From Pseudalgibacter alginicilyticus (GTDB lineage Bacteria; Bacteroidota; Bacteroidia; Flavobacteriales; Flavobacteriaceae), in the NCBI RefSeq assembly GCF_001310225.1, contig NZ_CP012898.1:186001-250000 (forward strand): a DNA stretch of 64,000 nucleotides, given 5' to 3'. Positions within the stretch are counted from its first letter, which is position 1; every line of letters begins with the position of its first letter. Shown piece after piece: positions 1-64,000 of the stretch. Both the position numbers and the translations under genes were made by a program. A model generated the notes under the pieces. The model did no database searches. It saw only the letters and a program-made list of their open reading frames with translations, and had not been told where the DNA came from.

Positions 1-1
1 C

Positions 2-154
2 TACGTTATGTTATATAATAAAACCAATAAAAAACTTTTAAAAAGAAATTACAACCATTTACATTTTCAAGACGGTCCAAATAAAGCGAATGAACGCCGA
101 ATAAAAGGACTTACTTTTTTAAATGGTAAGCCAAAACAATATAATTTTAAATGA
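2..154 (+). CDS. 3' end of an unidentified protein upstream of parC (partial)
   Basis: An uninterrupted reading frame enters from the left edge and stops with TGA at 152-154, so only the last 50 residues are visible. The stop overlaps the parC start in an ATGA arrangement, which suggests translational coupling within one operon. The visible tail is basic and rich in Asn and Lys, and ends in a short Asn-Gly-Lys-Pro segment. No domain can be recognised from so little sequence. In relatives a small conserved protein often lies between parE and parC, so this could be that gene, but that is inference. Confidence 0.55.
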   Translation, partial: YVMLYNKTNKKLLKRNYNHLHFQDGPNKANERRIKGLTFLNGKPKQYNFK

Positions 155-2838
155 CAGGAGATTTAAACGACGATTTATTAAACGAACAACAAGATGAGCC
201 CCAAGAAACCATTACCAGAATTTCTGGTATGTATAAAGATTGGTTTTTAGATTATGCTTCATATGTAATTCTAGAGCGTGCCGTACCAGCTATTGAAGAT
301 GGTTTTAAGCCAGTGCAACGTCGAATAATGCATTCTATGAAGGACTTGGATGATGGACGTTACAATAAAGTAGCCAATATTGTTGGACACACTATGCAGT
401 ACCATCCACATGGCGATGCCAGTATTGCGGATGCCATGGTGCAAATTGGTCAAAAAGATTTATTGATAGATACTCAAGGAAACTGGGGAAATATTTTAAC
501 AGGCGATAGAGCTGCAGCATCCCGATATATTGAGGCTCGTATTTCTAAATTTGGATTGGATGTGGTTTTCAATCCCAAAATTACAGAATGGCAAGCTAGT
601 TATGATGGCCGACGTAAAGAGCCAGTAAATTTACCTGTTATGTTTCCTTTGTTGTTGGCTCAGGGCGGAGAAGGAATTGCTGTAGGGCTTTCAACCAAAA
701 TATTACCACATAACTTTATTGAGCTTATTGACGCTTCTATAAAGCATCTAAAAGGAAAACGGTTTACTTTATTTCCTGATTTTCCAACAGGAGGTATTGC
801 AGATTGTTCAGACTATAATGATGGTTTAAGGGGGGGGAAAGTAAGAGTGAGAGCTAAAATTTCTCAGTTGGATAAAAGTACTTTGGTTATCTCCGAAATT
901 CCTTTTGCTACCACAACATCTTCTTTAATTGATTCTATATTAAAAGCAAATGATAAAGGTAAAATAAAAGTAAAAAAGATAGAAGATAATACAGCTGCCG
1001 AAGTTGAAATTTTAGTGCATTTACCTTCTGGATTATCTCCTGATAAAACTATTGATGCTTTGTATGCCTTTACAAGTTGCGAATCGTCTATTTCGCCTTT
1101 AGGATGTGTTATAGAAGATAATAAACCTCTGTTTATTGGCGTGTCAGAAATGTTACGTCGCTCTACTGATAATACTGTAGATTTATTAAGACAAGAATTA
1201 GAAATCAAACTAAATGAGTTTGAAGAACAGTGGCACTTTGCAAGCTTAGAACGCATTTTTATTGAAAATAGAATTTATCGAGATATTGAAGAAGAAGAGA
1301 CTTGGGAAGGTGTTATAGGTGCCATTGATAAAGGTCTTCAACCACATATTAAACATTTAAAACGACCTGTTAATGAAGAAGATATTGTAAGGTTAACAGA
1401 AATTAGAATCAAGCGTATTTCTAAATTTGATATTGATAAAGCTCAGCAAAAAATAGACGCTTTAGAAGATCAAATAGCCGAAGTAAAACATCATTTAGCA
1501 AATTTAATTGATTATGCCATTGCATATTTTACTAGATTAAAAAAGGATTATGGTGAAGGTCGTGAGCGTAAAACTGAACTCAGAGCTTTTGACGATGTTG
1601 ATGCTACAAAAGTGGTTATAAGAAACACCAAACTTTACGTAAATCGAGAAGAAGGCTTTATAGGTACGTCGCTCAGAAGAGATGAGTATGTTTGCGATTG
1701 TAGTGATATTGACGATATTATTGTTTTTACCCGAGAAGGAAAAATGATGGTAACCAAGGTCGATACAAAAACCTTTATAGGGAAAGATATAATTCATGTT
1801 GCCGTTTTCAAAAAGAAAGACAAGCGTACCATTTATAACATGATTTATCGTGATGGAAAATCGGGACCCTCATACATCAAGCGTTTTGCAGTGACAGCTA
1901 CAACTCGAGACAGAGAATATGATTTAACTAATGGAAATAAACAATCTACTGTTTTATATTTTACAGCAAACCCTAACGGAGAAGCTGAGGTTGTTACTAT
2001 ATTACTTCGTCAAGCCGGAAGCATTAAAAAATTGAAATGGGATATTGATTTTTCCGATATTCTTATAAAAGGACGTGTATCAAAAGGTAATTTAGTAACT
2101 AAGTACAGGGTTAAAAAAGTTGAATTAAAAGAAAAAGGGATTTCTACTTTAAAGCCAAGACGTATTTGGTTTGATGATACGGTTCAAAGACTAAATGTTG
2201 ACGGTAGAGGTGAACTTATAGGCGAATTTAGAGGAGAAGATCGTCTTTTAATTATAACCCAGTCTGGTAATATTAAAACTATTTTGCCTGAATTAACAGC
2301 TCATTTTGAAGATGATATGATTGTACTCGAAAAATGGATACCTAAAAAACCTATTTCGGCAGTTTATTTTGATGGTGAAAAGGAACGTTATTTTGTAAAA
2401 CGGTTTTTAATTGAAAATGAAAATAAGGAGGAAACCTTTATAACTGAACACGAAAAATCTCAATTAGAAATTGTTTCTACTGATTGGAAACCTATGGCTG
2501 AAATTGTTTTTGGAAAAGAACGCGGTAAGGATCAAAAAGAAAATCAGCAAATAAATCTTGAAGAATTTATTGCTGTAAAGGGTATAAAGGCTATTGGTAA
2601 TACGCTAACAACTCTTAAAGTTAAGCAAATTAATTTATTAGAACCTCTTCCTTATGAGTCTCCAGAAGAAGTACATGCTGATGATTTAGATGTGGTTGAT
2701 GAAACAGAAGTATCTTCAGAAAATTCAAAAAACAATAATTCTGGAGTCAACGAAAATACAAGTTCTAAACCATCAAATAGTAAAGATGATTCTGATATTT
2801 CAGGTAAGGATGATAAAGGGCAAACAACCTTGTTTTAA
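151..2838 (+). CDS. parC: DNA topoisomerase IV subunit A (ParC/GyrA family)
   Basis: This is the breakage-reunion subunit of the type IIA topoisomerase that unlinks daughter chromosomes, working as A2B2 with ParE. The 895-residue protein has the winged-helix/tower module in its first half. The catalytic tyrosine is Tyr126 in the AAASRYIEAR motif, and the quinolone-pocket segment HPHGDASIAD starts near residue 85, with Ala where E. coli GyrA has Ser83. The C-terminal half carries beta-pinwheel-like repeats without an obvious GyrA box, which favours ParC over GyrA. It ends in an acidic, Ser/Asn-rich low-complexity tail of about 60 residues. The ATG overlaps the stop of the upstream gene. ParE is not in the window. 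Confidence 0.93.
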   Translation: MTGDLNDDLLNEQQDEPQETITRISGMYKDWFLDYASYVILERAVPAIEDGFKPVQRRIMHSMKDLDDGRYNKVANIVGHTMQYHPHGDASIADAMVQIGQKDLLIDTQGNWGNILTGDRAAASRYIEARISKFGLDVVFNPKITEWQASYDGRRKEPVNLPVMFPLLLAQGGEGIAVGLSTKILPHNFIELIDASIKHLKGKRFTLFPDFPTGGIADCSDYNDGLRGGKVRVRAKISQLDKSTLVISEIPFATTTSSLIDSILKANDKGKIKVKKIEDNTAAEVEILVHLPSGLSPDKTIDALYAFTSCESSISPLGCVIEDNKPLFIGVSEMLRRSTDNTVDLLRQELEIKLNEFEEQWHFASLERIFIENRIYRDIEEEETWEGVIGAIDKGLQPHIKHLKRPVNEEDIVRLTEIRIKRISKFDIDKAQQKIDALEDQIAEVKHHLANLIDYAIAYFTRLKKDYGEGRERKTELRAFDDVDATKVVIRNTKLYVNREEGFIGTSLRRDEYVCDCSDIDDIIVFTREGKMMVTKVDTKTFIGKDIIHVAVFKKKDKRTIYNMIYRDGKSGPSYIKRFAVTATTRDREYDLTNGNKQSTVLYFTANPNGEAEVVTILLRQAGSIKKLKWDIDFSDILIKGRVSKGNLVTKYRVKKVELKEKGISTLKPRRIWFDDTVQRLNVDGRGELIGEFRGEDRLLIITQSGNIKTILPELTAHFEDDMIVLEKWIPKKPISAVYFDGEKERYFVKRFLIENENKEETFITEHEKSQLEIVSTDWKPMAEIVFGKERGKDQKENQQINLEEFIAVKGIKAIGNTLTTLKVKQINLLEPLPYESPEEVHADDLDVVDETEVSSENSKNNNSGVNENTSSKPSNSKDDSDISGKDDKGQTTLF

Positions 2839-2936
2839 GATTTAGTGACTAAAAAACATCATTTAATGTTGATAGTTTGACTTGTGTTGGTATTCATATC
2901 ATCCATTCTAAAATAAACACATAAACATTGCCATAT

Positions 2937-4712
2937 ATGACTGAAACAAAAACAAAATATTTGTTCTTTACGGGAAAAGGAGGCGTTGGAAAAACCTCGC
3001 TTGCTTGTGCAACGGCTGTTAAAATGGCTGATGCAGGGAACGTTGTATTACTTGTTAGTACCGACCCTGCATCCAACCTAAAAGATGTACTAGAAAGTTC
3101 TGTGAATGAAAGTATAAATTCTATTAAAGGACTAGACAATTTGTTTGCAATTAATATCAACCCTGAAAATTCTGCCGAAGCATATCGCAATCGAGCAACT
3201 CAACCCCTTGAGGGCTTCCGTACAAAAGAAGAAATAGATAAAATTAGGGAAGATCTTTCAGGTGCATGTACTACTGAAATAGCCTCTTTCGATGAATTTT
3301 CTCGGTTTGTTTCTAACGAATATGATGGAACTAAATTTGATATAATTATTTTTGACACAGCACCAACTGGCCATACATTAAGATTGCTTGAATTACCTGC
3401 TGCATGGTCAAGTTTTACAGAAGAAAACCCAGATGGAGCTTCTTGTATTGGGCCAACATCAGCATTAAAAAGTGGAAAAAAAAGATATCAGAGTGTAGTA
3501 CAGAAACTTAGAGACTCTAGCTTGACAAGTTTTTATATTGTAGCAAGAGCAGATGAAGTTTCTTTAAAAGAGGCATCAAGGACAAGCCAGGAATTGAGGG
3601 AACTTGGAATGAATAATCAACTATTACATATCAATGGTGTCTTTAAATCTGTTAACAAAGATGATCAATTTGCTAATAAGATTGAAAGGATGAGTGATGC
3701 GCAACTCAATTCTATACCTGAAAATTTAAAACCCTTAACAATAACGATATTTCCTCTTTTACCTTATAATATTTTGGGAATCAGTAAACTTCGTTCATTA
3801 TTTGATTCTGAATTTCAAAAATCAATTTCAGAAAACATGATTTTCAAAACGGAACTAACTGGTCAGACATTAGAAGGAATCGAAAGGTTAACAGACGAAC
3901 TTTGTGAAAATGAGCAACACGGGCTTATTATGACAATGGGTAAGGGAGGAGTTGGAAAAACCATAGCAGCGTCCGCTATTGCGGTTTTACTTGCCAAAAA
4001 AGGTTTAGAGGTTCTTTTAACAACTACCGATCCTGCTGCGCACATACAGGGATTTATCCAGCAATTGGGAGAACTTCCCCCAACATTGACAGTGGAACGG
4101 ATAGATCCTAAAGCTGAAACACAGAAATATATTGAAAAGGTTTTGAATCATAAAGGCCAAGGTCAGTCTGAAGAAGCAAAAAAGTTGATATTGGAGGATT
4201 TAAAGTCTCCCTGCACAGAAGAGGTTGCTGTTTTTCACGCCTTCTCAAAAGCAATCAGTAAATCAAAAAGAAAGTTTGTGGTTATGGACACTGCGCCTAC
4301 TGGACATACTTTGTTATTATTGGATACAGCAGGAAGCTATCATCGAGATATTATGAGGAATAATTTAAATAAGGGTAGACTTCGCACTCCATACATGGCT
4401 TTGCAAGACAATAAATTATCAAAAATAATTTTGGTTTCTTTACCCGAAACAACTCCAATGCGCGAAGCTGGGGCGTTGCAAGATGATTTAAAAAGAGCAG
4501 GTATTACACCATATGCCTGGTTAATAAACCAAAGTCTATCAGTACTATCAGGTTTAATGGATCCGTTACTTAAAAATAGAGCTAATGCTGAAACAAAAGT
4601 TATTGATACAATTAAATCTTCTTACTCTAAAAGAGTCTTTGGTATTCCGTTTATTGCAGAAAAAAGATTATTACCTACACTTTTAAATAGTCACTTAGAA
4701 GAAAGTAAATAA
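2937..4712 (+). CDS. arsA: ArsA-type two-domain ATPase (arsenite-transport ATPase family)
   Basis: This is a duplicated P-loop ATPase of the ArsA/GET3 group. Each half carries a deviant Walker A, GKGGVGKTS near residue 13 and GKGGVGKTI near residue 336, and a signature DTAPTGHTL motif. Cysteines at about 111, 170 and 426 match the spacing of the three arsenite-binding cysteines of E. coli ArsA (113, 172, 422), so metalloid sensing looks possible. There is no arsB, arsD or arsR nearby, so it is an orphan by context; a GET3-like or other role is an alternative. I chose ATG 2937; a TTG at 2928 would add three residues. It stands alone, convergent with miaA. Confidence 0.85.
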   Translation: MTETKTKYLFFTGKGGVGKTSLACATAVKMADAGNVVLLVSTDPASNLKDVLESSVNESINSIKGLDNLFAININPENSAEAYRNRATQPLEGFRTKEEIDKIREDLSGACTTEIASFDEFSRFVSNEYDGTKFDIIIFDTAPTGHTLRLLELPAAWSSFTEENPDGASCIGPTSALKSGKKRYQSVVQKLRDSSLTSFYIVARADEVSLKEASRTSQELRELGMNNQLLHINGVFKSVNKDDQFANKIERMSDAQLNSIPENLKPLTITIFPLLPYNILGISKLRSLFDSEFQKSISENMIFKTELTGQTLEGIERLTDELCENEQHGLIMTMGKGGVGKTIAASAIAVLLAKKGLEVLLTTTDPAAHIQGFIQQLGELPPTLTVERIDPKAETQKYIEKVLNHKGQGQSEEAKKLILEDLKSPCTEEVAVFHAFSKAISKSKRKFVVMDTAPTGHTLLLLDTAGSYHRDIMRNNLNKGRLRTPYMALQDNKLSKIILVSLPETTPMREAGALQDDLKRAGITPYAWLINQSLSVLSGLMDPLLKNRANAETKVIDTIKSSYSKRVFGIPFIAEKRLLPTLLNSHLEESK

Positions 4713-4895
4713 GTATGTATAAGTATGACAGAAGTTAATCATTGAAATGAAAACGCCCTGACCAGATGAATTTTATTTCAACTAAACAATTTCAAATAGA
4801 ACGCAGTTAGTAAAGCAACTAAAAAACTATCAAACAATAAACTTTAAAAAGATTCCGTGCCTCATGAGGTAATATCATACTAAATATTTTGTCTT

Positions 4896-5819
4896 TCAGG
4901 CAAGTTCGTTGTTGTCTATTTGTTTTTTTACGGATAAAAAAATAGTTTCAAGAGGTGTTTTATAGTCGAACCATAAAGTTTGCTCATTTTTTTTAAACCA
5001 TGTTAATTGCCTTTTTGCAAAACGTCGAGTATTTTTCTTTATTTCTGAAATAGCAAATTCAAGTGTCCATTCGCCTTCTAAATATTTGAACAATTCTTTG
5101 TATCCAACAGTATTTAAGGCATTTAAGTGTTTGTATGGTAGTAGTTTTTTTACTTCATCTAATAGGCCTTCATTCATCATCATGTTAACACGTTGATTGA
5201 TTCGATTATAAATAATTTCTCTTTCGGCAGTTAAGCCTATAGAAATAGTCTTAAAATTTCTTTCAAGTTTTCCTTTGTTTAAAAAGGAGGTGTAGGTTTT
5301 CCCGCTTCCTAAACAAATTTCTAAAGCACGAATAACACGATGTGGGTTATCAATGGAAATTGAATTATAAGCTTTAAGGTCTAATTTTTTTAGTTGTTCC
5401 TGTAAATAAATGAGTCCTTTAGTTTCCAATTTATTGTTTAAATCTTCTCTAATTTTTTTATCTATCTCAGGAAAATCATCTAAACCTTTTACAACTGCGT
5501 TCACATATAAACCTGAACCGCCAACCATGATAAGTACATCATTAGATTCAAAAAGTAATTGCAAGGTTTGCAAGGCTTCTTTTTCAAAAGTACCAACATT
5601 GTAATTATCCTCAATAGATTTATGATGTATAAAATGGTGTTTAGCAGCAGCTAATTCATCAGAAGTAGGTGCTGCAGTACCAATTTGCATTTCTTTGAAA
5701 AATTGCCTTGAATCAGCAGATATTATTTCGGAATTAAAATACTTGGCAAGTTGAATACTTAATGTTGTTTTCCCAATTGCAGTAGGCCCCACAATGGAAA
5801 TAAGAATTTTATCAGGCAT
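4896..5819 (-). CDS. miaA: tRNA dimethylallyltransferase
   Basis: MiaA transfers a dimethylallyl group from DMAPP to N6 of A37 in tRNAs that read UNN codons, the first step of ms2i6A synthesis. The 307-residue protein has the P-loop GPTAIGKTTL at residues 11-20 and the DSRQF motif at 36-40, followed by the substrate-contacting GGSGLY motif. The length is normal for the family. The start overlaps the last 8 bases of the upstream channel gene on the same strand, so the two are probably cotranscribed and translationally coupled. Confidence 0.95.
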   Translation of the reverse strand: MPDKILISIVGPTAIGKTTLSIQLAKYFNSEIISADSRQFFKEMQIGTAAPTSDELAAAKHHFIHHKSIEDNYNVGTFEKEALQTLQLLFESNDVLIMVGGSGLYVNAVVKGLDDFPEIDKKIREDLNNKLETKGLIYLQEQLKKLDLKAYNSISIDNPHRVIRALEICLGSGKTYTSFLNKGKLERNFKTISIGLTAEREIIYNRINQRVNMMMNEGLLDEVKKLLPYKHLNALNTVGYKELFKYLEGEWTLEFAISEIKKNTRRFAKRQLTWFKKNEQTLWFDYKTPLETIFLSVKKQIDNNELA

Positions 5820-6648
5820 TATTTTTTAATTTATTTCCACATTTACGACAGTAGGAAGCATCGCTTAAAATAATATCTGCACCACAGTTTTCACAGGAAC
5901 TGTTTGTTAAATTTGGAGTTTTTTCTTTTGTAGAAGCAAATTCGGCAGAAACAATTCCAGTTGGTACAGCAATAATTCCATAACCAATTATCATAATAAT
6001 GGTAGCTAATATTTGCCCAATGGTTGTTTGTGGCGTAATATCTCCAAAACCTACTGTTGTGAGTGTAACAATACACCAATAAATACTTTGTGGAATGCTT
6101 TTAAAACCATTTTCGGGTCCTTCAATGAGATACATGATGGTTCCTAAAATTATGGAAACTATAAACACAAAGAATATAAAAATAAAAATTTTTGAACGAC
6201 TGTTTTTTAATGCTCTTATTAGGTTGTTTGATTCTCCAACAAATCGTATTAGTTTTAAAATTCTAAAAACTCTCAAAAGTCTTAAAGCTCTAAATACTGA
6301 TAAAAAATGCGTATCTAATATGAAAAAAGAGATGTATTTAGGAAGCGTGGAGAGTAAATCGACAACACCATAAAAACTAAAGATGTATTTTTTAGGTTTA
6401 CTAACGCAGATAATTCTTAAAATATATTCTATAGTAAATAAAATGGTGATAATCCATTCTGAAATGTTAAAGAAATCATGGTACTTGTCATCAAACGATC
6501 TTACGCTTTCTAACAAAACAATAATAATACTATAAACAATGGCTATTAAAAGCGTAATATCAAATAGCTTACCAGCAGGTGTGTGGGTACCATAAATAAC
6601 TTCGTGTAATTTTGAACGCCAATTGCTTAAAATATTTGATGAATCCAT
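5812..6648 (-). CDS. Voltage-gated K+ channel-like ion transporter with C-terminal zinc ribbon
   Basis: This is a six-helix inner-membrane channel of 278 residues. S1 lies near 28-47 and S2 near 63-81. S4 near 119-136 carries arginines and lysines at regular spacing (RALRLLRVFRILKLIRF). The potassium selectivity filter TTVGFGD is at 197-203, followed by S6. The cytoplasmic tail ends in a CxxC-x11-CxxC zinc ribbon (Cys252, 255, 267, 270), an unusual addition. It overlaps miaA by 8 bases. Potassium selectivity follows from the filter; gating by voltage is inferred from S4. The divergent spacer upstream suggests its own promoter. Confidence 0.85.
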   Translation of the reverse strand: MDSSNILSNWRSKLHEVIYGTHTPAGKLFDITLLIAIVYSIIIVLLESVRSFDDKYHDFFNISEWIITILFTIEYILRIICVSKPKKYIFSFYGVVDLLSTLPKYISFFILDTHFLSVFRALRLLRVFRILKLIRFVGESNNLIRALKNSRSKIFIFIFFVFIVSIILGTIMYLIEGPENGFKSIPQSIYWCIVTLTTVGFGDITPQTTIGQILATIIMIIGYGIIAVPTGIVSAEFASTKEKTPNLTNSSCENCGADIILSDASYCRKCGNKLKNNA

Positions 6649-7018
6649 AATGGAACAAAAATAAGAAAAGAAAGCTAGTAGTACTTCTTTTTCAATAGTA
6701 TTAACGAATTGTTTTTTATTTCAATGATTTTTTGTGAATTTGTTTATTTGGCAAAAATAATAAGAAAAATGTTTTATTAATATTGTTTACAATTGGGCTA
6801 TAAAGTTTCAATTGCAAAAAAAATCTATGTTTTGTGATAAGGGAAAAACAATAAAATAGTTTTTCAATAAGTATAATTAATATAAAATATATTGTATTTT
6901 ATTTCGGTTTTCGTCGATAAAAAATGCATTTAAAAAGATGTTTTTTTTGATAAAAAGTCTTTAAAAATTAGCGAAAAGACATATTATTGAGCTCTATTAA
7001 TTTAACCTAATTTATATT
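6649..7018. other. Divergent AT-rich intergenic region
   Basis: This 370-base spacer separates the leftward channel gene from the rightward broken propeller gene. It must contain both promoters but is so AT-rich that no single TAnnTTTG element stands out. I see no RNA gene, convincing hairpin or small ORF. Confidence 0.5.
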
Positions 7019-7840
7019 ATGAAGAACTTTTACAATTACATTGCTTTTATTGTTTTTTTAGTAATTACTAACGTTGCATTTGGACAAATTACAGATGTGG
7101 TTACAGGATTGAGTCAGCCTATAGGAATTACTGCTTGATGGTAATGACCTCTATGTTTCAGAGCACAGTTCTGGAGAAATCTTAAAAATTGACATTACAG
7201 CACTTTACCCAGCTCCTGTAACTATGGTGGTTAGTGGTCTGTACCAACCAAGGGGAATGTTGCTTAATGGAGACGATTTGTATATTTCTGAGTTAGATGA
7301 GGTAAAATATCAAAGATAGATATTACCGACCTCACACTAACTCTGACAACTGTTGCTACTGGATTAAATCAGCCTGTTGATTTGGTGCTTGGTGGTAATG
7401 ATTTATATATTGCAGTATCCACTGGGAAAAAAATATCTAAAATTGATATTACTGATCCTATACCAACCACAGCTACTGAATTTATTTCGGGTTTTACTGG
7501 GAGACCATATGGTTTGTTGTTACATGGTAATGATTTATACGTTTCAGAGTTTAGTAGTGGGGATTTATCAAAAATAGATATTGCAGCACCATCTCCAACA
7601 TTAACAACTGTTTCTTTATCGCTTATTGTTAGTATGTACCCAAACCCTGCCGATGGTTATGTTAAAACTTTAGGTGTGACTGAAGCGGTAAACTTTAAAA
7701 TTTTTAATGTACTTGGGGTTGAAATATTTAGTGGAAAAATTTCTGATAGTCAACAGATAGATACAAAAATATTGACCCAAGGTATATATTATCTTGAATT
7801 GGAAAATATAAAAACCATGAGATTCATCAAAAAAAAATAG
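7019..7840 (+). pseudogene. Secreted beta-propeller-like repeat protein with T9SS sorting tail, two frameshifts
   Basis: ATG 7019 opens a signal peptide (MKNFYNYIAFIVFLVITNVA) and the first repeat, but the frame stops at 7136-7138. The protein clearly continues one base out of frame from 7137 (DGNDLYVSEH), then returns to the original frame near 7300 and runs to TAA at 7838-7840. One extra base near 7136 and one missing base near 7300 restore about 270 residues. These contain four repeats of about 50-55 residues with a GNDLY...SKIDIT pattern, resembling NHL/YVTN-type propeller blades. The C terminus is a T9SS type A sorting domain (YPNPADGYV, ending FIKKK). Neither shift is in a homopolymer longer than two. 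It is either a recent pseudogene or carries two sequencing errors. Confidence 0.75.
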
Positions 7841-7879
7841 ATTTTGATGGATATATTATTTTGAAATACAAACTAACCT

Positions 7880-7909
7880 AACCCCTATAGTTTATCAATG
7901 GGGGTTTTT
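7880..7909. terminator. Intrinsic terminator between convergent genes
   Basis: An AACCCC arm (7880-7885) pairs with GGGGTT (7901-7906) around a 15-base loop, followed by a T run. It lies between the stop of the broken propeller gene and the stop of the leftward DUF3857 gene, so it mainly serves the plus strand. Confidence 0.6.
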
Positions 7910-7933
7910 CAATATATCAAAAAAAACAGAAAA

Positions 7934-9895
7934 CTACTTCTTCTTTAATAGTATAAGAGAATTATTCTGTATATCTACAATTTTACTCATAAACTCTTTT
8001 AAATAGGGGTAGTACTCTATCTCGTAAATTGGTTCTTTAAAATCTATTCGTAATGATATATTTATAGTGTTATTTAAAACAGCAGTAGAAAAAAATAATT
8101 GCCCTTTATCATTCGGGAGTTTTAAAAATATATTTTCAGGTTTTTCTAATACCACATAGTCATCTCCCAAATCAATGCTGAAAATATAGTTGTAATAATC
8201 TTTAAATCCAAAATCTATAGGATAAGTTCTTTCTTGAAGTTTAAATGGGTTCTCTTTAAAAAATTTTACAAAAAAAGGATTTAAATAAATGTTACTTCCT
8301 GCTTTTTCAGAAGTGTATTGAATATTATAACTTTCTGTAAAGCTACTATTTTTTTTATCTTTATTATTAACAATATGATTTGTTATTTCTGTGTTAGGAA
8401 ATCTATTTTTTAAGTTTTTTACATAAGATTCGTTGTTGGAATAATATGATTTTTTTGAAGAAAGCGCATGGTATCCTGTTCTATGTGATTCAACAGTTCC
8501 TTGTATAATATCTTGTTTTGAATCTAAATTTAACTGGACCTTATATAAAACTGATGAAGGTTTTTCAGCGTTTATGGCTATCCATTTACTGCCATTTTTA
8601 AAATCAAGCAAACGCCCATCTTTGTTTAAACATCTAAAAGGAAGTTGTCCAAAATTTAAATAAGGATCTGTGGCATCTAATAAATATGTTTTATTATTAA
8701 TAGTGGCCTGAACAATTAAGTAGTTGAAATCAGAAATAACAGGGAAAATTTTTGTTGGAAATCCGTTACTTCTCGTAGATATAAGTACTGGTTTTACATC
8801 TATTTTAGAAGCTTTTAACAGATTGTGTAATAAAATATTTATGGATGAAACATTTCCCGATTTATTTTTAATTAAATCTTTAATCGTATGATCTTTAAAA
8901 ATATTATATTCTTCATTCCAAGTGAAATTATCTTGCACATAATGATAAATAATTTCAGCCTTTTTTAAAGTGTTTGGCTCACTTAAAATTTGATTGTTAA
9001 AAAAATCTTCTTTATTAACAGATTTTGATAATTGCCTTCCAATACTTAGTTCAGCTTTTAATTCATCATCAACACTTTCCCAAGTTTTAGTATAGTCGTT
9101 TACCGTGCCATCAAAGCCTCTAAATGTTTTTAATTCATATTCTACCCGTGCAAGGTAATTGTATTTATTAGTTATATAATCTTCTTCAATAAAAGCAGGT
9201 ATGTCTTTCATAGCAAAATGATTTATGCTGCAATCTGCAGAGGCTCCATTAGGACCCTCTAGACAATTTTTTTTTAAATTAGAAGTATTAGTATCAAGAG
9301 CTTTGTATCCAACTAATTTTATGTTATATACCCAATTTCCAGGAATGCTTGTTTTGTAATCGCTATATAATGTTGGAATATCATCTTGGAAATTCCAACC
9401 CTTGTATTTAAACATAAAAGGGGTGTCAAGTTTGTAACTGTAGGTAATGACAGATCCTTCTTTTATATTGGGTAATGTAAATTTTACTAATGTATAATTT
9501 TCGTTATATTCTTCTTTGTAGATGTGCTCTTTTTCTAATTGCGTTTTTATTACTTTTCCATTTAATTTATTATAAGTTGTAGCTAAAATATGTTCAATAT
9601 CTTCAGTAATATTTTTGTTTTTATATAAGTAAACAGAAACTGTAGCTTTATCAAACCCTTCCTTATTAAGGATTTTAATTTTGCGTTTTATTTCTGTATG
9701 AAGCTTGTAATCAGATTGGTCTACATAACTATTTCCTTCTTCATAAATTACCAAGGCATTGGCTGTAGAATCTTTATCAAATGTATTGGTTTCAATATCT
9801 GCTAATGTTACGGAATAGGAATTTGAATTGAATTTTGATTGAGAATAAGTGTAAATACAGGGGAGTAGAAACAAAATGAAAATTACTTTTTTCAT
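7934..9895 (-). CDS. Secreted DUF3857 / transglutaminase-like protein
   Basis: The protein has 653 residues with a cleavable signal peptide (about 1-18, ending SQS), a DUF3857 beta-rich N-terminal half and a transglutaminase-like core around 300-430. The core aligns with the usual fold, but the nucleophile region reads KSGNVSSIN with no cysteine, and the usual FNHVI histidine is a tyrosine (FNYLIV); an LLDATDP aspartate remains. It is therefore probably non-catalytic, as is common for this Bacteroidetes family. The biological role is unknown. It is transcribed alone, toward the terminator near 7890. Confidence 0.75.
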   Translation of the reverse strand: MKKVIFILFLLPCIYTYSQSKFNSNSYSVTLADIETNTFDKDSTANALVIYEEGNSYVDQSDYKLHTEIKRKIKILNKEGFDKATVSVYLYKNKNITEDIEHILATTYNKLNGKVIKTQLEKEHIYKEEYNENYTLVKFTLPNIKEGSVITYSYKLDTPFMFKYKGWNFQDDIPTLYSDYKTSIPGNWVYNIKLVGYKALDTNTSNLKKNCLEGPNGASADCSINHFAMKDIPAFIEEDYITNKYNYLARVEYELKTFRGFDGTVNDYTKTWESVDDELKAELSIGRQLSKSVNKEDFFNNQILSEPNTLKKAEIIYHYVQDNFTWNEEYNIFKDHTIKDLIKNKSGNVSSINILLHNLLKASKIDVKPVLISTRSNGFPTKIFPVISDFNYLIVQATINNKTYLLDATDPYLNFGQLPFRCLNKDGRLLDFKNGSKWIAINAEKPSSVLYKVQLNLDSKQDIIQGTVESHRTGYHALSSKKSYYSNNESYVKNLKNRFPNTEITNHIVNNKDKKNSSFTESYNIQYTSEKAGSNIYLNPFFVKFFKENPFKLQERTYPIDFGFKDYYNYIFSIDLGDDYVVLEKPENIFLKLPNDKGQLFFSTAVLNNTINISLRIDFKEPIYEIEYYPYLKEFMSKIVDIQNNSLILLKKK

Positions 9896-9943
9896 ATAGA
9901 AAAATATTAAACACGCTATGTAAGAAATTTTTCTAAATTACGA

Positions 9944-11314
9944 CTAAATTTTATCAAAAACAATTCGTTTTACTTTTTTATTTCTACGTAAATAACTTTG
10001 AATAATATGTTGAGTATCCCTATTGTTTTCCATAGGAGTGATGATTGATGCTAACACATCCATGTTATTGATTTGATAATTCAAATTGAAGAAACCTAAA
10101 CCCTTAAAAACGCCGTTTTCAATAAGAATGGCGCTGCGTTCATCAATATCTCTACCTTTATCAATAATTACCATGTTTTTGTTTTTGTAACTATTTTTAT
10201 CAATAAGTTGGGTTACTCGTTGGTTGTATGTTTCTGGTAATTCCTTTTGAATACATGCTCCTTTGCAGCTTTTAATATCATAGTTAAAACAACTATTCTT
10301 GGTTTTATAAATCCCAGTTAGTTTTTGGCAAAGTCCGTATTCTTCTACAGCTTTTTCCATGAAACTTTTTCCACTTTGGCGGTTACTAAATGTAGTTATA
10401 GGGTGTTTTCTACCATCAGCTATATCAATTTTTAGGTTTATATATTTGTTTTCATCTTTAAAACTATATAAAGCATGGGTAAATACCGTTCGTCTTAAAG
10501 CGCGATTATAAATGGGTTTATTTCGTTTAATTTCTTCGCTTTCTTTTAAAAGGGCTACCAATTCACTTCCAGTAGCTTCGTAAGTAACCGATGCTACATG
10601 CAATTGAATACGTTTTGATTTGTGATTGGTATTAGTAAAGTGCTGATTGATGCGTTTTTTTATGTTGTTGCTTTTACCTATATAAATAATGTTGCCTTCA
10701 GAATTATGAATATAATATACACCTGTTATGGAAGGTAAGCTTTCAATAATATCAATATGCTTAGGTTCTAATTGTTTTTTTGGATTTAATCGAATAGATT
10801 TTTGGATGATACTTTTAGTAGTGTCCTTGTCTAACAGAAGCTTAAAGAGCTTAACAGTAGCTATAGCATCACCAGAAGCACGATGCCTATCTGTAACAGG
10901 AATTCCTAATGAGCGCACTAATTTTCCAAGGCTATACGAAACTTGCCCAGGGATTAAGTTTTTAGATAATTCAACAGTACACAGCGATGGTCTTTCATAT
11001 TCGTAGCCTAACCTTCTAAATTCAGTGCATAAAATCCTATAATCAAAATCGGCGTTGTGGGCTACTAAAATAGTGTCTTCGGTAATTTCTATAATACGTT
11101 TTGCAACTTCATAAAACTTGGGAGCGTTGCGCAACATATTACTGTTTATTCCTGTAAGATTTACCACAAAAGGCTGAATATCTCGTTCCGGATTAACAAG
11201 ACTAATAAATTGATCTACCACTTCATGGCCGTCATATTTATAAATAGCAATTTCTGTGATACCTTCTTCATTAAATTTTCCACCAGTGGTTTCTATGTCT
11301 AATATTGCGTACAA
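9944..11314 (-). CDS. DnaQ-type 3'-5' exonuclease fused to a GIY-YIG endonuclease domain
   Basis: The N-terminal module is a DEDD exonuclease with DIETTG at residues 6-11, HNAD in the middle and HRASGDA near 144-150, as in the DNA polymerase III epsilon subunit. The second half begins with a GIY-YIG nuclease (GVYYIH near 198, YIGKS near 211) as in UvrC and Cho, followed by a region with several cysteines. Such fusions are thought to act in DNA repair. I chose TTG 11314, which gives the family-typical start MYAILDIETTGG and a 22-base gap to yggS. The only upstream ATG (11377) adds 21 residues with no match to the exonuclease fold and overlaps yggS by 41 bases. Confidence 0.85.
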   Translation of the reverse strand: MYAILDIETTGGKFNEEGITEIAIYKYDGHEVVDQFISLVNPERDIQPFVVNLTGINSNMLRNAPKFYEVAKRIIEITEDTILVAHNADFDYRILCTEFRRLGYEYERPSLCTVELSKNLIPGQVSYSLGKLVRSLGIPVTDRHRASGDAIATVKLFKLLLDKDTTKSIIQKSIRLNPKKQLEPKHIDIIESLPSITGVYYIHNSEGNIIYIGKSNNIKKRINQHFTNTNHKSKRIQLHVASVTYEATGSELVALLKESEEIKRNKPIYNRALRRTVFTHALYSFKDENKYINLKIDIADGRKHPITTFSNRQSGKSFMEKAVEEYGLCQKLTGIYKTKNSCFNYDIKSCKGACIQKELPETYNQRVTQLIDKNSYKNKNMVIIDKGRDIDERSAILIENGVFKGLGFFNLNYQINNMDVLASIITPMENNRDTQHIIQSYLRRNKKVKRIVFDKI

Positions 11315-11336
11315 TAAATGCTTATGCGTTTTTTTG

Positions 11337-12008
11337 TTAAATTGAATAATTTCTACTTCCAAAAATACTACTGCCAACTCGTATCATGTTACTACCACAA
11401 TCAATTGCTAATTGATAATCACCACTCATGCCCATAGAAATGATTTGAGGGTTAAAGTTAAAAGATTTAAGCGGTTTTAGCTCATTAAAAGTGTTTTTTA
11501 AAAGTGTGAATTCTTTTTTTATCTGTTGTTCATCATCAGTAAAAGTAGCCATGCCCATAAGGCCAATTATGTTGATGTTTTTTAAGGCTGAAAAATCTTT
11601 AGATTCAATAATTTTGGAAGCTTCTGTTTTCTGCATTCCGAATTTTGAATCTTCAGTAGCTATTTTAATTTGAAATAAACAATCAATAATCCGATTATGT
11701 TTTTGGGCCTGTTTATTTATTTCTTCTAATAATTTAAAATTATCTACAGCATGAATTAAACGTACAAAGGGTGCCATATATTTTACTTTATTTTTTTGTA
11801 CGTGTCCAATCATATGCCAATTTATATCCTTGGGCATGGTTTCATGCTTTTCAACCATTTCTTGTATTTTGTTTTCACCAAATATGCGTTGTCCAGCATT
11901 GTAGGCTTCCATCAAATCTGGAATGGGTTTTGTTTTTGAAACAGCTACTAAAGTAACATGACTAGGTATGTTTGATTTTATATGGTTGAGGTTTGCTTTT
12001 ATCTGCAT
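11337..12008 (-). CDS. yggS: YggS/PLPBP family pyridoxal-phosphate homeostasis protein
   Basis: This is a 223-residue single-domain TIM-barrel PLP-binding protein of the YggS/PROSC family. The PLP lysine is Lys25 in VAVSKTKP, and the family segments FGENKIQEM, WHMIGHVQKNK and SMGMSGDY are all present. The family has no known enzymatic activity and is linked to vitamin B6 and amino-acid homeostasis. It probably heads a two-gene operon with the exonuclease fusion downstream. Confidence 0.93.
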   Translation of the reverse strand: MQIKANLNHIKSNIPSHVTLVAVSKTKPIPDLMEAYNAGQRIFGENKIQEMVEKHETMPKDINWHMIGHVQKNKVKYMAPFVRLIHAVDNFKLLEEINKQAQKHNRIIDCLFQIKIATEDSKFGMQKTEASKIIESKDFSALKNINIIGLMGMATFTDDEQQIKKEFTLLKNTFNELKPLKSFNFNPQIISMGMSGDYQLAIDCGSNMIRVGSSIFGSRNYSI

Positions 12009-12063
12009 TATTTTATTTTGAATGTTGTATACTATTAGTTTTTTAAAGCTTGGTAATAGATAA

Positions 12064-12963
12064 CTAAATAATTCTATTTAAAAATTGCGAGGAAACTATT
12101 TCAGCTTTCTTGGTTTTAGAATAGTCATAAAAACCTTCTCCTGATTTTATGCCTAATTTTCCAGATTTCACCATATTGATAAGCAGTGGGCAAGGAGCAT
12201 ATTTTGGGTTTTTAAAACCATCGTGCATAACATTTAATATAGATAGGCAAACATCTAATCCTATTAAATCGGCTAATTGCAGTGGTCCCATAGGGTGTGC
12301 CATGCCTAATTTCATAACCGTATCAATTTCATATACACCCGCCACACCATTTTCTAAGGTGTCTATGGACTCATTAATCATAGGCATTAGAATGCGATTA
12401 GCCACAAAACCTGGAGCATCATTAACTTCAACAGGAATTTTGTTCAATTTTTTAGATAAATCCATGATGCTTTTTGTTATAACATCACTGGTTTTGGAGC
12501 CTCTTATTACTTCAACTAATTTCATGATGGGCACAGGATTCATAAAATGCATTCCAATTACTTTGTCTGCTCTGTTTGTTGCGGCTCCAATTTTAGTGAT
12601 GGAAATGGAAGAAGTGTTACTTGCTAAAATAGTTTCAGAAGGACAAGCTTCATCTAATTGTTTAAAAATATTCAGTTTTAAATCAATATCTTCTGTAGCT
12701 GCTTCAACGACCAAATCAGCTTGTTTTACAGATTCGGATAAGTTTGATGATGTGATAATGTTTGAAAGAGTTTGAAGTTTTATTTCTTCGGAAATAGTTT
12801 CTTTTGAAACCATTCTGTCTAAGTTTTTAGAAATGATAGCAAGTCCATTTTTGAGTGTACCCTCACTAATATCTATTAGTTGTACTTTAAAACCATTTTG
12901 GGCAAAAGTATGGGCTATGCCGTTTCCCATAGTGCCAGCACCTATAACAGCAATGTTTTTCAT
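12064..12963 (-). CDS. 3-hydroxyacyl-CoA (3-hydroxybutyryl-CoA) dehydrogenase
   Basis: The enzyme oxidises L-3-hydroxyacyl-CoA with NAD+, or runs in reverse, in fatty-acid or butanoate metabolism. The Rossmann motif GAGTMG is at residues 8-13. The catalytic histidine lies in the IGMHFMNPVP segment near residue 137, and the C-terminal dimerisation domain is complete (299 residues). It is a single-domain Hbd/PaaH-type protein, not fused to enoyl-CoA hydratase. No beta-oxidation partners are adjacent, so the exact substrate is open. Confidence 0.88.
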   Translation of the reverse strand: MKNIAVIGAGTMGNGIAHTFAQNGFKVQLIDISEGTLKNGLAIISKNLDRMVSKETISEEIKLQTLSNIITSSNLSESVKQADLVVEAATEDIDLKLNIFKQLDEACPSETILASNTSSISITKIGAATNRADKVIGMHFMNPVPIMKLVEVIRGSKTSDVITKSIMDLSKKLNKIPVEVNDAPGFVANRILMPMINESIDTLENGVAGVYEIDTVMKLGMAHPMGPLQLADLIGLDVCLSILNVMHDGFKNPKYAPCPLLINMVKSGKLGIKSGEGFYDYSKTKKAEIVSSQFLNRII

Positions 12964-13274
12964 ATTTTAGATTCTTTTCATTTCCAAATGGCAGGAAATA
13001 TTTGATTTATGATTTTCTAAAAAAAAGGAAACAGGGTATGTTCAATACTTCTAAAAAAGTCAAAACATTTGCAAATTTTAAAATAAAAATTATTGTAAGT
13101 ATAATTTCGCCAGAAATCATTATTGCACTATGCCAATAATACATCCTTGCTCCCCATTATATCTATATTTTTTTAGCATTTATTTTTTCTGCATAATTTT
13201 TAGCGATGAGTATTTGTAATATAGTTGATGACATTACTTTGTTATTAGTACCTCATACACCTTGTAATGACTTT
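12964..13274. other. Intergenic region upstream of the hydroxyacyl-CoA dehydrogenase gene
   Basis: These 311 bases lie between two leftward genes and should contain the promoter of the dehydrogenase. I found no RNA gene, strong hairpin, repeat or credible small ORF. Confidence 0.5.
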
Positions 13275-14234
13275 TTAAAAACATTCAATAATTTGCGTAG
13301 CAACTCGTAATGCTTCTGTACCATCATGTAGTGTTACTATTGGCATTTTATTATTATTGATAGCATCTGCAAATGTTTCTAATTCGTCTAAAATAGAATT
13401 ATTATCGGCTACTTTTGGATTATCAAAATAAATTTGTTTTTTAACACCTTCAGCATTTTGAAGTACCATATCAAAATCTCCTGGATTTTCTGGAGCATCT
13501 TTCATTTTTACGACTTCACATTTTTTAGTGAGAAAATCTACAGATATATAGGCATCTTTTTGAAAGAAACGTGCTTTACGCATTTTTTTTAGAGAAATTC
13601 TACTAGCCGTTAAATTCGCAACGCAGCCGTTTTCAAATTCTAAACGCGCATTGGCAATATCGGGGGTATCACTAATAACAGCAACACCACTAGCAGAAAT
13701 AGTTTTAACTTTAGATTTTACAATACTTAATATAATATCAATATCATGAATCATTAAATCTAAAACAACAGGAACATCAGTACCACGAGGGTTAAATTCT
13801 GCCAATCGATGCGTTTCAATAAACATGGGCGATTTAATATCGTTTTTTACAGCTAAAAAAGCAGGGTTAAAACGCTCTACATGCCCAACTTGACCCCGTA
13901 AATTATTTTTAGCTAAAAGTTCTCTAATGTGCTCAGCTTCTTCAACTGTATTGGTAATAGGTTTTTCAATAAAAATATGTTTACCTTTTGAAATAGCCAT
14001 TTTTGCACACTCGTAATGAGAAAGTGTAGGTGTAACAATATCTACCACATCCACAGCATCAATAAGCGCTTCAATAGAATCAAAATATTTATACCCCAAT
14101 TCAGCTTCTACTTTTTTTGCATTGCTTATATCGGCATCATAAAAACCAACTAAATCATATTTTTCAGATTGCTTAAGAAGTCTTAAATGAATTTTTCCTA
14201 AGTGCCCAGCACCAAGTACACCAGCTTTTAACAT
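13275..14234 (-). CDS. Gfo/Idh/MocA family NAD(P)-dependent oxidoreductase
   Basis: The N-terminal Rossmann domain has GAGHLG at residues 8-13, and the family EKP motif appears in IEKPITN near residue 90. A C-terminal alpha/beta substrate domain completes a 319-residue protein. Members oxidise or reduce sugars and related alcohols; the substrate cannot be inferred here. I chose ATG 14234 because it places the nucleotide-binding strand directly after the start. A longer frame from 14294 adds 20 residues with no match to the fold. It diverges from pcm. Confidence 0.85.
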   Translation of the reverse strand: MLKAGVLGAGHLGKIHLRLLKQSEKYDLVGFYDADISNAKKVEAELGYKYFDSIEALIDAVDVVDIVTPTLSHYECAKMAISKGKHIFIEKPITNTVEEAEHIRELLAKNNLRGQVGHVERFNPAFLAVKNDIKSPMFIETHRLAEFNPRGTDVPVVLDLMIHDIDIILSIVKSKVKTISASGVAVISDTPDIANARLEFENGCVANLTASRISLKKMRKARFFQKDAYISVDFLTKKCEVVKMKDAPENPGDFDMVLQNAEGVKKQIYFDNPKVADNNSILDELETFADAINNNKMPIVTLHDGTEALRVATQIIECF

Positions 14235-14394
14235 ACTATATAACGTTTTGAACAAAAATAAGATATTTAAAGTACGAATTCCATATATTTTCAACTAAAT
14301 TTTAATCATTTTTCATTAGAAATAAAAAAATGAATAAACCCTTTTATCCTAAAAATGTTTGATTATTTTTAGGCTTAAATAAACCGCACTATCA

Positions 14395-15036
14395 TTGAAA
14401 GATACATTTAAACACAAGGGCATGCGACAGCAGTTGGTTACTGTTTTAGTAACCAAAGGAATAAAGAATGAAAAGGTTTTGAGAGCCATTGCTAAAATAC
14501 CAAGACATTTATTTATGGATTCGAGTTTTTTGGATCATGCATACCAAGATAAAGCGTTTCCTATTGCGGCAGATCAAACCATTTCTCAACCTTACACTGT
14601 CGCTTTTCAAACGGAACTGTTACAAGTCAAAAAAGATGACAAAGTATTAGAAATAGGTACAGGTAGTGGTTATCAAACAGCTGTTTTGTGTGAGCTTGGA
14701 GCTAAGGTGTTTAGTATTGAGCGTCAACAAGAATTATTTAAAAAAACGAGTAAATTTTTACCGCAATTAGGTTATCGTGCTAAAAAACTAATTTTTGGTG
14801 ATGGCTACAAAGGATTAAAAGAAGAAGCACCATTTGATAGTATAATTGTAACAGCGGGCGCACCTTTTGTGCCAAAACCATTATTAAGTCAACTAAAAAT
14901 AGGAGGTAGATTGGTTATTCCTGTGGGTGAGGATGTTCAAATTATGACGCTTTTTATTAGAAATGGCGCAAAAGAATTTGAACAGCATGAGTTTGGTGAG
15001 TTTAGATTTGTACCCTTGCTAGAGGATAAAAATTAA
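14395..15036 (+). CDS. pcm: Protein-L-isoaspartate O-methyltransferase
   Basis: Pcm methylates L-isoaspartyl residues with S-adenosylmethionine, starting repair of damaged proteins. The SAM-binding motif LEIGTGSGYQTAVL lies near residue 80, preceded by the substrate-side QTISQPYTVA segment. The 213-residue length is normal. The start is a TTG (14395), which gives the family-typical N terminus MKDTFKHKGMR; the next in-frame ATG would remove nine conserved residues. Confidence 0.9.
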   Translation: MKDTFKHKGMRQQLVTVLVTKGIKNEKVLRAIAKIPRHLFMDSSFLDHAYQDKAFPIAADQTISQPYTVAFQTELLQVKKDDKVLEIGTGSGYQTAVLCELGAKVFSIERQQELFKKTSKFLPQLGYRAKKLIFGDGYKGLKEEAPFDSIIVTAGAPFVPKPLLSQLKIGGRLVIPVGEDVQIMTLFIRNGAKEFEQHEFGEFRFVPLLEDKN

Positions 15037-15127
15037 AATTAGTTTCAATTTATTGCTTTAGCCTGTAGATTTAACTTTGGAGTAAAGCAGTATTTAGGGG
15101 TTTAGTTTTGTGAAACTTTATAAAAAA

Positions 15128-15691
15128 CTAATAACTACTATAGGTGTTAGTTTGTTCTTTTGGTAAGTAGACGTTTGGAATTGGAGAGTCTGGAGTTTCT
15201 AAATTCCAAAAAACATTTACAATCCACCATCTTTCTTCATCATTTACAAGCTGGAAGCTATGAATACCTCTCATAAAAGGTTCTTCGTCTGTATGGCTAT
15301 AATAGGCTTCGTAAGTACTAAAAACGTGGGCAATATTTCCAAAAGTATTAATAGTTCGAGAGATTTCTTTTTCAAAAAAGCCTTGTTCTTTTAGCCATGC
15401 TTCTGATTTTTTTATATAATCAGCGGGTGATAAATAACTTACTAAATGAAAGCCTTCGCTATTTTTTCCAGATGGTATGAGTTTGGCGTTAGGTTGAAAC
15501 AAGTATTTAAATAAGGTCCAATTTCTTTTAGCTCCTTTTTCTCCAGATATTACGGCGTAAAAAGTTTCTAAAGTACTATCCAATGTCTTTACTCTGTCTG
15601 AATAATCTATCATTGGCTCGTTGCTAGTTTTTTGAGCTTGTATAGATATTATTGTAAAACATAAAATGAATATAGAAACAAATTTTTTCAT
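15128..15691 (-). CDS. Secreted NTF2-like (SnoaL/DUF4440-type) hypothetical protein
   Basis: This is a 187-residue protein with an N-terminal signal peptide (about 1-19, ending IQAQ). The rest has the pattern of an NTF2-like cone: an N-terminal helix with an FYAVISGE segment, a central FGNIAHVFSTYEAYYS strand and a final WWIVNVFW strand. No catalytic residues can be assigned, and the ligand or function is unknown. It sits alone between pcm and smpB. Confidence 0.65.
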   Translation of the reverse strand: MKKFVSIFILCFTIISIQAQKTSNEPMIDYSDRVKTLDSTLETFYAVISGEKGAKRNWTLFKYLFQPNAKLIPSGKNSEGFHLVSYLSPADYIKKSEAWLKEQGFFEKEISRTINTFGNIAHVFSTYEAYYSHTDEEPFMRGIHSFQLVNDEERWWIVNVFWNLETPDSPIPNVYLPKEQTNTYSSY

Positions 15692-15763
15692 CTGTATAAA
15701 TTAAAATTTAGAAATTAATCAAATTTAAAATTAGTCACAATTATTATAATTCAAAGTATTAAA

Positions 15764-16222
15764 TTAGTTGTAACTTTTTTTTATTCTATCCAAATCGCGC
15801 TTATTATCACGGTCTTTTATAGTTTCTCGTTTGTCAAATAGTTTTTTCCCCTTAGCAAGAGCAATATCCATTTTTGCATAACCTTTATCGTTTATAAACA
15901 AGCGTAATGGCACAATAGTTAATCCGCTAGCCTGCACTTCTTTTAAAAGTTTTTTTAGCTCTCTTTTATTTAAAAGTAGTTTTCTTTCTGCTTTAGGGCG
16001 GTGATTATAATAATTGCCAAAGGCATATTCTTCAATAGTAGCGTTAATTACAAAAAGTTCACCTTTTTCATTAAACTCACAAAAGCTTTCAGCAATAGAA
16101 GCCTTACTGCTTCTTATAGATTTAATTTCAGTACCTGTTAGTACAATACCCGCTGTGTACTTATCTAATATTTCGTATGAGAAGCGTGCTTTTTTGTTTA
16201 GTATGTTGACTCTTTTTTGCAT
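15764..16222 (-). CDS. smpB: SsrA-binding protein SmpB
   Basis: SmpB binds the tRNA-like domain of tmRNA and brings it to stalled ribosomes in trans-translation. The conserved VLTGTEIKSIR and KGYAKMDIALAKGKKLFDKR segments and the basic C-terminal tail are all present. I chose ATG 16222 (152 residues, starting MQKRVNILNK); a TTG at 16231 would add three residues. tmRNA itself is not visible in this window. Confidence 0.94.
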   Translation of the reverse strand: MQKRVNILNKKARFSYEILDKYTAGIVLTGTEIKSIRSSKASIAESFCEFNEKGELFVINATIEEYAFGNYYNHRPKAERKLLLNKRELKKLLKEVQASGLTIVPLRLFINDKGYAKMDIALAKGKKLFDKRETIKDRDNKRDLDRIKKSYN

Positions 16223-16368
16223 GAAGCACAAAATTACATAATTTTAAGTTGTTATATTTTTTAAAAGCGTTTTTTTGAATAAAAATTAATTAATTATATC
16301 TGTCAATATTTAAACCATAATATCAGTTTATAATATTTCTTTTTCTATGGATTTCTCATAAACATTTG

Positions 16369-16376
16369 TATTTTTG
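16369..16376 (+). promoter_or_regulatory. Candidate -7 element (TATTTTTG) for lpdA
   Basis: This octamer fits the Bacteroidetes -7 consensus TAnnTTTG and would start a leader of roughly 30 bases before ATG 16413. No good -33 TTTG is seen at the usual distance, so the call is weak. Confidence 0.3.
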
Positions 16377-16412
16377 ATTTTCTGTTTAAAATGAAAAATT
16401 CAATTAAATAAT

Positions 16413-17813
16413 ATGAATTCATACGATGTAGCCGTTATAGGCTCGGGCCCAGGAGGGTATGTTGCAGCTATACGTTGCGCACAATTAGGAATGAAAACTG
16501 CCATTATTGAAAAATATAGCACCCTTGGCGGCACGTGTTTAAATGTTGGATGTATTCCAAGTAAAGCGCTTTTAGATTCGTCGCATCATTATGAAGATGC
16601 AGTAAAGCATTTTGAAGAACATGGTATTGATATCCCTGGAGATATAAAGGTTAATCTTGAAAAAATGATTTCAAGAAAACAAGCCGTAGTAGATCAAACT
16701 ACTGGTGGTATTGATTTTTTAATGAAGAAAAACAATATTGATGTATATCAAGGGTTAGGTGCTTTTAAAGATGCGACTCACATTACAATTACGGGTGAGG
16801 AAACTACAGAAATTGAAGCGAAAAACACGATTATAGCTACAGGAAGTAAACCTTCAAGTTTACCTTTTATCAATATTGATAAAGAACGTATTATAACTTC
16901 TACCGAAGCTTTAAAACTAAAAGAAATTCCTAAACACTTAATTGTTATAGGAGGCGGTGTAATCGGTTTGGAATTAGGGCAGGTTTATAAGCGATTAGGT
17001 GCTGATGTTTCTGTTGTGGAATTTATGGATAGAATCATTCCAACTATGGATGCTGGTTTATCTAAAGAGTTGAATAAAGTTTTAAAGAAGCAAAAATTTA
17101 AAATAAATATTTCTCATAAAGTAAAATCTGTTGAGCGTGTTGGAGATCAAGTTATTGTAAAAGCAGACAACAAAAAAGGAGAAGAAATAGAGTTCAAAGG
17201 CGATTACTGTTTGGTTTCTGTAGGTCGTAAGCCATACACAGACGGTTTAAATGCGGATGCAGCAGGTGTAAAACTAACAGACAGAGGGCAAATAGAAGTT
17301 AATGAGCATTTACAAACATCTGCATCTAATATTTATGCTATTGGTGATGTGGTTAAGGGGGCTATGTTAGCTCATAAAGCAGAAGAAGAAGGGGTATTTG
17401 TTGCAGAAATCTTGGCAGGACAAAAACCTCATATAGATTATAATTTAATTCCAGGTGTGGTTTATACTTGGCCTGAAGTGGCAGCAGTAGGTAAAACTGA
17501 AGAACAGCTAAAAGAGTCTGGTATAGATTACAAAGTTGGATCTTTTCCAATGCGTGCTTTAGGAAGAAGTAGAGCAAGTATGGATTTAGATGGTTTTGTT
17601 AAAATTTTAGCGGATAAAACAACTGATGAAATTTTAGGGGTTCATATGATTGGAGCACGTGCAGCAGATATGATTGCCGAAGCGGTTGTAGCTATGGAAT
17701 ACCGTGCATCTGCAGAAGATGTGTCTCGTATGAGTCATGCTCACCCAACATTTACAGAGGCTATTAAAGAAGCAGCTTTAGCGGCTACAGACGATAGAGC
17801 GTTACATATCTAA
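16413..17813 (+). CDS. lpdA: Dihydrolipoyl dehydrogenase (E3)
   Basis: E3 is the flavoprotein that reoxidises dihydrolipoamide in 2-oxoacid dehydrogenase complexes and the glycine cleavage system. The FAD-binding GSGPGG is at residues 11-16, and the redox disulfide Cys42/Cys47 lies in GGTCLNVGCIPSK. A second Rossmann motif GGGVIG and the catalytic HAHPTFTE (His444, Glu449) are present. The length of 466 is normal. No E1 or E2 gene is adjacent, so it probably serves several complexes in trans. Confidence 0.95.
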   Translation: MNSYDVAVIGSGPGGYVAAIRCAQLGMKTAIIEKYSTLGGTCLNVGCIPSKALLDSSHHYEDAVKHFEEHGIDIPGDIKVNLEKMISRKQAVVDQTTGGIDFLMKKNNIDVYQGLGAFKDATHITITGEETTEIEAKNTIIATGSKPSSLPFINIDKERIITSTEALKLKEIPKHLIVIGGGVIGLELGQVYKRLGADVSVVEFMDRIIPTMDAGLSKELNKVLKKQKFKINISHKVKSVERVGDQVIVKADNKKGEEIEFKGDYCLVSVGRKPYTDGLNADAAGVKLTDRGQIEVNEHLQTSASNIYAIGDVVKGAMLAHKAEEEGVFVAEILAGQKPHIDYNLIPGVVYTWPEVAAVGKTEEQLKESGIDYKVGSFPMRALGRSRASMDLDGFVKILADKTTDEILGVHMIGARAADMIAEAVVAMEYRASAEDVSRMSHAHPTFTEAIKEAALAATDDRALHI

Positions 17814-17814
17814 T

Positions 17815-17888
17815 ACCATCCTCCTGCTATTGCAGGGATGGTTATATTATAAAAGCGAATCTTAACTAAATTAGTTGGGTTCGCTTTT
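17815..17888 (+). terminator. Tandem hairpins and intrinsic terminator after lpdA
   Basis: Two hairpins follow the lpdA stop. The first pairs ACCATCC (from about 17816) with GATGGT (ending about 17843) through a CTGC/GCAG inner stem. The second pairs AAAAGCGAA (17851-17859) with TTCGCTTTT (17880-17888), with an inner AACTAA/TTAGTT stem, and runs directly into T residues. The second is a good Rho-independent terminator. Confidence 0.75.
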
Positions 17889-18176
17889 TTAGTTTACTAA
17901 TTCATTTTTAGTTACTATATATAAATTATTAGAATATGTAGGCAAGAAGCGTATATCTGTATTTTAAAATTAGTTTGAATTAGGAATTAATATGTGTTTG
18001 TAGAGTTTCATGATTATCATGTTAAGTTGAACCTTTTCTCTATCAAATTTCTTCTTTTTATTTTTAGAAAATAAGACCGTGAATCCTTTAAAATAATATT
18101 ATTTTTATTTTATCATTTATTTGTGACCTTTTAAAAAAGGTTGTGTCTTAGAAATGAGAAGTAACTAAGCTATTAT
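17889..18176. other. Upstream region of the sigma factor operon
   Basis: With the terminator, this completes a 363-base gap between lpdA and the sigma gene. It is AT-rich and should hold the sigma operon promoter, but I cannot single out an element and see no small gene. Confidence 0.4.
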
Positions 18177-18752
18177 TTGAAAACCCTCAACAACATAGAT
18201 TATAAATCTGATGAAGATTTGGTTAGGGACATTGTGAAAACCAATGACACCTTGCTTTTTGAAGAGTTGTATGATAGATACGCTATGTTGGTATATAATA
18301 AATGTTACGGTTTTGCTAAAGATTCTGATGAAGCTAAAGACTTAACCCAAGATGTTTTTTTGAAGCTATTTGTTAAACTGGCAAGTTTTAAAGAAAAATC
18401 CAAATTCTCAACATGGTTATATGCCTTTACCTATAATCATTGTGTAAATTATGTAACGAGAAACACTGCTAAAAAATTTGAAAAGCAGTCAGTTGACTAT
18501 ACAGATATTGAAAACCTTTCAGAAGATGATGATGACGATCATTCCTTTCTTGAAATGAAAGTAGATAAGTTAAAAATCGCTTTAGATATGATTTCTCCTG
18601 ATGAAAAAATGATACTGCTGTTAAAATACCAAGATTTACTTTCAATAAAAGAAATTGAAGATGTTTTATCAATTGGAGAAAGTGCCGTGAAAATGAGAAT
18701 TAAACGTGCTAAAGATAAGCTTAAAGCCGTATATAATAATAACCTTAACTAA
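18177..18752 (+). CDS. RNA polymerase ECF-type sigma factor
   Basis: The 191-residue protein contains sigma-70 region 2 (DEAKDLTQDVFLKLF near residue 60) and region 4 with a helix-turn-helix (LSIKEIEDVLSIGESAVKMRIKRAK near the C terminus). The two are joined by an acidic linker with a run of aspartates. The start is a TTG at 18177. Its stop overlaps the next start as TAATG, and the mechanosensitive channel follows, so the three genes form one operon. There is no membrane anti-sigma factor of the FecR type nearby. Confidence 0.88.
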   Translation: MKTLNNIDYKSDEDLVRDIVKTNDTLLFEELYDRYAMLVYNKCYGFAKDSDEAKDLTQDVFLKLFVKLASFKEKSKFSTWLYAFTYNHCVNYVTRNTAKKFEKQSVDYTDIENLSEDDDDDHSFLEMKVDKLKIALDMISPDEKMILLLKYQDLLSIKEIEDVLSIGESAVKMRIKRAKDKLKAVYNNNLN

Positions 18753-18952
18753 TGGATAATCCGTTTAAAGATATAAATAAGCCTCTTAAGGAAGTTCCAC
18801 AAGAACTTAAGGCTAAGGTTATGCATGATATTGCTGTTGCTAAATTGCTTATGGAGTTAGCAGCTTTGTTTTCATATAATATTGGAGATTTAATAGAATC
18901 TGTAATGAAACAAAGAAAAAACACAAATAATCACCCAAATAATAAAATTTAA
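18752..18952 (+). CDS. Small protein coupled to the sigma factor, possible anti-sigma partner
   Basis: This is a 66-residue protein whose ATG overlaps the TAA of the sigma gene and which ends 6 bases before the channel start. It begins with a Pro-rich polar segment, has one amphipathic to hydrophobic helix (about 28-50, containing KLLMELAALFSYNIGDLI) and ends in a polar Asn/Lys tail. I do not recognise a family. Tight coupling suggests it modulates the sigma factor or tethers it at the membrane, but nothing in the sequence proves this. Confidence 0.6.
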   Translation: MDNPFKDINKPLKEVPQELKAKVMHDIAVAKLLMELAALFSYNIGDLIESVMKQRKNTNNHPNNKI

Positions 18953-18958
18953 TTAAAA

Positions 18959-19786
18959 ATGGAACAAGCAGCAAGATGGAAAGAAGTAGCTATGGAATCT
19001 TTAACTAACATGTGGTTTGAAATCACTAAAATATTCCCCAATATTATAGGAACTATCATTGTTTTATTAGTTGGATGGTTAGTAACAAAGTTGATTGTTA
19101 AGATTGTGAAAAAAGCCTTAAAACTAGCTCGTGCAAATAAATTAGATGACGCAATAAATGAAATAGAAATAATTGAAGGGAAAAAGCTAAATTTTGATAC
19201 CATTAAAATAATATCAAATTTTGTTAAGTGGATCATGTATATCATGTTAATAATAATGGCTTCAGATATCATGCACCTCACCATGATATCAGAACAAATT
19301 AGTAACCTTTTAGCTTATTTACCACAATTATTTGCTGCTTTAGTCATATTTACTATTGGATTAATTTTAGCAAATTTAGTTAAAAAAGGGTTGAAATCTT
19401 TTTTTGAATCTATGGATTTGTCGGGAGCTAAAATCATAAGTCAAATAGTATTCTTTTTAATTTTAGTATTTGTTTCTATTACAGCATTAAACCAAGCAGG
19501 CGTTGATACTCAAATTATTACAAGTAATGTTACCATGATATTAGCAGCATTGTTATTGGCATTTTCTATTGCTTTTGGTTTTGGTGCTCAGAAAGTAGTG
19601 GGTGATTTATTAAGAACTTTTTATGCCAGAAAAACATATGAGATTGGGCAGGTTATAGAATTTAATAATATTAAAGGTGAGGTTATTGCTATTGACAGCA
19701 TCGTGGTAACATTAAAAACAGCTGAAGGAAAATTAGTAGTTCCAATTAAAGATATTGTAGAGAGTCAGATAAAAATAAGGGATTGA
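18959..19786 (+). CDS. Small-conductance mechanosensitive channel family protein (MscS-like)
   Basis: The 275-residue membrane protein has four or so hydrophobic helices: near 21-45, 82-101, 112-134, and a final pair around 150-205. A glycine/alanine-rich pore-lining segment (LLAFSIAFGFGAQKVVGD) is followed by a short beta domain (IEFNNIKGEVIAIDSIVVTLKT) typical of MscS. It has the extra N-terminal conserved helix repeats of a Bacteroidetes subgroup and lacks the large C-terminal domain of E. coli MscS. It probably releases osmolytes on hypo-osmotic shock. Operon position suggests control by the linked sigma factor. Confidence 0.85.
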   Translation: MEQAARWKEVAMESLTNMWFEITKIFPNIIGTIIVLLVGWLVTKLIVKIVKKALKLARANKLDDAINEIEIIEGKKLNFDTIKIISNFVKWIMYIMLIIMASDIMHLTMISEQISNLLAYLPQLFAALVIFTIGLILANLVKKGLKSFFESMDLSGAKIISQIVFFLILVFVSITALNQAGVDTQIITSNVTMILAALLLAFSIAFGFGAQKVVGDLLRTFYARKTYEIGQVIEFNNIKGEVIAIDSIVVTLKTAEGKLVVPIKDIVESQIKIRD

Positions 19787-19849
19787 CTTTAAGGTTAGGG
19801 ATTAATTTGGTTGGTTATTTCCAATCCTATTTTAAGAAGCTCTTTACAT

Positions 19850-19880
19850 GCCCTTTCATTTAAATGAAAGGGCTTTTTTT
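19850..19880 (+). terminator. Strong intrinsic terminator after the MscS-like gene
   Basis: A perfect 12-base-pair palindrome (GCCCTTTCATTT with its complement, 19850-19873) is followed by seven T residues. It ends the sigma/small protein/MscS operon. Confidence 0.9.
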
Positions 19881-19946
19881 GTTTTGATTTATGTTTATTA
19901 CAGTAAAAAATCATAACTTCGAAAAACAAATAATTAAAAATATCAC

Positions 19947-20654
19947 ATGCGTTTACCAAATCTTATTTTATTACTTTTAATTTTAGGATTTAAAAATAAT
20001 ATATTCTCCCAAACAGATATTCCTGAAGGATTTCAGTTGGTTTATTTACAGGATTTTGAATCGCCTCAAGCTGTTCGAGATTTTGAAATGACTGATTCAA
20101 AAGCTTGGAGAATAAGTGAAACTGACATAGGGAGGTCTTTTGAACTTTTTGGAAAAAGTGATTATAAAGCAAGTGTGCGTTCGCCTTTTAATATTGCTAT
20201 TATTAAAGATTTAATAGTGGGTGATTTTATTTTGGAAGCAGATTTAAATCAAACAGGTAAAGAATATGGACATAGAGATTTGTGCTTGTTTTTTGGAGTC
20301 AATAATCCTACTAATTTTTATTATACCCATATAGCAAGTGTGGCTGATGACCATGCTAATAATATATTTTTAGTGAATGATGAACCCAGAGTTAAAATAG
20401 CTACAAAAACGACTAAAACAAACGATTGGGGTACAACAGAATCTTGGCACAAAGTTAGGGTAGAACGTTATACAGCATCAGGGAGTATTAAAGTTTATTT
20501 TGATAATATGAAAATTCCCATAATGGAAGCTGTAGATATACATTTTCTTGAAGGTATGATTGGTATAGGGTCATTTGATGATACTGGCAAATTTGATAAT
20601 ATTAAAATTTGGTCTAATAAAGTAATAGATAAGAATGTTGGTTTTTTTCGTTGA
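19947..20654 (+). CDS. Secreted protein with a concanavalin-like (DUF1080-type) fold
   Basis: The 235-residue protein has a signal peptide (about 1-21, ending IFSQ) and then a beta-rich domain. It shows segments typical of the 3-keto-disaccharide hydrolase/DUF1080 and LamG-like sandwich folds: GDFILEADLNQTG, a SWHKVRVERY strand and a final GMIGIGSFDDTGKFDNIKIW segment. No active-site residues can be assigned and there is no sorting tail or lipobox. It may bind or cleave a glycoside; the function is not known. Confidence 0.65.
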   Translation: MRLPNLILLLLILGFKNNIFSQTDIPEGFQLVYLQDFESPQAVRDFEMTDSKAWRISETDIGRSFELFGKSDYKASVRSPFNIAIIKDLIVGDFILEADLNQTGKEYGHRDLCLFFGVNNPTNFYYTHIASVADDHANNIFLVNDEPRVKIATKTTKTNDWGTTESWHKVRVERYTASGSIKVYFDNMKIPIMEAVDIHFLEGMIGIGSFDDTGKFDNIKIWSNKVIDKNVGFFR

Positions 20655-20725
20655 AATTAGTTTAGTCACCTAAATAAAAAGTTGATTATCTCATTAACTC
20701 AAAAAATACGTATTACTATTAAAAA

Positions 20726-22078
20726 TTACTTCCGTTTATTTCGTTTATTATAATTTTTATCGCCTCTGGTTTTGGGTTTTTTATATTTTGCCGCGATTTT
20801 AAATTTGTATGAACCTCCTAAATTTTCTTTGGAATTTTTTTCAGATTTTTCATGAAAAGCAGGACCTGGAGCATCCTCATCTTTTCGTTTTGTAGGATTG
20901 TTACGTTCCTTTACTTGTGGACGTTCTTCTTCAATAAGTTCATTGGAAATTTCAACTTCTTCAAGAAAATCCATTACGGGAATGGTCATTTTCATTAAGC
21001 TTTCTATTTTTTCAATAGCCTCTTCTTCTTTGCCAGTAGAAAAAATAAGTGCTTCGCCTTTGCGTTCTGCACGACCTGTTCTTCCAATTCGGTGCATATA
21101 GTTTTCAGGATATTCAGGTGTGTCAAAATTAATAACATGACTCACATTATCAATATCTAAACCACGTGCCATCACGTCTGTGGCTACTAAAATACGGTTA
21201 TCCCCATTTCTAAATTGCTCAATACTTCGTAATCTGTAATTTTGTGTTTTATTGGAGTGAATGACGCACAATTCTTCTTTAAAATGTTCGTCTAAATTTT
21301 CAAATAAACGATCAGCCATTTTTTTATAGGCTACAAAAATCAATACTTTGTTGAAGGTTTCGGTATCGTGCAATAAATGGATTAATAAATTTACTTTGGT
21401 ATAAAAATTAGGCACTTTATAACGTTGCTGGGCAATGTTTTCCAATGGCGTACCCGAAACAGCTATAGAAACACGCTCTGGACTTTTAAAAAAATCATTA
21501 ATGAGTAAATCTACATCTTGAGTCATGGTAGCCGAAAACATGATATTTTGTCGTTTTTCAGGAAGGATGTCAAAAATGTTAATCAACTGGTGTCTAAAAC
21601 CCAAATCTAACATCACATCCACTTCATCTATGACTAATTTTTGTATGGATTTAAGTTGTAAAACGCGGCTAAGAGCTAAATCATATAAGCGTCCTGGTGT
21701 AGCCACTAATATGTCAACACCTTCAGCGATGGCTTGTTTTTGAGTATTTATGTTTGTGCCACCGTACACTCCTAAAACACGATTATTAATATATTTTGAA
21801 AGTTTTTCAATTTCTTCCACTACCTGTACTACCAATTCTCGAGTTGGTACCAACACCAAAACACGCGGAGTTTCCTGTTTGGAAAATGGAAGGTTTTTTA
21901 AAATAGGTAGCATATAGGCAAAGGTTTTTCCCGTTCCTGTTTGCGCAATACCAACCATATCTTTACCAGAGGCTACCACATTAAAAGCTTCTGCCTGAAT
22001 AGGCGTAGGGGTTGTGTAGCCTAAATCGTGTAAGGCGTTGTAAAGCGGTGTGTTTAAATTAAGGTCTTGAAAAGTCAC
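20726..22078 (-). CDS. DEAD-box ATP-dependent RNA helicase (RhlE-like)
   Basis: A complete two-domain helicase core of about 370 residues, with motif I AQTGTGKT at 45-52, Ia PTREL, Ib TPGR, III SAT, and VI HRIGRTGRA. Motif II reads DEVD (151-154) instead of DEAD. The C-terminal tail of about 80 residues is basic and low-complexity (many Lys, Arg, Asn), as in RNA-binding tails of RhlE-type proteins. It probably remodels rRNA or mRNA structure, for example in ribosome assembly or cold adaptation. It is monocistronic. Confidence 0.92.
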   Translation of the reverse strand: MTFQDLNLNTPLYNALHDLGYTTPTPIQAEAFNVVASGKDMVGIAQTGTGKTFAYMLPILKNLPFSKQETPRVLVLVPTRELVVQVVEEIEKLSKYINNRVLGVYGGTNINTQKQAIAEGVDILVATPGRLYDLALSRVLQLKSIQKLVIDEVDVMLDLGFRHQLINIFDILPEKRQNIMFSATMTQDVDLLINDFFKSPERVSIAVSGTPLENIAQQRYKVPNFYTKVNLLIHLLHDTETFNKVLIFVAYKKMADRLFENLDEHFKEELCVIHSNKTQNYRLRSIEQFRNGDNRILVATDVMARGLDIDNVSHVINFDTPEYPENYMHRIGRTGRAERKGEALIFSTGKEEEAIEKIESLMKMTIPVMDFLEEVEISNELIEEERPQVKERNNPTKRKDEDAPGPAFHEKSEKNSKENLGGSYKFKIAAKYKKPKTRGDKNYNKRNKRK

Positions 22079-22119
22079 AATATGCTATTTAGCTGGCAAA
22101 GTTAAGCTTATTAATTTGT

Positions 22120-23010
22120 TTACACTAAATGACTATTATGTATTTTAATGTTATAAGCCGCTTTAAATGTTTTATTTGCTATTAAAGGTATGATGCCTTC
22201 CTTTTCTGTTAGGTTTTGATTAGTACTCTCATTATCGGCAATACCTAGCCAAGGTTCAATGCAAACATAGTCACCCGTAGGTTTTGCCCAAATCCCTAAA
22301 TACGTAAAATCCGGATAGCTAACCGATAGGATATCGCCATTTTTATTGCTTTTTAAGGTGATTTTTTTAGATTTTAAATCTTTGAATACCAGTGCATCTT
22401 CATTAAATAAGTCGTGTTTAAGTTGAATAGTATTTGAATTATTAAATATGGGTTTTGTTTGAGAAAGAATTAAACCGTTTTCTAAATTAATAAGATGTGT
22501 TTTTGAATTTTCAATATGTTCAAACTCCAAAATATAATCGTCATAACTTTCATTTTCAAATACTGGACATTTAAAAGCTGGGTGCCCTCCAACCGAAAAA
22601 TACATGGTTTTGATATCTATGTTTTTTATAGTATGTAGTATTTCAATGGAATTATCAGTCAAAGTATACGTAATGTAAAATTCAAATTTAAATGGATAAG
22701 CTCTTAATGTTGTTTTGCTTGAAGTTAATTTAAAAGTCAAACTGTTAGCGGTTTGTTTGTGAAGCAGAATATCTTTATTATTTCTAATAAAGCCATGTTT
22801 TGGAAGTGTGTATTTTTCATTTTCAAAAAAATACGCACCATTTTTTAAAGCTCCTATTATCGGGAATAAATTGGGTGCATACCCAGCCCAAATATTTGGA
22901 TTTGCATTCCACATAAAATCTGTGTTGTTTTTTACAGAAGAAATTTCACAAAGTTCGGCACCTGCATTTTTTACTGAAATTTTGAGTTTGTTGTTTTCTA
23001 GTGTGTGCAT
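22120..23010 (-). CDS. Aldose 1-epimerase-like protein (galactose mutarotase superfamily)
   Basis: A 296-residue beta-sandwich protein of the LacX/YeaD-like branch, with GYAPNLFPIIG near residue 40, the histidine-containing SVGGHPAFKCP near 140 and the CIEPWLG segment near 265. These proteins interconvert anomers of sugars or sugar phosphates; the exact substrate is unclear. It follows the helicase gene's upstream side and diverges from pabB, and probably has its own promoter. Confidence 0.85.
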   Translation of the reverse strand: MHTLENNKLKISVKNAGAELCEISSVKNNTDFMWNANPNIWAGYAPNLFPIIGALKNGAYFFENEKYTLPKHGFIRNNKDILLHKQTANSLTFKLTSSKTTLRAYPFKFEFYITYTLTDNSIEILHTIKNIDIKTMYFSVGGHPAFKCPVFENESYDDYILEFEHIENSKTHLINLENGLILSQTKPIFNNSNTIQLKHDLFNEDALVFKDLKSKKITLKSNKNGDILSVSYPDFTYLGIWAKPTGDYVCIEPWLGIADNESTNQNLTEKEGIIPLIANKTFKAAYNIKIHNSHLV

Positions 23011-23068
23011 AAAGTATCAGATAATTTAAAGTAATGTACAAAATACTTAAATTTTTAAGGAAACTAAT

Positions 23069-23076
23069 TAACTTTG
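23069..23076 (+). promoter_or_regulatory. Candidate -7 element (TAACTTTG) for the pabB-like gene
   Basis: The octamer matches TAnnTTTG and lies 17 bases before the TTG start at 23094, implying a very short leader. No clear -33 TTTG is visible at 19-21 bases upstream. Confidence 0.35.
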
Positions 23077-23093
23077 CTCGATAATCTTTTTTA

Positions 23094-24386
23094 TTGAGAA
23101 CAAAACAAATTTACATACCAAAATCTGTATCAGTATTTAAAAATCAATTATTGGTTTGGGCTCAGCAATTTGAAGAGGTACTTTGGTTAGATTCTAATAA
23201 CTACCAGCAAAAATATTCAAATTTTGATGCTGTTTTGGCTGTAGATGCTTTTACCTGTATTCAAACCGATTTTTATGATGGTTTTGGAAAACTAAAGGAA
23301 TATCAAACCAACATAAACGATTGGGTTTTTGGCTATTTAACTTATGATTTAAAAAATGATGTAGAACTTTTAGAATCTACTAATTTTGATGGTTTAGAGT
23401 TTCCTGACTTGTATTTTTTTCAACCTAAAAAACTGTTTTTAATAAAAGGCGATTCCGTTGAAATTCAATATCTAAATTATGTTGATGACGAAATTGAGTT
23501 TGATTTAAAAGATATTCAAAAATCAAATAATTTAAAAACCCACGATTCTAAAAAACTTATCAAGGTAAAATTGAGCATCCATAAAGATGAATATTTTGAA
23601 AAAGTAAATAATCTATTGGAGCATATTCATAGAGGCGATATTTATGAAGCTAATTTTTGTCAGGAATTTTATGCTGAGAATACAGAAATTCCCCCTTTAG
23701 AAACTTATCAAAAATTAAATGATATTTCAAAACCCCCATTTGCTACTTTTTTAAAATGTGGTGATAAATACGTATTATCAGCATCTCCTGAGCGTTATTT
23801 AAAAAAGGAAAAGAACACTATTATTTCGCAGCCTATAAAGGGCACAGCAAAACGTTCTGAGGATTTAGAAGAAGATAAATTGTTAAAAATCAATTTGTTT
23901 AATGATGAAAAAGAACGTAGTGAAAATATAATGATTGTCGATTTGGTGAGAAACGATTTGTCTAAAACAGCTGTAAAAGGTAGTGTAGAAGTGGAAGAAC
24001 TCTGTAAAATTTACACGTTTGACCAAGTGCATCAAATGATTTCCACAGTAGTTTCAAAAGTTGAACTGCATACACATCCTGTTGACATTGTTAAAAGTAC
24101 ATTTCCAATGGGAAGTATGACAGGTGCACCAAAAATTTCAGCCATGAAAATAATTGAAGACTTAGAAGAAACCAAACGCGGACTATATTCTGGAGCCATT
24201 GGGTATTTTTCGCCCGAAAACGACTTCGATTTTAGTGTGGTTATCCGAAGTATTTTATACAATAGCACAAAAAAATATGTATCCTATTCCGTAGGTGGAG
24301 CCATTACAGCAAAAAGTGACCCACTTAAAGAATATGAAGAGTGTTTGGTTAAGGCTAAAGCCATGCGTCAGGTTTTAGAAAATTAG
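23094..24386 (+). CDS. pabB: Aminodeoxychorismate synthase component I / anthranilate synthase component I family
   Basis: A chorismate-binding enzyme of 430 residues that transfers ammonia to chorismate. The C-terminal catalytic part has PIKGTAKR, NIMIVDLVRNDLSKTA and FPMGSMTGAPKISAM. The overall shape (a short N-terminal domain and no tryptophan-site signature that I can see) favours PabB, the folate pathway enzyme, over TrpE, but this is not certain. No glutamine amidotransferase subunit is next to it. It starts with TTG at 23094. Its stop codon overlaps the stop of the convergent gene by two bases. Confidence 0.8.
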   Translation: MRTKQIYIPKSVSVFKNQLLVWAQQFEEVLWLDSNNYQQKYSNFDAVLAVDAFTCIQTDFYDGFGKLKEYQTNINDWVFGYLTYDLKNDVELLESTNFDGLEFPDLYFFQPKKLFLIKGDSVEIQYLNYVDDEIEFDLKDIQKSNNLKTHDSKKLIKVKLSIHKDEYFEKVNNLLEHIHRGDIYEANFCQEFYAENTEIPPLETYQKLNDISKPPFATFLKCGDKYVLSASPERYLKKEKNTIISQPIKGTAKRSEDLEEDKLLKINLFNDEKERSENIMIVDLVRNDLSKTAVKGSVEVEELCKIYTFDQVHQMISTVVSKVELHTHPVDIVKSTFPMGSMTGAPKISAMKIIEDLEETKRGLYSGAIGYFSPENDFDFSVVIRSILYNSTKKYVSYSVGGAITAKSDPLKEYEECLVKAKAMRQVLEN

Positions 24387-25075
24387 TTTACATGGTCATT
24401 AAAGTTTTTTTTAATTTCGTCAAAAATAAGTTCTATTCGCTTGATTTCAATCGTTTTTATTTGTGAAATCTCTTCAAAACTTAATTTCCCAAAAACATAT
24501 AGATCCACAATATTTGAAACATTTAAAGGCAGCCAACTATATAAGTTTCCCAATGCTTTTTTTGAGTTGTCTAAGGTTAAATCTTGTTTGTTAAAAGCAT
24601 TTAAAATAGAACTATTATTGTCGTCGTATAAAAAGAGATGCTGGTGTTTATTGTGTTGTTTGTATGATATATCATTTAGTTCTTCCGTCATAATATAGTC
24701 TAAGTCATCGTCAATAGTATAATTTTCTTCTAAATCATCTAATTCTTCTTGTAAAATAGAAGTAGTGCTCATTGTTTTATTATGAAAAGCTTCTTTTTTA
24801 AAAAGCGTATATAAATCGGCATCTACAATTTTAAATAGTTTAAGTTTTATATCTGAAGTATCGTTGTCTATATTATATCCATTTTCAAATAATTTTATAA
24901 TACTTTCGTCAATAATACCATTGGAAGTGTACATGTTTTTAGGTAAAATTTTCATAGACTCTCCAATATATATTCTATGCTTAACGTAGGGATGTAAATG
25001 ATGCGTAGCTGAAATCACTTTTTTATTAAAAGCAGTTTGAGTGGCTTTGTCGTTTAATTTTTCTAAAGAATTCAT
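24383..25075 (-). CDS. Hypothetical protein with a sigma-region-4-like C-terminal helix pair
   Basis: I do not recognise this 230-residue protein. It has no signal peptide or membrane helix. The middle (about 110-145) is very acidic (EELDDLEENYTIDDDLDY), and the C-terminal 40 residues (LYVFGKLSFEEISQIKTIEIKRIELIFDEI) read like a helix-turn-helix of sigma-70 region 4, with LSFEEIS as the first helix. Region 2 signatures are absent. It could be a diverged sigma-like regulator or a DNA- or protein-binding adaptor. It converges on pabB with overlapping stops and diverges from tilS. Confidence 0.6.
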   Translation of the reverse strand: MNSLEKLNDKATQTAFNKKVISATHHLHPYVKHRIYIGESMKILPKNMYTSNGIIDESIIKLFENGYNIDNDTSDIKLKLFKIVDADLYTLFKKEAFHNKTMSTTSILQEELDDLEENYTIDDDLDYIMTEELNDISYKQHNKHQHLFLYDDNNSSILNAFNKQDLTLDNSKKALGNLYSWLPLNVSNIVDLYVFGKLSFEEISQIKTIEIKRIELIFDEIKKNFNDHVN

Positions 25076-25199
25076 ATATCAATCATTTAAAATTAACCCT
25101 TAAAAGGTACTAAATTTTACAATTTTAAACCAAAATAAATGTTATTTTAAATAGTATTTAACAGTCTTTTTTCAAAAGGCATTATTGTATATTTGACCT

Positions 25200-26525
25200 A
25201 TGTTTTTACAATTTCAACAGCATATAAATTCGCACTTATCATTCTTGAAAGAACATAAAATTTTAATTGCTATTTCAGGAGGTAAGGATAGTGTGGTATT
25301 AACTCATTTATGTCATAAATTAAAATTGAATATATCGTTAGTTCACTGTAATTTTAATTTGAGAGGAATAGAAAGTGATGGTGATGAAGAATTTGTTTTG
25401 CAATTGGCAGAAGATTTAGATTTAGAAGTATTTATTGAAAGTTTTGATACAGAGACATATGCTAAAGAACAAAAATTATCTATTCAGTTAGCTTGCCGTG
25501 AGTTGCGTTATCATTGGTTTGCCGAATTGGCAGAACAGTTAAAGTTTGACTATGTTTTAACGGCGCATCATGCTGATGATAATTTGGAAACTTTTTTAAT
25601 AAATTTTATTAGAGGCACTGGTTTAGAAGGGTTAACGGGGATTCCAGAAGTTAATGGTTTGTTTGTTAGACCAATTTTGTCTTTTTCTAGCGAAGATATT
25701 AATAGCTTTGCAAAAGCTAATCAAATAAAGTGGCGGGATGACAGTAGTAACGCTTCTAAAAAATACTTGCGTAATAAATTAAGGCATGATATTATTCCTA
25801 TTTTAAAGGAAATGAATCCGCGCTTATTACAAAGTTTTCAAAACACGCAAAATAACCTAAAAGAATCAACAGAAATCGTTAAAGAACGTATGGATGATTT
25901 TTTAGCCAAAGCAATAGTAAGCATTGATGAAAATGAAGTGAAATTTAATATTTCAGAATTTAAAAAATTGAAGAATCCAAAGCCTTACTTATACGAATCT
26001 CTTAAAGAATTTGGTTTTACGCAGTGGGGGGATATTTTAAATTTATTAGATGCGGAAACAGGGAAGCAAGTGTTTTCTGAAAATTATAGACTGATAAAAA
26101 ACAGAGCGCACTTATTGTTAAGTGAAATTGCGAAAAGTGTAAATAAGTCAATGTTAATTTCTGAAAAAGACAAGCAAATTCAAACCCCTTTTGGTACCTT
26201 GTTCTTTGATGAAAATGATGAGAGTCCAAATGATGTGTTTTCTGAAAGGCAAAACAATGTTATTTTTGTTGATAAAAATCAATTAAAATATCCATTAACC
26301 ATAAGAAAATATGAAGAAGGTGATGTATTTTATCCATTTGGTATGATTGGAAAAAAGAAGTTAAGCAAATACTTTAAAGATGAAAAGTTATCGCTTTTAG
26401 ATAAAGAAAAAGTATGGGTGCTTTGTTCTGGAAATGATATTGTATGGGTTGTTAATAGGCGAGCTGATAACCGGTTTAAAGTTACAAAAAACACCAAAAA
26501 TATTCTAAAAATAGCACTTAAATAG
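25200..26525 (+). CDS. tilS: tRNA(Ile)-lysidine synthetase
   Basis: TilS ligates lysine to C34 of tRNA-Ile(CAU), switching it from Met to Ile decoding. The PP-loop SGGKDS is at residues 26-31, and the HHADDNLETFLI and RPILSFS segments follow. The tRNA-binding C-terminal domain (IRKYEEGDVFYPFGM, KKKLSKYFKDEKLS) is complete at 441 residues. Adenine deaminase follows 75 bases downstream on the same strand. An essential gene in most bacteria. Confidence 0.94.
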   Translation: MFLQFQQHINSHLSFLKEHKILIAISGGKDSVVLTHLCHKLKLNISLVHCNFNLRGIESDGDEEFVLQLAEDLDLEVFIESFDTETYAKEQKLSIQLACRELRYHWFAELAEQLKFDYVLTAHHADDNLETFLINFIRGTGLEGLTGIPEVNGLFVRPILSFSSEDINSFAKANQIKWRDDSSNASKKYLRNKLRHDIIPILKEMNPRLLQSFQNTQNNLKESTEIVKERMDDFLAKAIVSIDENEVKFNISEFKKLKNPKPYLYESLKEFGFTQWGDILNLLDAETGKQVFSENYRLIKNRAHLLLSEIAKSVNKSMLISEKDKQIQTPFGTLFFDENDESPNDVFSERQNNVIFVDKNQLKYPLTIRKYEEGDVFYPFGMIGKKKLSKYFKDEKLSLLDKEKVWVLCSGNDIVWVVNRRADNRFKVTKNTKNILKIALK

Positions 26526-26533
26526 CACTGTTT

Positions 26534-26580
26534 ACTCAAGGGGTCTGCTTCAAGAGCGGTTGAGAGGAGTATCTCATTAC
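26534..26580 (+). ncRNA. Possible structured leader between tilS and adenine deaminase
   Basis: The 75-base spacer is more GC-rich than its surroundings and folds on paper: CTCAA (near 26535) pairs with TTGAG (near 26559), enclosing a CTGCTT/GAGCGG stem, and a second small hairpin is formed by TGAGA and TCTCA. There is no T run, so it does not look like a terminator. It may be a leader element of the ade mRNA, but it does not match the purine or TPP riboswitch consensus as I know them. Confidence 0.3.
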
Positions 26581-26600
26581 GATAAATTAAAAACACCATT

Positions 26601-28220
26601 TTGAAATTACAAGGACAAATAGTAGATATACAACACAAACGCATTTATAAAGGTGAAATTACCTTTGAAAATGGAAAAATAATATCGATTGACAAAAAAC
26701 AGCATGATATTAGTAACTACATACTCCCTGGTTTTATTGATGCTCATATTCATATTGAAAGTTCCATGTTGGTGCCTAGTGAATTTGCTAAATTAGCTGT
26801 AAAATATGGTACTGTTGCAACGGTTTCTGACCCGCATGAAATAGCAAATGTTTTGGGTGTTATGGGTGTTGAGTTTATGGTAGAAAACGGTAAAAAAGTA
26901 CCTTTTAAATTCAATTTTGGAGCTCCATCTTGCGTACCTGCAACTCATTTTGAATCGGCTGGTGCTGTGATAGATTCTGATGATATAAAAAAACTTCTTG
27001 AAAACCCAGATATTAAGTATCTCGCAGAGATGATGAACTACCCAGGTGTTTTATTTGATGATGCTGCTGTTTTGAAAAAAATAGCTTGGGCAAATTATTA
27101 TAATAAACCTATCGACGGACATGCGCCAGGGATAAAAGGTAACGATATTTCCAAATATATTGATGCAGGAATATCTACAGATCATGAGTGTTTTACCTAT
27201 GAAGAAGCTTTAGAAAAACTTCAAAAGGGTATGAAAATATTAATAAGAGAAGGGAGTGCGGCTAAAAATTTTGAAGCATTAATAGATTTATTACCAAAAT
27301 ATTTTGAAAACATGATGTTTTGTAGTGATGACAAGCATCCTGATGATTTGCTGATTGGTCATATCAACCAACTTTGTTCTCGAGCGGTATCTAAAGGGAT
27401 AGATGTGTTTAAGGTGTTGCAAGTAGCATGTATAAATCCAGTAAGTCATTATAATTTAGATGTTGGTTTGTTAAAAATAAATGACGATGCAGATTTCATT
27501 GTTGTCGAAGATTTAAAAGATTTTAATACCCTTCAAACTTATATTAATGGCGAGTTGGTTTTTGATAAAGGAATTTCTTTAATAGAGACTATTTCGTTTA
27601 AAAACTTGAATAATTTTAATTGTAATACGAAAGAGGTGTCGGATTTTAAAATAGCATCTTCAACTCAAAAAATCCGAGTTATTGAAGCTTTGGAAGGCCA
27701 ATTAGTAACAAATGAACTTGTAGAAGAGGCCTTAATTGAAAATGGAAATTTGGTATCCAATGTAGAAAAAGATATTTTGAAAATAACGGTTGTTAATCGC
27801 TATCAAAATCAAAAACCTGCGATGGCTTTTATTAAAAATTTTGGGTTAAAAGAAGGTGCTATTGCGTCGTCAGTTGGTCATGATTCTCATAATATTATTG
27901 CTGTTGGCGTTTCAGATGAAGCTATTTGTAAGGCTGTGAATTTAATCATAGAAAATAAGGGAGGTATTTGTGCGGTTTCCAATTTTAAAGAAAAAATTGT
28001 CTCGCTTCCTGTGGCTGGTATTATGAGTGATAAAAATGGGGGAATTATTGGAAAGCAATATGCTGAACTTGATGATATGGCAAAGCAGATGGGATCCAAT
28101 TTACACGCTCCATTTATGACCCTGTCATTTATGGCATTATTAGTTATTCCTACACTTAAATTGAGTGATAAAGGTTTGTTTAATGGAAGCGATTTTAAAT
28201 TTATACCTCTAGAAGTTTAG
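26601..28220 (+). CDS. ade: Adenine deaminase
   Basis: The enzyme deaminates adenine to hypoxanthine and ammonia in purine salvage or catabolism. It is an amidohydrolase with metal ligands in [10 protein letters not shown] near residue 50, a DPHEIAN motif near 80, and the family-specific SVGHDSHNI near 430. The length of 539 residues is normal for Ade. The start is a TTG at 26601. The products hypoxanthine and ammonium could link to the nitrogen genes farther downstream, but no purine-pathway partner is adjacent. Confidence 0.92.
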
Positions 28221-28325
28221 TGAGAATTATTATTATGATTTAAGATAATAAATAAAGCCTACCATTAGTAAACTATGATATTTGAATTTAAAATATCAAC
28301 AGACTGTGATAGAAAATTATGAAAT

Positions 28326-29282
28326 ATGCCAATATTAGAACCTAGTTATTCACCGCGATTTTACTTTAAAAACGGATTTGTGTCAACTGTATATTCTGGT
28401 TTAGTTCGGCGTGTTGAACTCATACAGGAACGAGAACGTATTACTTTAAATGATGGCGATTTTTTAGATTTAGATTGGAGTTTTTCTGAAGAAAAAACAA
28501 ATAAACTTATCATTTTATTACATGGTTTAGAAGGGAATGGACAACGCCCTTACATGAAAGGAGCAGCAAAATTATTTAACAACAATAATAGTGATGCAGT
28601 TTGTGTTAATTTTAGAGGTTGTAGTGGTGAAGATAACTTGAAATTTAGAAGTTATCATTCTGGTGCTACAGAAGATTTAGAAGCTGTAATACAACATGCT
28701 ATTTTTGAAAAAAAATATACTGAAATTTACTTAAAAGGGATCAGTTTAGGTGCTAATATTATTTTGAAATATTTAGGAGAAAGGCATGATATTCCTAAAG
28801 AAGTTAAGGCTGCAATTGCGGTTTCTGTACCTTGTTATTTGGCAGGTTCAGCAAAAGAATTGCATACATTTAAAAATAAATTATACCATGATCGATTTTT
28901 AAAACATTTAGTAAAAAGATTAAAAATTAAACAAGAGCGGTTTCAAGATTTATTGAGTTTAGAAGCGTTAAATTCTATAAAGATATTGGCAGATTTTGAT
29001 AATGTATACACTTCAAAAGCACATGGTTTTAAAGATGCACAAGACTATTATGAAAAAAGTAGTTGTTTACAGTTTCTACCAAATATTCAAACACCATCAC
29101 TAATTATTAATGCGCTAAACGATTCGTTTTTATCTCCCGAATGTTACCCAGTAAAAGAAGCAAAAAGCAATCCAAACCTTTTTTTAGAAATGCCTAAGCA
29201 AGGTGGGCATTCAGGTTTTGTAGATAGAAAAAATGTCTATTACAATGAAAAACGAGCTTTGGAGTTTGTGACTTCAATATAA
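28326..29282 (+). CDS. YheT-family alpha/beta hydrolase
   Basis: A 318-residue alpha/beta hydrolase with an HGLEG oxyanion segment near 66, the nucleophile elbow GISLG (Ser140), NALNDSFLSPE carrying the acid residue near 260, and GGHSGF with the catalytic histidine near 300. YheT relatives act on carboxylic esters, but the natural substrate is unknown. It is a single gene, 105 bases after ade. Confidence 0.88.
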   Translation: MPILEPSYSPRFYFKNGFVSTVYSGLVRRVELIQERERITLNDGDFLDLDWSFSEEKTNKLIILLHGLEGNGQRPYMKGAAKLFNNNNSDAVCVNFRGCSGEDNLKFRSYHSGATEDLEAVIQHAIFEKKYTEIYLKGISLGANIILKYLGERHDIPKEVKAAIAVSVPCYLAGSAKELHTFKNKLYHDRFLKHLVKRLKIKQERFQDLLSLEALNSIKILADFDNVYTSKAHGFKDAQDYYEKSSCLQFLPNIQTPSLIINALNDSFLSPECYPVKEAKSNPNLFLEMPKQGGHSGFVDRKNVYYNEKRALEFVTSI

Positions 29283-29665
29283 CTTAGTTGTTGTGTAAAG
29301 GTTTGTGCTTTTATTGGAAGTTGAGTCTTGAATAGATATACCATCAATTAATTCGGTTTTATTCATTTGTTGCAGAGTGGTTTATGAAGTTAATTCATCT
29401 CCATTAATGATTTTTTTGTTGACTATGTAAATGTAACTGTTGAAATAAAAAGTATGGCAATAAATAATAACATTTCCATTATGTTTATTTTATAATGAAT
29501 TAAACCAGTACGTTTTGAGTATGTTGTTTTAATTATTATAATATTTTTAATAAAAAAATATTATAATAATTAAAATTATGTTAAAAAATTATTAATACCT
29601 AAAATCGACTTCGTTTTTTTCTATTTTAAACAACTAAATATAAATAATTTTTAAAAAAAATAACC
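29283..29665. other. Intergenic region before the molybdoenzyme operon
   Basis: This 383-base spacer is very AT-rich. Its only clear structure is the 22-base perfect inverted repeat listed separately. I see no gene or RNA and no clear -7 element near the start of the downstream operon. Confidence 0.5.
29527..29575. repeat. Perfect 22-bp inverted repeat with a 5-base loop
   Basis: The arm at 29527-29548 is exactly complementary to 29554-29575, with loop AATAA, and all base pairs but none of the loop could form a long A/T-only hairpin. It lies 90 bases before the molybdoenzyme operon and about 245 bases after the preceding gene. It could be an operator, a transcript-end structure or a cruciform-forming element. 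Confidence 0.8.
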
Positions 29666-30127
29666 ATGCCAACCTTTACTTTAAAAATTAATAACAAAAT
29701 ACATTCTGTTGAAGCAGATATGGACACTCCATTACTTTGGGTTTTAAGAGATCAAATAGACCTTGTAGGAACAAAATTTGGCTGTGGAATAGGACAATGT
29801 GGGGCTTGTACTGTTCATGTCGATGGCAATGCAATGCGGAGTTGTTTATTGCAAGTATCACAAGCAGTAGGCATGAATATAACAACCATCGAGGGTCTTT
29901 CTGAAGATGGAAAACACCCTGTTCAAGAAGCTTGGAAAGAAATTGATGTACCACAATGTGGTTATTGCCAAGCAGGACAAATTATGACAGCATCGGCTTT
30001 TTTAAATAGAAACCCAAATCCTAGCAATTCAGAAATTAGAAATGCTATGCACGGAAATATTTGTAGATGCGCCGCTTACAATAGTATAGAAAAAGCAGTA
30101 AAAGTAGCTGCTGATAAATTAAGTTAA
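29666..30127 (+). CDS. [2Fe-2S] subunit of a xanthine oxidase-family molybdoenzyme (IorA-like)
   Basis: A 153-residue small subunit that relays electrons from the molybdenum centre of the next gene product. The plant-type [2Fe-2S] cluster uses Cys40, 45, 48 and 60 (CGIGQCGAC), and the helical domain holds a second cluster with Cys98, 101, 133 and 135 (CGYC, CRC). It has no signal peptide, so it is probably exported together with the Tat-bearing large subunit. It is the first gene of an operon with the large subunit (21 bases downstream), xdhC-like and mocA-like genes. Confidence 0.9.
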   Translation: MPTFTLKINNKIHSVEADMDTPLLWVLRDQIDLVGTKFGCGIGQCGACTVHVDGNAMRSCLLQVSQAVGMNITTIEGLSEDGKHPVQEAWKEIDVPQCGYCQAGQIMTASAFLNRNPNPSNSEIRNAMHGNICRCAAYNSIEKAVKVAADKLS

Positions 30128-30148
30128 TTAAAAAAACACTTCTTAAAA

Positions 30149-32365
30149 ATGGAAACAAAAAAACAAATTATATTTAGCAGAAGATCGTTTTTAAAAACAT
30201 CAACTTTAGCCAGTGGCGGTATGCTTATAGGGTTTAATTTATTTAATGCTTGTAAATCGGATGTCGCACCACCAATAGATTTAAGTCAGTTAAATTATGA
30301 TGATTTTAATGCATTTATAAAAATTTCATCAGAGGGTAAAGTCACAATATTTTCACCAAACCCTGAAATAGGTCAAGGGGTAAAAACATCAATGCCAATG
30401 ATTATAGCCGAAGAATTGGATGTGCCTTGGAAAGATGTTTATGTGGTGCAAGCTCCTTTAGACACTAAAAATTACACACGCCAAGTAGCAGGAGGTAGTG
30501 GCTCTATACGAGCTTCATGGGAACCATTAAGACAAACAGGTGCAACGGCAAAGCAAATGTTAATTAAAGCAGCTGCTATAAGATGGGGAGTAGATGTAAC
30601 AGAATGTAGTGCAACAGAAGGTGTTATAAGTAATGCTAAAGGAGAAAAATTAGGTTATGGTGATGTAGTTAAAGAAGCAGCGGTATTAGAAGTGCCAGAA
30701 AATATTACTTTAAAAGATCCCAAAGATTTTAAAATTATAGGAAAAGGAAAAGGGAATGTAGATATTGATAAAATTATTACAGGAAAGCCTTTGTTTGGTT
30801 TAGATTACAAAGAAGAAGGTATGTTATATGCCTGTGTGTTAAGACCGCCAGCATTTGGACAGATATTAGATTCTTATGATGATTCTATGGCAAGAAACAT
30901 CCCAGGAGTAGTAGATGTTATAACCATTGGGGAAAAGGCTCGTGCCATCTTAAATGTTGAAAAACCGAATTGGTCTGCGCAAATGAGCAAAAGTGATAAG
31001 GTTGTAGTGTTAGCAAAAAACACTTGGGCGGCTATAAAAGGTAAAAAGGCTATTAAAGCTGTATGGAAAGTAAGTACTAAATTAGAAAGCACTGAAGATC
31101 ATGATGTTATATTAAATGATTTGCTTAACGGCAATACCTTTGACAATCGAAGAAAAGATGGTGATGTTAAAAAGGCATTTGCTGAAGCAGATAAAGTCAT
31201 TGAGCGCGTCTATGAAGCTCCTTTTTTACCGCATAATCCTATGGAACCTATGAACTTCTTTGCTAATGTAACGCCTGAAAAGGTGCACTTGGTTGGTCCG
31301 GTTCAAACACCGGAAGCAGCACAAAAAGTTGTTAGTGAGATGTTAAGACGAGATCTGGAGGATATTCATTTAGAAATGACTAGAATGGGTGGTGGTTTTG
31401 GCAGACGATTATATGGGGATTTTGTTTATGAAGCAGCCGAAATTTCCGCCAAGGCAAAGAAGCCTATAAAAATGATGTCTACACGGGAAGATGATATGAC
31501 AACTGGTGTTTACAGACCTTCTACAAAGTACAAGTTTTCAGCATCTATTAAGGAAGGAAAAATAACAGGCTATCATTTAAAAGATGCGGCAGTAAACAAC
31601 AACTTGTATAAACCAATTACAACCTTTTTTCCAGCAGGGTCTATTGAAAACTTTCAAGTAGATAGTGTTAACTACAAAAGCAATATAACTACAGGTGCTT
31701 GGAGAGCGCCTATTACTAATTTTTTAGCATTTGCAGAACAAAGTTTTTTTGATGAGCTTGCAGAAGAACTCGGAATAGATTGTGTGCAGTTGCGTATGGA
31801 TTTAATGGAAAAAGCTAAACAAAATCCAGAGGCAAACATTAGTTATGAACCAGCACGTTTGCAGGATGTTTTAAAATTAGCTGCTGAAAAAGCGAACTGG
31901 GGGAATGTAGCTAAAAATGTTTACCAAGGAGTATCTGCGTATTATAGTCATGCCAGCTATGTAGCAGAAATAGCAGATGTTGTTATAGAAAATAAAGAAC
32001 CAATTGTGAAGAGGGTAACTTGCGCTGTAGATTGTGGTATTGTAGTTAATCCTTTAGGTGCTATGAATCAGGCAAAAGGGGGGGTTATTGATGGTTTAGG
32101 CCATGCACTATATGCAGATTTTAGTATTAGTAATGGTATTCCTCAATCCAATAATTTTAATTCATATCAGCTTATTCGTATGGGGCAAACACCAAAAGTT
32201 GATGTGTATTTTGTAGAAAGTGATGTTAATCCAACAGGGCTTGGAGAGCCAACTTTACCTCCTATAGGCGCTGCTGTAGCAAATGCTATTTACAAGGCTA
32301 CAGGGAAAAGACTTTATAAGCAACCTTTCATGAGCAATTTAATTTTAGATAAAGTCACAGGGTAA
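30149..32365 (+). CDS. Molybdopterin-binding subunit of an IorB-like aldehyde/isoquinoline oxidoreductase
   Basis: The 738-residue catalytic subunit of the xanthine oxidase family starts with a twin-arginine signal (SRRSFLKTSTLASGG) that ends in FNAC, so it may be a Tat-exported lipoprotein. Molybdopterin contacts are visible in GGGFGRRLYGD near 410 and GLGEPTLPPIGAAVANA near the C terminus, the latter with the conserved glutamate that acts as base. The domain order matches IorB, with split and circularly shuffled domains compared with XdhB. Substrates of the family include N-heterocycles and aldehydes; the one here is unknown. No cytochrome c partner is next to it. Confidence 0.87.
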   Translation: METKKQIIFSRRSFLKTSTLASGGMLIGFNLFNACKSDVAPPIDLSQLNYDDFNAFIKISSEGKVTIFSPNPEIGQGVKTSMPMIIAEELDVPWKDVYVVQAPLDTKNYTRQVAGGSGSIRASWEPLRQTGATAKQMLIKAAAIRWGVDVTECSATEGVISNAKGEKLGYGDVVKEAAVLEVPENITLKDPKDFKIIGKGKGNVDIDKIITGKPLFGLDYKEEGMLYACVLRPPAFGQILDSYDDSMARNIPGVVDVITIGEKARAILNVEKPNWSAQMSKSDKVVVLAKNTWAAIKGKKAIKAVWKVSTKLESTEDHDVILNDLLNGNTFDNRRKDGDVKKAFAEADKVIERVYEAPFLPHNPMEPMNFFANVTPEKVHLVGPVQTPEAAQKVVSEMLRRDLEDIHLEMTRMGGGFGRRLYGDFVYEAAEISAKAKKPIKMMSTREDDMTTGVYRPSTKYKFSASIKEGKITGYHLKDAAVNNNLYKPITTFFPAGSIENFQVDSVNYKSNITTGAWRAPITNFLAFAEQSFFDELAEELGIDCVQLRMDLMEKAKQNPEANISYEPARLQDVLKLAAEKANWGNVAKNVYQGVSAYYSHASYVAEIADVVIENKEPIVKRVTCAVDCGIVVNPLGAMNQAKGGVIDGLGHALYADFSISNGIPQSNNFNSYQLIRMGQTPKVDVYFVESDVNPTGLGEPTLPPIGAAVANAIYKATGKRLYKQPFMSNLILDKVTG

Positions 32366-32371
32366 TTTTTT

Positions 32372-33388
32372 ATGACTCATGAATTTAAAAATATAATTGA
32401 GGAAGCTACTAAAGCTAAAATACATGGATTAAAATCTGTTTTGGCGTCGGTCGTAGATTTGGATGGGTCATCTTACAGACGCCCTGGAGTTAGAATGCTC
32501 ATTCTTGAAAATGGAAACATGGTTGGAGCAGTAAGCGGTGGTTGTGTTGAAAAGGAAATTTTATTGCAATCTGAATCTGTTTTTAAAACTTCTAAACCTA
32601 AAATGATGACTTACGATGGTAGATATCGTTTGGGTTGTGAGGGTGTTTTATATATTCTGTTAGAAGAAGTCGCTTTTGATGAGGCTTTTGAGTCGTCTTT
32701 CTTTAAATGTTTGAATAAAAGGATATCGTTTGATATTATTTCTCGGTATGAAAAGAAAGCGGGATTTTATAAAGGTTTAGGGTCTGAAGTGAAAATTGGA
32801 GAAAATTATTTCTCTATTTCAAATAAAACCTCAAAAAATGCAGATAGCTTAATTTTTTGTCAAGTAATGCCCCCGTGTTTTAAATTAATAATCATTGGGG
32901 CGGAACATGATGCGGTGCAATTATGTAAATACGCATACTTAACGGGTTGGGAAGTGACTATCGTTGCAGGAGTTAAAGAGCATAAATCGATTAAAGAATT
33001 TCCAGGGGCTAATAAGTTTATGGCGTGCGCACCAGAGGATATAGATGTTACTAATGTTGATAATCAGACAGCTATTGTATTAATGACTCATAATTTTGCA
33101 TACGACTTACGATTTTTGGTGGCTATAAATAAAACACAGCCTATTTATATTGGATTATTAGGTCCAAGCAAAAGAAGAGATGATTTATTATCTCAGTTTA
33201 TAGAATATTGTCCAGACATATCAGATGAATTTTTAGAATCTGTTTATGGACCTGCTGGTCTTAATATAGGTTCAGAAACATCTCAGGAAATAGCGGTGTC
33301 TATTGTTTCAGAGATTTTATCGGTAGCTCGAAAAGAGGAGCCAATTTTTTTAAGTAAAAAAGCAGGTAGGATTCACTCAAAGGATTAA
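32372..33388 (+). CDS. XdhC/CoxI family molybdenum cofactor insertion protein
   Basis: A 338-residue protein with an N-terminal XdhC_CoxI domain (SSYRRPGVRML near residue 30 and SGGCVEKE near 56, with the conserved cysteine) and a C-terminal Rossmann domain (GAEHDAVQL near 178). Members bind the molybdenum cofactor and help sulfurate and insert it into xanthine oxidase-family enzymes. Its place six bases after the large subunit gene indicates it matures that enzyme. Confidence 0.9.
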   Translation: MTHEFKNIIEEATKAKIHGLKSVLASVVDLDGSSYRRPGVRMLILENGNMVGAVSGGCVEKEILLQSESVFKTSKPKMMTYDGRYRLGCEGVLYILLEEVAFDEAFESSFFKCLNKRISFDIISRYEKKAGFYKGLGSEVKIGENYFSISNKTSKNADSLIFCQVMPPCFKLIIIGAEHDAVQLCKYAYLTGWEVTIVAGVKEHKSIKEFPGANKFMACAPEDIDVTNVDNQTAIVLMTHNFAYDLRFLVAINKTQPIYIGLLGPSKRRDDLLSQFIEYCPDISDEFLESVYGPAGLNIGSETSQEIAVSIVSEILSVARKEEPIFLSKKAGRIHSKD

Positions 33389-33396
33389 AAAATGTT

Positions 33397-34014
33397 ATGT
33401 TTAACAAAACCCAAATGATAGCAACTGTAATTTTAGCGGCTGGTGCTTCAAAACGAATGGGAGTACCTAAGCAATTGTTAAAATGGGGTGATAGTACATT
33501 ATTAGAGCATGCTATAGTTCAGGCTTTACAATTGAATACTATAGAGGTTATAGTGGTATTGGGGGCAAATTTTAATCGTATAAAACCACAAATAGAACAT
33601 TATCCTATAACTATTTTAAATAATAAAAATTGGGAAGTAGGTTTAGGAAAATCTATTGCATTTGCTGTAGAATATCTAATAAAATCTAAACGTTCTATAG
33701 AAGGTGTTCTTATTACATTAGCTGACCAGCCATTTATAGAAAGCTCTTTTTTGAATCTTTTAATTGATGGTTTTTTGCCGAACAAAAGCCAAATTATAGC
33801 GACATTATATGAGGATGCAAAACAAGGAGTTCCTGTACTTTTTTGTAAAAAATACTTCAATGAATTATCTTATTTGAATGATGATATTGGTGCCAAAGTG
33901 CTTTTGGAAAAGCATGGAGTTGAGGTTAAAGTTTTCAAACCAAAAATAGAAAATATCGATATGGATTTTAAAATAGACTATAATTATTTCTACAATAAGA
34001 ATTTCAAGAAGTAG
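33397..34014 (+). CDS. Molybdenum cofactor nucleotidyltransferase (MocA/MobA-like)
   Basis: A 205-residue nucleotidyltransferase with the NTP-binding LAAGASKRMGVPKQLL segment near residues 13-28 and a LADQPFI metal-binding motif near 109. It fits the MocA branch, which adds CMP to molybdopterin to make the dinucleotide cofactor (MCD) used by xanthine oxidase-family enzymes. Position directly behind xdhC supports this. ATG 33397 was used; Met6 is an alternative start. Confidence 0.82.
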   Translation: MFNKTQMIATVILAAGASKRMGVPKQLLKWGDSTLLEHAIVQALQLNTIEVIVVLGANFNRIKPQIEHYPITILNNKNWEVGLGKSIAFAVEYLIKSKRSIEGVLITLADQPFIESSFLNLLIDGFLPNKSQIIATLYEDAKQGVPVLFCKKYFNELSYLNDDIGAKVLLEKHGVEVKVFKPKIENIDMDFKIDYNYFYNKNFKK

Positions 34015-34092
34015 TTTGTCTCTTTTTTAACTTAGTTAATTTAGATAATCATTTTGTTGGTTTTAACCTACTATTCTTTTTCACTTAAATAT

Positions 34093-36387
34093 ATGAGTAA
34101 ATCTCCCATTAATAAAGCAAATACACCAGAATCGTTTAATGATTTAAAAATAAAAACGCCACCAACAAGTACAGCAGGGTTTGAAGCGTTGAAAGTGGCT
34201 TTTGGACATGCAATAAAATACATGAAACTTACAGATACATTTAAAATTTCCTTAAAAATGAATCAAAAAGGAGGTTTTGATTGTCCGGGTTGTGCATGGC
34301 CAGATCCAGATGATGAACGTTCTACATTGGGAGAATATTGTGAAAATGGTTTAAAAGCTATTGCAGAAGAGGCGCAAAATAAATTAGTTACGGCGGATTT
34401 TTTCTTAAAACATTCAGTAGATGAATTAGCAGGATTATCTGATTTTGAAATAGGAAAATCAGGACGTTTGGCTGAACCTATGTTTTTGGAGGAAGAAGCC
34501 ACACATTATAAACCTATTTCTTGGAAAGATGCTTTTAATAAAGTTGGAAAACACTTAAATGCACTTTCTCATCCTGATGAAGCTGTATTTTATACTTCGG
34601 GAAGAACCACCAATGAAGCCGCTTTTTTATATCAATTGTTTGTTCGAGAGTTTGGAACGGCTAATTTACCTGATTGTTCCAATATGTGCCATGAAGCAAG
34701 TGGGGCTGCATTAAGTGAAACTTTAGGAGTGGGCAAAGGTTCTGTGGTTTTGGATGATTTGTATAAAGCAGATTTGGTTATGGTTATTGGGCAAAATCCC
34801 GCTACGAATCATCCTAGAATGTTATCAGCTTTAGAGAAATGTAAAAATAATGGTGGAAAAATTATAGCTATTAATCCGTTACCTGAAGCTGGGCTAATGA
34901 AGTTTACCAATCCGCAGAACCCCATAAAATTATTAACTGGCGGAACAAAACTTGCAGATGTATTTGTGCCCATCACTATTAATGGAGATGTAGCTTTTAC
35001 CAAAGCGGTACTTCTTAAGTTATTAGAAAAAGAAGAAGCAGAAGGTCATGTTTTTGATAAAGCCTTTATTGAGAAGCATACATACGGGTATCAGGCTTTT
35101 GTGGATAATTTAAAAATGTATGATTTTAATGAGTGTTTAAAATTATCTGGAATTTCAAAAAATATTTTCGATGAAGCTTTTAATTTAATCCTTAATAGTG
35201 ACAACATTATTATTTGTTGGGCTATGGGGTTAACGCAGCATGAAAATGCGGTTGATAATATTCGAGAATTAGTTAATTTATTATTATTGAAAGGGAGTAT
35301 AGGAAAAGAGGGGGCTGGTACCTGTCCAGTTCGTGGACATTCTAATGTCCAAGGCGATAGAACGGTTGGTATCTGGGAAGCTGCTCCTCAAGCTTTTTTA
35401 GATAAAATAGAAGCTAAGTATGGATTTAAACCTACATCAAAACACGGTTATTCTGTTATTGATGCTATAAAAGCTATGAATGAAGGCAAAGCAAAAGTGT
35501 TTTTTGGACTAGGAGGTAATTTTATTTCAGCGGTACCAGATACCAATTATTCAGCAAAAGGATTGGCAAATTGTAATTTAACAGTTCATGTAAGCACAAA
35601 ATTAAATCGCTCGCATTTAGTAACAGGAAAGGAAGCTTTGATTTTGCCTTGTTTAGGACGGTCAGAAAAAGATTTTCAAAAATCGGGACAGCAAATGCAA
35701 AGTGTAGAAAATTCTATGGGAGTTGTGTCTTCTACTAAAGGTGTTTTAGAGCCTTGTTCAAATTCGTTAAAGAGTGAGGTAGCTGTGGTTTGTAATATTG
35801 CCTATGCTACTTTAAAAGATAGAACAAAAATAAATTGGTTAAATTACGTAGATGATTATAGCTTGGTCCGAGAAGATATTCAGGAAGTGGTTGAAGGGTT
35901 TCAAGATTATAACCAACGATTAAATCAGCCTTCAGGATTTTATTTGCCAAATGGCGCCAGAAAAAGGAAGTTTAAAACTGCAACAGGAAAAGCTAATTTT
36001 TCTATAAATAAACTTCCTAATTGGAAACTTAAAGATTCTGAATTAATTATGATGACCATTCGTAGTCACGATCAATTCAATACGACAATTTATGGTTTGA
36101 ATGATCGTTACCGGGGCGTTTTTAATGAAAGACGTATTATTTTTATGAATAGAGAAGATATAAAAGAGCGTGGTTTGCAAGAACAGCAGGTTGTTAATTT
36201 AAAATCGGAATTTAATGGGGTTGTTAGAAAAGCCAATCACTTTAAAGTGGTAGGTTATGATATTCCCAAAAACTGTTGTGCTACGTATTTTCCAGAAACC
36301 AATGTGTTAGTATCAATTGATAGTTATGCACACACTGCTAAAACACCAGCTTCTAAAAGTATTATTATAACTGTTTCAGTTGAATAG
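34093..36387 (+). CDS. FdhF/YdeP family molybdopterin oxidoreductase
   Basis: A 764-residue DMSO reductase-superfamily protein of the YdeP type. It has GFDCPGCAWPDP near residue 55, the SNMCHEASG segment near 200, and a C-terminal molybdopterin dinucleotide-binding domain (IRSHDQFNTTIYG, starting near 655). E. coli YdeP is linked to acid resistance, but its reaction is not established; it resembles formate dehydrogenases without the classical catalytic Cys/Sec. I chose ATG 34093 (MSKSPIN) over an upstream TTG at 34054. It uses a different cofactor form from the upstream IorAB enzyme, so it may be an independent unit. Confidence 0.87.
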   Translation: MSKSPINKANTPESFNDLKIKTPPTSTAGFEALKVAFGHAIKYMKLTDTFKISLKMNQKGGFDCPGCAWPDPDDERSTLGEYCENGLKAIAEEAQNKLVTADFFLKHSVDELAGLSDFEIGKSGRLAEPMFLEEEATHYKPISWKDAFNKVGKHLNALSHPDEAVFYTSGRTTNEAAFLYQLFVREFGTANLPDCSNMCHEASGAALSETLGVGKGSVVLDDLYKADLVMVIGQNPATNHPRMLSALEKCKNNGGKIIAINPLPEAGLMKFTNPQNPIKLLTGGTKLADVFVPITINGDVAFTKAVLLKLLEKEEAEGHVFDKAFIEKHTYGYQAFVDNLKMYDFNECLKLSGISKNIFDEAFNLILNSDNIIICWAMGLTQHENAVDNIRELVNLLLLKGSIGKEGAGTCPVRGHSNVQGDRTVGIWEAAPQAFLDKIEAKYGFKPTSKHGYSVIDAIKAMNEGKAKVFFGLGGNFISAVPDTNYSAKGLANCNLTVHVSTKLNRSHLVTGKEALILPCLGRSEKDFQKSGQQMQSVENSMGVVSSTKGVLEPCSNSLKSEVAVVCNIAYATLKDRTKINWLNYVDDYSLVREDIQEVVEGFQDYNQRLNQPSGFYLPNGARKRKFKTATGKANFSINKLPNWKLKDSELIMMTIRSHDQFNTTIYGLNDRYRGVFNERRIIFMNREDIKERGLQEQQVVNLKSEFNGVVRKANHFKVVGYDIPKNCCATYFPETNVLVSIDSYAHTAKTPASKSIIITVSVE

Positions 36388-36473
36388 GATAAGCTGAGTT
36401 TTTCATATTTTAATTAGAGTTTTATTACAGATACTTATTTGTAGACCATGTAAATTTGTTAAATCTATAATAA

Positions 36474-36554
36474 TACTTAGTTTTTTATAAATAACAAGCT
36501 TAATTCATATTAAAAACTAAGTATTTTTACTTATATTTGTGTGGTAAATAAGTA
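36474..36554. promoter_or_regulatory. nirB promoter with TAAGTA/TACTTA palindrome array
   Basis: Half-sites TACTTA or TAAGTA occur at 36474-36479, 36518-36523, 36528-36533 and 36549-36554, with another at 36432-36437. The pair at 36518-36533 forms a perfect TAAGTA-n4-TACTTA palindrome, and ATACTTAGTTTTT near 36473 is the exact complement of AAAAACTAAGTAT near 36512. A -7 element TATATTTG (36532-36539) abuts the palindrome and there is no -33 TTTG, consistent with an activator-dependent promoter and a leader of about 12 bases. Confidence 0.6.
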
Positions 36555-36557
36555 AAG

Positions 36558-39077
36558 ATGAAAAAAATTGTTGTTGTGGGTAATGGTATGGTCGGTTATA
36601 AATTTTGTGAAAAATTTGTTTCTCAAACTAATTCAAAATCATTTAAGATTACAGTTTTTGGCGAAGAGCCTAGGCCTGCCTATGACCGTGTTCACTTAAG
36701 TGAGTATTTTGAAAACCAAGATGCTAAAGCTTTAGAAATGGCGTCAAGAGCTTGGTATGAAGAGCATGGAATTGAGTTGATTACTAATGAACGTATCACT
36801 CATATTCATCGGTCTTCAAAAAAAGTTTCAACGACTAAAGATTTGCATTATAAATACGATTACCTTGTTTTAGCAACAGGATCGTCTCCATTTGTGCCTA
36901 ATATTCCTGGTATTGAAAAAAAAGGAGTTTTTGTATATAGAACCATTGAAGACTTAGAAGCTACATTAGCGTATGCTAAAAAAATTATAGGAAAAAGTAA
37001 AAAAGCAGTTAAAGCTGCAGTGCTTGGTGGCGGACTTTTGGGGTTAGAAGCAGCTAAGGCGGTTATGGATATGGGGTTTGAACCTCACGTTGTAGAATTT
37101 GCGTCTAAATTGATGCCAAGGCAATTGGATACAAGAGCAAGTAAAGTGCTTCAAGAAAAAATAGAGTCTTTAGGTATTCATGTGCACTTGTCTAAAGCTA
37201 CCAATAAAATTCTTGGTAATGACGTTATTACGGGTATGGAATTTGGTGAGTATGATAAAATTGATGTAGAAATGTTGGTGGTTTCTGCTGGTATTAGGCC
37301 TCGTGATGAACTCGCAAAAACTTGTGATTTGAAAATGGGTGTTCGTGGAGGGATTATTGTTAATAATAGAATGCAGACTTCAGACCCTGAAATTTATGCT
37401 ATTGGTGAAGTAGCGCTATATAATAATATGATTTATGGTTTGGTGGCACCTGGCTATGATATGGCGGGTGTAGCTGTTGATCAAATTGTTGGTGATTCTA
37501 AAGAAAGGATGTCTAGTGCTATTGATATGTCAACGAAGCTAAAATTAATAGGTGTAGATGTGGCAAGTTATGGAGAGCCTTTCATGCCCGTAGAAAAAGG
37601 GTATTCTATTATTTACGAAAATAAAACCAAAAACTTGTATAAACGAATTAATATTAGTCATGATGGAAAAAAACTTTTGGGAGGCATTTTAGTTGGAGAT
37701 GCGTCAGATTATAATATGTTTCATCAAATATATCTAAACGGATTGCCAATTCCTGAAGATGCTGAGGAGTTGATTTTAGGAAGTAGGGGTGAAGGTGGTT
37801 CGTCTTTTGGAAGCGTGTTGGATATTCCAGATGCAGCTCAAGTGTGTTCTTGCGAAAGTGTAACCAAAGGGGATATCTGTTGTTTAATAAATGAAGGTGA
37901 TTGTGATAATTTAGGTGATGTTATAGCAAAAACTAAAGCAACTACAGGCTGTGGTGGTTGTAAGCCCATGGTTGTAGATTTAGTGAACGAAACCCTCAAA
38001 TCTCAAGGAAAGGAAGTTAAAGAAACCCTTTGTGAGCATTTTAGTTTTAACCGACAGGAATTATTTGATTTAATAAAAATTAATAAGGTTAAAGATTATG
38101 ATGAGGCTTTGAATTTATTTGGTGAAGGCGATGGTTGTGAGGTTTGTAAACCCGCCTTGGCGTCTATCTTTGCTACTATAACAATGGAAACACCTAATAA
38201 ACAAGTGGCTATTCAGGATACAAATGATCGGTTTTTAGCAAATATTCAACGTAACGGAACGTATTCGGTAGTGCCCAGAATTGCAGGAGGGGAAATTACG
38301 CCAGATAAATTAATAGTTATTGGTCAAGTAGCTAAGAAGTATGATTTGTACACTAAAGTAACTGGTGGTCAGCGTATCGATTTGTTTGGTGCACAACTGC
38401 ATGAGTTGCCATTAATATGGAAAGAATTGATTGATGCTGGTTTTGAAAGCGGACATGCCTACGGAAAATCATTACGTACTGTTAAAAGCTGTGTTGGTTC
38501 AACTTGGTGTCGTTATGGTATGCATGAAAGTGTCACTTTTGCAATCGAAATTGAAGATCGTTATAAAGGGTTGCGCTCACCTCATAAATTAAAAGGAGGT
38601 GTTTCAGGTTGTATTCGTGAATGTGCTGAGGCTAGAGGAAAGGATTTTGGGTTGATAGCTGTTGATGGCGGATGGAATTTATATGTCTGTGGAAATGGTG
38701 GAGCAACACCTAAGCATGCCGTGCTTTTTGCCGAACAATTGGATGACGAAACAGTTGTTAAATATTTAGATAGATTTTTAATGTTCTATATACGTACAGC
38801 AGGGCCACTGGTAAGAACAGCACCGTGGTTGGATAAACTTGAGGGAGGTATAGAGTATTTAAAACAAGTGGTTATTGAGGATTCTTTAGGGATTGCTGAA
38901 GAATTAGAAGAAGAAATGAAAGGACTTATTAATAAGTATGAATGTGAATGGAAACAAGCTATTGAAAACCCCGAAATGATGAAGCGCTTTAAGCATTTTG
39001 TTAATTCCGATGATACGGACGATAACTTGGTATTTGTACCGATGCGTGATCAAAAAATGCCAAAAGCTTGGAATTAA
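36558..39077 (+). CDS. nirB: Assimilatory NAD(P)H nitrite reductase, large subunit
   Basis: NirB reduces nitrite to ammonium with six electrons from NAD(P)H, with NirD as partner, in the cytoplasm. The 839-residue protein has an FAD/NAD-binding module (1-310), a BFD-type [2Fe-2S] domain (Cys430, 432, 465, 468), a second short Cys-containing BFD-like stretch (to about 540), a ferredoxin-like half-domain (570-635) and the siroheme/[4Fe-4S] domain with CxxxxxC (645, 651) and CxxxC (685, 689). All key residues are present. First gene of the nir cluster. Confidence 0.96.
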   Translation: MKKIVVVGNGMVGYKFCEKFVSQTNSKSFKITVFGEEPRPAYDRVHLSEYFENQDAKALEMASRAWYEEHGIELITNERITHIHRSSKKVSTTKDLHYKYDYLVLATGSSPFVPNIPGIEKKGVFVYRTIEDLEATLAYAKKIIGKSKKAVKAAVLGGGLLGLEAAKAVMDMGFEPHVVEFASKLMPRQLDTRASKVLQEKIESLGIHVHLSKATNKILGNDVITGMEFGEYDKIDVEMLVVSAGIRPRDELAKTCDLKMGVRGGIIVNNRMQTSDPEIYAIGEVALYNNMIYGLVAPGYDMAGVAVDQIVGDSKERMSSAIDMSTKLKLIGVDVASYGEPFMPVEKGYSIIYENKTKNLYKRINISHDGKKLLGGILVGDASDYNMFHQIYLNGLPIPEDAEELILGSRGEGGSSFGSVLDIPDAAQVCSCESVTKGDICCLINEGDCDNLGDVIAKTKATTGCGGCKPMVVDLVNETLKSQGKEVKETLCEHFSFNRQELFDLIKINKVKDYDEALNLFGEGDGCEVCKPALASIFATITMETPNKQVAIQDTNDRFLANIQRNGTYSVVPRIAGGEITPDKLIVIGQVAKKYDLYTKVTGGQRIDLFGAQLHELPLIWKELIDAGFESGHAYGKSLRTVKSCVGSTWCRYGMHESVTFAIEIEDRYKGLRSPHKLKGGVSGCIRECAEARGKDFGLIAVDGGWNLYVCGNGGATPKHAVLFAEQLDDETVVKYLDRFLMFYIRTAGPLVRTAPWLDKLEGGIEYLKQVVIEDSLGIAEELEEEMKGLINKYECEWKQAIENPEMMKRFKHFVNSDDTDDNLVFVPMRDQKMPKAWN

Positions 39078-39105
39078 ATACTGTGAAAACACAGGAATTG
39101 AAAGC

Positions 39106-39130
39106 TAGCCTGTTGCATGTGATAGGCTGC
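39106..39130 (+). other. Weak hairpin in the nirB-nirD spacer
   Basis: AGCCT (about 39106-39112) can pair with AGGCT (about 39123-39128) in the 99-base nirB-nirD gap. No T run follows, so it is not a clear terminator; it may be a processing or stability element, or chance. Confidence 0.25.
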
Positions 39131-39176
39131 AGTTTAAAATAAAAACTAAATAAGTTAAGATAAACATTCTATAACA

Positions 39177-39554
39177 ATGCAAAATATAATAGAACAATAT
39201 AAATCGGTTTCAGAAGTCAATGTTACAACATGGTTCGAGGTTGGGGAAGTTAGTGATTTTCCTAAAAATTCAGGTGCTTGTATAAAATATAAAACCAAGC
39301 AGATTGCTGTTTATAATTTTGCGAGAAAAAATTCATGGTATGCTTGTCAGAATTTATGCCCTCATAAAATGGAGATGGTTTTATCATTAGGAATGATTGG
39401 GGATAAGGATGGAGTAGCAAAAGTAGCTTGTCCAATGCATAAAAAGAATTTTTCGTTGAAGGATGGTTCAAATTTAGCAGGAGATGATTTAAAAATAGCA
39501 GTTTATCCAGTTAAAATTAAAGATGGAAATGTGTATATTGGCTTTGAAGATTAA
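39177..39554 (+). CDS. nirD: Nitrite reductase small subunit with Rieske-type motif
   Basis: The 125-residue NirD partner of NirB has a Rieske-like fold. Unlike the enterobacterial NirD, which lacks the cluster ligands, this one keeps both Rieske motifs: CPH near residue 60 and CPMH near residue 84. It may therefore hold a [2Fe-2S] cluster and take part in electron transfer. It is the second gene of the nir operon, 99 bases after nirB and 12 before the DUF4202 gene. Confidence 0.9.
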   Translation: MQNIIEQYKSVSEVNVTTWFEVGEVSDFPKNSGACIKYKTKQIAVYNFARKNSWYACQNLCPHKMEMVLSLGMIGDKDGVAKVACPMHKKNFSLKDGSNLAGDDLKIAVYPVKIKDGNVYIGFED

Positions 39555-39566
39555 CATTTAAAATCA

Positions 39567-40157
39567 ATGACCATGAAGCCAACAAAATTTGAAAGTGCTA
39601 TTATATTAATAGATCAAAAAAATTCAGAAGACATCAATACCTATAGTGTATACGGAATTGATTACTCTAAAGAATTATTATACTCACATAGGATGTCTCA
39701 AAAACTATTACAGTTTGAGCCAGAAGCTTCGGAAGCATTGCAAATTGCAGCACGTGCTCAACATATTTGCAGATGGAAAATAGCTAGGAATGAATATCCT
39801 ATGGATAGAGTGGGCTATTTAAAATGGCGAGAAACCTTAAAGAAAATGCATGCCGATATTACTGCCGAAATTTTGGAACAAGTGGGTTATGATTCTGAAT
39901 TTATTGAACGTGTATCCTTTTTAATTAATAAAAAATTGATTAAAAAAGATGAAGGCAGCCAAACTATTGAAGATGTTATTTGTTTGGTTTTTTTAGAATT
40001 TTATTTTGAAGACTTTGCTGCAAAGCATTCAGAAGAAAAAATAATTGATATTCTTCAAAAAACATGGAAAAAAATGTCTGAAAAAGGACATGCTGAAGCG
40101 TTAAAATTAAGTTATTCAGATACAGATTTAGAATTGATAAAAAAAGCATTAGCTTAA
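39567..40157 (+). CDS. DUF4202 protein of nitrate-assimilation clusters
   Basis: A 196-residue, all-helical-looking cytoplasmic protein with QIAARAQHICRWKIARNEYPM near 64-84 and a conserved ADITAEILEQVGY segment. It matches the DUF4202 family as I know it. The family recurs beside nitrite and nitrate reductases; its molecular role is unknown. The His-Asp spread is reminiscent of HD-domain hydrolases, but I cannot show the fold. It lies 12 bases after nirD and 13 before the sensor kinase, so all four are cotranscribed. Confidence 0.8.
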   Translation: MTMKPTKFESAIILIDQKNSEDINTYSVYGIDYSKELLYSHRMSQKLLQFEPEASEALQIAARAQHICRWKIARNEYPMDRVGYLKWRETLKKMHADITAEILEQVGYDSEFIERVSFLINKKLIKKDEGSQTIEDVICLVFLEFYFEDFAAKHSEEKIIDILQKTWKKMSEKGHAEALKLSYSDTDLELIKKALA

Positions 40158-40170
40158 AAGTTTTTCATAC

Positions 40171-42009
40171 ATGAGTAGTAAAGGCAATTCATTAGATCAA
40201 CGTACTTTTAAAAAATTAAGAAAGTTGTATATCATTGCCTTAAGTGCTATTGCACTAACTGTAATTACAAGTCAAATATTTGTTAGAAAGTATCTCAACA
40301 ATCAGCAAAGTGACTCTTCTGTTATAAATGTAGCAGGAAGGCAGCGGATGTTAAGTCAAAAATTAACTAAAGAAATTCTGTTGTTTTCATTGGCTACTTC
40401 AAAAGAAAATAAATTAGAACTTAAAGATAAATTAAAAGAAACTTTGTTTTTGTGGGGTGTATCGCATCGTGCGCTTCAAAACGGGAATGATAGTTTGGGG
40501 TTACCAGGTAATAATAGTATGGTTATTACTGACATGTTCAGTAAATTAAACCCTGTTTTTAATACGATTAATGAGTCTACAAAAAAAATAATTGTAGCAA
40601 TTGAAAAAAATCCATCTATTTCTTTAAATGCTTTGCGAGATGATTTTGAAAAAGTGATTCAAAGTGAGGATGATTTTTTAAGGATAATGGATCAGATTGT
40701 GAATCAATATGATTTGGAGGCTGATGCCAAAGTGAGTTGGCTAAGAAAGTTGGAAATGTTTTTAATGTTTTTAACTTTATTTATTTTATTAGCAGAATTA
40801 TTATTTGTGTTTTGGCCTACAGCTGTGGCAGTTAAAAATAGTTTGGCTGAATTATTAGCAGCTGAAAAAAGAGCTAAAAAAATGGCTTTTGATGCGGATG
40901 TTCTGAGTGCAGCAAAAGAAAAATCTGTTAAAGAATTAAGAGCTTTAAGTCATGCTATGGATGAGACTTTGCTGTTTGCGCGTATTCATGCTAATGGCAC
41001 TATTGTTCATATGGGGAATAAGTTTTCAAGATTATTTAAGTTTAGTAAATTTAATTTAAGCTTAAATTTTGCAGAGGTGCTTTCTTCCAATGAAAAAGAA
41101 CAATTAGTTATCGAGAATTTAATAACTAATTATAAAAATACAGGGTGGCAAGGCGAAGTAAAAGCACTAACGAAAGATGGAAAAGATGTTTGGTTAGAAA
41201 TGGCTATTATTCCATTCAATCCTTCAGATGATAAATCTGAATTGTTAATTATTGCATCAGAAATAACCGATAGAAAAGAAGCGCAGTTGGAAATTGAGCG
41301 TCTCATTAAAGAAAGTTTTGAGGAAAAAATGAGTCAGCAAAAAATTATTTCCAGTAAAATTATTGAAAATCAAGAAAATGAGCAAAATCGTATAGCTAAA
41401 GATGTGCATGATGGTATTGGTCAAATGTTAACGGGATTAAAATACAATTTAGAAAGTATTGATATTAAAGATATTGATAAAACAGCTGTTAAAATTGAGC
41501 ATTTAAAAGAGTTAACGTCAAATATTATAAAAGGTGTGCGTACCGCAACGTTTAATTTGACTCCTCCTGAGCTTTCAGATCATGGTATTGTTCCGGCGTT
41601 AGCAAAATTGACTAAGGAATTGGCCAAGCTTACAGGGAAAAACATTATACTTTTTAATAAGAATGATTTTAATAAAAGGTTAGACTCACTTATTGAAATT
41701 AATATTTATAGAATTGTTCAAGAAGCTATTAATAACGCAATAAAATATGCAGAATCTGACCATATTATTGTGTCAATTTCCAGTAGTAGAAATATACTTA
41801 GTATTGTAATTGATGATAATGGAAAAGGGTTTGATCCAAGTAAAATTACAAACGTTAAGAATGGTGATGGTGGTATGGGAATGACTTTTATGAATGAACG
41901 CATAAAATATATTGATGGACGATTTTTTTTAAATTCAGAGATTAATAAAGGTACAAGAGTTACTTTAAATGTTCCAATTGCCGAAGATAAAGTAAGTAGT
42001 GTTACTTAA
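40171..42009 (+). CDS. NarX-like nitrate/nitrite sensor histidine kinase
   Basis: The 612-residue kinase has a first membrane helix (about 20-38) and a periplasmic PilJ/NarX-type sensor domain. Its start contains INVAGRQRMLSQKLTKEI (52-69), equivalent to the nitrate-binding P-box of NarX. A second membrane helix (195-217), a PAS domain (about 255-375), a HisKA_3 dimerisation domain with phospho-acceptor His413 in KDVHDGIGQM, and an HATPase domain with DDNGKGF and GGMGM follow. It probably senses nitrate or nitrite outside the membrane and phosphorylates the NarL-like protein encoded 35 bases downstream. Confidence 0.88.
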   Translation: MSSKGNSLDQRTFKKLRKLYIIALSAIALTVITSQIFVRKYLNNQQSDSSVINVAGRQRMLSQKLTKEILLFSLATSKENKLELKDKLKETLFLWGVSHRALQNGNDSLGLPGNNSMVITDMFSKLNPVFNTINESTKKIIVAIEKNPSISLNALRDDFEKVIQSEDDFLRIMDQIVNQYDLEADAKVSWLRKLEMFLMFLTLFILLAELLFVFWPTAVAVKNSLAELLAAEKRAKKMAFDADVLSAAKEKSVKELRALSHAMDETLLFARIHANGTIVHMGNKFSRLFKFSKFNLSLNFAEVLSSNEKEQLVIENLITNYKNTGWQGEVKALTKDGKDVWLEMAIIPFNPSDDKSELLIIASEITDRKEAQLEIERLIKESFEEKMSQQKIISSKIIENQENEQNRIAKDVHDGIGQMLTGLKYNLESIDIKDIDKTAVKIEHLKELTSNIIKGVRTATFNLTPPELSDHGIVPALAKLTKELAKLTGKNIILFNKNDFNKRLDSLIEINIYRIVQEAINNAIKYAESDHIIVSISSSRNILSIVIDDNGKGFDPSKITNVKNGDGGMGMTFMNERIKYIDGRFFLNSEINKGTRVTLNVPIAEDKVSSVT

Positions 42010-42044
42010 TTTTTAATATATTTACACTATAAAATAAAATTGAA

Positions 42045-42713
42045 ATGGATATTATAAAAGTAGTTTTAGCTGATGATCATGTTTTGGTAAGAGATGGTAT
42101 TAAAGCACTTTTAGAGGATCAGTCTGGTATTCAGGTAATTGATGAGGCTTCCAATGGAAAAGAGGCTTTAGAAGTTATTCGTAACCGAAAACCAGATTTA
42201 TTAATAGTTGATATTCGAATGCCTGAAATGAATGGTATTGAGGTTGTAGCTGAAATTACTAAAAACAATCTGGGAATAAAAGCACTTGTTCTTTCTATGC
42301 ATGATTCAGAAGAATATGTAGTTAAAGCTATTGAAGCTGGCGCTGATGGATATTTGTTAAAAGGGGCGAGTAAAGATGAATTTTTAAAAGCTATTAATTC
42401 GATAGCTGCTGGCGGTAAGTATTTTACTGGCGATGTTTCAGCTATTATTATGAATCATTTTGTTTCAAATGGAAATTCATCTTCTGGGCATAATGTCACA
42501 AAAACAAAAAAAGAAGACCCGTTTAACCTTACTAAACGTGAAAAGCAAATTCTTAAATTGGTTCTACAATTAAAAAACAATAAGGATATTGCTGAGGAGC
42601 TTGATATTAGTAGAAGAACGGCGGAAGTGCACCGTTTTAATTTGATGAAAAAATTAGAGGTTAAAAATTTAATGGAGCTCACAAATAAATCTAAGGAGTT
42701 TCAATTAGTGTAA
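42045..42713 (+). CDS. NarL/FixJ-type response regulator
   Basis: A 222-residue transcription regulator with a receiver domain (phospho-Asp56 in LLIVDIRMP, acidic pair at 10-11, Lys of the KGAS switch near 106) and a C-terminal LuxR-type helix-turn-helix (LTKREKQILKLVLQL, SRRTAEVHRFNLMKKL). It is the cognate partner of the adjacent sensor kinase. I infer that it binds the TAAGTA palindromes at the nirB and narK promoters, but nothing in the sequence proves that. Confidence 0.92.
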   Translation: MDIIKVVLADDHVLVRDGIKALLEDQSGIQVIDEASNGKEALEVIRNRKPDLLIVDIRMPEMNGIEVVAEITKNNLGIKALVLSMHDSEEYVVKAIEAGADGYLLKGASKDEFLKAINSIAAGGKYFTGDVSAIIMNHFVSNGNSSSGHNVTKTKKEDPFNLTKREKQILKLVLQLKNNKDIAEELDISRRTAEVHRFNLMKKLEVKNLMELTNKSKEFQLV

Positions 42714-42901
42714 ATATAAACGCTTTATTGTTATTAGATTACAGTATTAGTATTTTTTTTGGAAAGCATATTTATGTTTTCTAACATTCTTAAAATCTAT
42801 TTATTCTTTATTTTATCAATTAACATGAATTTCTTAATCGCTTTTTGATAATTCTTTAAAATCATAAGCTTACAATTATTAATATAGTAATAATTAACAA
42901 A

Positions 42902-42964
42902 TACTTATGTTGAATTGTGTTTTTTAAGTATAAATACTTAGTTTTGTAAGTATAAAAATACTTA
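42902..42964. promoter_or_regulatory. narK promoter with five TAAGTA/TACTTA half-sites
   Basis: Half-sites occur at 42902-42907, 42925-42930, 42935-42940, 42947-42952 and 42959-42964. Two adjacent pairs form perfect TAAGTAT/ATACTTA palindromes, one with a 2-base and one with a 4-base spacer. A -7 element TAGTTTTG (42939-42946) overlaps the first palindrome, with TTG (42915-42917) 21 bases upstream as -33. The last half-site ends 3 bases before ATG 42968. Confidence 0.65.
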
Positions 42965-42967
42965 ATT

Positions 42968-44398
42968 ATGAAAACAGTAACTTCAGAAAAGGCAACAAAA
43001 TTAAATTTACTTGATTTAAAAAGTGTTTCAATCCGTACATTTTGGATAACGTCAATATCATTTTTCATGTGTTTCTTTGCATGGTTTGGTATTGTGCCGT
43101 TTATGCCAGATGTGGTTAAAGATTTAGGTTTAACACCAGATCAAAAATGGAATTCTATTATTTTGGCAGTATCAGGTACTGTTTTTGCACGTTTATTAAT
43201 CGGTAAGTTATGTGATAAATATGGTCCTAGGCTGTGTTATACATGGCTATTAATTTTAGGTGCTGTTCCTGTTGTATTATGTGGATTAGTTCAAACTCCT
43301 CTTCAATTCTTAATTTGTAGATTGTTTATTGGGTTTATTGGTGCATCTTTTGTGATTACTCAAGTACATACATCTTTAATGTTTGCATCTAACATTGTTG
43401 GAACGGCTAATGCAACTTCGGCAGGTTGGGGTAATTTAGGAGGTGGAGCTAACCGGCTGGGTATGCCGTTAATTGCAGCAGCGGTTATTGGTTTTGGTGT
43501 TGCAGAAGGAGATGCTTGGCGATATTCTATGGTGATTGCTGGTGTTATTTGTTTCGTTATGGGAGTTATTTATTACTTTTTTACTCAGGATACACCTGAA
43601 GGAAATTATAAAGAATTGAGAGAAGCTGGAGAAGTAGTTGGTAAAAAGAAAGATGCTGTATCTTTTGTGTCAGTTCTTAATGATTATAGAATTTGGATTT
43701 TATTTTTAGTTTATGCGGCAAGTTTTGGAATTGAATTGACAGTGTATGGTACTATGGATGATTATCTACAGAATACTTTTCAATTGGAAAGGCTTACGGC
43801 AGGTAACATTGTTTTGTCTTTTGCTTTAATGAATATTTTTGCGAGGACTTTAGGTGGTTTTTTTGGTGATATGTTTGGGAAGTTGAAAGGATTAAGAGGC
43901 CGTGTGTTGTTCTTGTCATTTATATTAACTTTACAAGGCATTATGCTTGTGAGTTTCTCTGTTGCAACAAATTTGTATTTAGGTGTTGTTTTATTGATTT
44001 TGTTTAGTTTGAGTGTACAAATGGCAGAAGGAGCAACTTTTTCAGTAGTGCCATTTATTAATAAAAAAGCCATTGGGTCGGTTTCAGGAATTGTTGGAGC
44101 AGGGGGTAATGTAGGGGCTTTTTTAGCTGCATTTTTACTGAAATCTAAATCAGCTTTAGCTGAAGAAACGGCTATTGTAGCTAACCAAGGTTTAGGGGAA
44201 GGTGTTATAAAAGCAGCACAATCTGCAGCAGCATCTATGGCGGTTTCTAATGGTTATTTTGCAATTGGACTGGTTGTTGTTTTTGTTGGTGTTATAGCTT
44301 TGGCAATTAAGTTTTCTACAGAAGATGAAGAGTTGGTTCGTGTAAAAATAAATAAAGAGATAGAAAGTGAGTTACAGCCTATACAGGTGAAAAGTTAA
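42968..44398 (+). CDS. narK: Nitrate/nitrite transporter NarK family (MFS)
   Basis: A 476-residue 12-helix major facilitator transporter. The family signature AGWGNLGGGANRLG (about 152-165) binds the nitrate anion, and a conserved arginine pair of the Nar/Nrt family can be placed in helices 2 and 8. Its location between the regulator pair and nitrate reductase supports nitrate uptake or nitrite exchange. It has its own promoter with the TAAGTA palindrome array. Confidence 0.93.
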   Translation: MKTVTSEKATKLNLLDLKSVSIRTFWITSISFFMCFFAWFGIVPFMPDVVKDLGLTPDQKWNSIILAVSGTVFARLLIGKLCDKYGPRLCYTWLLILGAVPVVLCGLVQTPLQFLICRLFIGFIGASFVITQVHTSLMFASNIVGTANATSAGWGNLGGGANRLGMPLIAAAVIGFGVAEGDAWRYSMVIAGVICFVMGVIYYFFTQDTPEGNYKELREAGEVVGKKKDAVSFVSVLNDYRIWILFLVYAASFGIELTVYGTMDDYLQNTFQLERLTAGNIVLSFALMNIFARTLGGFFGDMFGKLKGLRGRVLFLSFILTLQGIMLVSFSVATNLYLGVVLLILFSLSVQMAEGATFSVVPFINKKAIGSVSGIVGAGGNVGAFLAAFLLKSKSALAEETAIVANQGLGEGVIKAAQSAAASMAVSNGYFAIGLVVVFVGVIALAIKFSTEDEELVRVKINKEIESELQPIQVKS

Positions 44399-44523
44399 AT
44401 TTTAAGTTGTTTAAGTGGATTTACTTTTAACATTGTGAATTTAGAAAAAATCAGAATAATTATTAAAGTCATACTTGTTTGGTGTTGTGAAAAATTTTTA
44501 ATTAGTATAAAAAGGTATTCTAA

Positions 44524-47500
44524 ATGTTGAAAAACGAAGTGAAATCAACCTGTTCTTATTGTGGTGTTGGTTGTGGAATTATTATAAAAAAGGACACTAA
44601 CGACAATGTGCTTGTTGAAGGAGATAAGGAACACCCTGTAAATAAAGGGATGCTCTGCTCAAAGGGAATGAATTTACACTACGTAGTAAATGATAGGTCT
44701 GATAGAATACTATATCCAGAAATGCGTTGGAGCCGATCGCATCCTCGTGAGCGCGTTAGCTGGAACGATGCTTTAGAAAGAGCTGCCAGTGTCTTTAAAG
44801 CTATTATAAAAAAACATGGACCAGATAGTGTTGGATTTTATGTATCAGGACAAAGTTTAACAGAAGAGTATTATATAGCCAACAAGCTTACCAAAGGGTT
44901 TTTAGGAACTAATAACATCGATACAAATTCTAGGTTGTGTATGAGTTCAGCTGTGGTTGGTTATAAAAAAACATTTGGAGAAGATAGTGTGCCTATTTCG
45001 TATGAAGATATAGAACTAGCCGATTGTTTTCTTATTGCGGGAGCTAATCCGGCATGGTGTCATCCTATTTTGTTCAGAAGGTTAGAAAAGCACAAAGAGG
45101 ATAACCCCGAAGTTAAAATTATAGTAGTAGATCCTCGAAAAACAGATTCTGCTAATTTTGCCGATTTACATTTGCAGCTTATTCCAGGAACCGATGTTGT
45201 TTTGTATAATGCTATTGGTAGACGTTTGTTTGAACGTGGATTGATAGATGATGACTTCATTAAAAATCATACAGAAGGATTTAAAGATTATAAAGAACAA
45301 ATATTTTCAACATCTGTAAAACAAGCATCAAAAATATGTGGTGTTCCTGAAAAGGATATTCGAAAAGCAGCCGATATTATTGGGCTTTCAAAAGGCTTTA
45401 TAAGCATGTGGGCTATGGGGTTGAATCAAAGCGCCGTTGGGACGGATAAAAACTTTGCGCTTTTAAATTTATCGCTTATTACAGGACAGGTAGGTAAACC
45501 AGGTTCGGGGCCATTTTCCTTAACTGGTCAACCTAATGCTATGGGGGGGCGAGAAGTAGGCGGTATGGCTAATTTATTAGCAGTTCATAAAGATTTATTT
45601 AATCCGGAGCACCGACGGGAAGTTGCCCAATTTTGGGGTGTGGATAAAATATCTGATAAGGCAGGGTATACGGCCACAGAAATGTTTGATGCACTTGAAA
45701 AAGGAAAATTGAAAGCAGTTTGGATTGTTTGTACAAATCCATTAGTAAGCATGCCTAACACGCATCAAATTGAAAGAGCCATGAAAAACGCTAAGTTTAT
45801 TGTTGTTCAAGATATATCTCATAAATCTGATACAGCAGCTTATGCCGATTTACTATTGCCGGCAGCAGGGTGGTTAGAAAAAGAAGGAACCATGACCAAT
45901 TCTGAGCGTAGAATTTCTTATTTACCACAAGAAGTAAGACCTCCTGGAGAAGCTAAAGCAGATGTGGAAATATTTTGTGAGTTTGCCAAAAAAATGGGTT
46001 TCAGAGGATTTAATTATAACAGTTCAGAAGAAATATATAATGAGTATTGTTCCATGACTAAAGGAACAAATATTGATGTGTCATATTTAAATTATGATAG
46101 ATTAAAAAACGAGGGCACATTTCAGTGGCCAGTGCCAGATTACAGGCATTCTGGTACAAAACGCCTTTTTGAAGATAAAAAATTTTATACGCCATCGCAA
46201 AAAGCTATTTTTAATATTCCGAAAAGTATTGAAAACACATCACCTAAAACGAATGACAATTACCCATTAATCCTAACAACAGGACGTGTTAGGGATCAAT
46301 GGCATACCATGACTAGAACAGGAAAAGTGTCTCGATTGAAAACGCATTACCCAACCCCTGTTTTGGAAATAAATCCGATTGATGCCCATATAAACAAGAT
46401 AAAAAATGGTGACATCACAGAAATAAAAAGTCAAAATGGTGTAGTTAGAGTTCGTGCCAGTATTACAGATAATATTAAAGAAAGTGTGGTTTTTCTGCCG
46501 ATGCATTGGGGTAAAAAATTGCAAAGTGATTTGAATCGTGCTAATAATTTAACCAACACGATAGTAGATCCACAATCTAAAGAGCCTGATTTTAAATATA
46601 CAGCGGTTTCAGTTAAAAAATATAAAAAACCAGTTGAAAAAATTATAGTTGTAGGTGCTGGTGCAGCGGCTTTTAGGTTTATTCAAAATTACCGTGATTA
46701 TAATGAAAAAGATGAAATTCATGTATTTTCAAAAGAACCAAATCTTTTTTATAATCGTGTTTTGTTACCAGAATATGTCACTGAAGAGTTAAGTTGGGAA
46801 CAACTTCTCAAGATAAAAAAATTAGAATTAGATAAACTAAATATAAAATTATACCCAGAAAGCTATATAATTAAAATAGATAAGGAATCTAAAGTTGTAA
46901 CAGACAGTAATACTAATCAGCATACGTTTGATAAACTAATTTTGGCTACAGGTAGTAGGGCTTTTGTACCAAAGGATGTTCAAATTGATCTTCCGGGACG
47001 ATTTACTATGCGAGATAAAAGTGATGCAGATCGTTTTAAAGCATATTTAGATGCTACCAATTTACCTCCAGAACAACAACATGTTGTTATAGTGGGTGGT
47101 GGACTGCTTGGTTTAGAATTGGCAGCGGCTATGAAGCATAAAAATGTAAAAATTACCATTATACAACGGGCCTCTCGACTTATGGAGCGTCAATTAGATG
47201 CGGTGTCGAGTAAATTGTTGGCGTTGGACGTTCAAGAAAGAGGGATTCAAATTTATTTTGATAACGAAGTGAGTACGGTATTTGATGATGAAGACACAAG
47301 GGAATTAAATATTACATTAAAAAGTGGCCGGTTTATTACGGCTCACGCAATAGTATATGCCATTGGGACGGTTCCAAATATTGAAATAGCCAGAGAAAAT
47401 GGTATTCGCTGTGGTAGGGGAGTTAAAGTAAATCAGCATTTACAATCATCGCATCCAGATATTTTCGCTATGGGTGAAATTGCTGAATATAATGATCAGT

Positions 47501-48045
47501 TATTTGGAATAACATCAGCGGCAGAAGAGCAGGCTAATGTGTTGGCAAATTATATTGCAGGAGATATCAGTTGTGCATATAATGGTTCTGTTTTAATGAA
47601 TATATTGAAGTTTAACGACCTTAATTTGTGTAGTATTGGAGATATTGTAGTGCCTGAAAACGATGATAGCTATCAGGAAGTGATTTTTACAGATATTTCT
47701 AAACGCTACTATAAAAAATGCATAGTTAAGGATGATTTGTTGGTTGGTGCTGTTTTAATGGGGGATAAGAATGAATTTGCTGAATTTAAAAATATGATTG
47801 AAAGCAAAATTGAAATGTCCGACAAGCGAAATACTTTGTTGCGTGGTGCTTCCAATGATAAGCCAGTTATGGGTAAGCTGGTTTGTTCTTGTAGTCAAGT
47901 AGGAGCAGGTAATATTGAAGAGGTTGTAAAGGCTGGTTGTTCTGATTTTACAGAACTTTGCAATAAAACTGGAGCTGGATTAGGCTGCGGAAGCTGTAAG
48001 ACTGAAGTAAGGGAAATACTTAATAACACAAAAGTATTAGTGTAA
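44524..48045 (+). CDS. Assimilatory nitrate reductase fused to NirB-like FAD module and BFD [2Fe-2S] domain
   Basis: The 1173-residue protein joins three activities. Residues 1-690 are a NasA/NarB-type molybdenum reductase with a [4Fe-4S] cluster (Cys10, 13, 17, 45) and Mo-ligand Cys139 in NSRLCMSSAV. Residues 705-1080 are an FAD/NAD(P)-binding reductase related to the NirB N-terminal half (GAGAAAF near 712, GGGLLG near 857). Residues 1120-1173 are a BFD-type [2Fe-2S] domain (Cys1121, 1123, 1155, 1158). It should reduce nitrate to nitrite with NAD(P)H in one chain, replacing separate NasB/NasC subunits. The next gene begins 3 bases after its stop. Confidence 0.9.
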   Translation: MLKNEVKSTCSYCGVGCGIIIKKDTNDNVLVEGDKEHPVNKGMLCSKGMNLHYVVNDRSDRILYPEMRWSRSHPRERVSWNDALERAASVFKAIIKKHGPDSVGFYVSGQSLTEEYYIANKLTKGFLGTNNIDTNSRLCMSSAVVGYKKTFGEDSVPISYEDIELADCFLIAGANPAWCHPILFRRLEKHKEDNPEVKIIVVDPRKTDSANFADLHLQLIPGTDVVLYNAIGRRLFERGLIDDDFIKNHTEGFKDYKEQIFSTSVKQASKICGVPEKDIRKAADIIGLSKGFISMWAMGLNQSAVGTDKNFALLNLSLITGQVGKPGSGPFSLTGQPNAMGGREVGGMANLLAVHKDLFNPEHRREVAQFWGVDKISDKAGYTATEMFDALEKGKLKAVWIVCTNPLVSMPNTHQIERAMKNAKFIVVQDISHKSDTAAYADLLLPAAGWLEKEGTMTNSERRISYLPQEVRPPGEAKADVEIFCEFAKKMGFRGFNYNSSEEIYNEYCSMTKGTNIDVSYLNYDRLKNEGTFQWPVPDYRHSGTKRLFEDKKFYTPSQKAIFNIPKSIENTSPKTNDNYPLILTTGRVRDQWHTMTRTGKVSRLKTHYPTPVLEINPIDAHINKIKNGDITEIKSQNGVVRVRASITDNIKESVVFLPMHWGKKLQSDLNRANNLTNTIVDPQSKEPDFKYTAVSVKKYKKPVEKIIVVGAGAAAFRFIQNYRDYNEKDEIHVFSKEPNLFYNRVLLPEYVTEELSWEQLLKIKKLELDKLNIKLYPESYIIKIDKESKVVTDSNTNQHTFDKLILATGSRAFVPKDVQIDLPGRFTMRDKSDADRFKAYLDATNLPPEQQHVVIVGGGLLGLELAAAMKHKNVKITIIQRASRLMERQLDAVSSKLLALDVQERGIQIYFDNEVSTVFDDEDTRELNITLKSGRFITAHAIVYAIGTVPNIEIARENGIRCGRGVKVNQHLQSSHPDIFAMGEIAEYNDQLFGITSAAEEQANVLANYIAGDISCAYNGSVLMNILKFNDLNLCSIGDIVVPENDDSYQEVIFTDISKRYYKKCIVKDDLLVGAVLMGDKNEFAEFKNMIESKIEMSDKRNTLLRGASNDKPVMGKLVCSCSQVGAGNIEEVVKAGCSDFTELCNKTGAGLGCGSCKTEVREILNNTKVLV

Positions 48046-48048
48046 CTT

Positions 48049-49479
48049 ATGAAAAAAAATCTTAATAGATTAATAGTAAAAGGGGGTGTTTTGTCACCTA
48101 GTGAATTAAAATATATTTGTGAAACTGCAGAAGCATGGGGTTTAAAAACGATTTCTTTTGGGTCTCGGCAGGATGTGGTATTGTCTAAAAAGATTGAAGA
48201 AGAAGATATTAGTAAGTTTGATAAACTTCAAATTATAAAAGCTGAAGATGTAGGTACGGGCAATATTGTTTCGTCGTATGTGTCTGCAGATATTATGCCA
48301 AATACGCCATGGTTAACAAGTGATAGGTATTTGTATATTTTGGAGCAATTTAGGTTTCAACCTAAGTTAAAAGTAAATATAACAGATCCTAAACAACGCT
48401 TAGTGCCTTTGTTTACAGGGCATTTGAATTTTATTGCATCAGAACATGAAGATTATTGGTATTTATATATCAGATTACCAGAATGGAGGAACGCTGTGAT
48501 GTATCCTGCACTTATTTATAGTTGGGATTTAGATAAGATTGTATTAGCTATTGAAACTATTTTGAAAGAAGAGCCTGAGACAGTAGAAACTATTTTTGAT
48601 TTAGTTAGTGATGCTGTTGATACTAACAATCGGACTGTTGATAAGCCTTTGGATGTGCCTTTTTATCCATTTCCATATTATGAAGGGATGAATAGAATAG
48701 GAGATAAATATTGGCTAGGTTTGTATTGGAGAAATAATAAATATGATGTAGCATTTTTAAAGGCTATGTGTGAGCTTTGTGCTGAAAATAAAATTGGAAA
48801 AATATCAATAACACCATGGAAATCCTTTATTGTAAAAGGAATTCCTGTTAAAGCGAAGTTGCAGTGGGAAAAATTCTTAGGTAAATTTGGTATAAATGTA
48901 CGTCATTCTATGTTAGAGCTTAATTGGCATTTGCCTGTAGGGAATAAGGATGCATTAAGCCTAAAAAAGTATTTAGTGTTAAATTTTGATAAAAATGATA
49001 TTAGTACATATGGATTAACTTTTGCTATTACAGAGTCTTTGGTGTCAGAGCATTATTTTACGTCAATTGTTATAGAAAAGAATAATCAAATTGAAGGTTT
49101 AGAAGATATTGAGCTTAGAGAAACTTATAATTTGTTATATGCTAAAAATTTTGATCCTAATTCTAGAGATTATGTTATGCATGTGCAAGATATTGATAAA
49201 GTAGAGTTGTCGGGAGTTCTTATGGAATTAAGTAAACTGTATTTTGAACAGTTAGGTCAGGAAAGAGAAGAAGAAAAAGAGTCTGAAATGTCAAAAGAAA
49301 AGGCTGAAGAAGTTGTTTTTCAGTGTCAAGATTGTTTAACAATATACAATGAGGAGTATGGGGATGTTACTCAACATATTTTACCTAATACACCTTTTGA
49401 TTCTCTGCCAAAGAATTATGAATGTTCACTTTGTGAAGCACCAAAAGATAATTTTGAAAAAAAGATTTTAGTAAGATAA
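48049..49479 (+). CDS. Degenerate nitrite/sulfite reductase-like protein with C-terminal rubredoxin
   Basis: The first half resembles the sulfite/nitrite reductase architecture: a ferredoxin-like half-domain (about 8-65, GGVLSPSELKYICETAEAWG), a siroheme-domain-like stretch (about 70-200), and a second copy (ferredoxin-like about 230-262, TPWKSFIVKGI). The siroheme/[4Fe-4S] cysteine motifs are missing; GNIVSSYVSAD stands where a ligand cysteine would be expected. The last 55 residues are a rubredoxin (Cys426, 429, 459, 462; NTPFDSLP motif). It follows the nitrate reductase with a 3-base gap, so it is probably an electron carrier or accessory subunit of nitrate reduction. Confidence 0.75.
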   Translation: MKKNLNRLIVKGGVLSPSELKYICETAEAWGLKTISFGSRQDVVLSKKIEEEDISKFDKLQIIKAEDVGTGNIVSSYVSADIMPNTPWLTSDRYLYILEQFRFQPKLKVNITDPKQRLVPLFTGHLNFIASEHEDYWYLYIRLPEWRNAVMYPALIYSWDLDKIVLAIETILKEEPETVETIFDLVSDAVDTNNRTVDKPLDVPFYPFPYYEGMNRIGDKYWLGLYWRNNKYDVAFLKAMCELCAENKIGKISITPWKSFIVKGIPVKAKLQWEKFLGKFGINVRHSMLELNWHLPVGNKDALSLKKYLVLNFDKNDISTYGLTFAITESLVSEHYFTSIVIEKNNQIEGLEDIELRETYNLLYAKNFDPNSRDYVMHVQDIDKVELSGVLMELSKLYFEQLGQEREEEKESEMSKEKAEEVVFQCQDCLTIYNEEYGDVTQHILPNTPFDSLPKNYECSLCEAPKDNFEKKILVR

Positions 49480-49484
49480 GATAT

Positions 49485-49521
49485 AAAAAAGCTAGAGTGT
49501 AATTAAAACTCTAACTTTTTT
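49485..49521. terminator. Bidirectional intrinsic terminator
   Basis: AAAAAAG-C-TAGAGT (49485-49498) pairs with ACTCTA-A-CTTTTTT (about 49508-49521), with one mismatch and a 9-base loop. A-runs and T-runs flank both sides, so it should end transcription of the nitrate operon on the plus strand and of the leftward lipoprotein gene. Confidence 0.8.
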
Positions 49522-49544
49522 ATATAAACTAATGTTGTTGCTTT

Positions 49545-50060
49545 CTACCAAGTGATAGTACCATTCATAGTTAATATTTTATCTGTTTTTGTATTTACAA
49601 CCGTGGTATTATCAAATATTACTTTTTTTTCACTTTGTCTTACTTCAAAATTTTCGCCACATTCAGTAAATGTTCCAACCTCAGGAGAGGAACAAGCAAA
49701 TTTATATTCCGTGCCATTTATGTTTATTGACATGGATACGGTTTTTGTTACAGAAGCATTGCTTGAAAATTGAGCAGTTACTATAATAAATGTATTTGCA
49801 GGATCTGTAGGAATTATTTCTCCATTATCTGTATTTATATTTTTATGAAGAAGTGTTACAGATTGTGAAGTTCCTGTTTGTACTGCTCCTTCAATGATAT
49901 TTCCAACTTCTAAAGTGCCTCCAAGCTCTGAAGCCTCTTCACCAGATAATGTAATAATGCCTGATGCATTATTTGTTGATTCATCAGAATTATTGTCACT
50001 ACTACAACTTATTAGTGCTACTAAAACAATTGTAAAAAAATAATTTTTTAAGTTTTTCAT
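49545..50060 (-). CDS. Hypothetical lipoprotein
   Basis: A 171-residue secreted protein with a lipobox (VALISCSS, Cys at about 19) and a Ser/Asn-rich tether. The rest is a Thr/Val-rich beta structure with a single TFTEC segment. I do not recognise a family. It converges on the nitrate operon and shares a terminator. Confidence 0.75.
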   Translation of the reverse strand: MKNLKNYFFTIVLVALISCSSDNNSDESTNNASGIITLSGEEASELGGTLEVGNIIEGAVQTGTSQSVTLLHKNINTDNGEIIPTDPANTFIIVTAQFSSNASVTKTVSMSININGTEYKFACSSPEVGTFTECGENFEVRQSEKKVIFDNTTVVNTKTDKILTMNGTITW

Positions 50061-50481
50061 TATGAGGGTTTTTGTGTTAAAAAAAACTAAAAATATATAA
50101 AAGGAAACATTTTCAAAAAATAAAAGACAAAATTTTAAAAGAAGTATGTTTAAGAATAAATGATTTCCTCTTATTTTGAGGTGTAAAAAGGCCGTTATAA
50201 GTATTTTAGCTTATGGTTTTATGTCTTATTTTTCTTTAAAAAAATGTAATGTTTAACGGTTGATATTGTCTCTATGCTTAAATGTGAAAATATTATGTGT
50301 GATTTTTTACAATTTAAAATCCTGAATTTTTAGAATAATAGAATTATATATGCTGTTTTTTGTTAGATTTAAATTAATGAAAGTAATCATATTTTTTAAA
50401 TAAACTTAGTTAGTATTTGTCTTAATATATTGTTATGTTTGGAATAATAAACTGTTAAAATTTTAATTTGTAAGGGGTTAA
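50061..50481. other. Intergenic region upstream of the peptidase/SusCD locus
   Basis: This 421-base, strongly AT-rich spacer separates the leftward lipoprotein gene from the rightward sigma factor. It should contain both promoters. I see no convincing -7/-33 pair, RNA gene or repeat. Confidence 0.45.
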
Positions 50482-51063
50482 ATGAAAAAGTCCATAACCG
50501 TAGCAACTGGCCAAAATGACAACGATCATCATGCTGAATTATGGGTTTTGTTTATTGAAGGTGATGCTTCAGCCTTTAATATACTATACAGTTTTTATTA
50601 CCAAATGCTGTATAATTTTGGAAAACGGTTTTTAGATTCTACTGAAGTTGAAGATTGTATTCATGATACTTTTTTAAATATACTGAAGTATAAAAATTCT
50701 GCAAAAAATGTAAGTAATGTTAAGGCTTATTTATTTAAATGTTTAAGGAACCAGATATATAAATTTAAGAAAACAACTTTACTGGAGTTTGATTTAATTG
50801 AGGGAACTATTCCTTATGAGGAAGATGATCAAGATAAAGAACTGCTCTTAAAACAGCTTAAAAAAATCATTAAAAAACTAAGTCCTCGAGAACGCGAAAT
50901 TATCTATTTAAAATATTTTCAAGGATTTAATAATATTGAAATTTCTGAATTACTGGATATTAATTATCAAACAGTTAGGAATATATTAGTAAATGCTATA
51001 AAAAAACTTCGAGTTTTAGGAGAGGAGTTTATAGAATTACTTTTCTTGCTATTTAGCAAGTGA
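50482..51063 (+). CDS. ECF sigma factor of the SusCD/FecR type
   Basis: The 193-residue factor has region 2 (TEVEDCIHDTFLNILKYK near 55-72) and region 4 (LSPREREIIYLKYFQGFNNIEISELLDI near 132-160). It is the probable partner of the FecR-like anti-sigma encoded at 53871 and of the STN-bearing SusC at 55127. In related loci the sigma factor directs transcription of the transporter operon on substrate signalling through SusC. Here an M14 peptidase gene lies between the sigma and fecR genes. Confidence 0.9.
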   Translation: MKKSITVATGQNDNDHHAELWVLFIEGDASAFNILYSFYYQMLYNFGKRFLDSTEVEDCIHDTFLNILKYKNSAKNVSNVKAYLFKCLRNQIYKFKKTTLLEFDLIEGTIPYEEDDQDKELLLKQLKKIIKKLSPREREIIYLKYFQGFNNIEISELLDINYQTVRNILVNAIKKLRVLGEEFIELLFLLFSK

Positions 51064-51173
51064 AATTCATTTTTTTAACATTTATCATATAGTACATGCA
51101 TTGATTTTATACTCTTTGTGTATATAATGCACTTTTTAGTGTGTAAAATTAAAAATTTATAAATCAGTACTAA

Positions 51174-53726
51174 ATGAGCAAGATTTCTCAATTATCAATC
51201 ATGGTATTTCTATTGTTGGGAACCATGGTTTTTTCGCAAGATTATTATTATCAAAAATTTAAACCTTTCAATAAAAATATTCCAAGTCCAGAAGAGTTTT
51301 TTGGTTATTCTATAGGAGATGCCTATACCAGACATGATTTGGTAGTAGCATATATGGAAAAGTTGGCGTCACTTTCCGATAAAGCTACCATTCAATTTTA
51401 TGGAAAAACAAATGAAGGAAGAAAGCTGGTTATGTTAATTATTTCTTCGGTTGACAATCATAAAAATTTGGATGTATTAAAAGAAAAACATTTACTAATA
51501 GTAGATGAAAATACGAATGTAACAGAGTATTCAGAGTTACCAATTTTTATTAATTTAGGTTATAATGTTCATGGAAATGAACCTTCAGGAACAGAAGCAG
51601 CTTTGTTAGCGGCTTACACATTAGTGGCCTCAGAGAGTTTGTTAGTTGAAAAGTATCTTGATGAGTCTGTTATATTTATTGAGCCTACAATTAATCCTGA
51701 TGGAAGAGATCGTTATGCCAATTGGGCGAATTCATACAAAGGAAATCCTTTGATAGCGGATAAATATGATATAGCGCATAATGAGCAATGGCCTTATGGT
51801 AGAACAAATCATTATTGGTTTGATTTAAACAGAGATTTGTTATTGGCTGTACAACCAGAAAGTAATGCAAGGTTAGAATGGTTTCATGAATGGTATCCAA
51901 ATGTGGTAACTGATTTTCATGAAATGGGAACTAACAGTACTTATTTCTTTGAGCCAAAACAACATTCAGCTTCATTAAACCCTGTAACACCTATTGAAAA
52001 TAATGTAGTTTTAAATACGGCTTTTGCTAAAGATTATGTGGCAGATTTGGATGAAATAAACTCTTTATATTTTACTAAAGAGAAATATGATGCTACGTAT
52101 CCAGGATATGGTTCTACTTATGGAGACTTACAAGGTTCATTAGCGTTATTGTTTGAACAAGGGGGCTCTAGAGGTCATGTCCAAGAAACCGAAACAGGAA
52201 CAATGACTTTTGCTTTTACGATTAGAAATCAATATGTAAGCACTTTTGCAACTATAAAAGCTGCTATTAAAAATAAAGAGCTACTGTATGCTTATCAAAA
52301 TAATTTTTTTAAAAATGCTATAAATCAAGCGGCTAAAAGTAAAGTTAAAGGATATGTTTTTGGTGATAATTACGATAAAAACAGAAATAAAGAGTTTGTT
52401 GATTTGTTGTTGAAGCACAAAATAGATGTTTATTCAACTGATGAAGATTTAAACTTGGGTAATAAAACATTTAAAAAAGGGCGTTCTTTTGTAGTGCCTA
52501 CCGAACAAAAAGAATATTTAATGGTACGTACTATGTTTGAAACGCATAGGAAATATCGTGATAGTGTATTTTATGATGCATCATCTTGGTCTATGGCAAA
52601 TTTCTATAATATGAAATACGAGCCACTTTCAAAATTACCAGTTTTAAACAGTAAAATAACATTAGAAAGTAATATTATAAAAACTCCAGAATTAGCATTT
52701 AGTGAGTATGCTTATTTAATACCATGGGATGATTATTATGCTCCTGCACTTTTATATAAGTTACAAGAGCAAAATGTTGTTGTTAAAACGGCTCAAGAAC
52801 CTTTTATAATAACAACAGATAAAAATGTTATTTCATTTAATAGAGGAACTTTGTTAGTGCCTGTTAGTTTGCAGAGTATGACTAATCATGATTTGTTTGA
52901 ATTGCTAAATGGTTTATGTAAAGCATACGGTATTCAAGCGTATTCAACCAATTCGGGTTATAGCATTTCGGGTATTGATTTAGGAAGTTCAAATTTTGCT
53001 ACATTAAAACAACCTAAAACTATGATGCTTGTAGGTTCAGGGGTGTCTGCTTACGAAGCTGGTGAGGTTTGGCATTTGTTTGAACAACGCATGCAAATGC
53101 CTATTACCAAGGTTGCTAATGATATGTTTGGCAGAGTTGATTTAGAAAGGTACAACGTTATGGTGTTTGTTTCGGGTAGTTATAATTCACTTTCTAAAAT
53201 TAGTTATGATAGGATAAAAGATTGGGTTGCTAAAGGGAATACGTTAATAACTATTAGAACAGCAAGTGCATGGGCTATAAAAAATAAAATCGTTAATGAA
53301 CGTTTCATTGACGTTGTTAAGGATTCTATAGTTCCAAGATTAAATTATGCAGATGCTCGAGGCACCATTGGTAAGCAAAAAATAGGAGGTACTATTTTTA
53401 ATGTAGATTTAGATATTACCCATCCAATTGCTTACGGTTATTATGATAGAAATATTCCTATTTATAAAAATAATGATGTGTTTATAGCTCCAAGTAAAAA
53501 TAGTTTTGCTACAGTAGCAAAATATACAGAGCAACCGCATATTGATGGTTTTGTTTCACAAGAAAATATTGATAATTATATCGTTAAATCGGCTTCTATA
53601 TTAACAAGTAAAATTGGCTCTGGTCGAGTTATTTTATTTTCCGATAATCCAAATTTTAGAGGCGCATGGTATGGTACTAATAAATTATTCCTGAATTCTA
53701 TCTTTTTTGGAAGTATAATAAAATAA
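51174..53726 (+). CDS. Secreted M14-family zinc carboxypeptidase-like protein
   Basis: The 850-residue protein has a signal peptide (about 1-21, ending VFSQ). Its M14 catalytic domain has zinc ligands His133 and Glu136 (NVHGNEPSGTE), a third histidine at His249 (DFHEMG), and a conserved FEQGGSRG segment with a glutamate that may be the catalytic one. The C-terminal half (from about 560) resembles a glutamine amidotransferase-like Rossmann fold (MMLVGSGVSAYEAGEVW), a known association in this peptidase subfamily. There is no T9SS sorting tail, so it is probably periplasmic or outer-membrane associated. It would release C-terminal residues from peptides. Confidence 0.87.
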   Translation: MSKISQLSIMVFLLLGTMVFSQDYYYQKFKPFNKNIPSPEEFFGYSIGDAYTRHDLVVAYMEKLASLSDKATIQFYGKTNEGRKLVMLIISSVDNHKNLDVLKEKHLLIVDENTNVTEYSELPIFINLGYNVHGNEPSGTEAALLAAYTLVASESLLVEKYLDESVIFIEPTINPDGRDRYANWANSYKGNPLIADKYDIAHNEQWPYGRTNHYWFDLNRDLLLAVQPESNARLEWFHEWYPNVVTDFHEMGTNSTYFFEPKQHSASLNPVTPIENNVVLNTAFAKDYVADLDEINSLYFTKEKYDATYPGYGSTYGDLQGSLALLFEQGGSRGHVQETETGTMTFAFTIRNQYVSTFATIKAAIKNKELLYAYQNNFFKNAINQAAKSKVKGYVFGDNYDKNRNKEFVDLLLKHKIDVYSTDEDLNLGNKTFKKGRSFVVPTEQKEYLMVRTMFETHRKYRDSVFYDASSWSMANFYNMKYEPLSKLPVLNSKITLESNIIKTPELAFSEYAYLIPWDDYYAPALLYKLQEQNVVVKTAQEPFIITTDKNVISFNRGTLLVPVSLQSMTNHDLFELLNGLCKAYGIQAYSTNSGYSISGIDLGSSNFATLKQPKTMMLVGSGVSAYEAGEVWHLFEQRMQMPITKVANDMFGRVDLERYNVMVFVSGSYNSLSKISYDRIKDWVAKGNTLITIRTASAWAIKNKIVNERFIDVVKDSIVPRLNYADARGTIGKQKIGGTIFNVDLDITHPIAYGYYDRNIPIYKNNDVFIAPSKNSFATVAKYTEQPHIDGFVSQENIDNYIVKSASILTSKIGSGRVILFSDNPNFRGAWYGTNKLFLNSIFFGSIIK

Positions 53727-53870
53727 ACGAATCAGCTTTTTTATTGATTATAATTCACTGTTTTTGGTGTTTTGGTGAATATTTTTTGTTAAAATTTAAA
53801 AAAATAACAAAAAAACATAGTACAAAATTTAATTATTAACTCTTAGGTGTAACAAAAGGTTTTAAAAACA

Positions 53871-55088
53871 ATGTTAAATACAGAAAAAAACAATATTAAT
53901 AATTTGTTAAATGATGATGGATTCATCGCTTGGGTAGCTTCAGGTCAAAAAATTAACAATGAATACTGGACAAATATTGAAGCAGAATTAAATAGTTCAG
54001 AAAAAAGTGAGTTCAACAAGGCTGTTATTATTTTAAAAAAATTGAGAGCACTTCATATCGATGATGAAAAATCAATTAAATCAGAAGTGTTTATTAAAGA
54101 ACAATATGAAAAATTAATAACAGATTATAATACGGTAAGTACTAAAAAATCTAAAGTAATCAAATTTAACCCTTGGATGAAGTATGCCGCTTTGTTGGTT
54201 GTTTTTCTTTCAATAACAGGGTTAGTATTCTTTTTTAACATTGCAAACAATACGTTTGAAGCTAATTTAGCTGAAGCAAGTTTTAATACTACAGATTTGC
54301 TTATACAAACACCAGATAAAAATTATTATAAAATTTCTGATGATGAAAACAAATCATGGATAAATGAAGATGGTGTTTTAATAACAGTAAGTAATCAAGC
54401 TATAAGTTTTTTACCTACAAGTACAGCAAAAAGTACTAAAAATCTTGAGTATAAAATATTTGTTCCAAAAGAAAAAAAATATCACTTAACCTTAATTGAT
54501 AGCACGAGTGTAGAATTAAATTCGAATACTACAATTGGATTTACTAATTCTTTATCAACAAAGCAGCGTGAAATAAATTTAGTTGGAGAGGCCTTTTTTG
54601 AAGTAGCACATGATAAAAACCGACCGTTTGTAGTGTATTCTTCTGATTTAAAAATTGAAGTTTTAGGTACCGAATTCAATGTGTCTAATTATAAAAATAA
54701 TGAATACACAAGTACTACACTAATTGCAGGATCTATTAATGTTTCCAATCAACAAGGAGAGCATTTAATTATAAAACCTGGCAATAAGGCAACATTGCTT
54801 CATAATCAAGGAGATATAATGGTTGAAAAAGTGAATGTTCAACAAGAGGTGTCTTGGACTAACAATAGAATGATTTTTGAAAATGAAACTTTAGAGAACA
54901 TCATAAAAAGGCTTAAAAAATGGTATGATGTTGAGTTTATATTGACCGATGAAAATATTAGACAATATAAGTTTACAGGTACTTTGAAAAAAGAAAATGA
55001 ACTAACTCATTTTTTGCAAATGCTTAAATATACGAAAGGGATAAATTATGAAATAAAAGAAGGTAATGTATCTCTATTTTTTGAATAA
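53871..55088 (+). CDS. FecR family anti-sigma factor
   Basis: The 405-residue protein has an N-terminal cytoplasmic domain (1-100) that binds the sigma factor, a single membrane helix (about 104-126, YAALLVVFLSITGLVFFF), a FecR domain (about 195-300) and a DUF4974 C-terminal domain (about 335-405, ENETLENIIKRLKKWYDVEF). It transmits the signal from the STN domain of SusC to the ECF sigma factor. Its stop is 38 bases before susC. Confidence 0.92.
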   Translation: MLNTEKNNINNLLNDDGFIAWVASGQKINNEYWTNIEAELNSSEKSEFNKAVIILKKLRALHIDDEKSIKSEVFIKEQYEKLITDYNTVSTKKSKVIKFNPWMKYAALLVVFLSITGLVFFFNIANNTFEANLAEASFNTTDLLIQTPDKNYYKISDDENKSWINEDGVLITVSNQAISFLPTSTAKSTKNLEYKIFVPKEKKYHLTLIDSTSVELNSNTTIGFTNSLSTKQREINLVGEAFFEVAHDKNRPFVVYSSDLKIEVLGTEFNVSNYKNNEYTSTTLIAGSINVSNQQGEHLIIKPGNKATLLHNQGDIMVEKVNVQQEVSWTNNRMIFENETLENIIKRLKKWYDVEFILTDENIRQYKFTGTLKKENELTHFLQMLKYTKGINYEIKEGNVSLFFE

Positions 55089-55126
55089 ACATTTAAACTA
55101 TTATCACATTTTTCTAAATAAGTTAT

Positions 55127-58100
55127 ATGAACAATTATTTTAAGACAAAACATTTTAAGGAATTTAAAAGGAGGCGAATTGCATTTTTCTTCTTCATGGT
55201 TATTGCGAGTTCTATTTCGGTTAAAGCGGGTGTAAAAGGTGCTTTTAAACAAAACGAAAACATTGTGCTAACTATAAAGCAAGAGCTTACAATTTTAGAA
55301 TTATTTAATCTTATTTCAAGTAAAACAAATTATGATTTCTTTTTTAATAGCGATTTACCAGATTTAAATGAAAAAGTTAGAGTGAATGTTGAAAACGTTT
55401 CAGTACCTAAAATTTTAGATCTGGCTTTTATGGATTTAAATATAGAATATTCTATTAAAGCAAATGATATTCTTGTAAGAAAAAAGGAAGTGAATTCAAG
55501 TCAACAATCAAAAATAACTGTTACTGGTATTGTTTATGATGAGGTTGATTCACCTTTGCCTGGGGTAAATATTATTGAACAAGGTACTAATAACGGAGTA
55601 ACAACAGATTTTGAAGGTAATTTTTCTATTGAAGTATTACCAACAAGTACTTTGGTGTTTTCTTATTTAGGATTTCAAAATGAAATACTATCAATTAATA
55701 ACCAATCATCACCACTTAAGGTCGTATTAAAACCAGATATGAATGTACTTAATGAAGTCATTATTTCTGGGGTAGCTTCGGGGACATCAAGGAAAAAAAT
55801 GTCCGTTTCAGTAGCAAAAATAAATTCGGATGCTTTAGGTAAGGTGCCTCAAACATCGGTTTCATCATCTTTACAAGGTAAAATGCCAGGAGTAACGGTT
55901 ACTTCTTATAGTGGTTCACCAGGAGGAAGTTCAAATATAGTACTAAGAGGTTCTACCTCCATCCGTGGCGGAAACAGCCCTATGCTTTTAATTGATGGTG
56001 TTATTATGGGAGGATCTTTAGCCGATATTAATATAGACGATGTTGAATCTATAGAGGTTGTAAAAGGAGCGGCAGCAGCATCCCTTTATGGTTCGCAAGC
56101 GGCAAATGGTGTTGTTGTGGTTACTTCTAAAAGGGGAAAGGAATTGTCTGATGGAAAAACAACAGTTACAATTAGAAATGAATTAGGATTTCAAAAAGTA
56201 GCAAACCTTTTAGATTTGTCTACATCACATCATTATAGATTAGATCCCACTTGGTTAGATACAGATACATATACAAAATACCAATTTGTAAATTACCCTT
56301 CAGATTATGTTTCTGGTTGGGATCCAAGAATAACAGGTAATCGGGTTGAAAAAGATGATCACTATCAAGATTTACCATATAGAGTAAATAACGATTTGCA
56401 AGAGCAAATGTTTAGTAATGGAACCTATATTACAAATTATGTGGGTGTAGGTCATAAATCTGGAAAGACCAATTTATATACCTCATTTGAAAATAATATA
56501 AGTGAAGGTGTTGTTATAGAAACAGGAGGATACAAACGCCAAAGTTTTAGGCTTAATGTTGATCATGCCATATCAGATAAAATAAATATTTCAGCAAGTA
56601 ATAACTATATCCGTACTGATAATGATTTTTTAGGTGGAGGTACAGCAGCTTTTTTTGAGGTAGCGTCAACAGATCCTGATGTAAACTTATTTCAGGAAAA
56701 TGTAGATGGACAAGCGTATAATTATTATCCAAATCAATGGAATACGCAGTTTGCAAACCCGTTATATGATTTGTGGAAAAAAGAAAGTACCGCAGAAAAA
56801 AGCAGGTTCTTGGGAGCCTATGATTTTAATTATAAGTTAAATAAAATAGTGAGTTTTAAAGCGTCTTACGCTTTTGAGTTAGAACATTTTGATAATAAAA
56901 TACTATCACCAAAAACAACCATAAATGATCTGTTGCCTAATTATATAGATATTAATGCAGATCCTCAAGTTGTTGATTATAACAATCCTTTTTTACTAAC
57001 CTATTTAGGAGGATCTTTAAGTGAAAGAACCTATAAAGCTTTAAATCAAACTTTCCGAGCTACTATAGATTTTAAGAAAACATGGGGTGAACTTGATTTT
57101 AATGGGAAACTAAGTTATTTAGATGAAAACAATCACTTTCAAAGTACAACCACAAGTGGAACGTCCTTTGTGTTAAACAACTTTCCAATATTTGATAATA
57201 TAGACCCAGAAAATATTGATGCGTCTGGTTTTGTTTCAGACATAAGAGCTACTAATTATTTTGCAATTGCTTCATTTGTTTATAAAGATCGATATATATT
57301 AGATGGTTTGTATAGAATTGATGGCTCTTCTCTTTTTGGAGAAAATGAAAGATGGCAAAATTATTTCAGAGTATCAGGCGCTTATCGTCTTACAAAAGAT
57401 TTAAAAATACCTGGAGTTCAAGAATTAAAACTAAGGGCTGCTTATGGTACTTCTGGGTTAAGACCTGGTTTTGGTGATAAAGACGAAACTTTTACAATCA
57501 GCGATGGTATTGCTTCTAAAAATACATTAGGAAATGCAGATTTAAAACCTTCGCGTTCTGCAGAGTTGGAAGTTGGTTTAGAAACGTCATTTTTAAACAG
57601 GTTTAGATTTGAAGCTACTTATTCTAAAACAAGAGTTACAGATCAATATTTATTAGCGCCTTTAGCTTCGCATACGGGAGGTTTTCCATATCAAAACGTA
57701 AATGCTGGTGAGTTAGAAAGTAGAACATTTGAAGCTTTATTAGATACTAAAATTATATCAAATACCAAATTTAATTGGGATTTAACTTTGACATTTGATA
57801 GAACCCGACAAGAAATAACAAAACTAAATATTCCTGAATATAGAACAGGTCCAAGAAATACGTTTAGAATTAAAGAAGGAGAAACTTTTGGAACCATGTA
57901 TGGGGTAGATTTTGTTAGAACATTAGATCAAATGCAATTGCAATTAGCAGATGGAGAAGATATTAATGATTACTCTGTAAACCGTGATGGTGTGGTGGTT
58001 TTAACAGATGATATAGGTACTATTGATGAAAAGCCATTTGTTGTTATCGATGAATCTGGAGCAGAAAAAGTTGATAAAATAGGAGATATTAACCCAGATT

Positions 58101-58567
58101 TTAACTTGGGTTTAAATACTACTTTTAGTTATAAAAACTTCTCGGTTTATATGCTGTGGCAATGGAAACAAGGAGGAGATTTATACAATCATACGGCCCA
58201 GTATTTGGTAAGAGATAATCGATTAGGTATCATTGACCAAATACATACAAAACCTGAAGATAAAAAAACAGTTAATTATTATCAAGCGCTTTATGATGCC
58301 GATGCAATTAACGGGTTTTGGGTAGAAGATGCTACATACTTAAAGTTAAATGAAGCATCTTTATATTATTCGCTTAACAAAAATATAAAAGGATTTTCTA
58401 TTAAACACATAGAAGAAATCAAGATAGGTGTTATTGGTCGTAATTTATGGACTATAACAGATTATACAGGTTATGATCCACAAGCTGGTTCAGATGGCTT
58501 TCTTTTTGACAATTTTGGATATCCAAATTTTAGTAACTATTCATTATCCGTACAAGTTAAATTTTAA
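55127..58567 (+). CDS. SusC/RagA TonB-linked outer-membrane transporter with STN domain
   Basis: This 1146-residue outer-membrane protein begins with a signal sequence behind a Lys/Arg-rich stretch (about 1-35). It carries an STN signalling domain (about 42-115, LTILELFNLISSKTNYDFF), a carboxypeptidase-regulatory-like domain (about 128-205), a plug (PGVTVTSYSGSPGGSS, IRGGNSPMLLIDGV) and a beta-barrel ending in VKF. It imports oligomers across the outer membrane using TonB energy, capped by SusD. The STN domain marks it as the input for the FecR/sigma pair. Here the predicted substrate is peptide. Confidence 0.95.
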   Translation: MNNYFKTKHFKEFKRRRIAFFFFMVIASSISVKAGVKGAFKQNENIVLTIKQELTILELFNLISSKTNYDFFFNSDLPDLNEKVRVNVENVSVPKILDLAFMDLNIEYSIKANDILVRKKEVNSSQQSKITVTGIVYDEVDSPLPGVNIIEQGTNNGVTTDFEGNFSIEVLPTSTLVFSYLGFQNEILSINNQSSPLKVVLKPDMNVLNEVIISGVASGTSRKKMSVSVAKINSDALGKVPQTSVSSSLQGKMPGVTVTSYSGSPGGSSNIVLRGSTSIRGGNSPMLLIDGVIMGGSLADINIDDVESIEVVKGAAAASLYGSQAANGVVVVTSKRGKELSDGKTTVTIRNELGFQKVANLLDLSTSHHYRLDPTWLDTDTYTKYQFVNYPSDYVSGWDPRITGNRVEKDDHYQDLPYRVNNDLQEQMFSNGTYITNYVGVGHKSGKTNLYTSFENNISEGVVIETGGYKRQSFRLNVDHAISDKINISASNNYIRTDNDFLGGGTAAFFEVASTDPDVNLFQENVDGQAYNYYPNQWNTQFANPLYDLWKKESTAEKSRFLGAYDFNYKLNKIVSFKASYAFELEHFDNKILSPKTTINDLLPNYIDINADPQVVDYNNPFLLTYLGGSLSERTYKALNQTFRATIDFKKTWGELDFNGKLSYLDENNHFQSTTTSGTSFVLNNFPIFDNIDPENIDASGFVSDIRATNYFAIASFVYKDRYILDGLYRIDGSSLFGENERWQNYFRVSGAYRLTKDLKIPGVQELKLRAAYGTSGLRPGFGDKDETFTISDGIASKNTLGNADLKPSRSAELEVGLETSFLNRFRFEATYSKTRVTDQYLLAPLASHTGGFPYQNVNAGELESRTFEALLDTKIISNTKFNWDLTLTFDRTRQEITKLNIPEYRTGPRNTFRIKEGETFGTMYGVDFVRTLDQMQLQLADGEDINDYSVNRDGVVVLTDDIGTIDEKPFVVIDESGAEKVDKIGDINPDFNLGLNTTFSYKNFSVYMLWQWKQGGDLYNHTAQYLVRDNRLGIIDQIHTKPEDKKTVNYYQALYDADAINGFWVEDATYLKLNEASLYYSLNKNIKGFSIKHIEEIKIGVIGRNLWTITDYTGYDPQAGSDGFLFDNFGYPNFSNYSLSVQVKF

Positions 58568-58572
58568 TAATA

Positions 58573-60081
58573 ATGATGATAAAGAAAACATATAACTATT
58601 TTTTATTGGTAGCTGCAAGTATATTTTTTACTGGATGTAGCGATTTAGAAGTGGAAAACTATAATGATCCAAATACGGAAGTTGTTTTATCAACATCTGA
58701 TGGGATACGTAGTTTAGCATCTGGTTTGTTTAATACATGGTTTACACAAGAGCAGCATAATTTTGGTTCACCTGGGCCAGCTATGTGGACTATGTCAGAT
58801 TGGGGAACCGTAACGTTTGCTAATTATGCTACGTTAGATATGAGTGAAGAACCAAGAATATTTATGGATAATTCGCCTTCTTATGCGTATCATTCTGTAA
58901 TTCAAAACTATTGGCAATACATGCATAAAGTTATTACAACAGCTAATGATATTTTAGTAGGTATTGATAATGGCGTGGAAATAGGTGATAATGGTGAAGA
59001 AACCATGATGGTGAAAGGGTATGCGTATTTTATGCAAGGTCTTGGAAATGGATATATTGGTTTGGTTTATGACAAAGCTTATCCTTCTGATGAAAATACA
59101 GATTATGCAACTCTTGAAGTTACAGATTACAAAGCTGCTATAGTATTAGCAGTAAGTCAATTAGAAAAAGCTATAAACGTTTTTGATAATAATGAGTTTG
59201 TGCTTCCTTCTGAGTGGATTAATGGTAATGAATTTACAAATCAGGATATGTCAAAATTAGCACATTCATTTATAGCTCGTTTATTAGTTTATTCTGCAAG
59301 AAATATAGAACAAACAAATACTATTGATTGGGAATCTGTATTATATCATTCAGAAAGAGGTTTAACTGATGATTTTAATGTAGAAGGCGATGGAAATGCA
59401 TCGGACAGAAGATGGATGTCTTGGTATAAATATTATTTAGCAAGAACAAGTTGGGGTAAAGTAGACATGAGAGTTGTTAATATGTTAGATGAAAATATTC
59501 CTGCAAACTGGCCAGAAGGAGGGATTAACGATTTGCCAAATGAAGGACGTATTATTTCTGATGATTTAAGAGTGCAAACAGATTTTCAGTATGATGCTTC
59601 CAATAACAGGCCTGAGCGCGGGCTATATAGATGGTCTACTTATAGATATTCTAGGTTGGATGATTATATAAATGCCAACTTTTTTGCGCCTGTTATCATG
59701 ATGCGAAAAGCAGAAATAGATTTATTTAAAGCTGAAGCTTTATTGAGATTAAATAGGTTAGACGAAGCTGCAAATGTTATTAATTCAGGTACAAGAGTAG
59801 CAAGAGGAGGTTTACCGGTAGTTGCTTTAGATGATGAAAATGCAATAAAGAATGCTATAACTTATGAAAGAACTATTGAATTGCCTTTAACAGGCATGGG
59901 AATTGAATATTTTGACATGCGCAGAGAAGGACAATTGCAAGATGGTTCATTATTACATTTTCCAATACCAGCCCAACAATTAGAAGTATTAGTACAACCA
60001 TTTTATACATTCGGAGGTGTTAATCCTCAATTTGGTACGCCAAATGAAGATGTATCAATTAACGGATGGTTCAAGCCTTAA
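58573..60081 (+). CDS. SusD/RagB outer-membrane lipoprotein
   Basis: A 502-residue substrate-binding lid for the adjacent SusC. The lipobox FFTGCSD (Cys at about 22) is followed by the usual asparagine-rich N terminus (NYNDPNTEV). The C-terminal RagB motif (ERTIELPLTGMGIEYFDMRREG) is present. It lies 5 bases after susC. The family usually binds glycans, but RagB-type members bind peptides, which would fit this locus. Confidence 0.94.
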   Translation: MMIKKTYNYFLLVAASIFFTGCSDLEVENYNDPNTEVVLSTSDGIRSLASGLFNTWFTQEQHNFGSPGPAMWTMSDWGTVTFANYATLDMSEEPRIFMDNSPSYAYHSVIQNYWQYMHKVITTANDILVGIDNGVEIGDNGEETMMVKGYAYFMQGLGNGYIGLVYDKAYPSDENTDYATLEVTDYKAAIVLAVSQLEKAINVFDNNEFVLPSEWINGNEFTNQDMSKLAHSFIARLLVYSARNIEQTNTIDWESVLYHSERGLTDDFNVEGDGNASDRRWMSWYKYYLARTSWGKVDMRVVNMLDENIPANWPEGGINDLPNEGRIISDDLRVQTDFQYDASNNRPERGLYRWSTYRYSRLDDYINANFFAPVIMMRKAEIDLFKAEALLRLNRLDEAANVINSGTRVARGGLPVVALDDENAIKNAITYERTIELPLTGMGIEYFDMRREGQLQDGSLLHFPIPAQQLEVLVQPFYTFGGVNPQFGTPNEDVSINGWFKP

Positions 60082-60111
60082 ATAAAATAATAAAACGATA
60101 AAATTTAAAAT

Positions 60112-61005
60112 ATGAAACTAATCAAATTTATAAGCTTTTTAATAATTATTGGAAACTTAACATTAACGTCTTGTGAAAGAGAAGCGCTTCCTGTTTACCC
60201 TGGAACTATTATAGAAATAGATACAGTATTTGTTAAAGGAGCCAATTTAACATATCCTACTTTTTCAGGCTCAGATACTAGTGCAGATAGATTTTATGCT
60301 TTTAGTGGAACAAGTTCTACAGATTTAAGTTCTATGTCTGGAGAAGATTGGACCTATGAATTATGGATAAAAGTAGATACAGATGCATTGATTGGAGATG
60401 CTAATGAGCCTTCGGGACAAACAGCTGGTGGAGCTTGTATTAGTGAGCGAGGTAGAATATTTGAGCTTTATTTGATAGAAGATAGTAATGCGGATTATGC
60501 TATAAAGTATAATAGATTGGATAATGATAATTTACCAGTGGGTACCATGGATTCTAGTGATTCTAGTATTAATCTTGAGTTTGATGAATGGGCACATGTC
60601 GCAATTTCTCGTTCTTCAGCAGACGGTATTGCTAAGTTTTATATAAATGGAACTTTAATCGATTCTAGTTCCGATGCACTCTGGATTCATCCCGTAAACG
60701 ATACATGGCTTGATTTTAATTATATGTATAGAGGCGGAAATATGAATTTCTTTAAAGGGTCATTTGATGATATAAGAGTATCATATATTGATAGGTATCC
60801 ATCTGAATTTGAGCCTAACCATTTTGAGCGCCACGAAGTTGATAATAATACTTTGTTACAAATGGATTTGGATAATAATTTAACACCTTTTGATCCTGTG
60901 AGTGATTATGATAAAGTAGAAATAAAAGGAATTTATACATACTTTATTCAAGTAGTAAACACTGTTTTTTGGACAAGTAAGGACTATGTCCTGCCAACGG
61001 AATAA
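60112..61005 (+). CDS. LamG-like surface lipoprotein in the SusE position
   Basis: A 297-residue lipoprotein (TLTSCERE, Cys at about 21) with a concanavalin/LamG-type sandwich (SGEDWTYELWIKVDTD near 80, DEWAHVAISRSSADG near 160, GSFDDIRVSYIDRYP near 220 and EVDNNTLLQMDLD near 243). It sits directly after susD, where other loci place a surface glycan-binding protein. It could bind the extracellular substrate and hand it to the SusCD pair. Confidence 0.8.
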   Translation: MKLIKFISFLIIIGNLTLTSCEREALPVYPGTIIEIDTVFVKGANLTYPTFSGSDTSADRFYAFSGTSSTDLSSMSGEDWTYELWIKVDTDALIGDANEPSGQTAGGACISERGRIFELYLIEDSNADYAIKYNRLDNDNLPVGTMDSSDSSINLEFDEWAHVAISRSSADGIAKFYINGTLIDSSSDALWIHPVNDTWLDFNYMYRGGNMNFFKGSFDDIRVSYIDRYPSEFEPNHFERHEVDNNTLLQMDLDNNLTPFDPVSDYDKVEIKGIYTYFIQVVNTVFWTSKDYVLPTE

Positions 61006-61092
61006 AAACGCATATTCATTTAATTGATTGTAAATCAGCATATTAATGTTTGGTTAAGAGATATTCTATGCAAAAAAATAAAATAAATTAGT

Positions 61093-63102
61093 ATGAAAAA
61101 ACCAATTACAAAGTTGAAATTCATTAAAACTAGTGCACTAATATGTCTTATGTTAATTAGTTCTATGTCGTTTTCGCAAAATATAGAGCCTTTTTTAACA
61201 GATGTTTGGGGAGGAGTCAATTGTTTTGACAATAATGGTGTGCCGGTATATCCAGGAAATTATTATACTCCAAATCGTGCATCTGCTGGTTGCGTAGCTA
61301 TTTCTTTGTCTCAAATTCTATATTATTACAAGTGGCCACTAAAAGGGGTGGGTAGTAATGTGTTTTCTGATAATTTTAATGGGACATTAAGACGTCATGC
61401 TTCCTTTTTTGAAAATATAGAATATGATTGGTCCAATATGTTGGATGAATACCAAGGTAAGGCATCAACAGATGTTCAGCAAAAAGCGGTTGGAGAATTA
61501 TTTTATAGCGCAGCTTGTGCTTTGGAAATGGATTTTGAACCAACGGGATCTACTTCAAATTTAAATAAAACGCCTTTTGTTTATCAAAATTTCTTTCGTT
61601 ATGCAAGTCATTATGAAAGTGTTACTTGGGGAGCATTTTGGACAAGATTAAAAGAAAATGTATTGGCAGGCTATCCTGTTCCCATAGCAATTAGTGCAAC
61701 TAGAACAGGAGATGGACATGTAGTAGTTGCTAATGGCTATAGAGAAGTAGGCGGTGTGCCTCAATATTATTTAAATTGGGGATGGTATAATGATAATAAT
61801 ATAAACGGCTGGTACAATATTCAAGGTTGGACAAGTGCATCTGGAGGTTATAATACGGTTGATGGTGCGGTATTTGATATTATGCCAAACCCTCAAATTA
61901 CATCTATTGAACCAACAGGTAGTGGTAATGACTTTAAAGTTAATTGGGAAGTGAGTGAAAGAATTAACTGGAATGAGTTTACATTGGAGCAAAAAGTAGA
62001 TCAAGGAGATTGGACTGAAGTAGCAACGGGTATAATAGCAAAAAATTATACGGTTAATGATCCCACAGGAAATGTATATCAGTTTAGGGTAAAATCAATG
62101 ATTGATGGTGTGTATTATGTTAATTCATGGTCTGAGACAGAAGTATATGCTGTTCAAAAAGCTTTTGATGGTTTTGGGAAATTTGGGGGAAGCCAGTATG
62201 CTTATGCACGTCAAACGCCTAACAACACTTTAGATTTTACGGGTGATTATACGTTTGAAACATGGATTCGACTAAAGGATGGTAATAGTAATGGTAATGT
62301 TATTTTAGATCAACAGCCAGTTTTTGGTATAGAAATAACAGATGTTGGTGTTACAGATTATTCGGTTAAATTCATTTCACACAGTACTAATGCTACCTTA
62401 AATTCAAACACAACAGGAGCTAAATTAAATAATAATGAATGGGTACACATAGCTATCTCGCATTCTGGAAACATAACAAAACTTTTTGTTGATGGGGTGA
62501 TGCGCCAAGAGGATACTAGTTCAAATTTTAATTTAATAAGTTCTAATTCTGCACTTAATTTAGCAGAACGCTATAGCGGTGGATATTCAGGGATGATTAA
62601 AGCGGATTTAGATCAAATTAGAATTTCTAATGTGGCAAGATTTACATCAAATTTTACACCTGTAAAAGAAGAAATGTATGAGGTAGATAATAACACCTTA
62701 TTGTATCTGCCTTTTCAGAATGTTCATAATATTAGATTAAAAGACCAATCTAATAATTTAAGCTTTATTGTGAGTAATGTTGCAAATTATGTTGAATGGA
62801 GTTTTGATGAAATTAGCGGAACGTTATCAAATGAAGATTTTGAACTTATTAAATCATCACTTACAGTTTCTCCTAACCCTGTAACAAACAATAGAATAGA
62901 TATTTCTTTTAGTCAAAAAGTAAGCCTTCAACAAGTACATTTTGAATTATTTGATTTACAAGGAAGAAAAATGAATGTAAATGCTTCTGAAAAAACTTAT
63001 AACACTTGGGGTTTAATATTTCCAAACATCAATTCTGGAATGTATGTTTTACAGGTTAGAGGTGATAGTTTTTTGGCAACAAAAAAAATAATGATAAAAT
63101 AA
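61093..63102 (+). CDS. Secreted C10 (streptopain-like) cysteine protease with LamG and T9SS tail
   Basis: A 669-residue secreted protease. The signal peptide (about 1-29, ending MSFSQN) leads straight into the C10 domain with Cys67 (SAGCVAISLSQI), His209 (GDGHVVVANGY) and Asn228-Trp229 (YLNWGW), matching the SpeB catalytic set. A long prodomain like that of SpeB is absent. A beta segment (about 262-350), a LamG domain (about 365-560, NEWVHIAISH, EVDNNTLLYLPF) and a T9SS sorting domain (about 590-669, VSPNPVTNN) follow. It is probably exported by T9SS and anchored or released at the surface, cleaving proteins into SusCD-importable peptides. Confidence 0.88.
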   Translation: MKKPITKLKFIKTSALICLMLISSMSFSQNIEPFLTDVWGGVNCFDNNGVPVYPGNYYTPNRASAGCVAISLSQILYYYKWPLKGVGSNVFSDNFNGTLRRHASFFENIEYDWSNMLDEYQGKASTDVQQKAVGELFYSAACALEMDFEPTGSTSNLNKTPFVYQNFFRYASHYESVTWGAFWTRLKENVLAGYPVPIAISATRTGDGHVVVANGYREVGGVPQYYLNWGWYNDNNINGWYNIQGWTSASGGYNTVDGAVFDIMPNPQITSIEPTGSGNDFKVNWEVSERINWNEFTLEQKVDQGDWTEVATGIIAKNYTVNDPTGNVYQFRVKSMIDGVYYVNSWSETEVYAVQKAFDGFGKFGGSQYAYARQTPNNTLDFTGDYTFETWIRLKDGNSNGNVILDQQPVFGIEITDVGVTDYSVKFISHSTNATLNSNTTGAKLNNNEWVHIAISHSGNITKLFVDGVMRQEDTSSNFNLISSNSALNLAERYSGGYSGMIKADLDQIRISNVARFTSNFTPVKEEMYEVDNNTLLYLPFQNVHNIRLKDQSNNLSFIVSNVANYVEWSFDEISGTLSNEDFELIKSSLTVSPNPVTNNRIDISFSQKVSLQQVHFELFDLQGRKMNVNASEKTYNTWGLIFPNINSGMYVLQVRGDSFLATKKIMIK

Positions 63103-63129
63103 TTAACTAATCCAAATAACCCTTAAATT

Positions 63130-64000
63130 ATGAAAAAACAATTACTCACAATTTTAATAGTGACTATGTTTACTTTAGTTACTAACGCTCAAGATGATTA
63201 TGTGCTTCAGTTTGATGCCTCCAATTCACAACGCTTAAGGTATCTTACAACAGAACATGATGTTTTGGATACTAAATTGAATGGAGCAACAGATTACACA
63301 ATTGAGGTTTGGGTAAAACCAACAAGCACAGAAATCAATAATACTGTAGTGCTAAAAAGGTGGAATCAATTTGCAATTACTTTGTATCAAGATGATAAAA
63401 AGAGATTTTATTTTACACATTATTCAGCATCAGGGAATAAATTTGTTAATAGCCAGTATAATGTTATTAATATAAATGAATGGAATCATCTGGTTGTTAT
63501 TTGTAATTCTAATACAAATTCTATTAAATTATTTGCCAATGGGGTTGAGGTTACTGGTGATTCATTAGGAAATCCAACAACAGAAGGTGCTTTAGCATTA
63601 GAAACGTCACCAATCGGTACTAATAATTTTTATATAGGAGCCAGTGGTTCTGGTACCTCTTATTTTACGGGGCAAGTAGATAAAATAAGAGTGAAAAATG
63701 AAGCCTTAAATATAGGGGATTTACAATCTGATATAACGGATGCTGATTATATCGCAGATAGTAATACGGCTATACTTTATAATTTTAATGAAGGTGCTGG
63801 CCTAATAGCAGTTAATGAAGCAGATTCTCAAAATGCCTCGTTGCAATGTAGTTCTAACGATTGTATTTCTGGAGAAACTTGGTGGGTGAATTTAAGTGAA
63901 ACATTGTCTACTAAAAAGATTTCTGAGACTGGTGGTTTTAGCTTATATCCTAATCCAACGGAAAATAAGTCTTTTACAATTGAAACCACAAATAACGAAA
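63130..64000 (+). CDS. Secreted LamG protein with T9SS sorting domain (partial, cut by the window end)
   Basis: ATG 63130 opens a signal peptide (MKKQLLTILIVTMFTLVTNAQ) and a LamG-like domain (YTIEVWVKPTS, INEWNHLVVICNSN, YFTGQVDKIRVKNEA). About 280 residues in, the frame enters the start of a T9SS sorting domain (FSLYPNPTENKSFTIETT) and leaves the window, so at most a few dozen residues are missing. It is paralogous to the LamG parts of the two preceding genes and has no visible catalytic domain. It probably binds or presents the same substrate on the cell surface. It starts 27 bases after the protease stop, in the same operon. Confidence 0.78.
   Translation, partial: MKKQLLTILIVTMFTLVTNAQDDYVLQFDASNSQRLRYLTTEHDVLDTKLNGATDYTIEVWVKPTSTEINNTVVLKRWNQFAITLYQDDKKRFYFTHYSASGNKFVNSQYNVININEWNHLVVICNSNTNSIKLFANGVEVTGDSLGNPTTEGALALETSPIGTNNFYIGASGSGTSYFTGQVDKIRVKNEALNIGDLQSDITDADYIADSNTAILYNFNEGAGLIAVNEADSQNASLQCSSNDCISGETWWVNLSETLSTKKISETGGFSLYPNPTENKSFTIETTNNE

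Follow-up and report, generated by a model that had tools for sequence, protein, structure and literature searches.

The window analysed here comprises 64,000 nucleotides of the Pseudalgibacter alginicilyticus genome (contig NZ_CP012898.1, positions 186,001 to 250,000) and contains a cluster of nitrate genes (Table 1). The final plus-strand gene ahead of a convergent gene (49545-50060, minus strand) encodes a pseudo-SIR/rubredoxin protein, for which we use the working name SIR-Rd. The open reading frame of nasA ends at 48045, so that three bases separate its stop codon from the SIR-Rd start, as the initial annotation of this DNA had it. No Rfam elements were found in the SIR-Rd region, and scans for promoters and terminators around the gene gave results no better than chance.

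The DUF4202 gene lies between nirD and the nitrate-sensing kinase gene in most clusters of Flavobacteriaceae and Algoriphagus. Upstream, at 29666-36387, the window contains a second group of genes of the molybdoenzyme type. Their products, as read from the sequence, are a 2Fe-2S protein, XdhC-like and MobA-like proteins, an FdhF/YdeP-like oxidoreductase, and a large subunit of the aldehyde-oxidase/xanthine-dehydrogenase type with a possible export signal.

Relatives of the FAD/NAD(P)H module in NasA are the rubredoxin reductases and the N-terminal part of NirB. Its top PDB relative is 1xhc, and others include 3klj and the rubredoxin reductase 2v3a/2v3b; 1xhc and 3klj are NADH:rubredoxin oxidoreductases. 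The Pfam domain Rubredoxin_C scores 75 bits in this module versus 35 bits in NirB. However, the flavin module of NirB also resembles rubredoxin reductases, and thus the likeness is not specific to NasA.

Table 1. Features of the nitrate cluster and of SIR-Rd (window coordinates)
Feature	Coordinates	Strand	Description	Evidence
NirB	36558..39077	+	NADH-nitrite reductase large subunit, NIR_SIR siroheme domain; co-occurs with SIR-Rd	
NirD	39177..39554	+	Rieske-type small subunit of nitrite reductase	Pfam
DUF4202 protein	39567..40157	+	member of the same conserved cluster	Pfam
PilJ-sensor histidine kinase	40171..42009	+	nitrate/nitrite-sensing type	Pfam, PMC8199190
LuxR-type response regulator	42045..42713	+	partner of the PilJ-sensor kinase	Pfam
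NarK-type transporter	42968..44398	+	nitrate/nitrite transporter (MFS)	ORF, locus comparison
NasA	44524..48045	+	fused assimilatory nitrate reductase: Mo-bisMGD/[4Fe-4S] part, FAD/NAD module, BFD [2Fe-2S] domain	
NasA FAD/NAD(P)H module	46639..47817	+	residues 706-1098	Pyr_redox_2 and Rubredoxin_C
NasA BFD-like [2Fe-2S] domain	47878..48024	+	residues 1119-1167	Pfam
SIR-Rd gene	48049..49479	+	476 aa, ATG start	
First NIR/SIR ferredoxin-like half-domain	48049..48273	+	residues ~1-75	Pfam, profile alignment
Degenerate first siroheme-binding half	48274..48663	+	residues ~76-205	alignment, fold match
Second ferredoxin-like half-domain	48664..48897	+	residues ~206-283	Pfam, alignment, model
Conserved Cys241-x-x-Cys244	48769..48780	+	located on a second-half-domain helix; not a siroheme-cluster motif	alignment, model
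Degenerate second siroheme/[4Fe-4S] half	48898..49260	+	residues ~284-404	alignment, model
Rubredoxin domain	49318..49458	+	residues 424-470; Cys426, 429, 459, 462	Pfam, alignment

Domain structure and fold of SIR-Rd

Pfam recognises NIR_SIR_ferr in two stretches of SIR-Rd (E 3.9e-10) and a Rubredoxin domain at residues 424-469 (E 7.4e-13). NIR_SIR (PF01077) is absent from SIR-Rd and from all 32 relatives scanned with Pfam; NIR_SIR_ferr was found in each of these relatives and Rubredoxin in 30. The protein gave no Pfam match to [2Fe-2S] ferredoxins, to Rieske proteins (NirD is encoded by a separate gene) or to NarJ/TorD (PF02613). The positions of its seven cysteines (24, 241, 244, 426, 429, 459 and 462) make a CxxxxxC/CxxxC pair impossible. 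These data confirm the architecture read earlier: two half-domains, no siroheme/[4Fe-4S] motif, and a four-cysteine rubredoxin at the C-terminus. An assignment to CobG (precorrin-3B synthase) was considered and rejected, as NCBIfam TIGR02435 scored 13 bits against a cut-off of 235 bits.

The AlphaFold2 model based on a 32-member alignment has pLDDT 83 and pTM 0.67; a model restricted to the dead domain (residues 1-404), built from 59 sequences, reaches 87 and 0.71. In a Foldseek search of the PDB, the core model was matched best by NirA of M. tuberculosis (E 2.8e-16; TM 0.56, relative to query length) together with entries for SiRHP of E. coli. All 31 matches with E <= 1e-3 are siroheme nitrite/sulfite reductases, and the alignments of ~450-500 columns thus cover both halves of the core. 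The large rmsd (~12 A) means that the placement of the two halves relative to each other is uncertain in the model, and residues 286-291, close to the site of the former cluster loop, have pLDDT <50. The family profile could be aligned with the first half of the Flavobacteriaceae sulfite reductases but not with the second, and therefore the fold comparison was used instead. A PDB sequence search with the same profile produced only rubredoxin-containing chains among the 60 matches listed.

At the level of the modelled fold, the ancestor of SIR-Rd is a siroheme nitrite/sulfite reductase with two halves. The proposal that it has a NIR/SIR fold has survived the structural comparison, in which no unrelated fold appeared at E <= 1e-3. 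It shares with NirA and CysI/SiRHP the order of the two ferredoxin-like half-domains and a whole-length fold match, but differs from them by the absence of the NIR_SIR 4Fe-4S domain and of the CxxxxxC and CxxxC motifs, and by the attached rubredoxin. In a manual secondary-structure alignment, the segments ELNWHLPV and GLTFAIT appear to stand where these two motifs would be. Given this loss, and judged by its sequence, SIR-Rd is no longer able to hold the [4Fe-4S]-siroheme unit as the known enzymes do.

The C-terminal domain has two CxxC pairs and the rubredoxin fold. It has the 29-residue spacing of PF00301 rubredoxins, and its model shows ~40% identity to solved rubredoxins with an rmsd of 0.8-1.4 A. 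It differs from ordinary rubredoxins in being tethered to a dead SIR fold and in the replacement of the usual glycine after each CxxC (L430, E463). The candidate ligands of a rubredoxin-type Cys4 centre are all present, with Fe or Zn as the putative metal. The loop between the CxxC pairs consists of 28-29 residues in 129 of the 132 family members described below. Two distant members have strongly shortened loops of 8 and 15 residues, and these could form a structural metal site instead.

Conserved and lost residues in the SIR-Rd family

A GTDB-wide scan confirmed at least 573 relatives, and the closest 80 among the matches listed were kept as loci. The 162 loci with SIR-Rd copies correspond to 132 distinct proteins. 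Within the aligned subsets, Bacteroidota relatives share 31-79% identity with the query, and their conservation spans the full length; by sequence comparison, this similarity is not due to chance. In most of the distant loci that could be scored, the rubredoxin stays at 37-51% identity, with the dead domain down to ~34%. Conservation rates were also considered as a guide to the partner protein, but they did not separate NasA from NirB.

The rubredoxin cysteines Cys426, 429, 459 and 462 are present in 131 of the 132 members. No conserved cysteine column was found among the 132 in the region of the former cluster ligands. The only conserved cysteines outside the rubredoxin are Cys244, present in all members, and Cys241, present in all but one. 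As candidates for relocated ligands of the siroheme cluster they are too few for a [4Fe-4S] site, and thus the objection that ligands might be conserved at other positions, foreseen in the initial annotation, does not hold. The Cys241-x-x-Cys244 motif, which was missed there together with the invariant R40 and with K/R108, could be a putative redox or metal site. Several loci (L036-L041 and L043) show a single cysteine or two within the stretch that aligns with residues 283-335, for example in GLCFAI and EDxC. Such cysteines of distant members, insufficient for a cluster, are possibly vestiges of the ancestral ligands.

Siroheme and substrate are held in E. coli SiRHP by the four basic active-site residues R83, R153, K215 and K217. 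Their equivalents were assigned using a profile alignment that spans the first half only. By this alignment, the R83-like R40 is retained in all 132 members, and the K217-like position 108 is K or R in 131. On the other hand, the R153-like position 71 is occupied by E, Q or N, mostly E, and the K215-like position 106 is variable, with K in only 80 members; the full set of four is absent from the 132-member family. The invariant pair R40-Q41 of the first half-domain aligns with the TTRQD motif of siroheme enzymes.

Other conserved positions are spread along the protein. W88, L107, N110, Q116, G124, N127, S131 and W137 are invariant in the degenerate first siroheme-binding half; the second half-domain contains the stretches PYYEG, YWLGLYWR and TPWKSFIVKGI; and further near-invariant polar residues are N72, N110, E212, R228, K258, R285, H286 and N292. 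His294 is replaced by Q in seven members. The presence of about 50 near-invariant residues shows that the scaffold is under selection. The description of a NIR/SIR fold with its cofactors lost and a rubredoxin acquired is supported by the fold match, the family-wide absence of the ligand motifs and the near-invariant rubredoxin cysteines, while the word "retired" suits the siroheme site but not the rest of the scaffold.

Gene order and co-occurrence

All loci retrieved together with their flanks show one gene order: the Mo part of nasA, the FAD/BFD part, SIR-Rd. The two NasA parts form a single ORF in the window and in the genomes checked. With two exceptions, SIR-Rd immediately follows the fused nasA in every locus examined that has upstream sequence. 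The search for the same architecture beside nasA in other Bacteroidetes, suggested in the initial annotation, was thus positive. The distance from the nasA stop to the SIR-Rd start varies from -11 to 606 bases, the commonest values being -4 and -1. The frequent overlaps by 1 or 4 bases suggest translational coupling.

In the first exceptional genome, G245, an ORF encoding a 269-aa nucleotidyltransferase-like protein (locus L171, 9627-10436, plus strand) is inserted between nasA and SIR-Rd; this is the sole insertion seen. In the other, G183, the SIR-Rd ORF (locus L172, contig C4, 63-1556, plus strand) is situated at a contig start, and the short upstream sequence is not nasA. This orphan copy ends before the rubredoxin, and neither NasA nor NirB was found above threshold in the genome. 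It looks like a remnant after pathway loss.

Co-occurrence was analysed in 395 evenly drawn genomes of Bacteroidota, with NirB counted above the curated cut-off and matches spanning just a rubredoxin-like stretch left out of the SIR-Rd count. SIR-Rd was found in 29 genomes (28 and G183), fused NasA in 33, and NirB in 28, the latter being exactly the 28 genomes with both fused NasA and SIR-Rd. In many loci nirBD is near SIR-Rd, in others it is more distant. The remaining five genomes with fused NasA (G067, G108, G211, G235 and G274) have neither SIR-Rd nor NirB above the cut-off, and three of them contain a SIR-type match a few kb from nasA. However, these five belong to another class of the phylum, and thus presence and absence are confounded with phylogeny. 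In loci L180-L184, with fused NasA and no SIR-Rd, NirA-like ORFs and possible flavodoxin/flavin-reductase ORFs with the N-terminal motif PFxxEQ were read from the sequence beside nasA.

Among plasmids, the SIR-Rd family was observed in Bacteroidota only, fused NasA and SIR-Rd occurring on the same four records. SIR-Rd is likely restricted to Bacteroidota, the sample outside the phylum being limited. In an actinobacterial cluster, NasA and an FAD/BFD protein are encoded by separate neighbouring genes followed by nirB (assigned by reading the sequence), and the stretch read contains no SIR-Rd.

Possible function of SIR-Rd

The role of docking protein and electron donor for NasA, suggested in the initial annotation, is the best supported of the functions considered, although the case for it is built on where the gene lies, what it co-occurs with and which proteins the NasA flavin module resembles. 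In this form, with SIR-Rd as a cofactor-free NIR/SIR descendant that would dock onto the NADH-dependent nitrate reductase, perhaps also the nitrite reductase, and carry electrons as its subunit, the proposal seems to us evenly poised between right and wrong. Most likely SIR-Rd would act as a second subunit of this enzyme. The dead reductase domain would dock onto the FAD/BFD module of NasA, in parallel with NirB, in which an FAD module of this type is joined to a siroheme domain. The tethered rubredoxin would accept electrons from FAD and hand them onward, the first acceptor being the [4Fe-4S]/Mo centre of NasA. Electrons might also be shared with NirBD, in which case nitrite would not accumulate. 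A stronger version, in which SIR-Rd is an obligatory docking and rubredoxin relay that links the NADH-nitrate reductase, perhaps with NirBD, into one assembly and is kept throughout the NirB-using Bacteroidota, is a credible but more tentative proposal, on balance slightly doubtful.

Analogous systems are known. In Paracoccus (nasABGHC), the small redox protein NasG is likewise encoded together with NADH-linked nitrate and nitrite reductases; it transfers electrons from NasB to NasC and has been proposed to shuttle them from flavin to reductase sites for both enzymes (PMC4724949, PMC6618116). NasG is described as a ferredoxin, with no SIR scaffold, whereas SIR-Rd combines a rubredoxin with such a scaffold; SIR-Rd would be an analogue, not a homologue. 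In flavorubredoxins and FDPF fusions (FDP-Rd-NROR), a tethered rubredoxin is also served by a flavin domain of the NADH:Rd reductase type, and such reductase-rubredoxin cassettes supply the attached enzyme with electrons (PMC9364112). However, that enzyme is an active diiron protein, and the domain attached in SIR-Rd appears inactive. In a Trichomonas fusion protein, the potentials are ~-56 mV for the rubredoxin and near -235 mV for FAD (PMC9364112), and that of nitrate reduction is +0.42 V (PMC12300631). By analogy with the Trichomonas values, a rubredoxin following FAD is energetically fit for nitrate reduction.

The docking and carrier role is favoured by the gene order with its frequent overlaps, by the 28/28 co-occurrence, by the loss of the rubredoxin in the orphan copy of G183, by the rubredoxin-reductase relatives of the NasA flavin module and by the higher identity of the rubredoxin than of the dead domain in most of the distant loci scored. 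The main difficulty is that by domain content the fused NasA already forms a complete NADH-FAD-[2Fe-2S]-[4Fe-4S]-Mo chain, and thus has no evident need of a further carrier. The five fused NasA proteins mentioned above and the split actinobacterial NasA and FAD/BFD pair manage without SIR-Rd. Adjacency in an operon is no proof of physical contact either, and the confounding with phylogeny applies here too. The co-occurrence implicates NirB, left aside in the initial annotation, as much as NasA.

The main rival is a role in maturation: SIR-Rd would be a dedicated factor that binds apo-NasA and helps to insert Mo-bisMGD or the Fe-S/flavin cofactors, with the rubredoxin as a redox switch or metal site. 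It would then replace NarJ/TorD chaperones, a different family with which it might share the role in nitrate reductase maturation. The complete genome has no match to NarJ/TorD (PF02613; the E. coli and B. subtilis controls were positive), and SIR-Rd is tightly coupled to nasA. A further point in favour is that NarJ matures NasC in Paracoccus (PMC6618116). The occurrence of five fused NasA genomes without SIR-Rd speaks against maturation, as does the fact that SIR-Rd tracks NirB, an enzyme without Mo cofactor, and as does Paracoccus, where a nas cluster is seen to do without a chaperone gene of its own (PMC6618116). Overall we consider this role unlikely. Still less likely is that SIR-Rd is a bridge or metabolon subunit joining NasA to NirBD, with its main contact to NirB, so that nitrite is channelled and electrons are shared. 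It would explain why the distribution of SIR-Rd equals that of NirB and why the five fused NasA genomes without NirB have no SIR-Rd, but the gene lies beside nasA, not nirBD, which is more distant in several genomes. Moreover, a rubredoxin of typical potential would donate poorly to a siroheme/[4Fe-4S] centre. An example of such a potential is about -56 mV (PMC9364112). A NasB-NasG-NasC complex has been proposed for Paracoccus (PMC6618116), which favours the bridge.

Without the cluster, the old siroheme pocket might still accommodate a tetrapyrrole, or else an anion such as nitrate, nitrite or NO. R40 and K/R108, whose aligned counterparts in siroheme enzymes are basic, and the near-invariant polar residues listed above are in line with this. 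However, two of the four basic equivalents and the cluster motifs have been lost, and His294 is replaceable by Q. Judging by these residues, retained binding is unlikely, and we regard a sensor, a buffer or a new catalyst built on it as quite improbable. The orphan copy, which has lost its rubredoxin and whose genome shows no NasA or NirB above threshold, is what would be expected of a decaying relic without function. For the family as a whole this is already contradicted by the conservation pattern: the long-range conservation with its near-invariant residues, the overlapping genes and the near-perfect linkage make it scarcely conceivable.

The SIR-Rd cluster underlies nitrate assimilation in the sampled NirB-using Bacteroidota. 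If SIR-Rd indeed acts in docking and relay, a redox enzyme has been recycled as a docking subunit, and the wiring of the Bacteroidota NADH-nitrate reductase becomes better defined; if it acts in maturation, it takes the place of the absent NarJ/TorD chaperone.

In the open-licence literature, we found no description of the architecture, fold or function of SIR-Rd, nor of a cofactor-free member of the NIR/SIR family acting as a docking or relay subunit; descriptions elsewhere are possible. Rubredoxin is not mentioned in the eLife moeA study of Flavobacterium IR1. The initial annotation knew of no described protein of this design; a label, however, already exists. The legend to Fig. 3 of a review of nitrate-sensing kinases (PMC8199190) lists "rub, rubredoxin" among genes of unclear involvement in nitrate metabolism, the rubredoxin alone being noted in this legend, with no mention of the SIR fold. 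JH651379.1, a genome in that figure, is the Galbibacter contig of our locus L145, and "rub" of the Bacteroidetes nitrate clusters is very probably the SIR-Rd family. One of the most constant members of the cluster is therefore on record merely as a rubredoxin. The same label, "rubredoxin", is the NCBI annotation of the Spirosoma copy WP_232563077.1 from the plasmid collection, which is located 3' of nasA.
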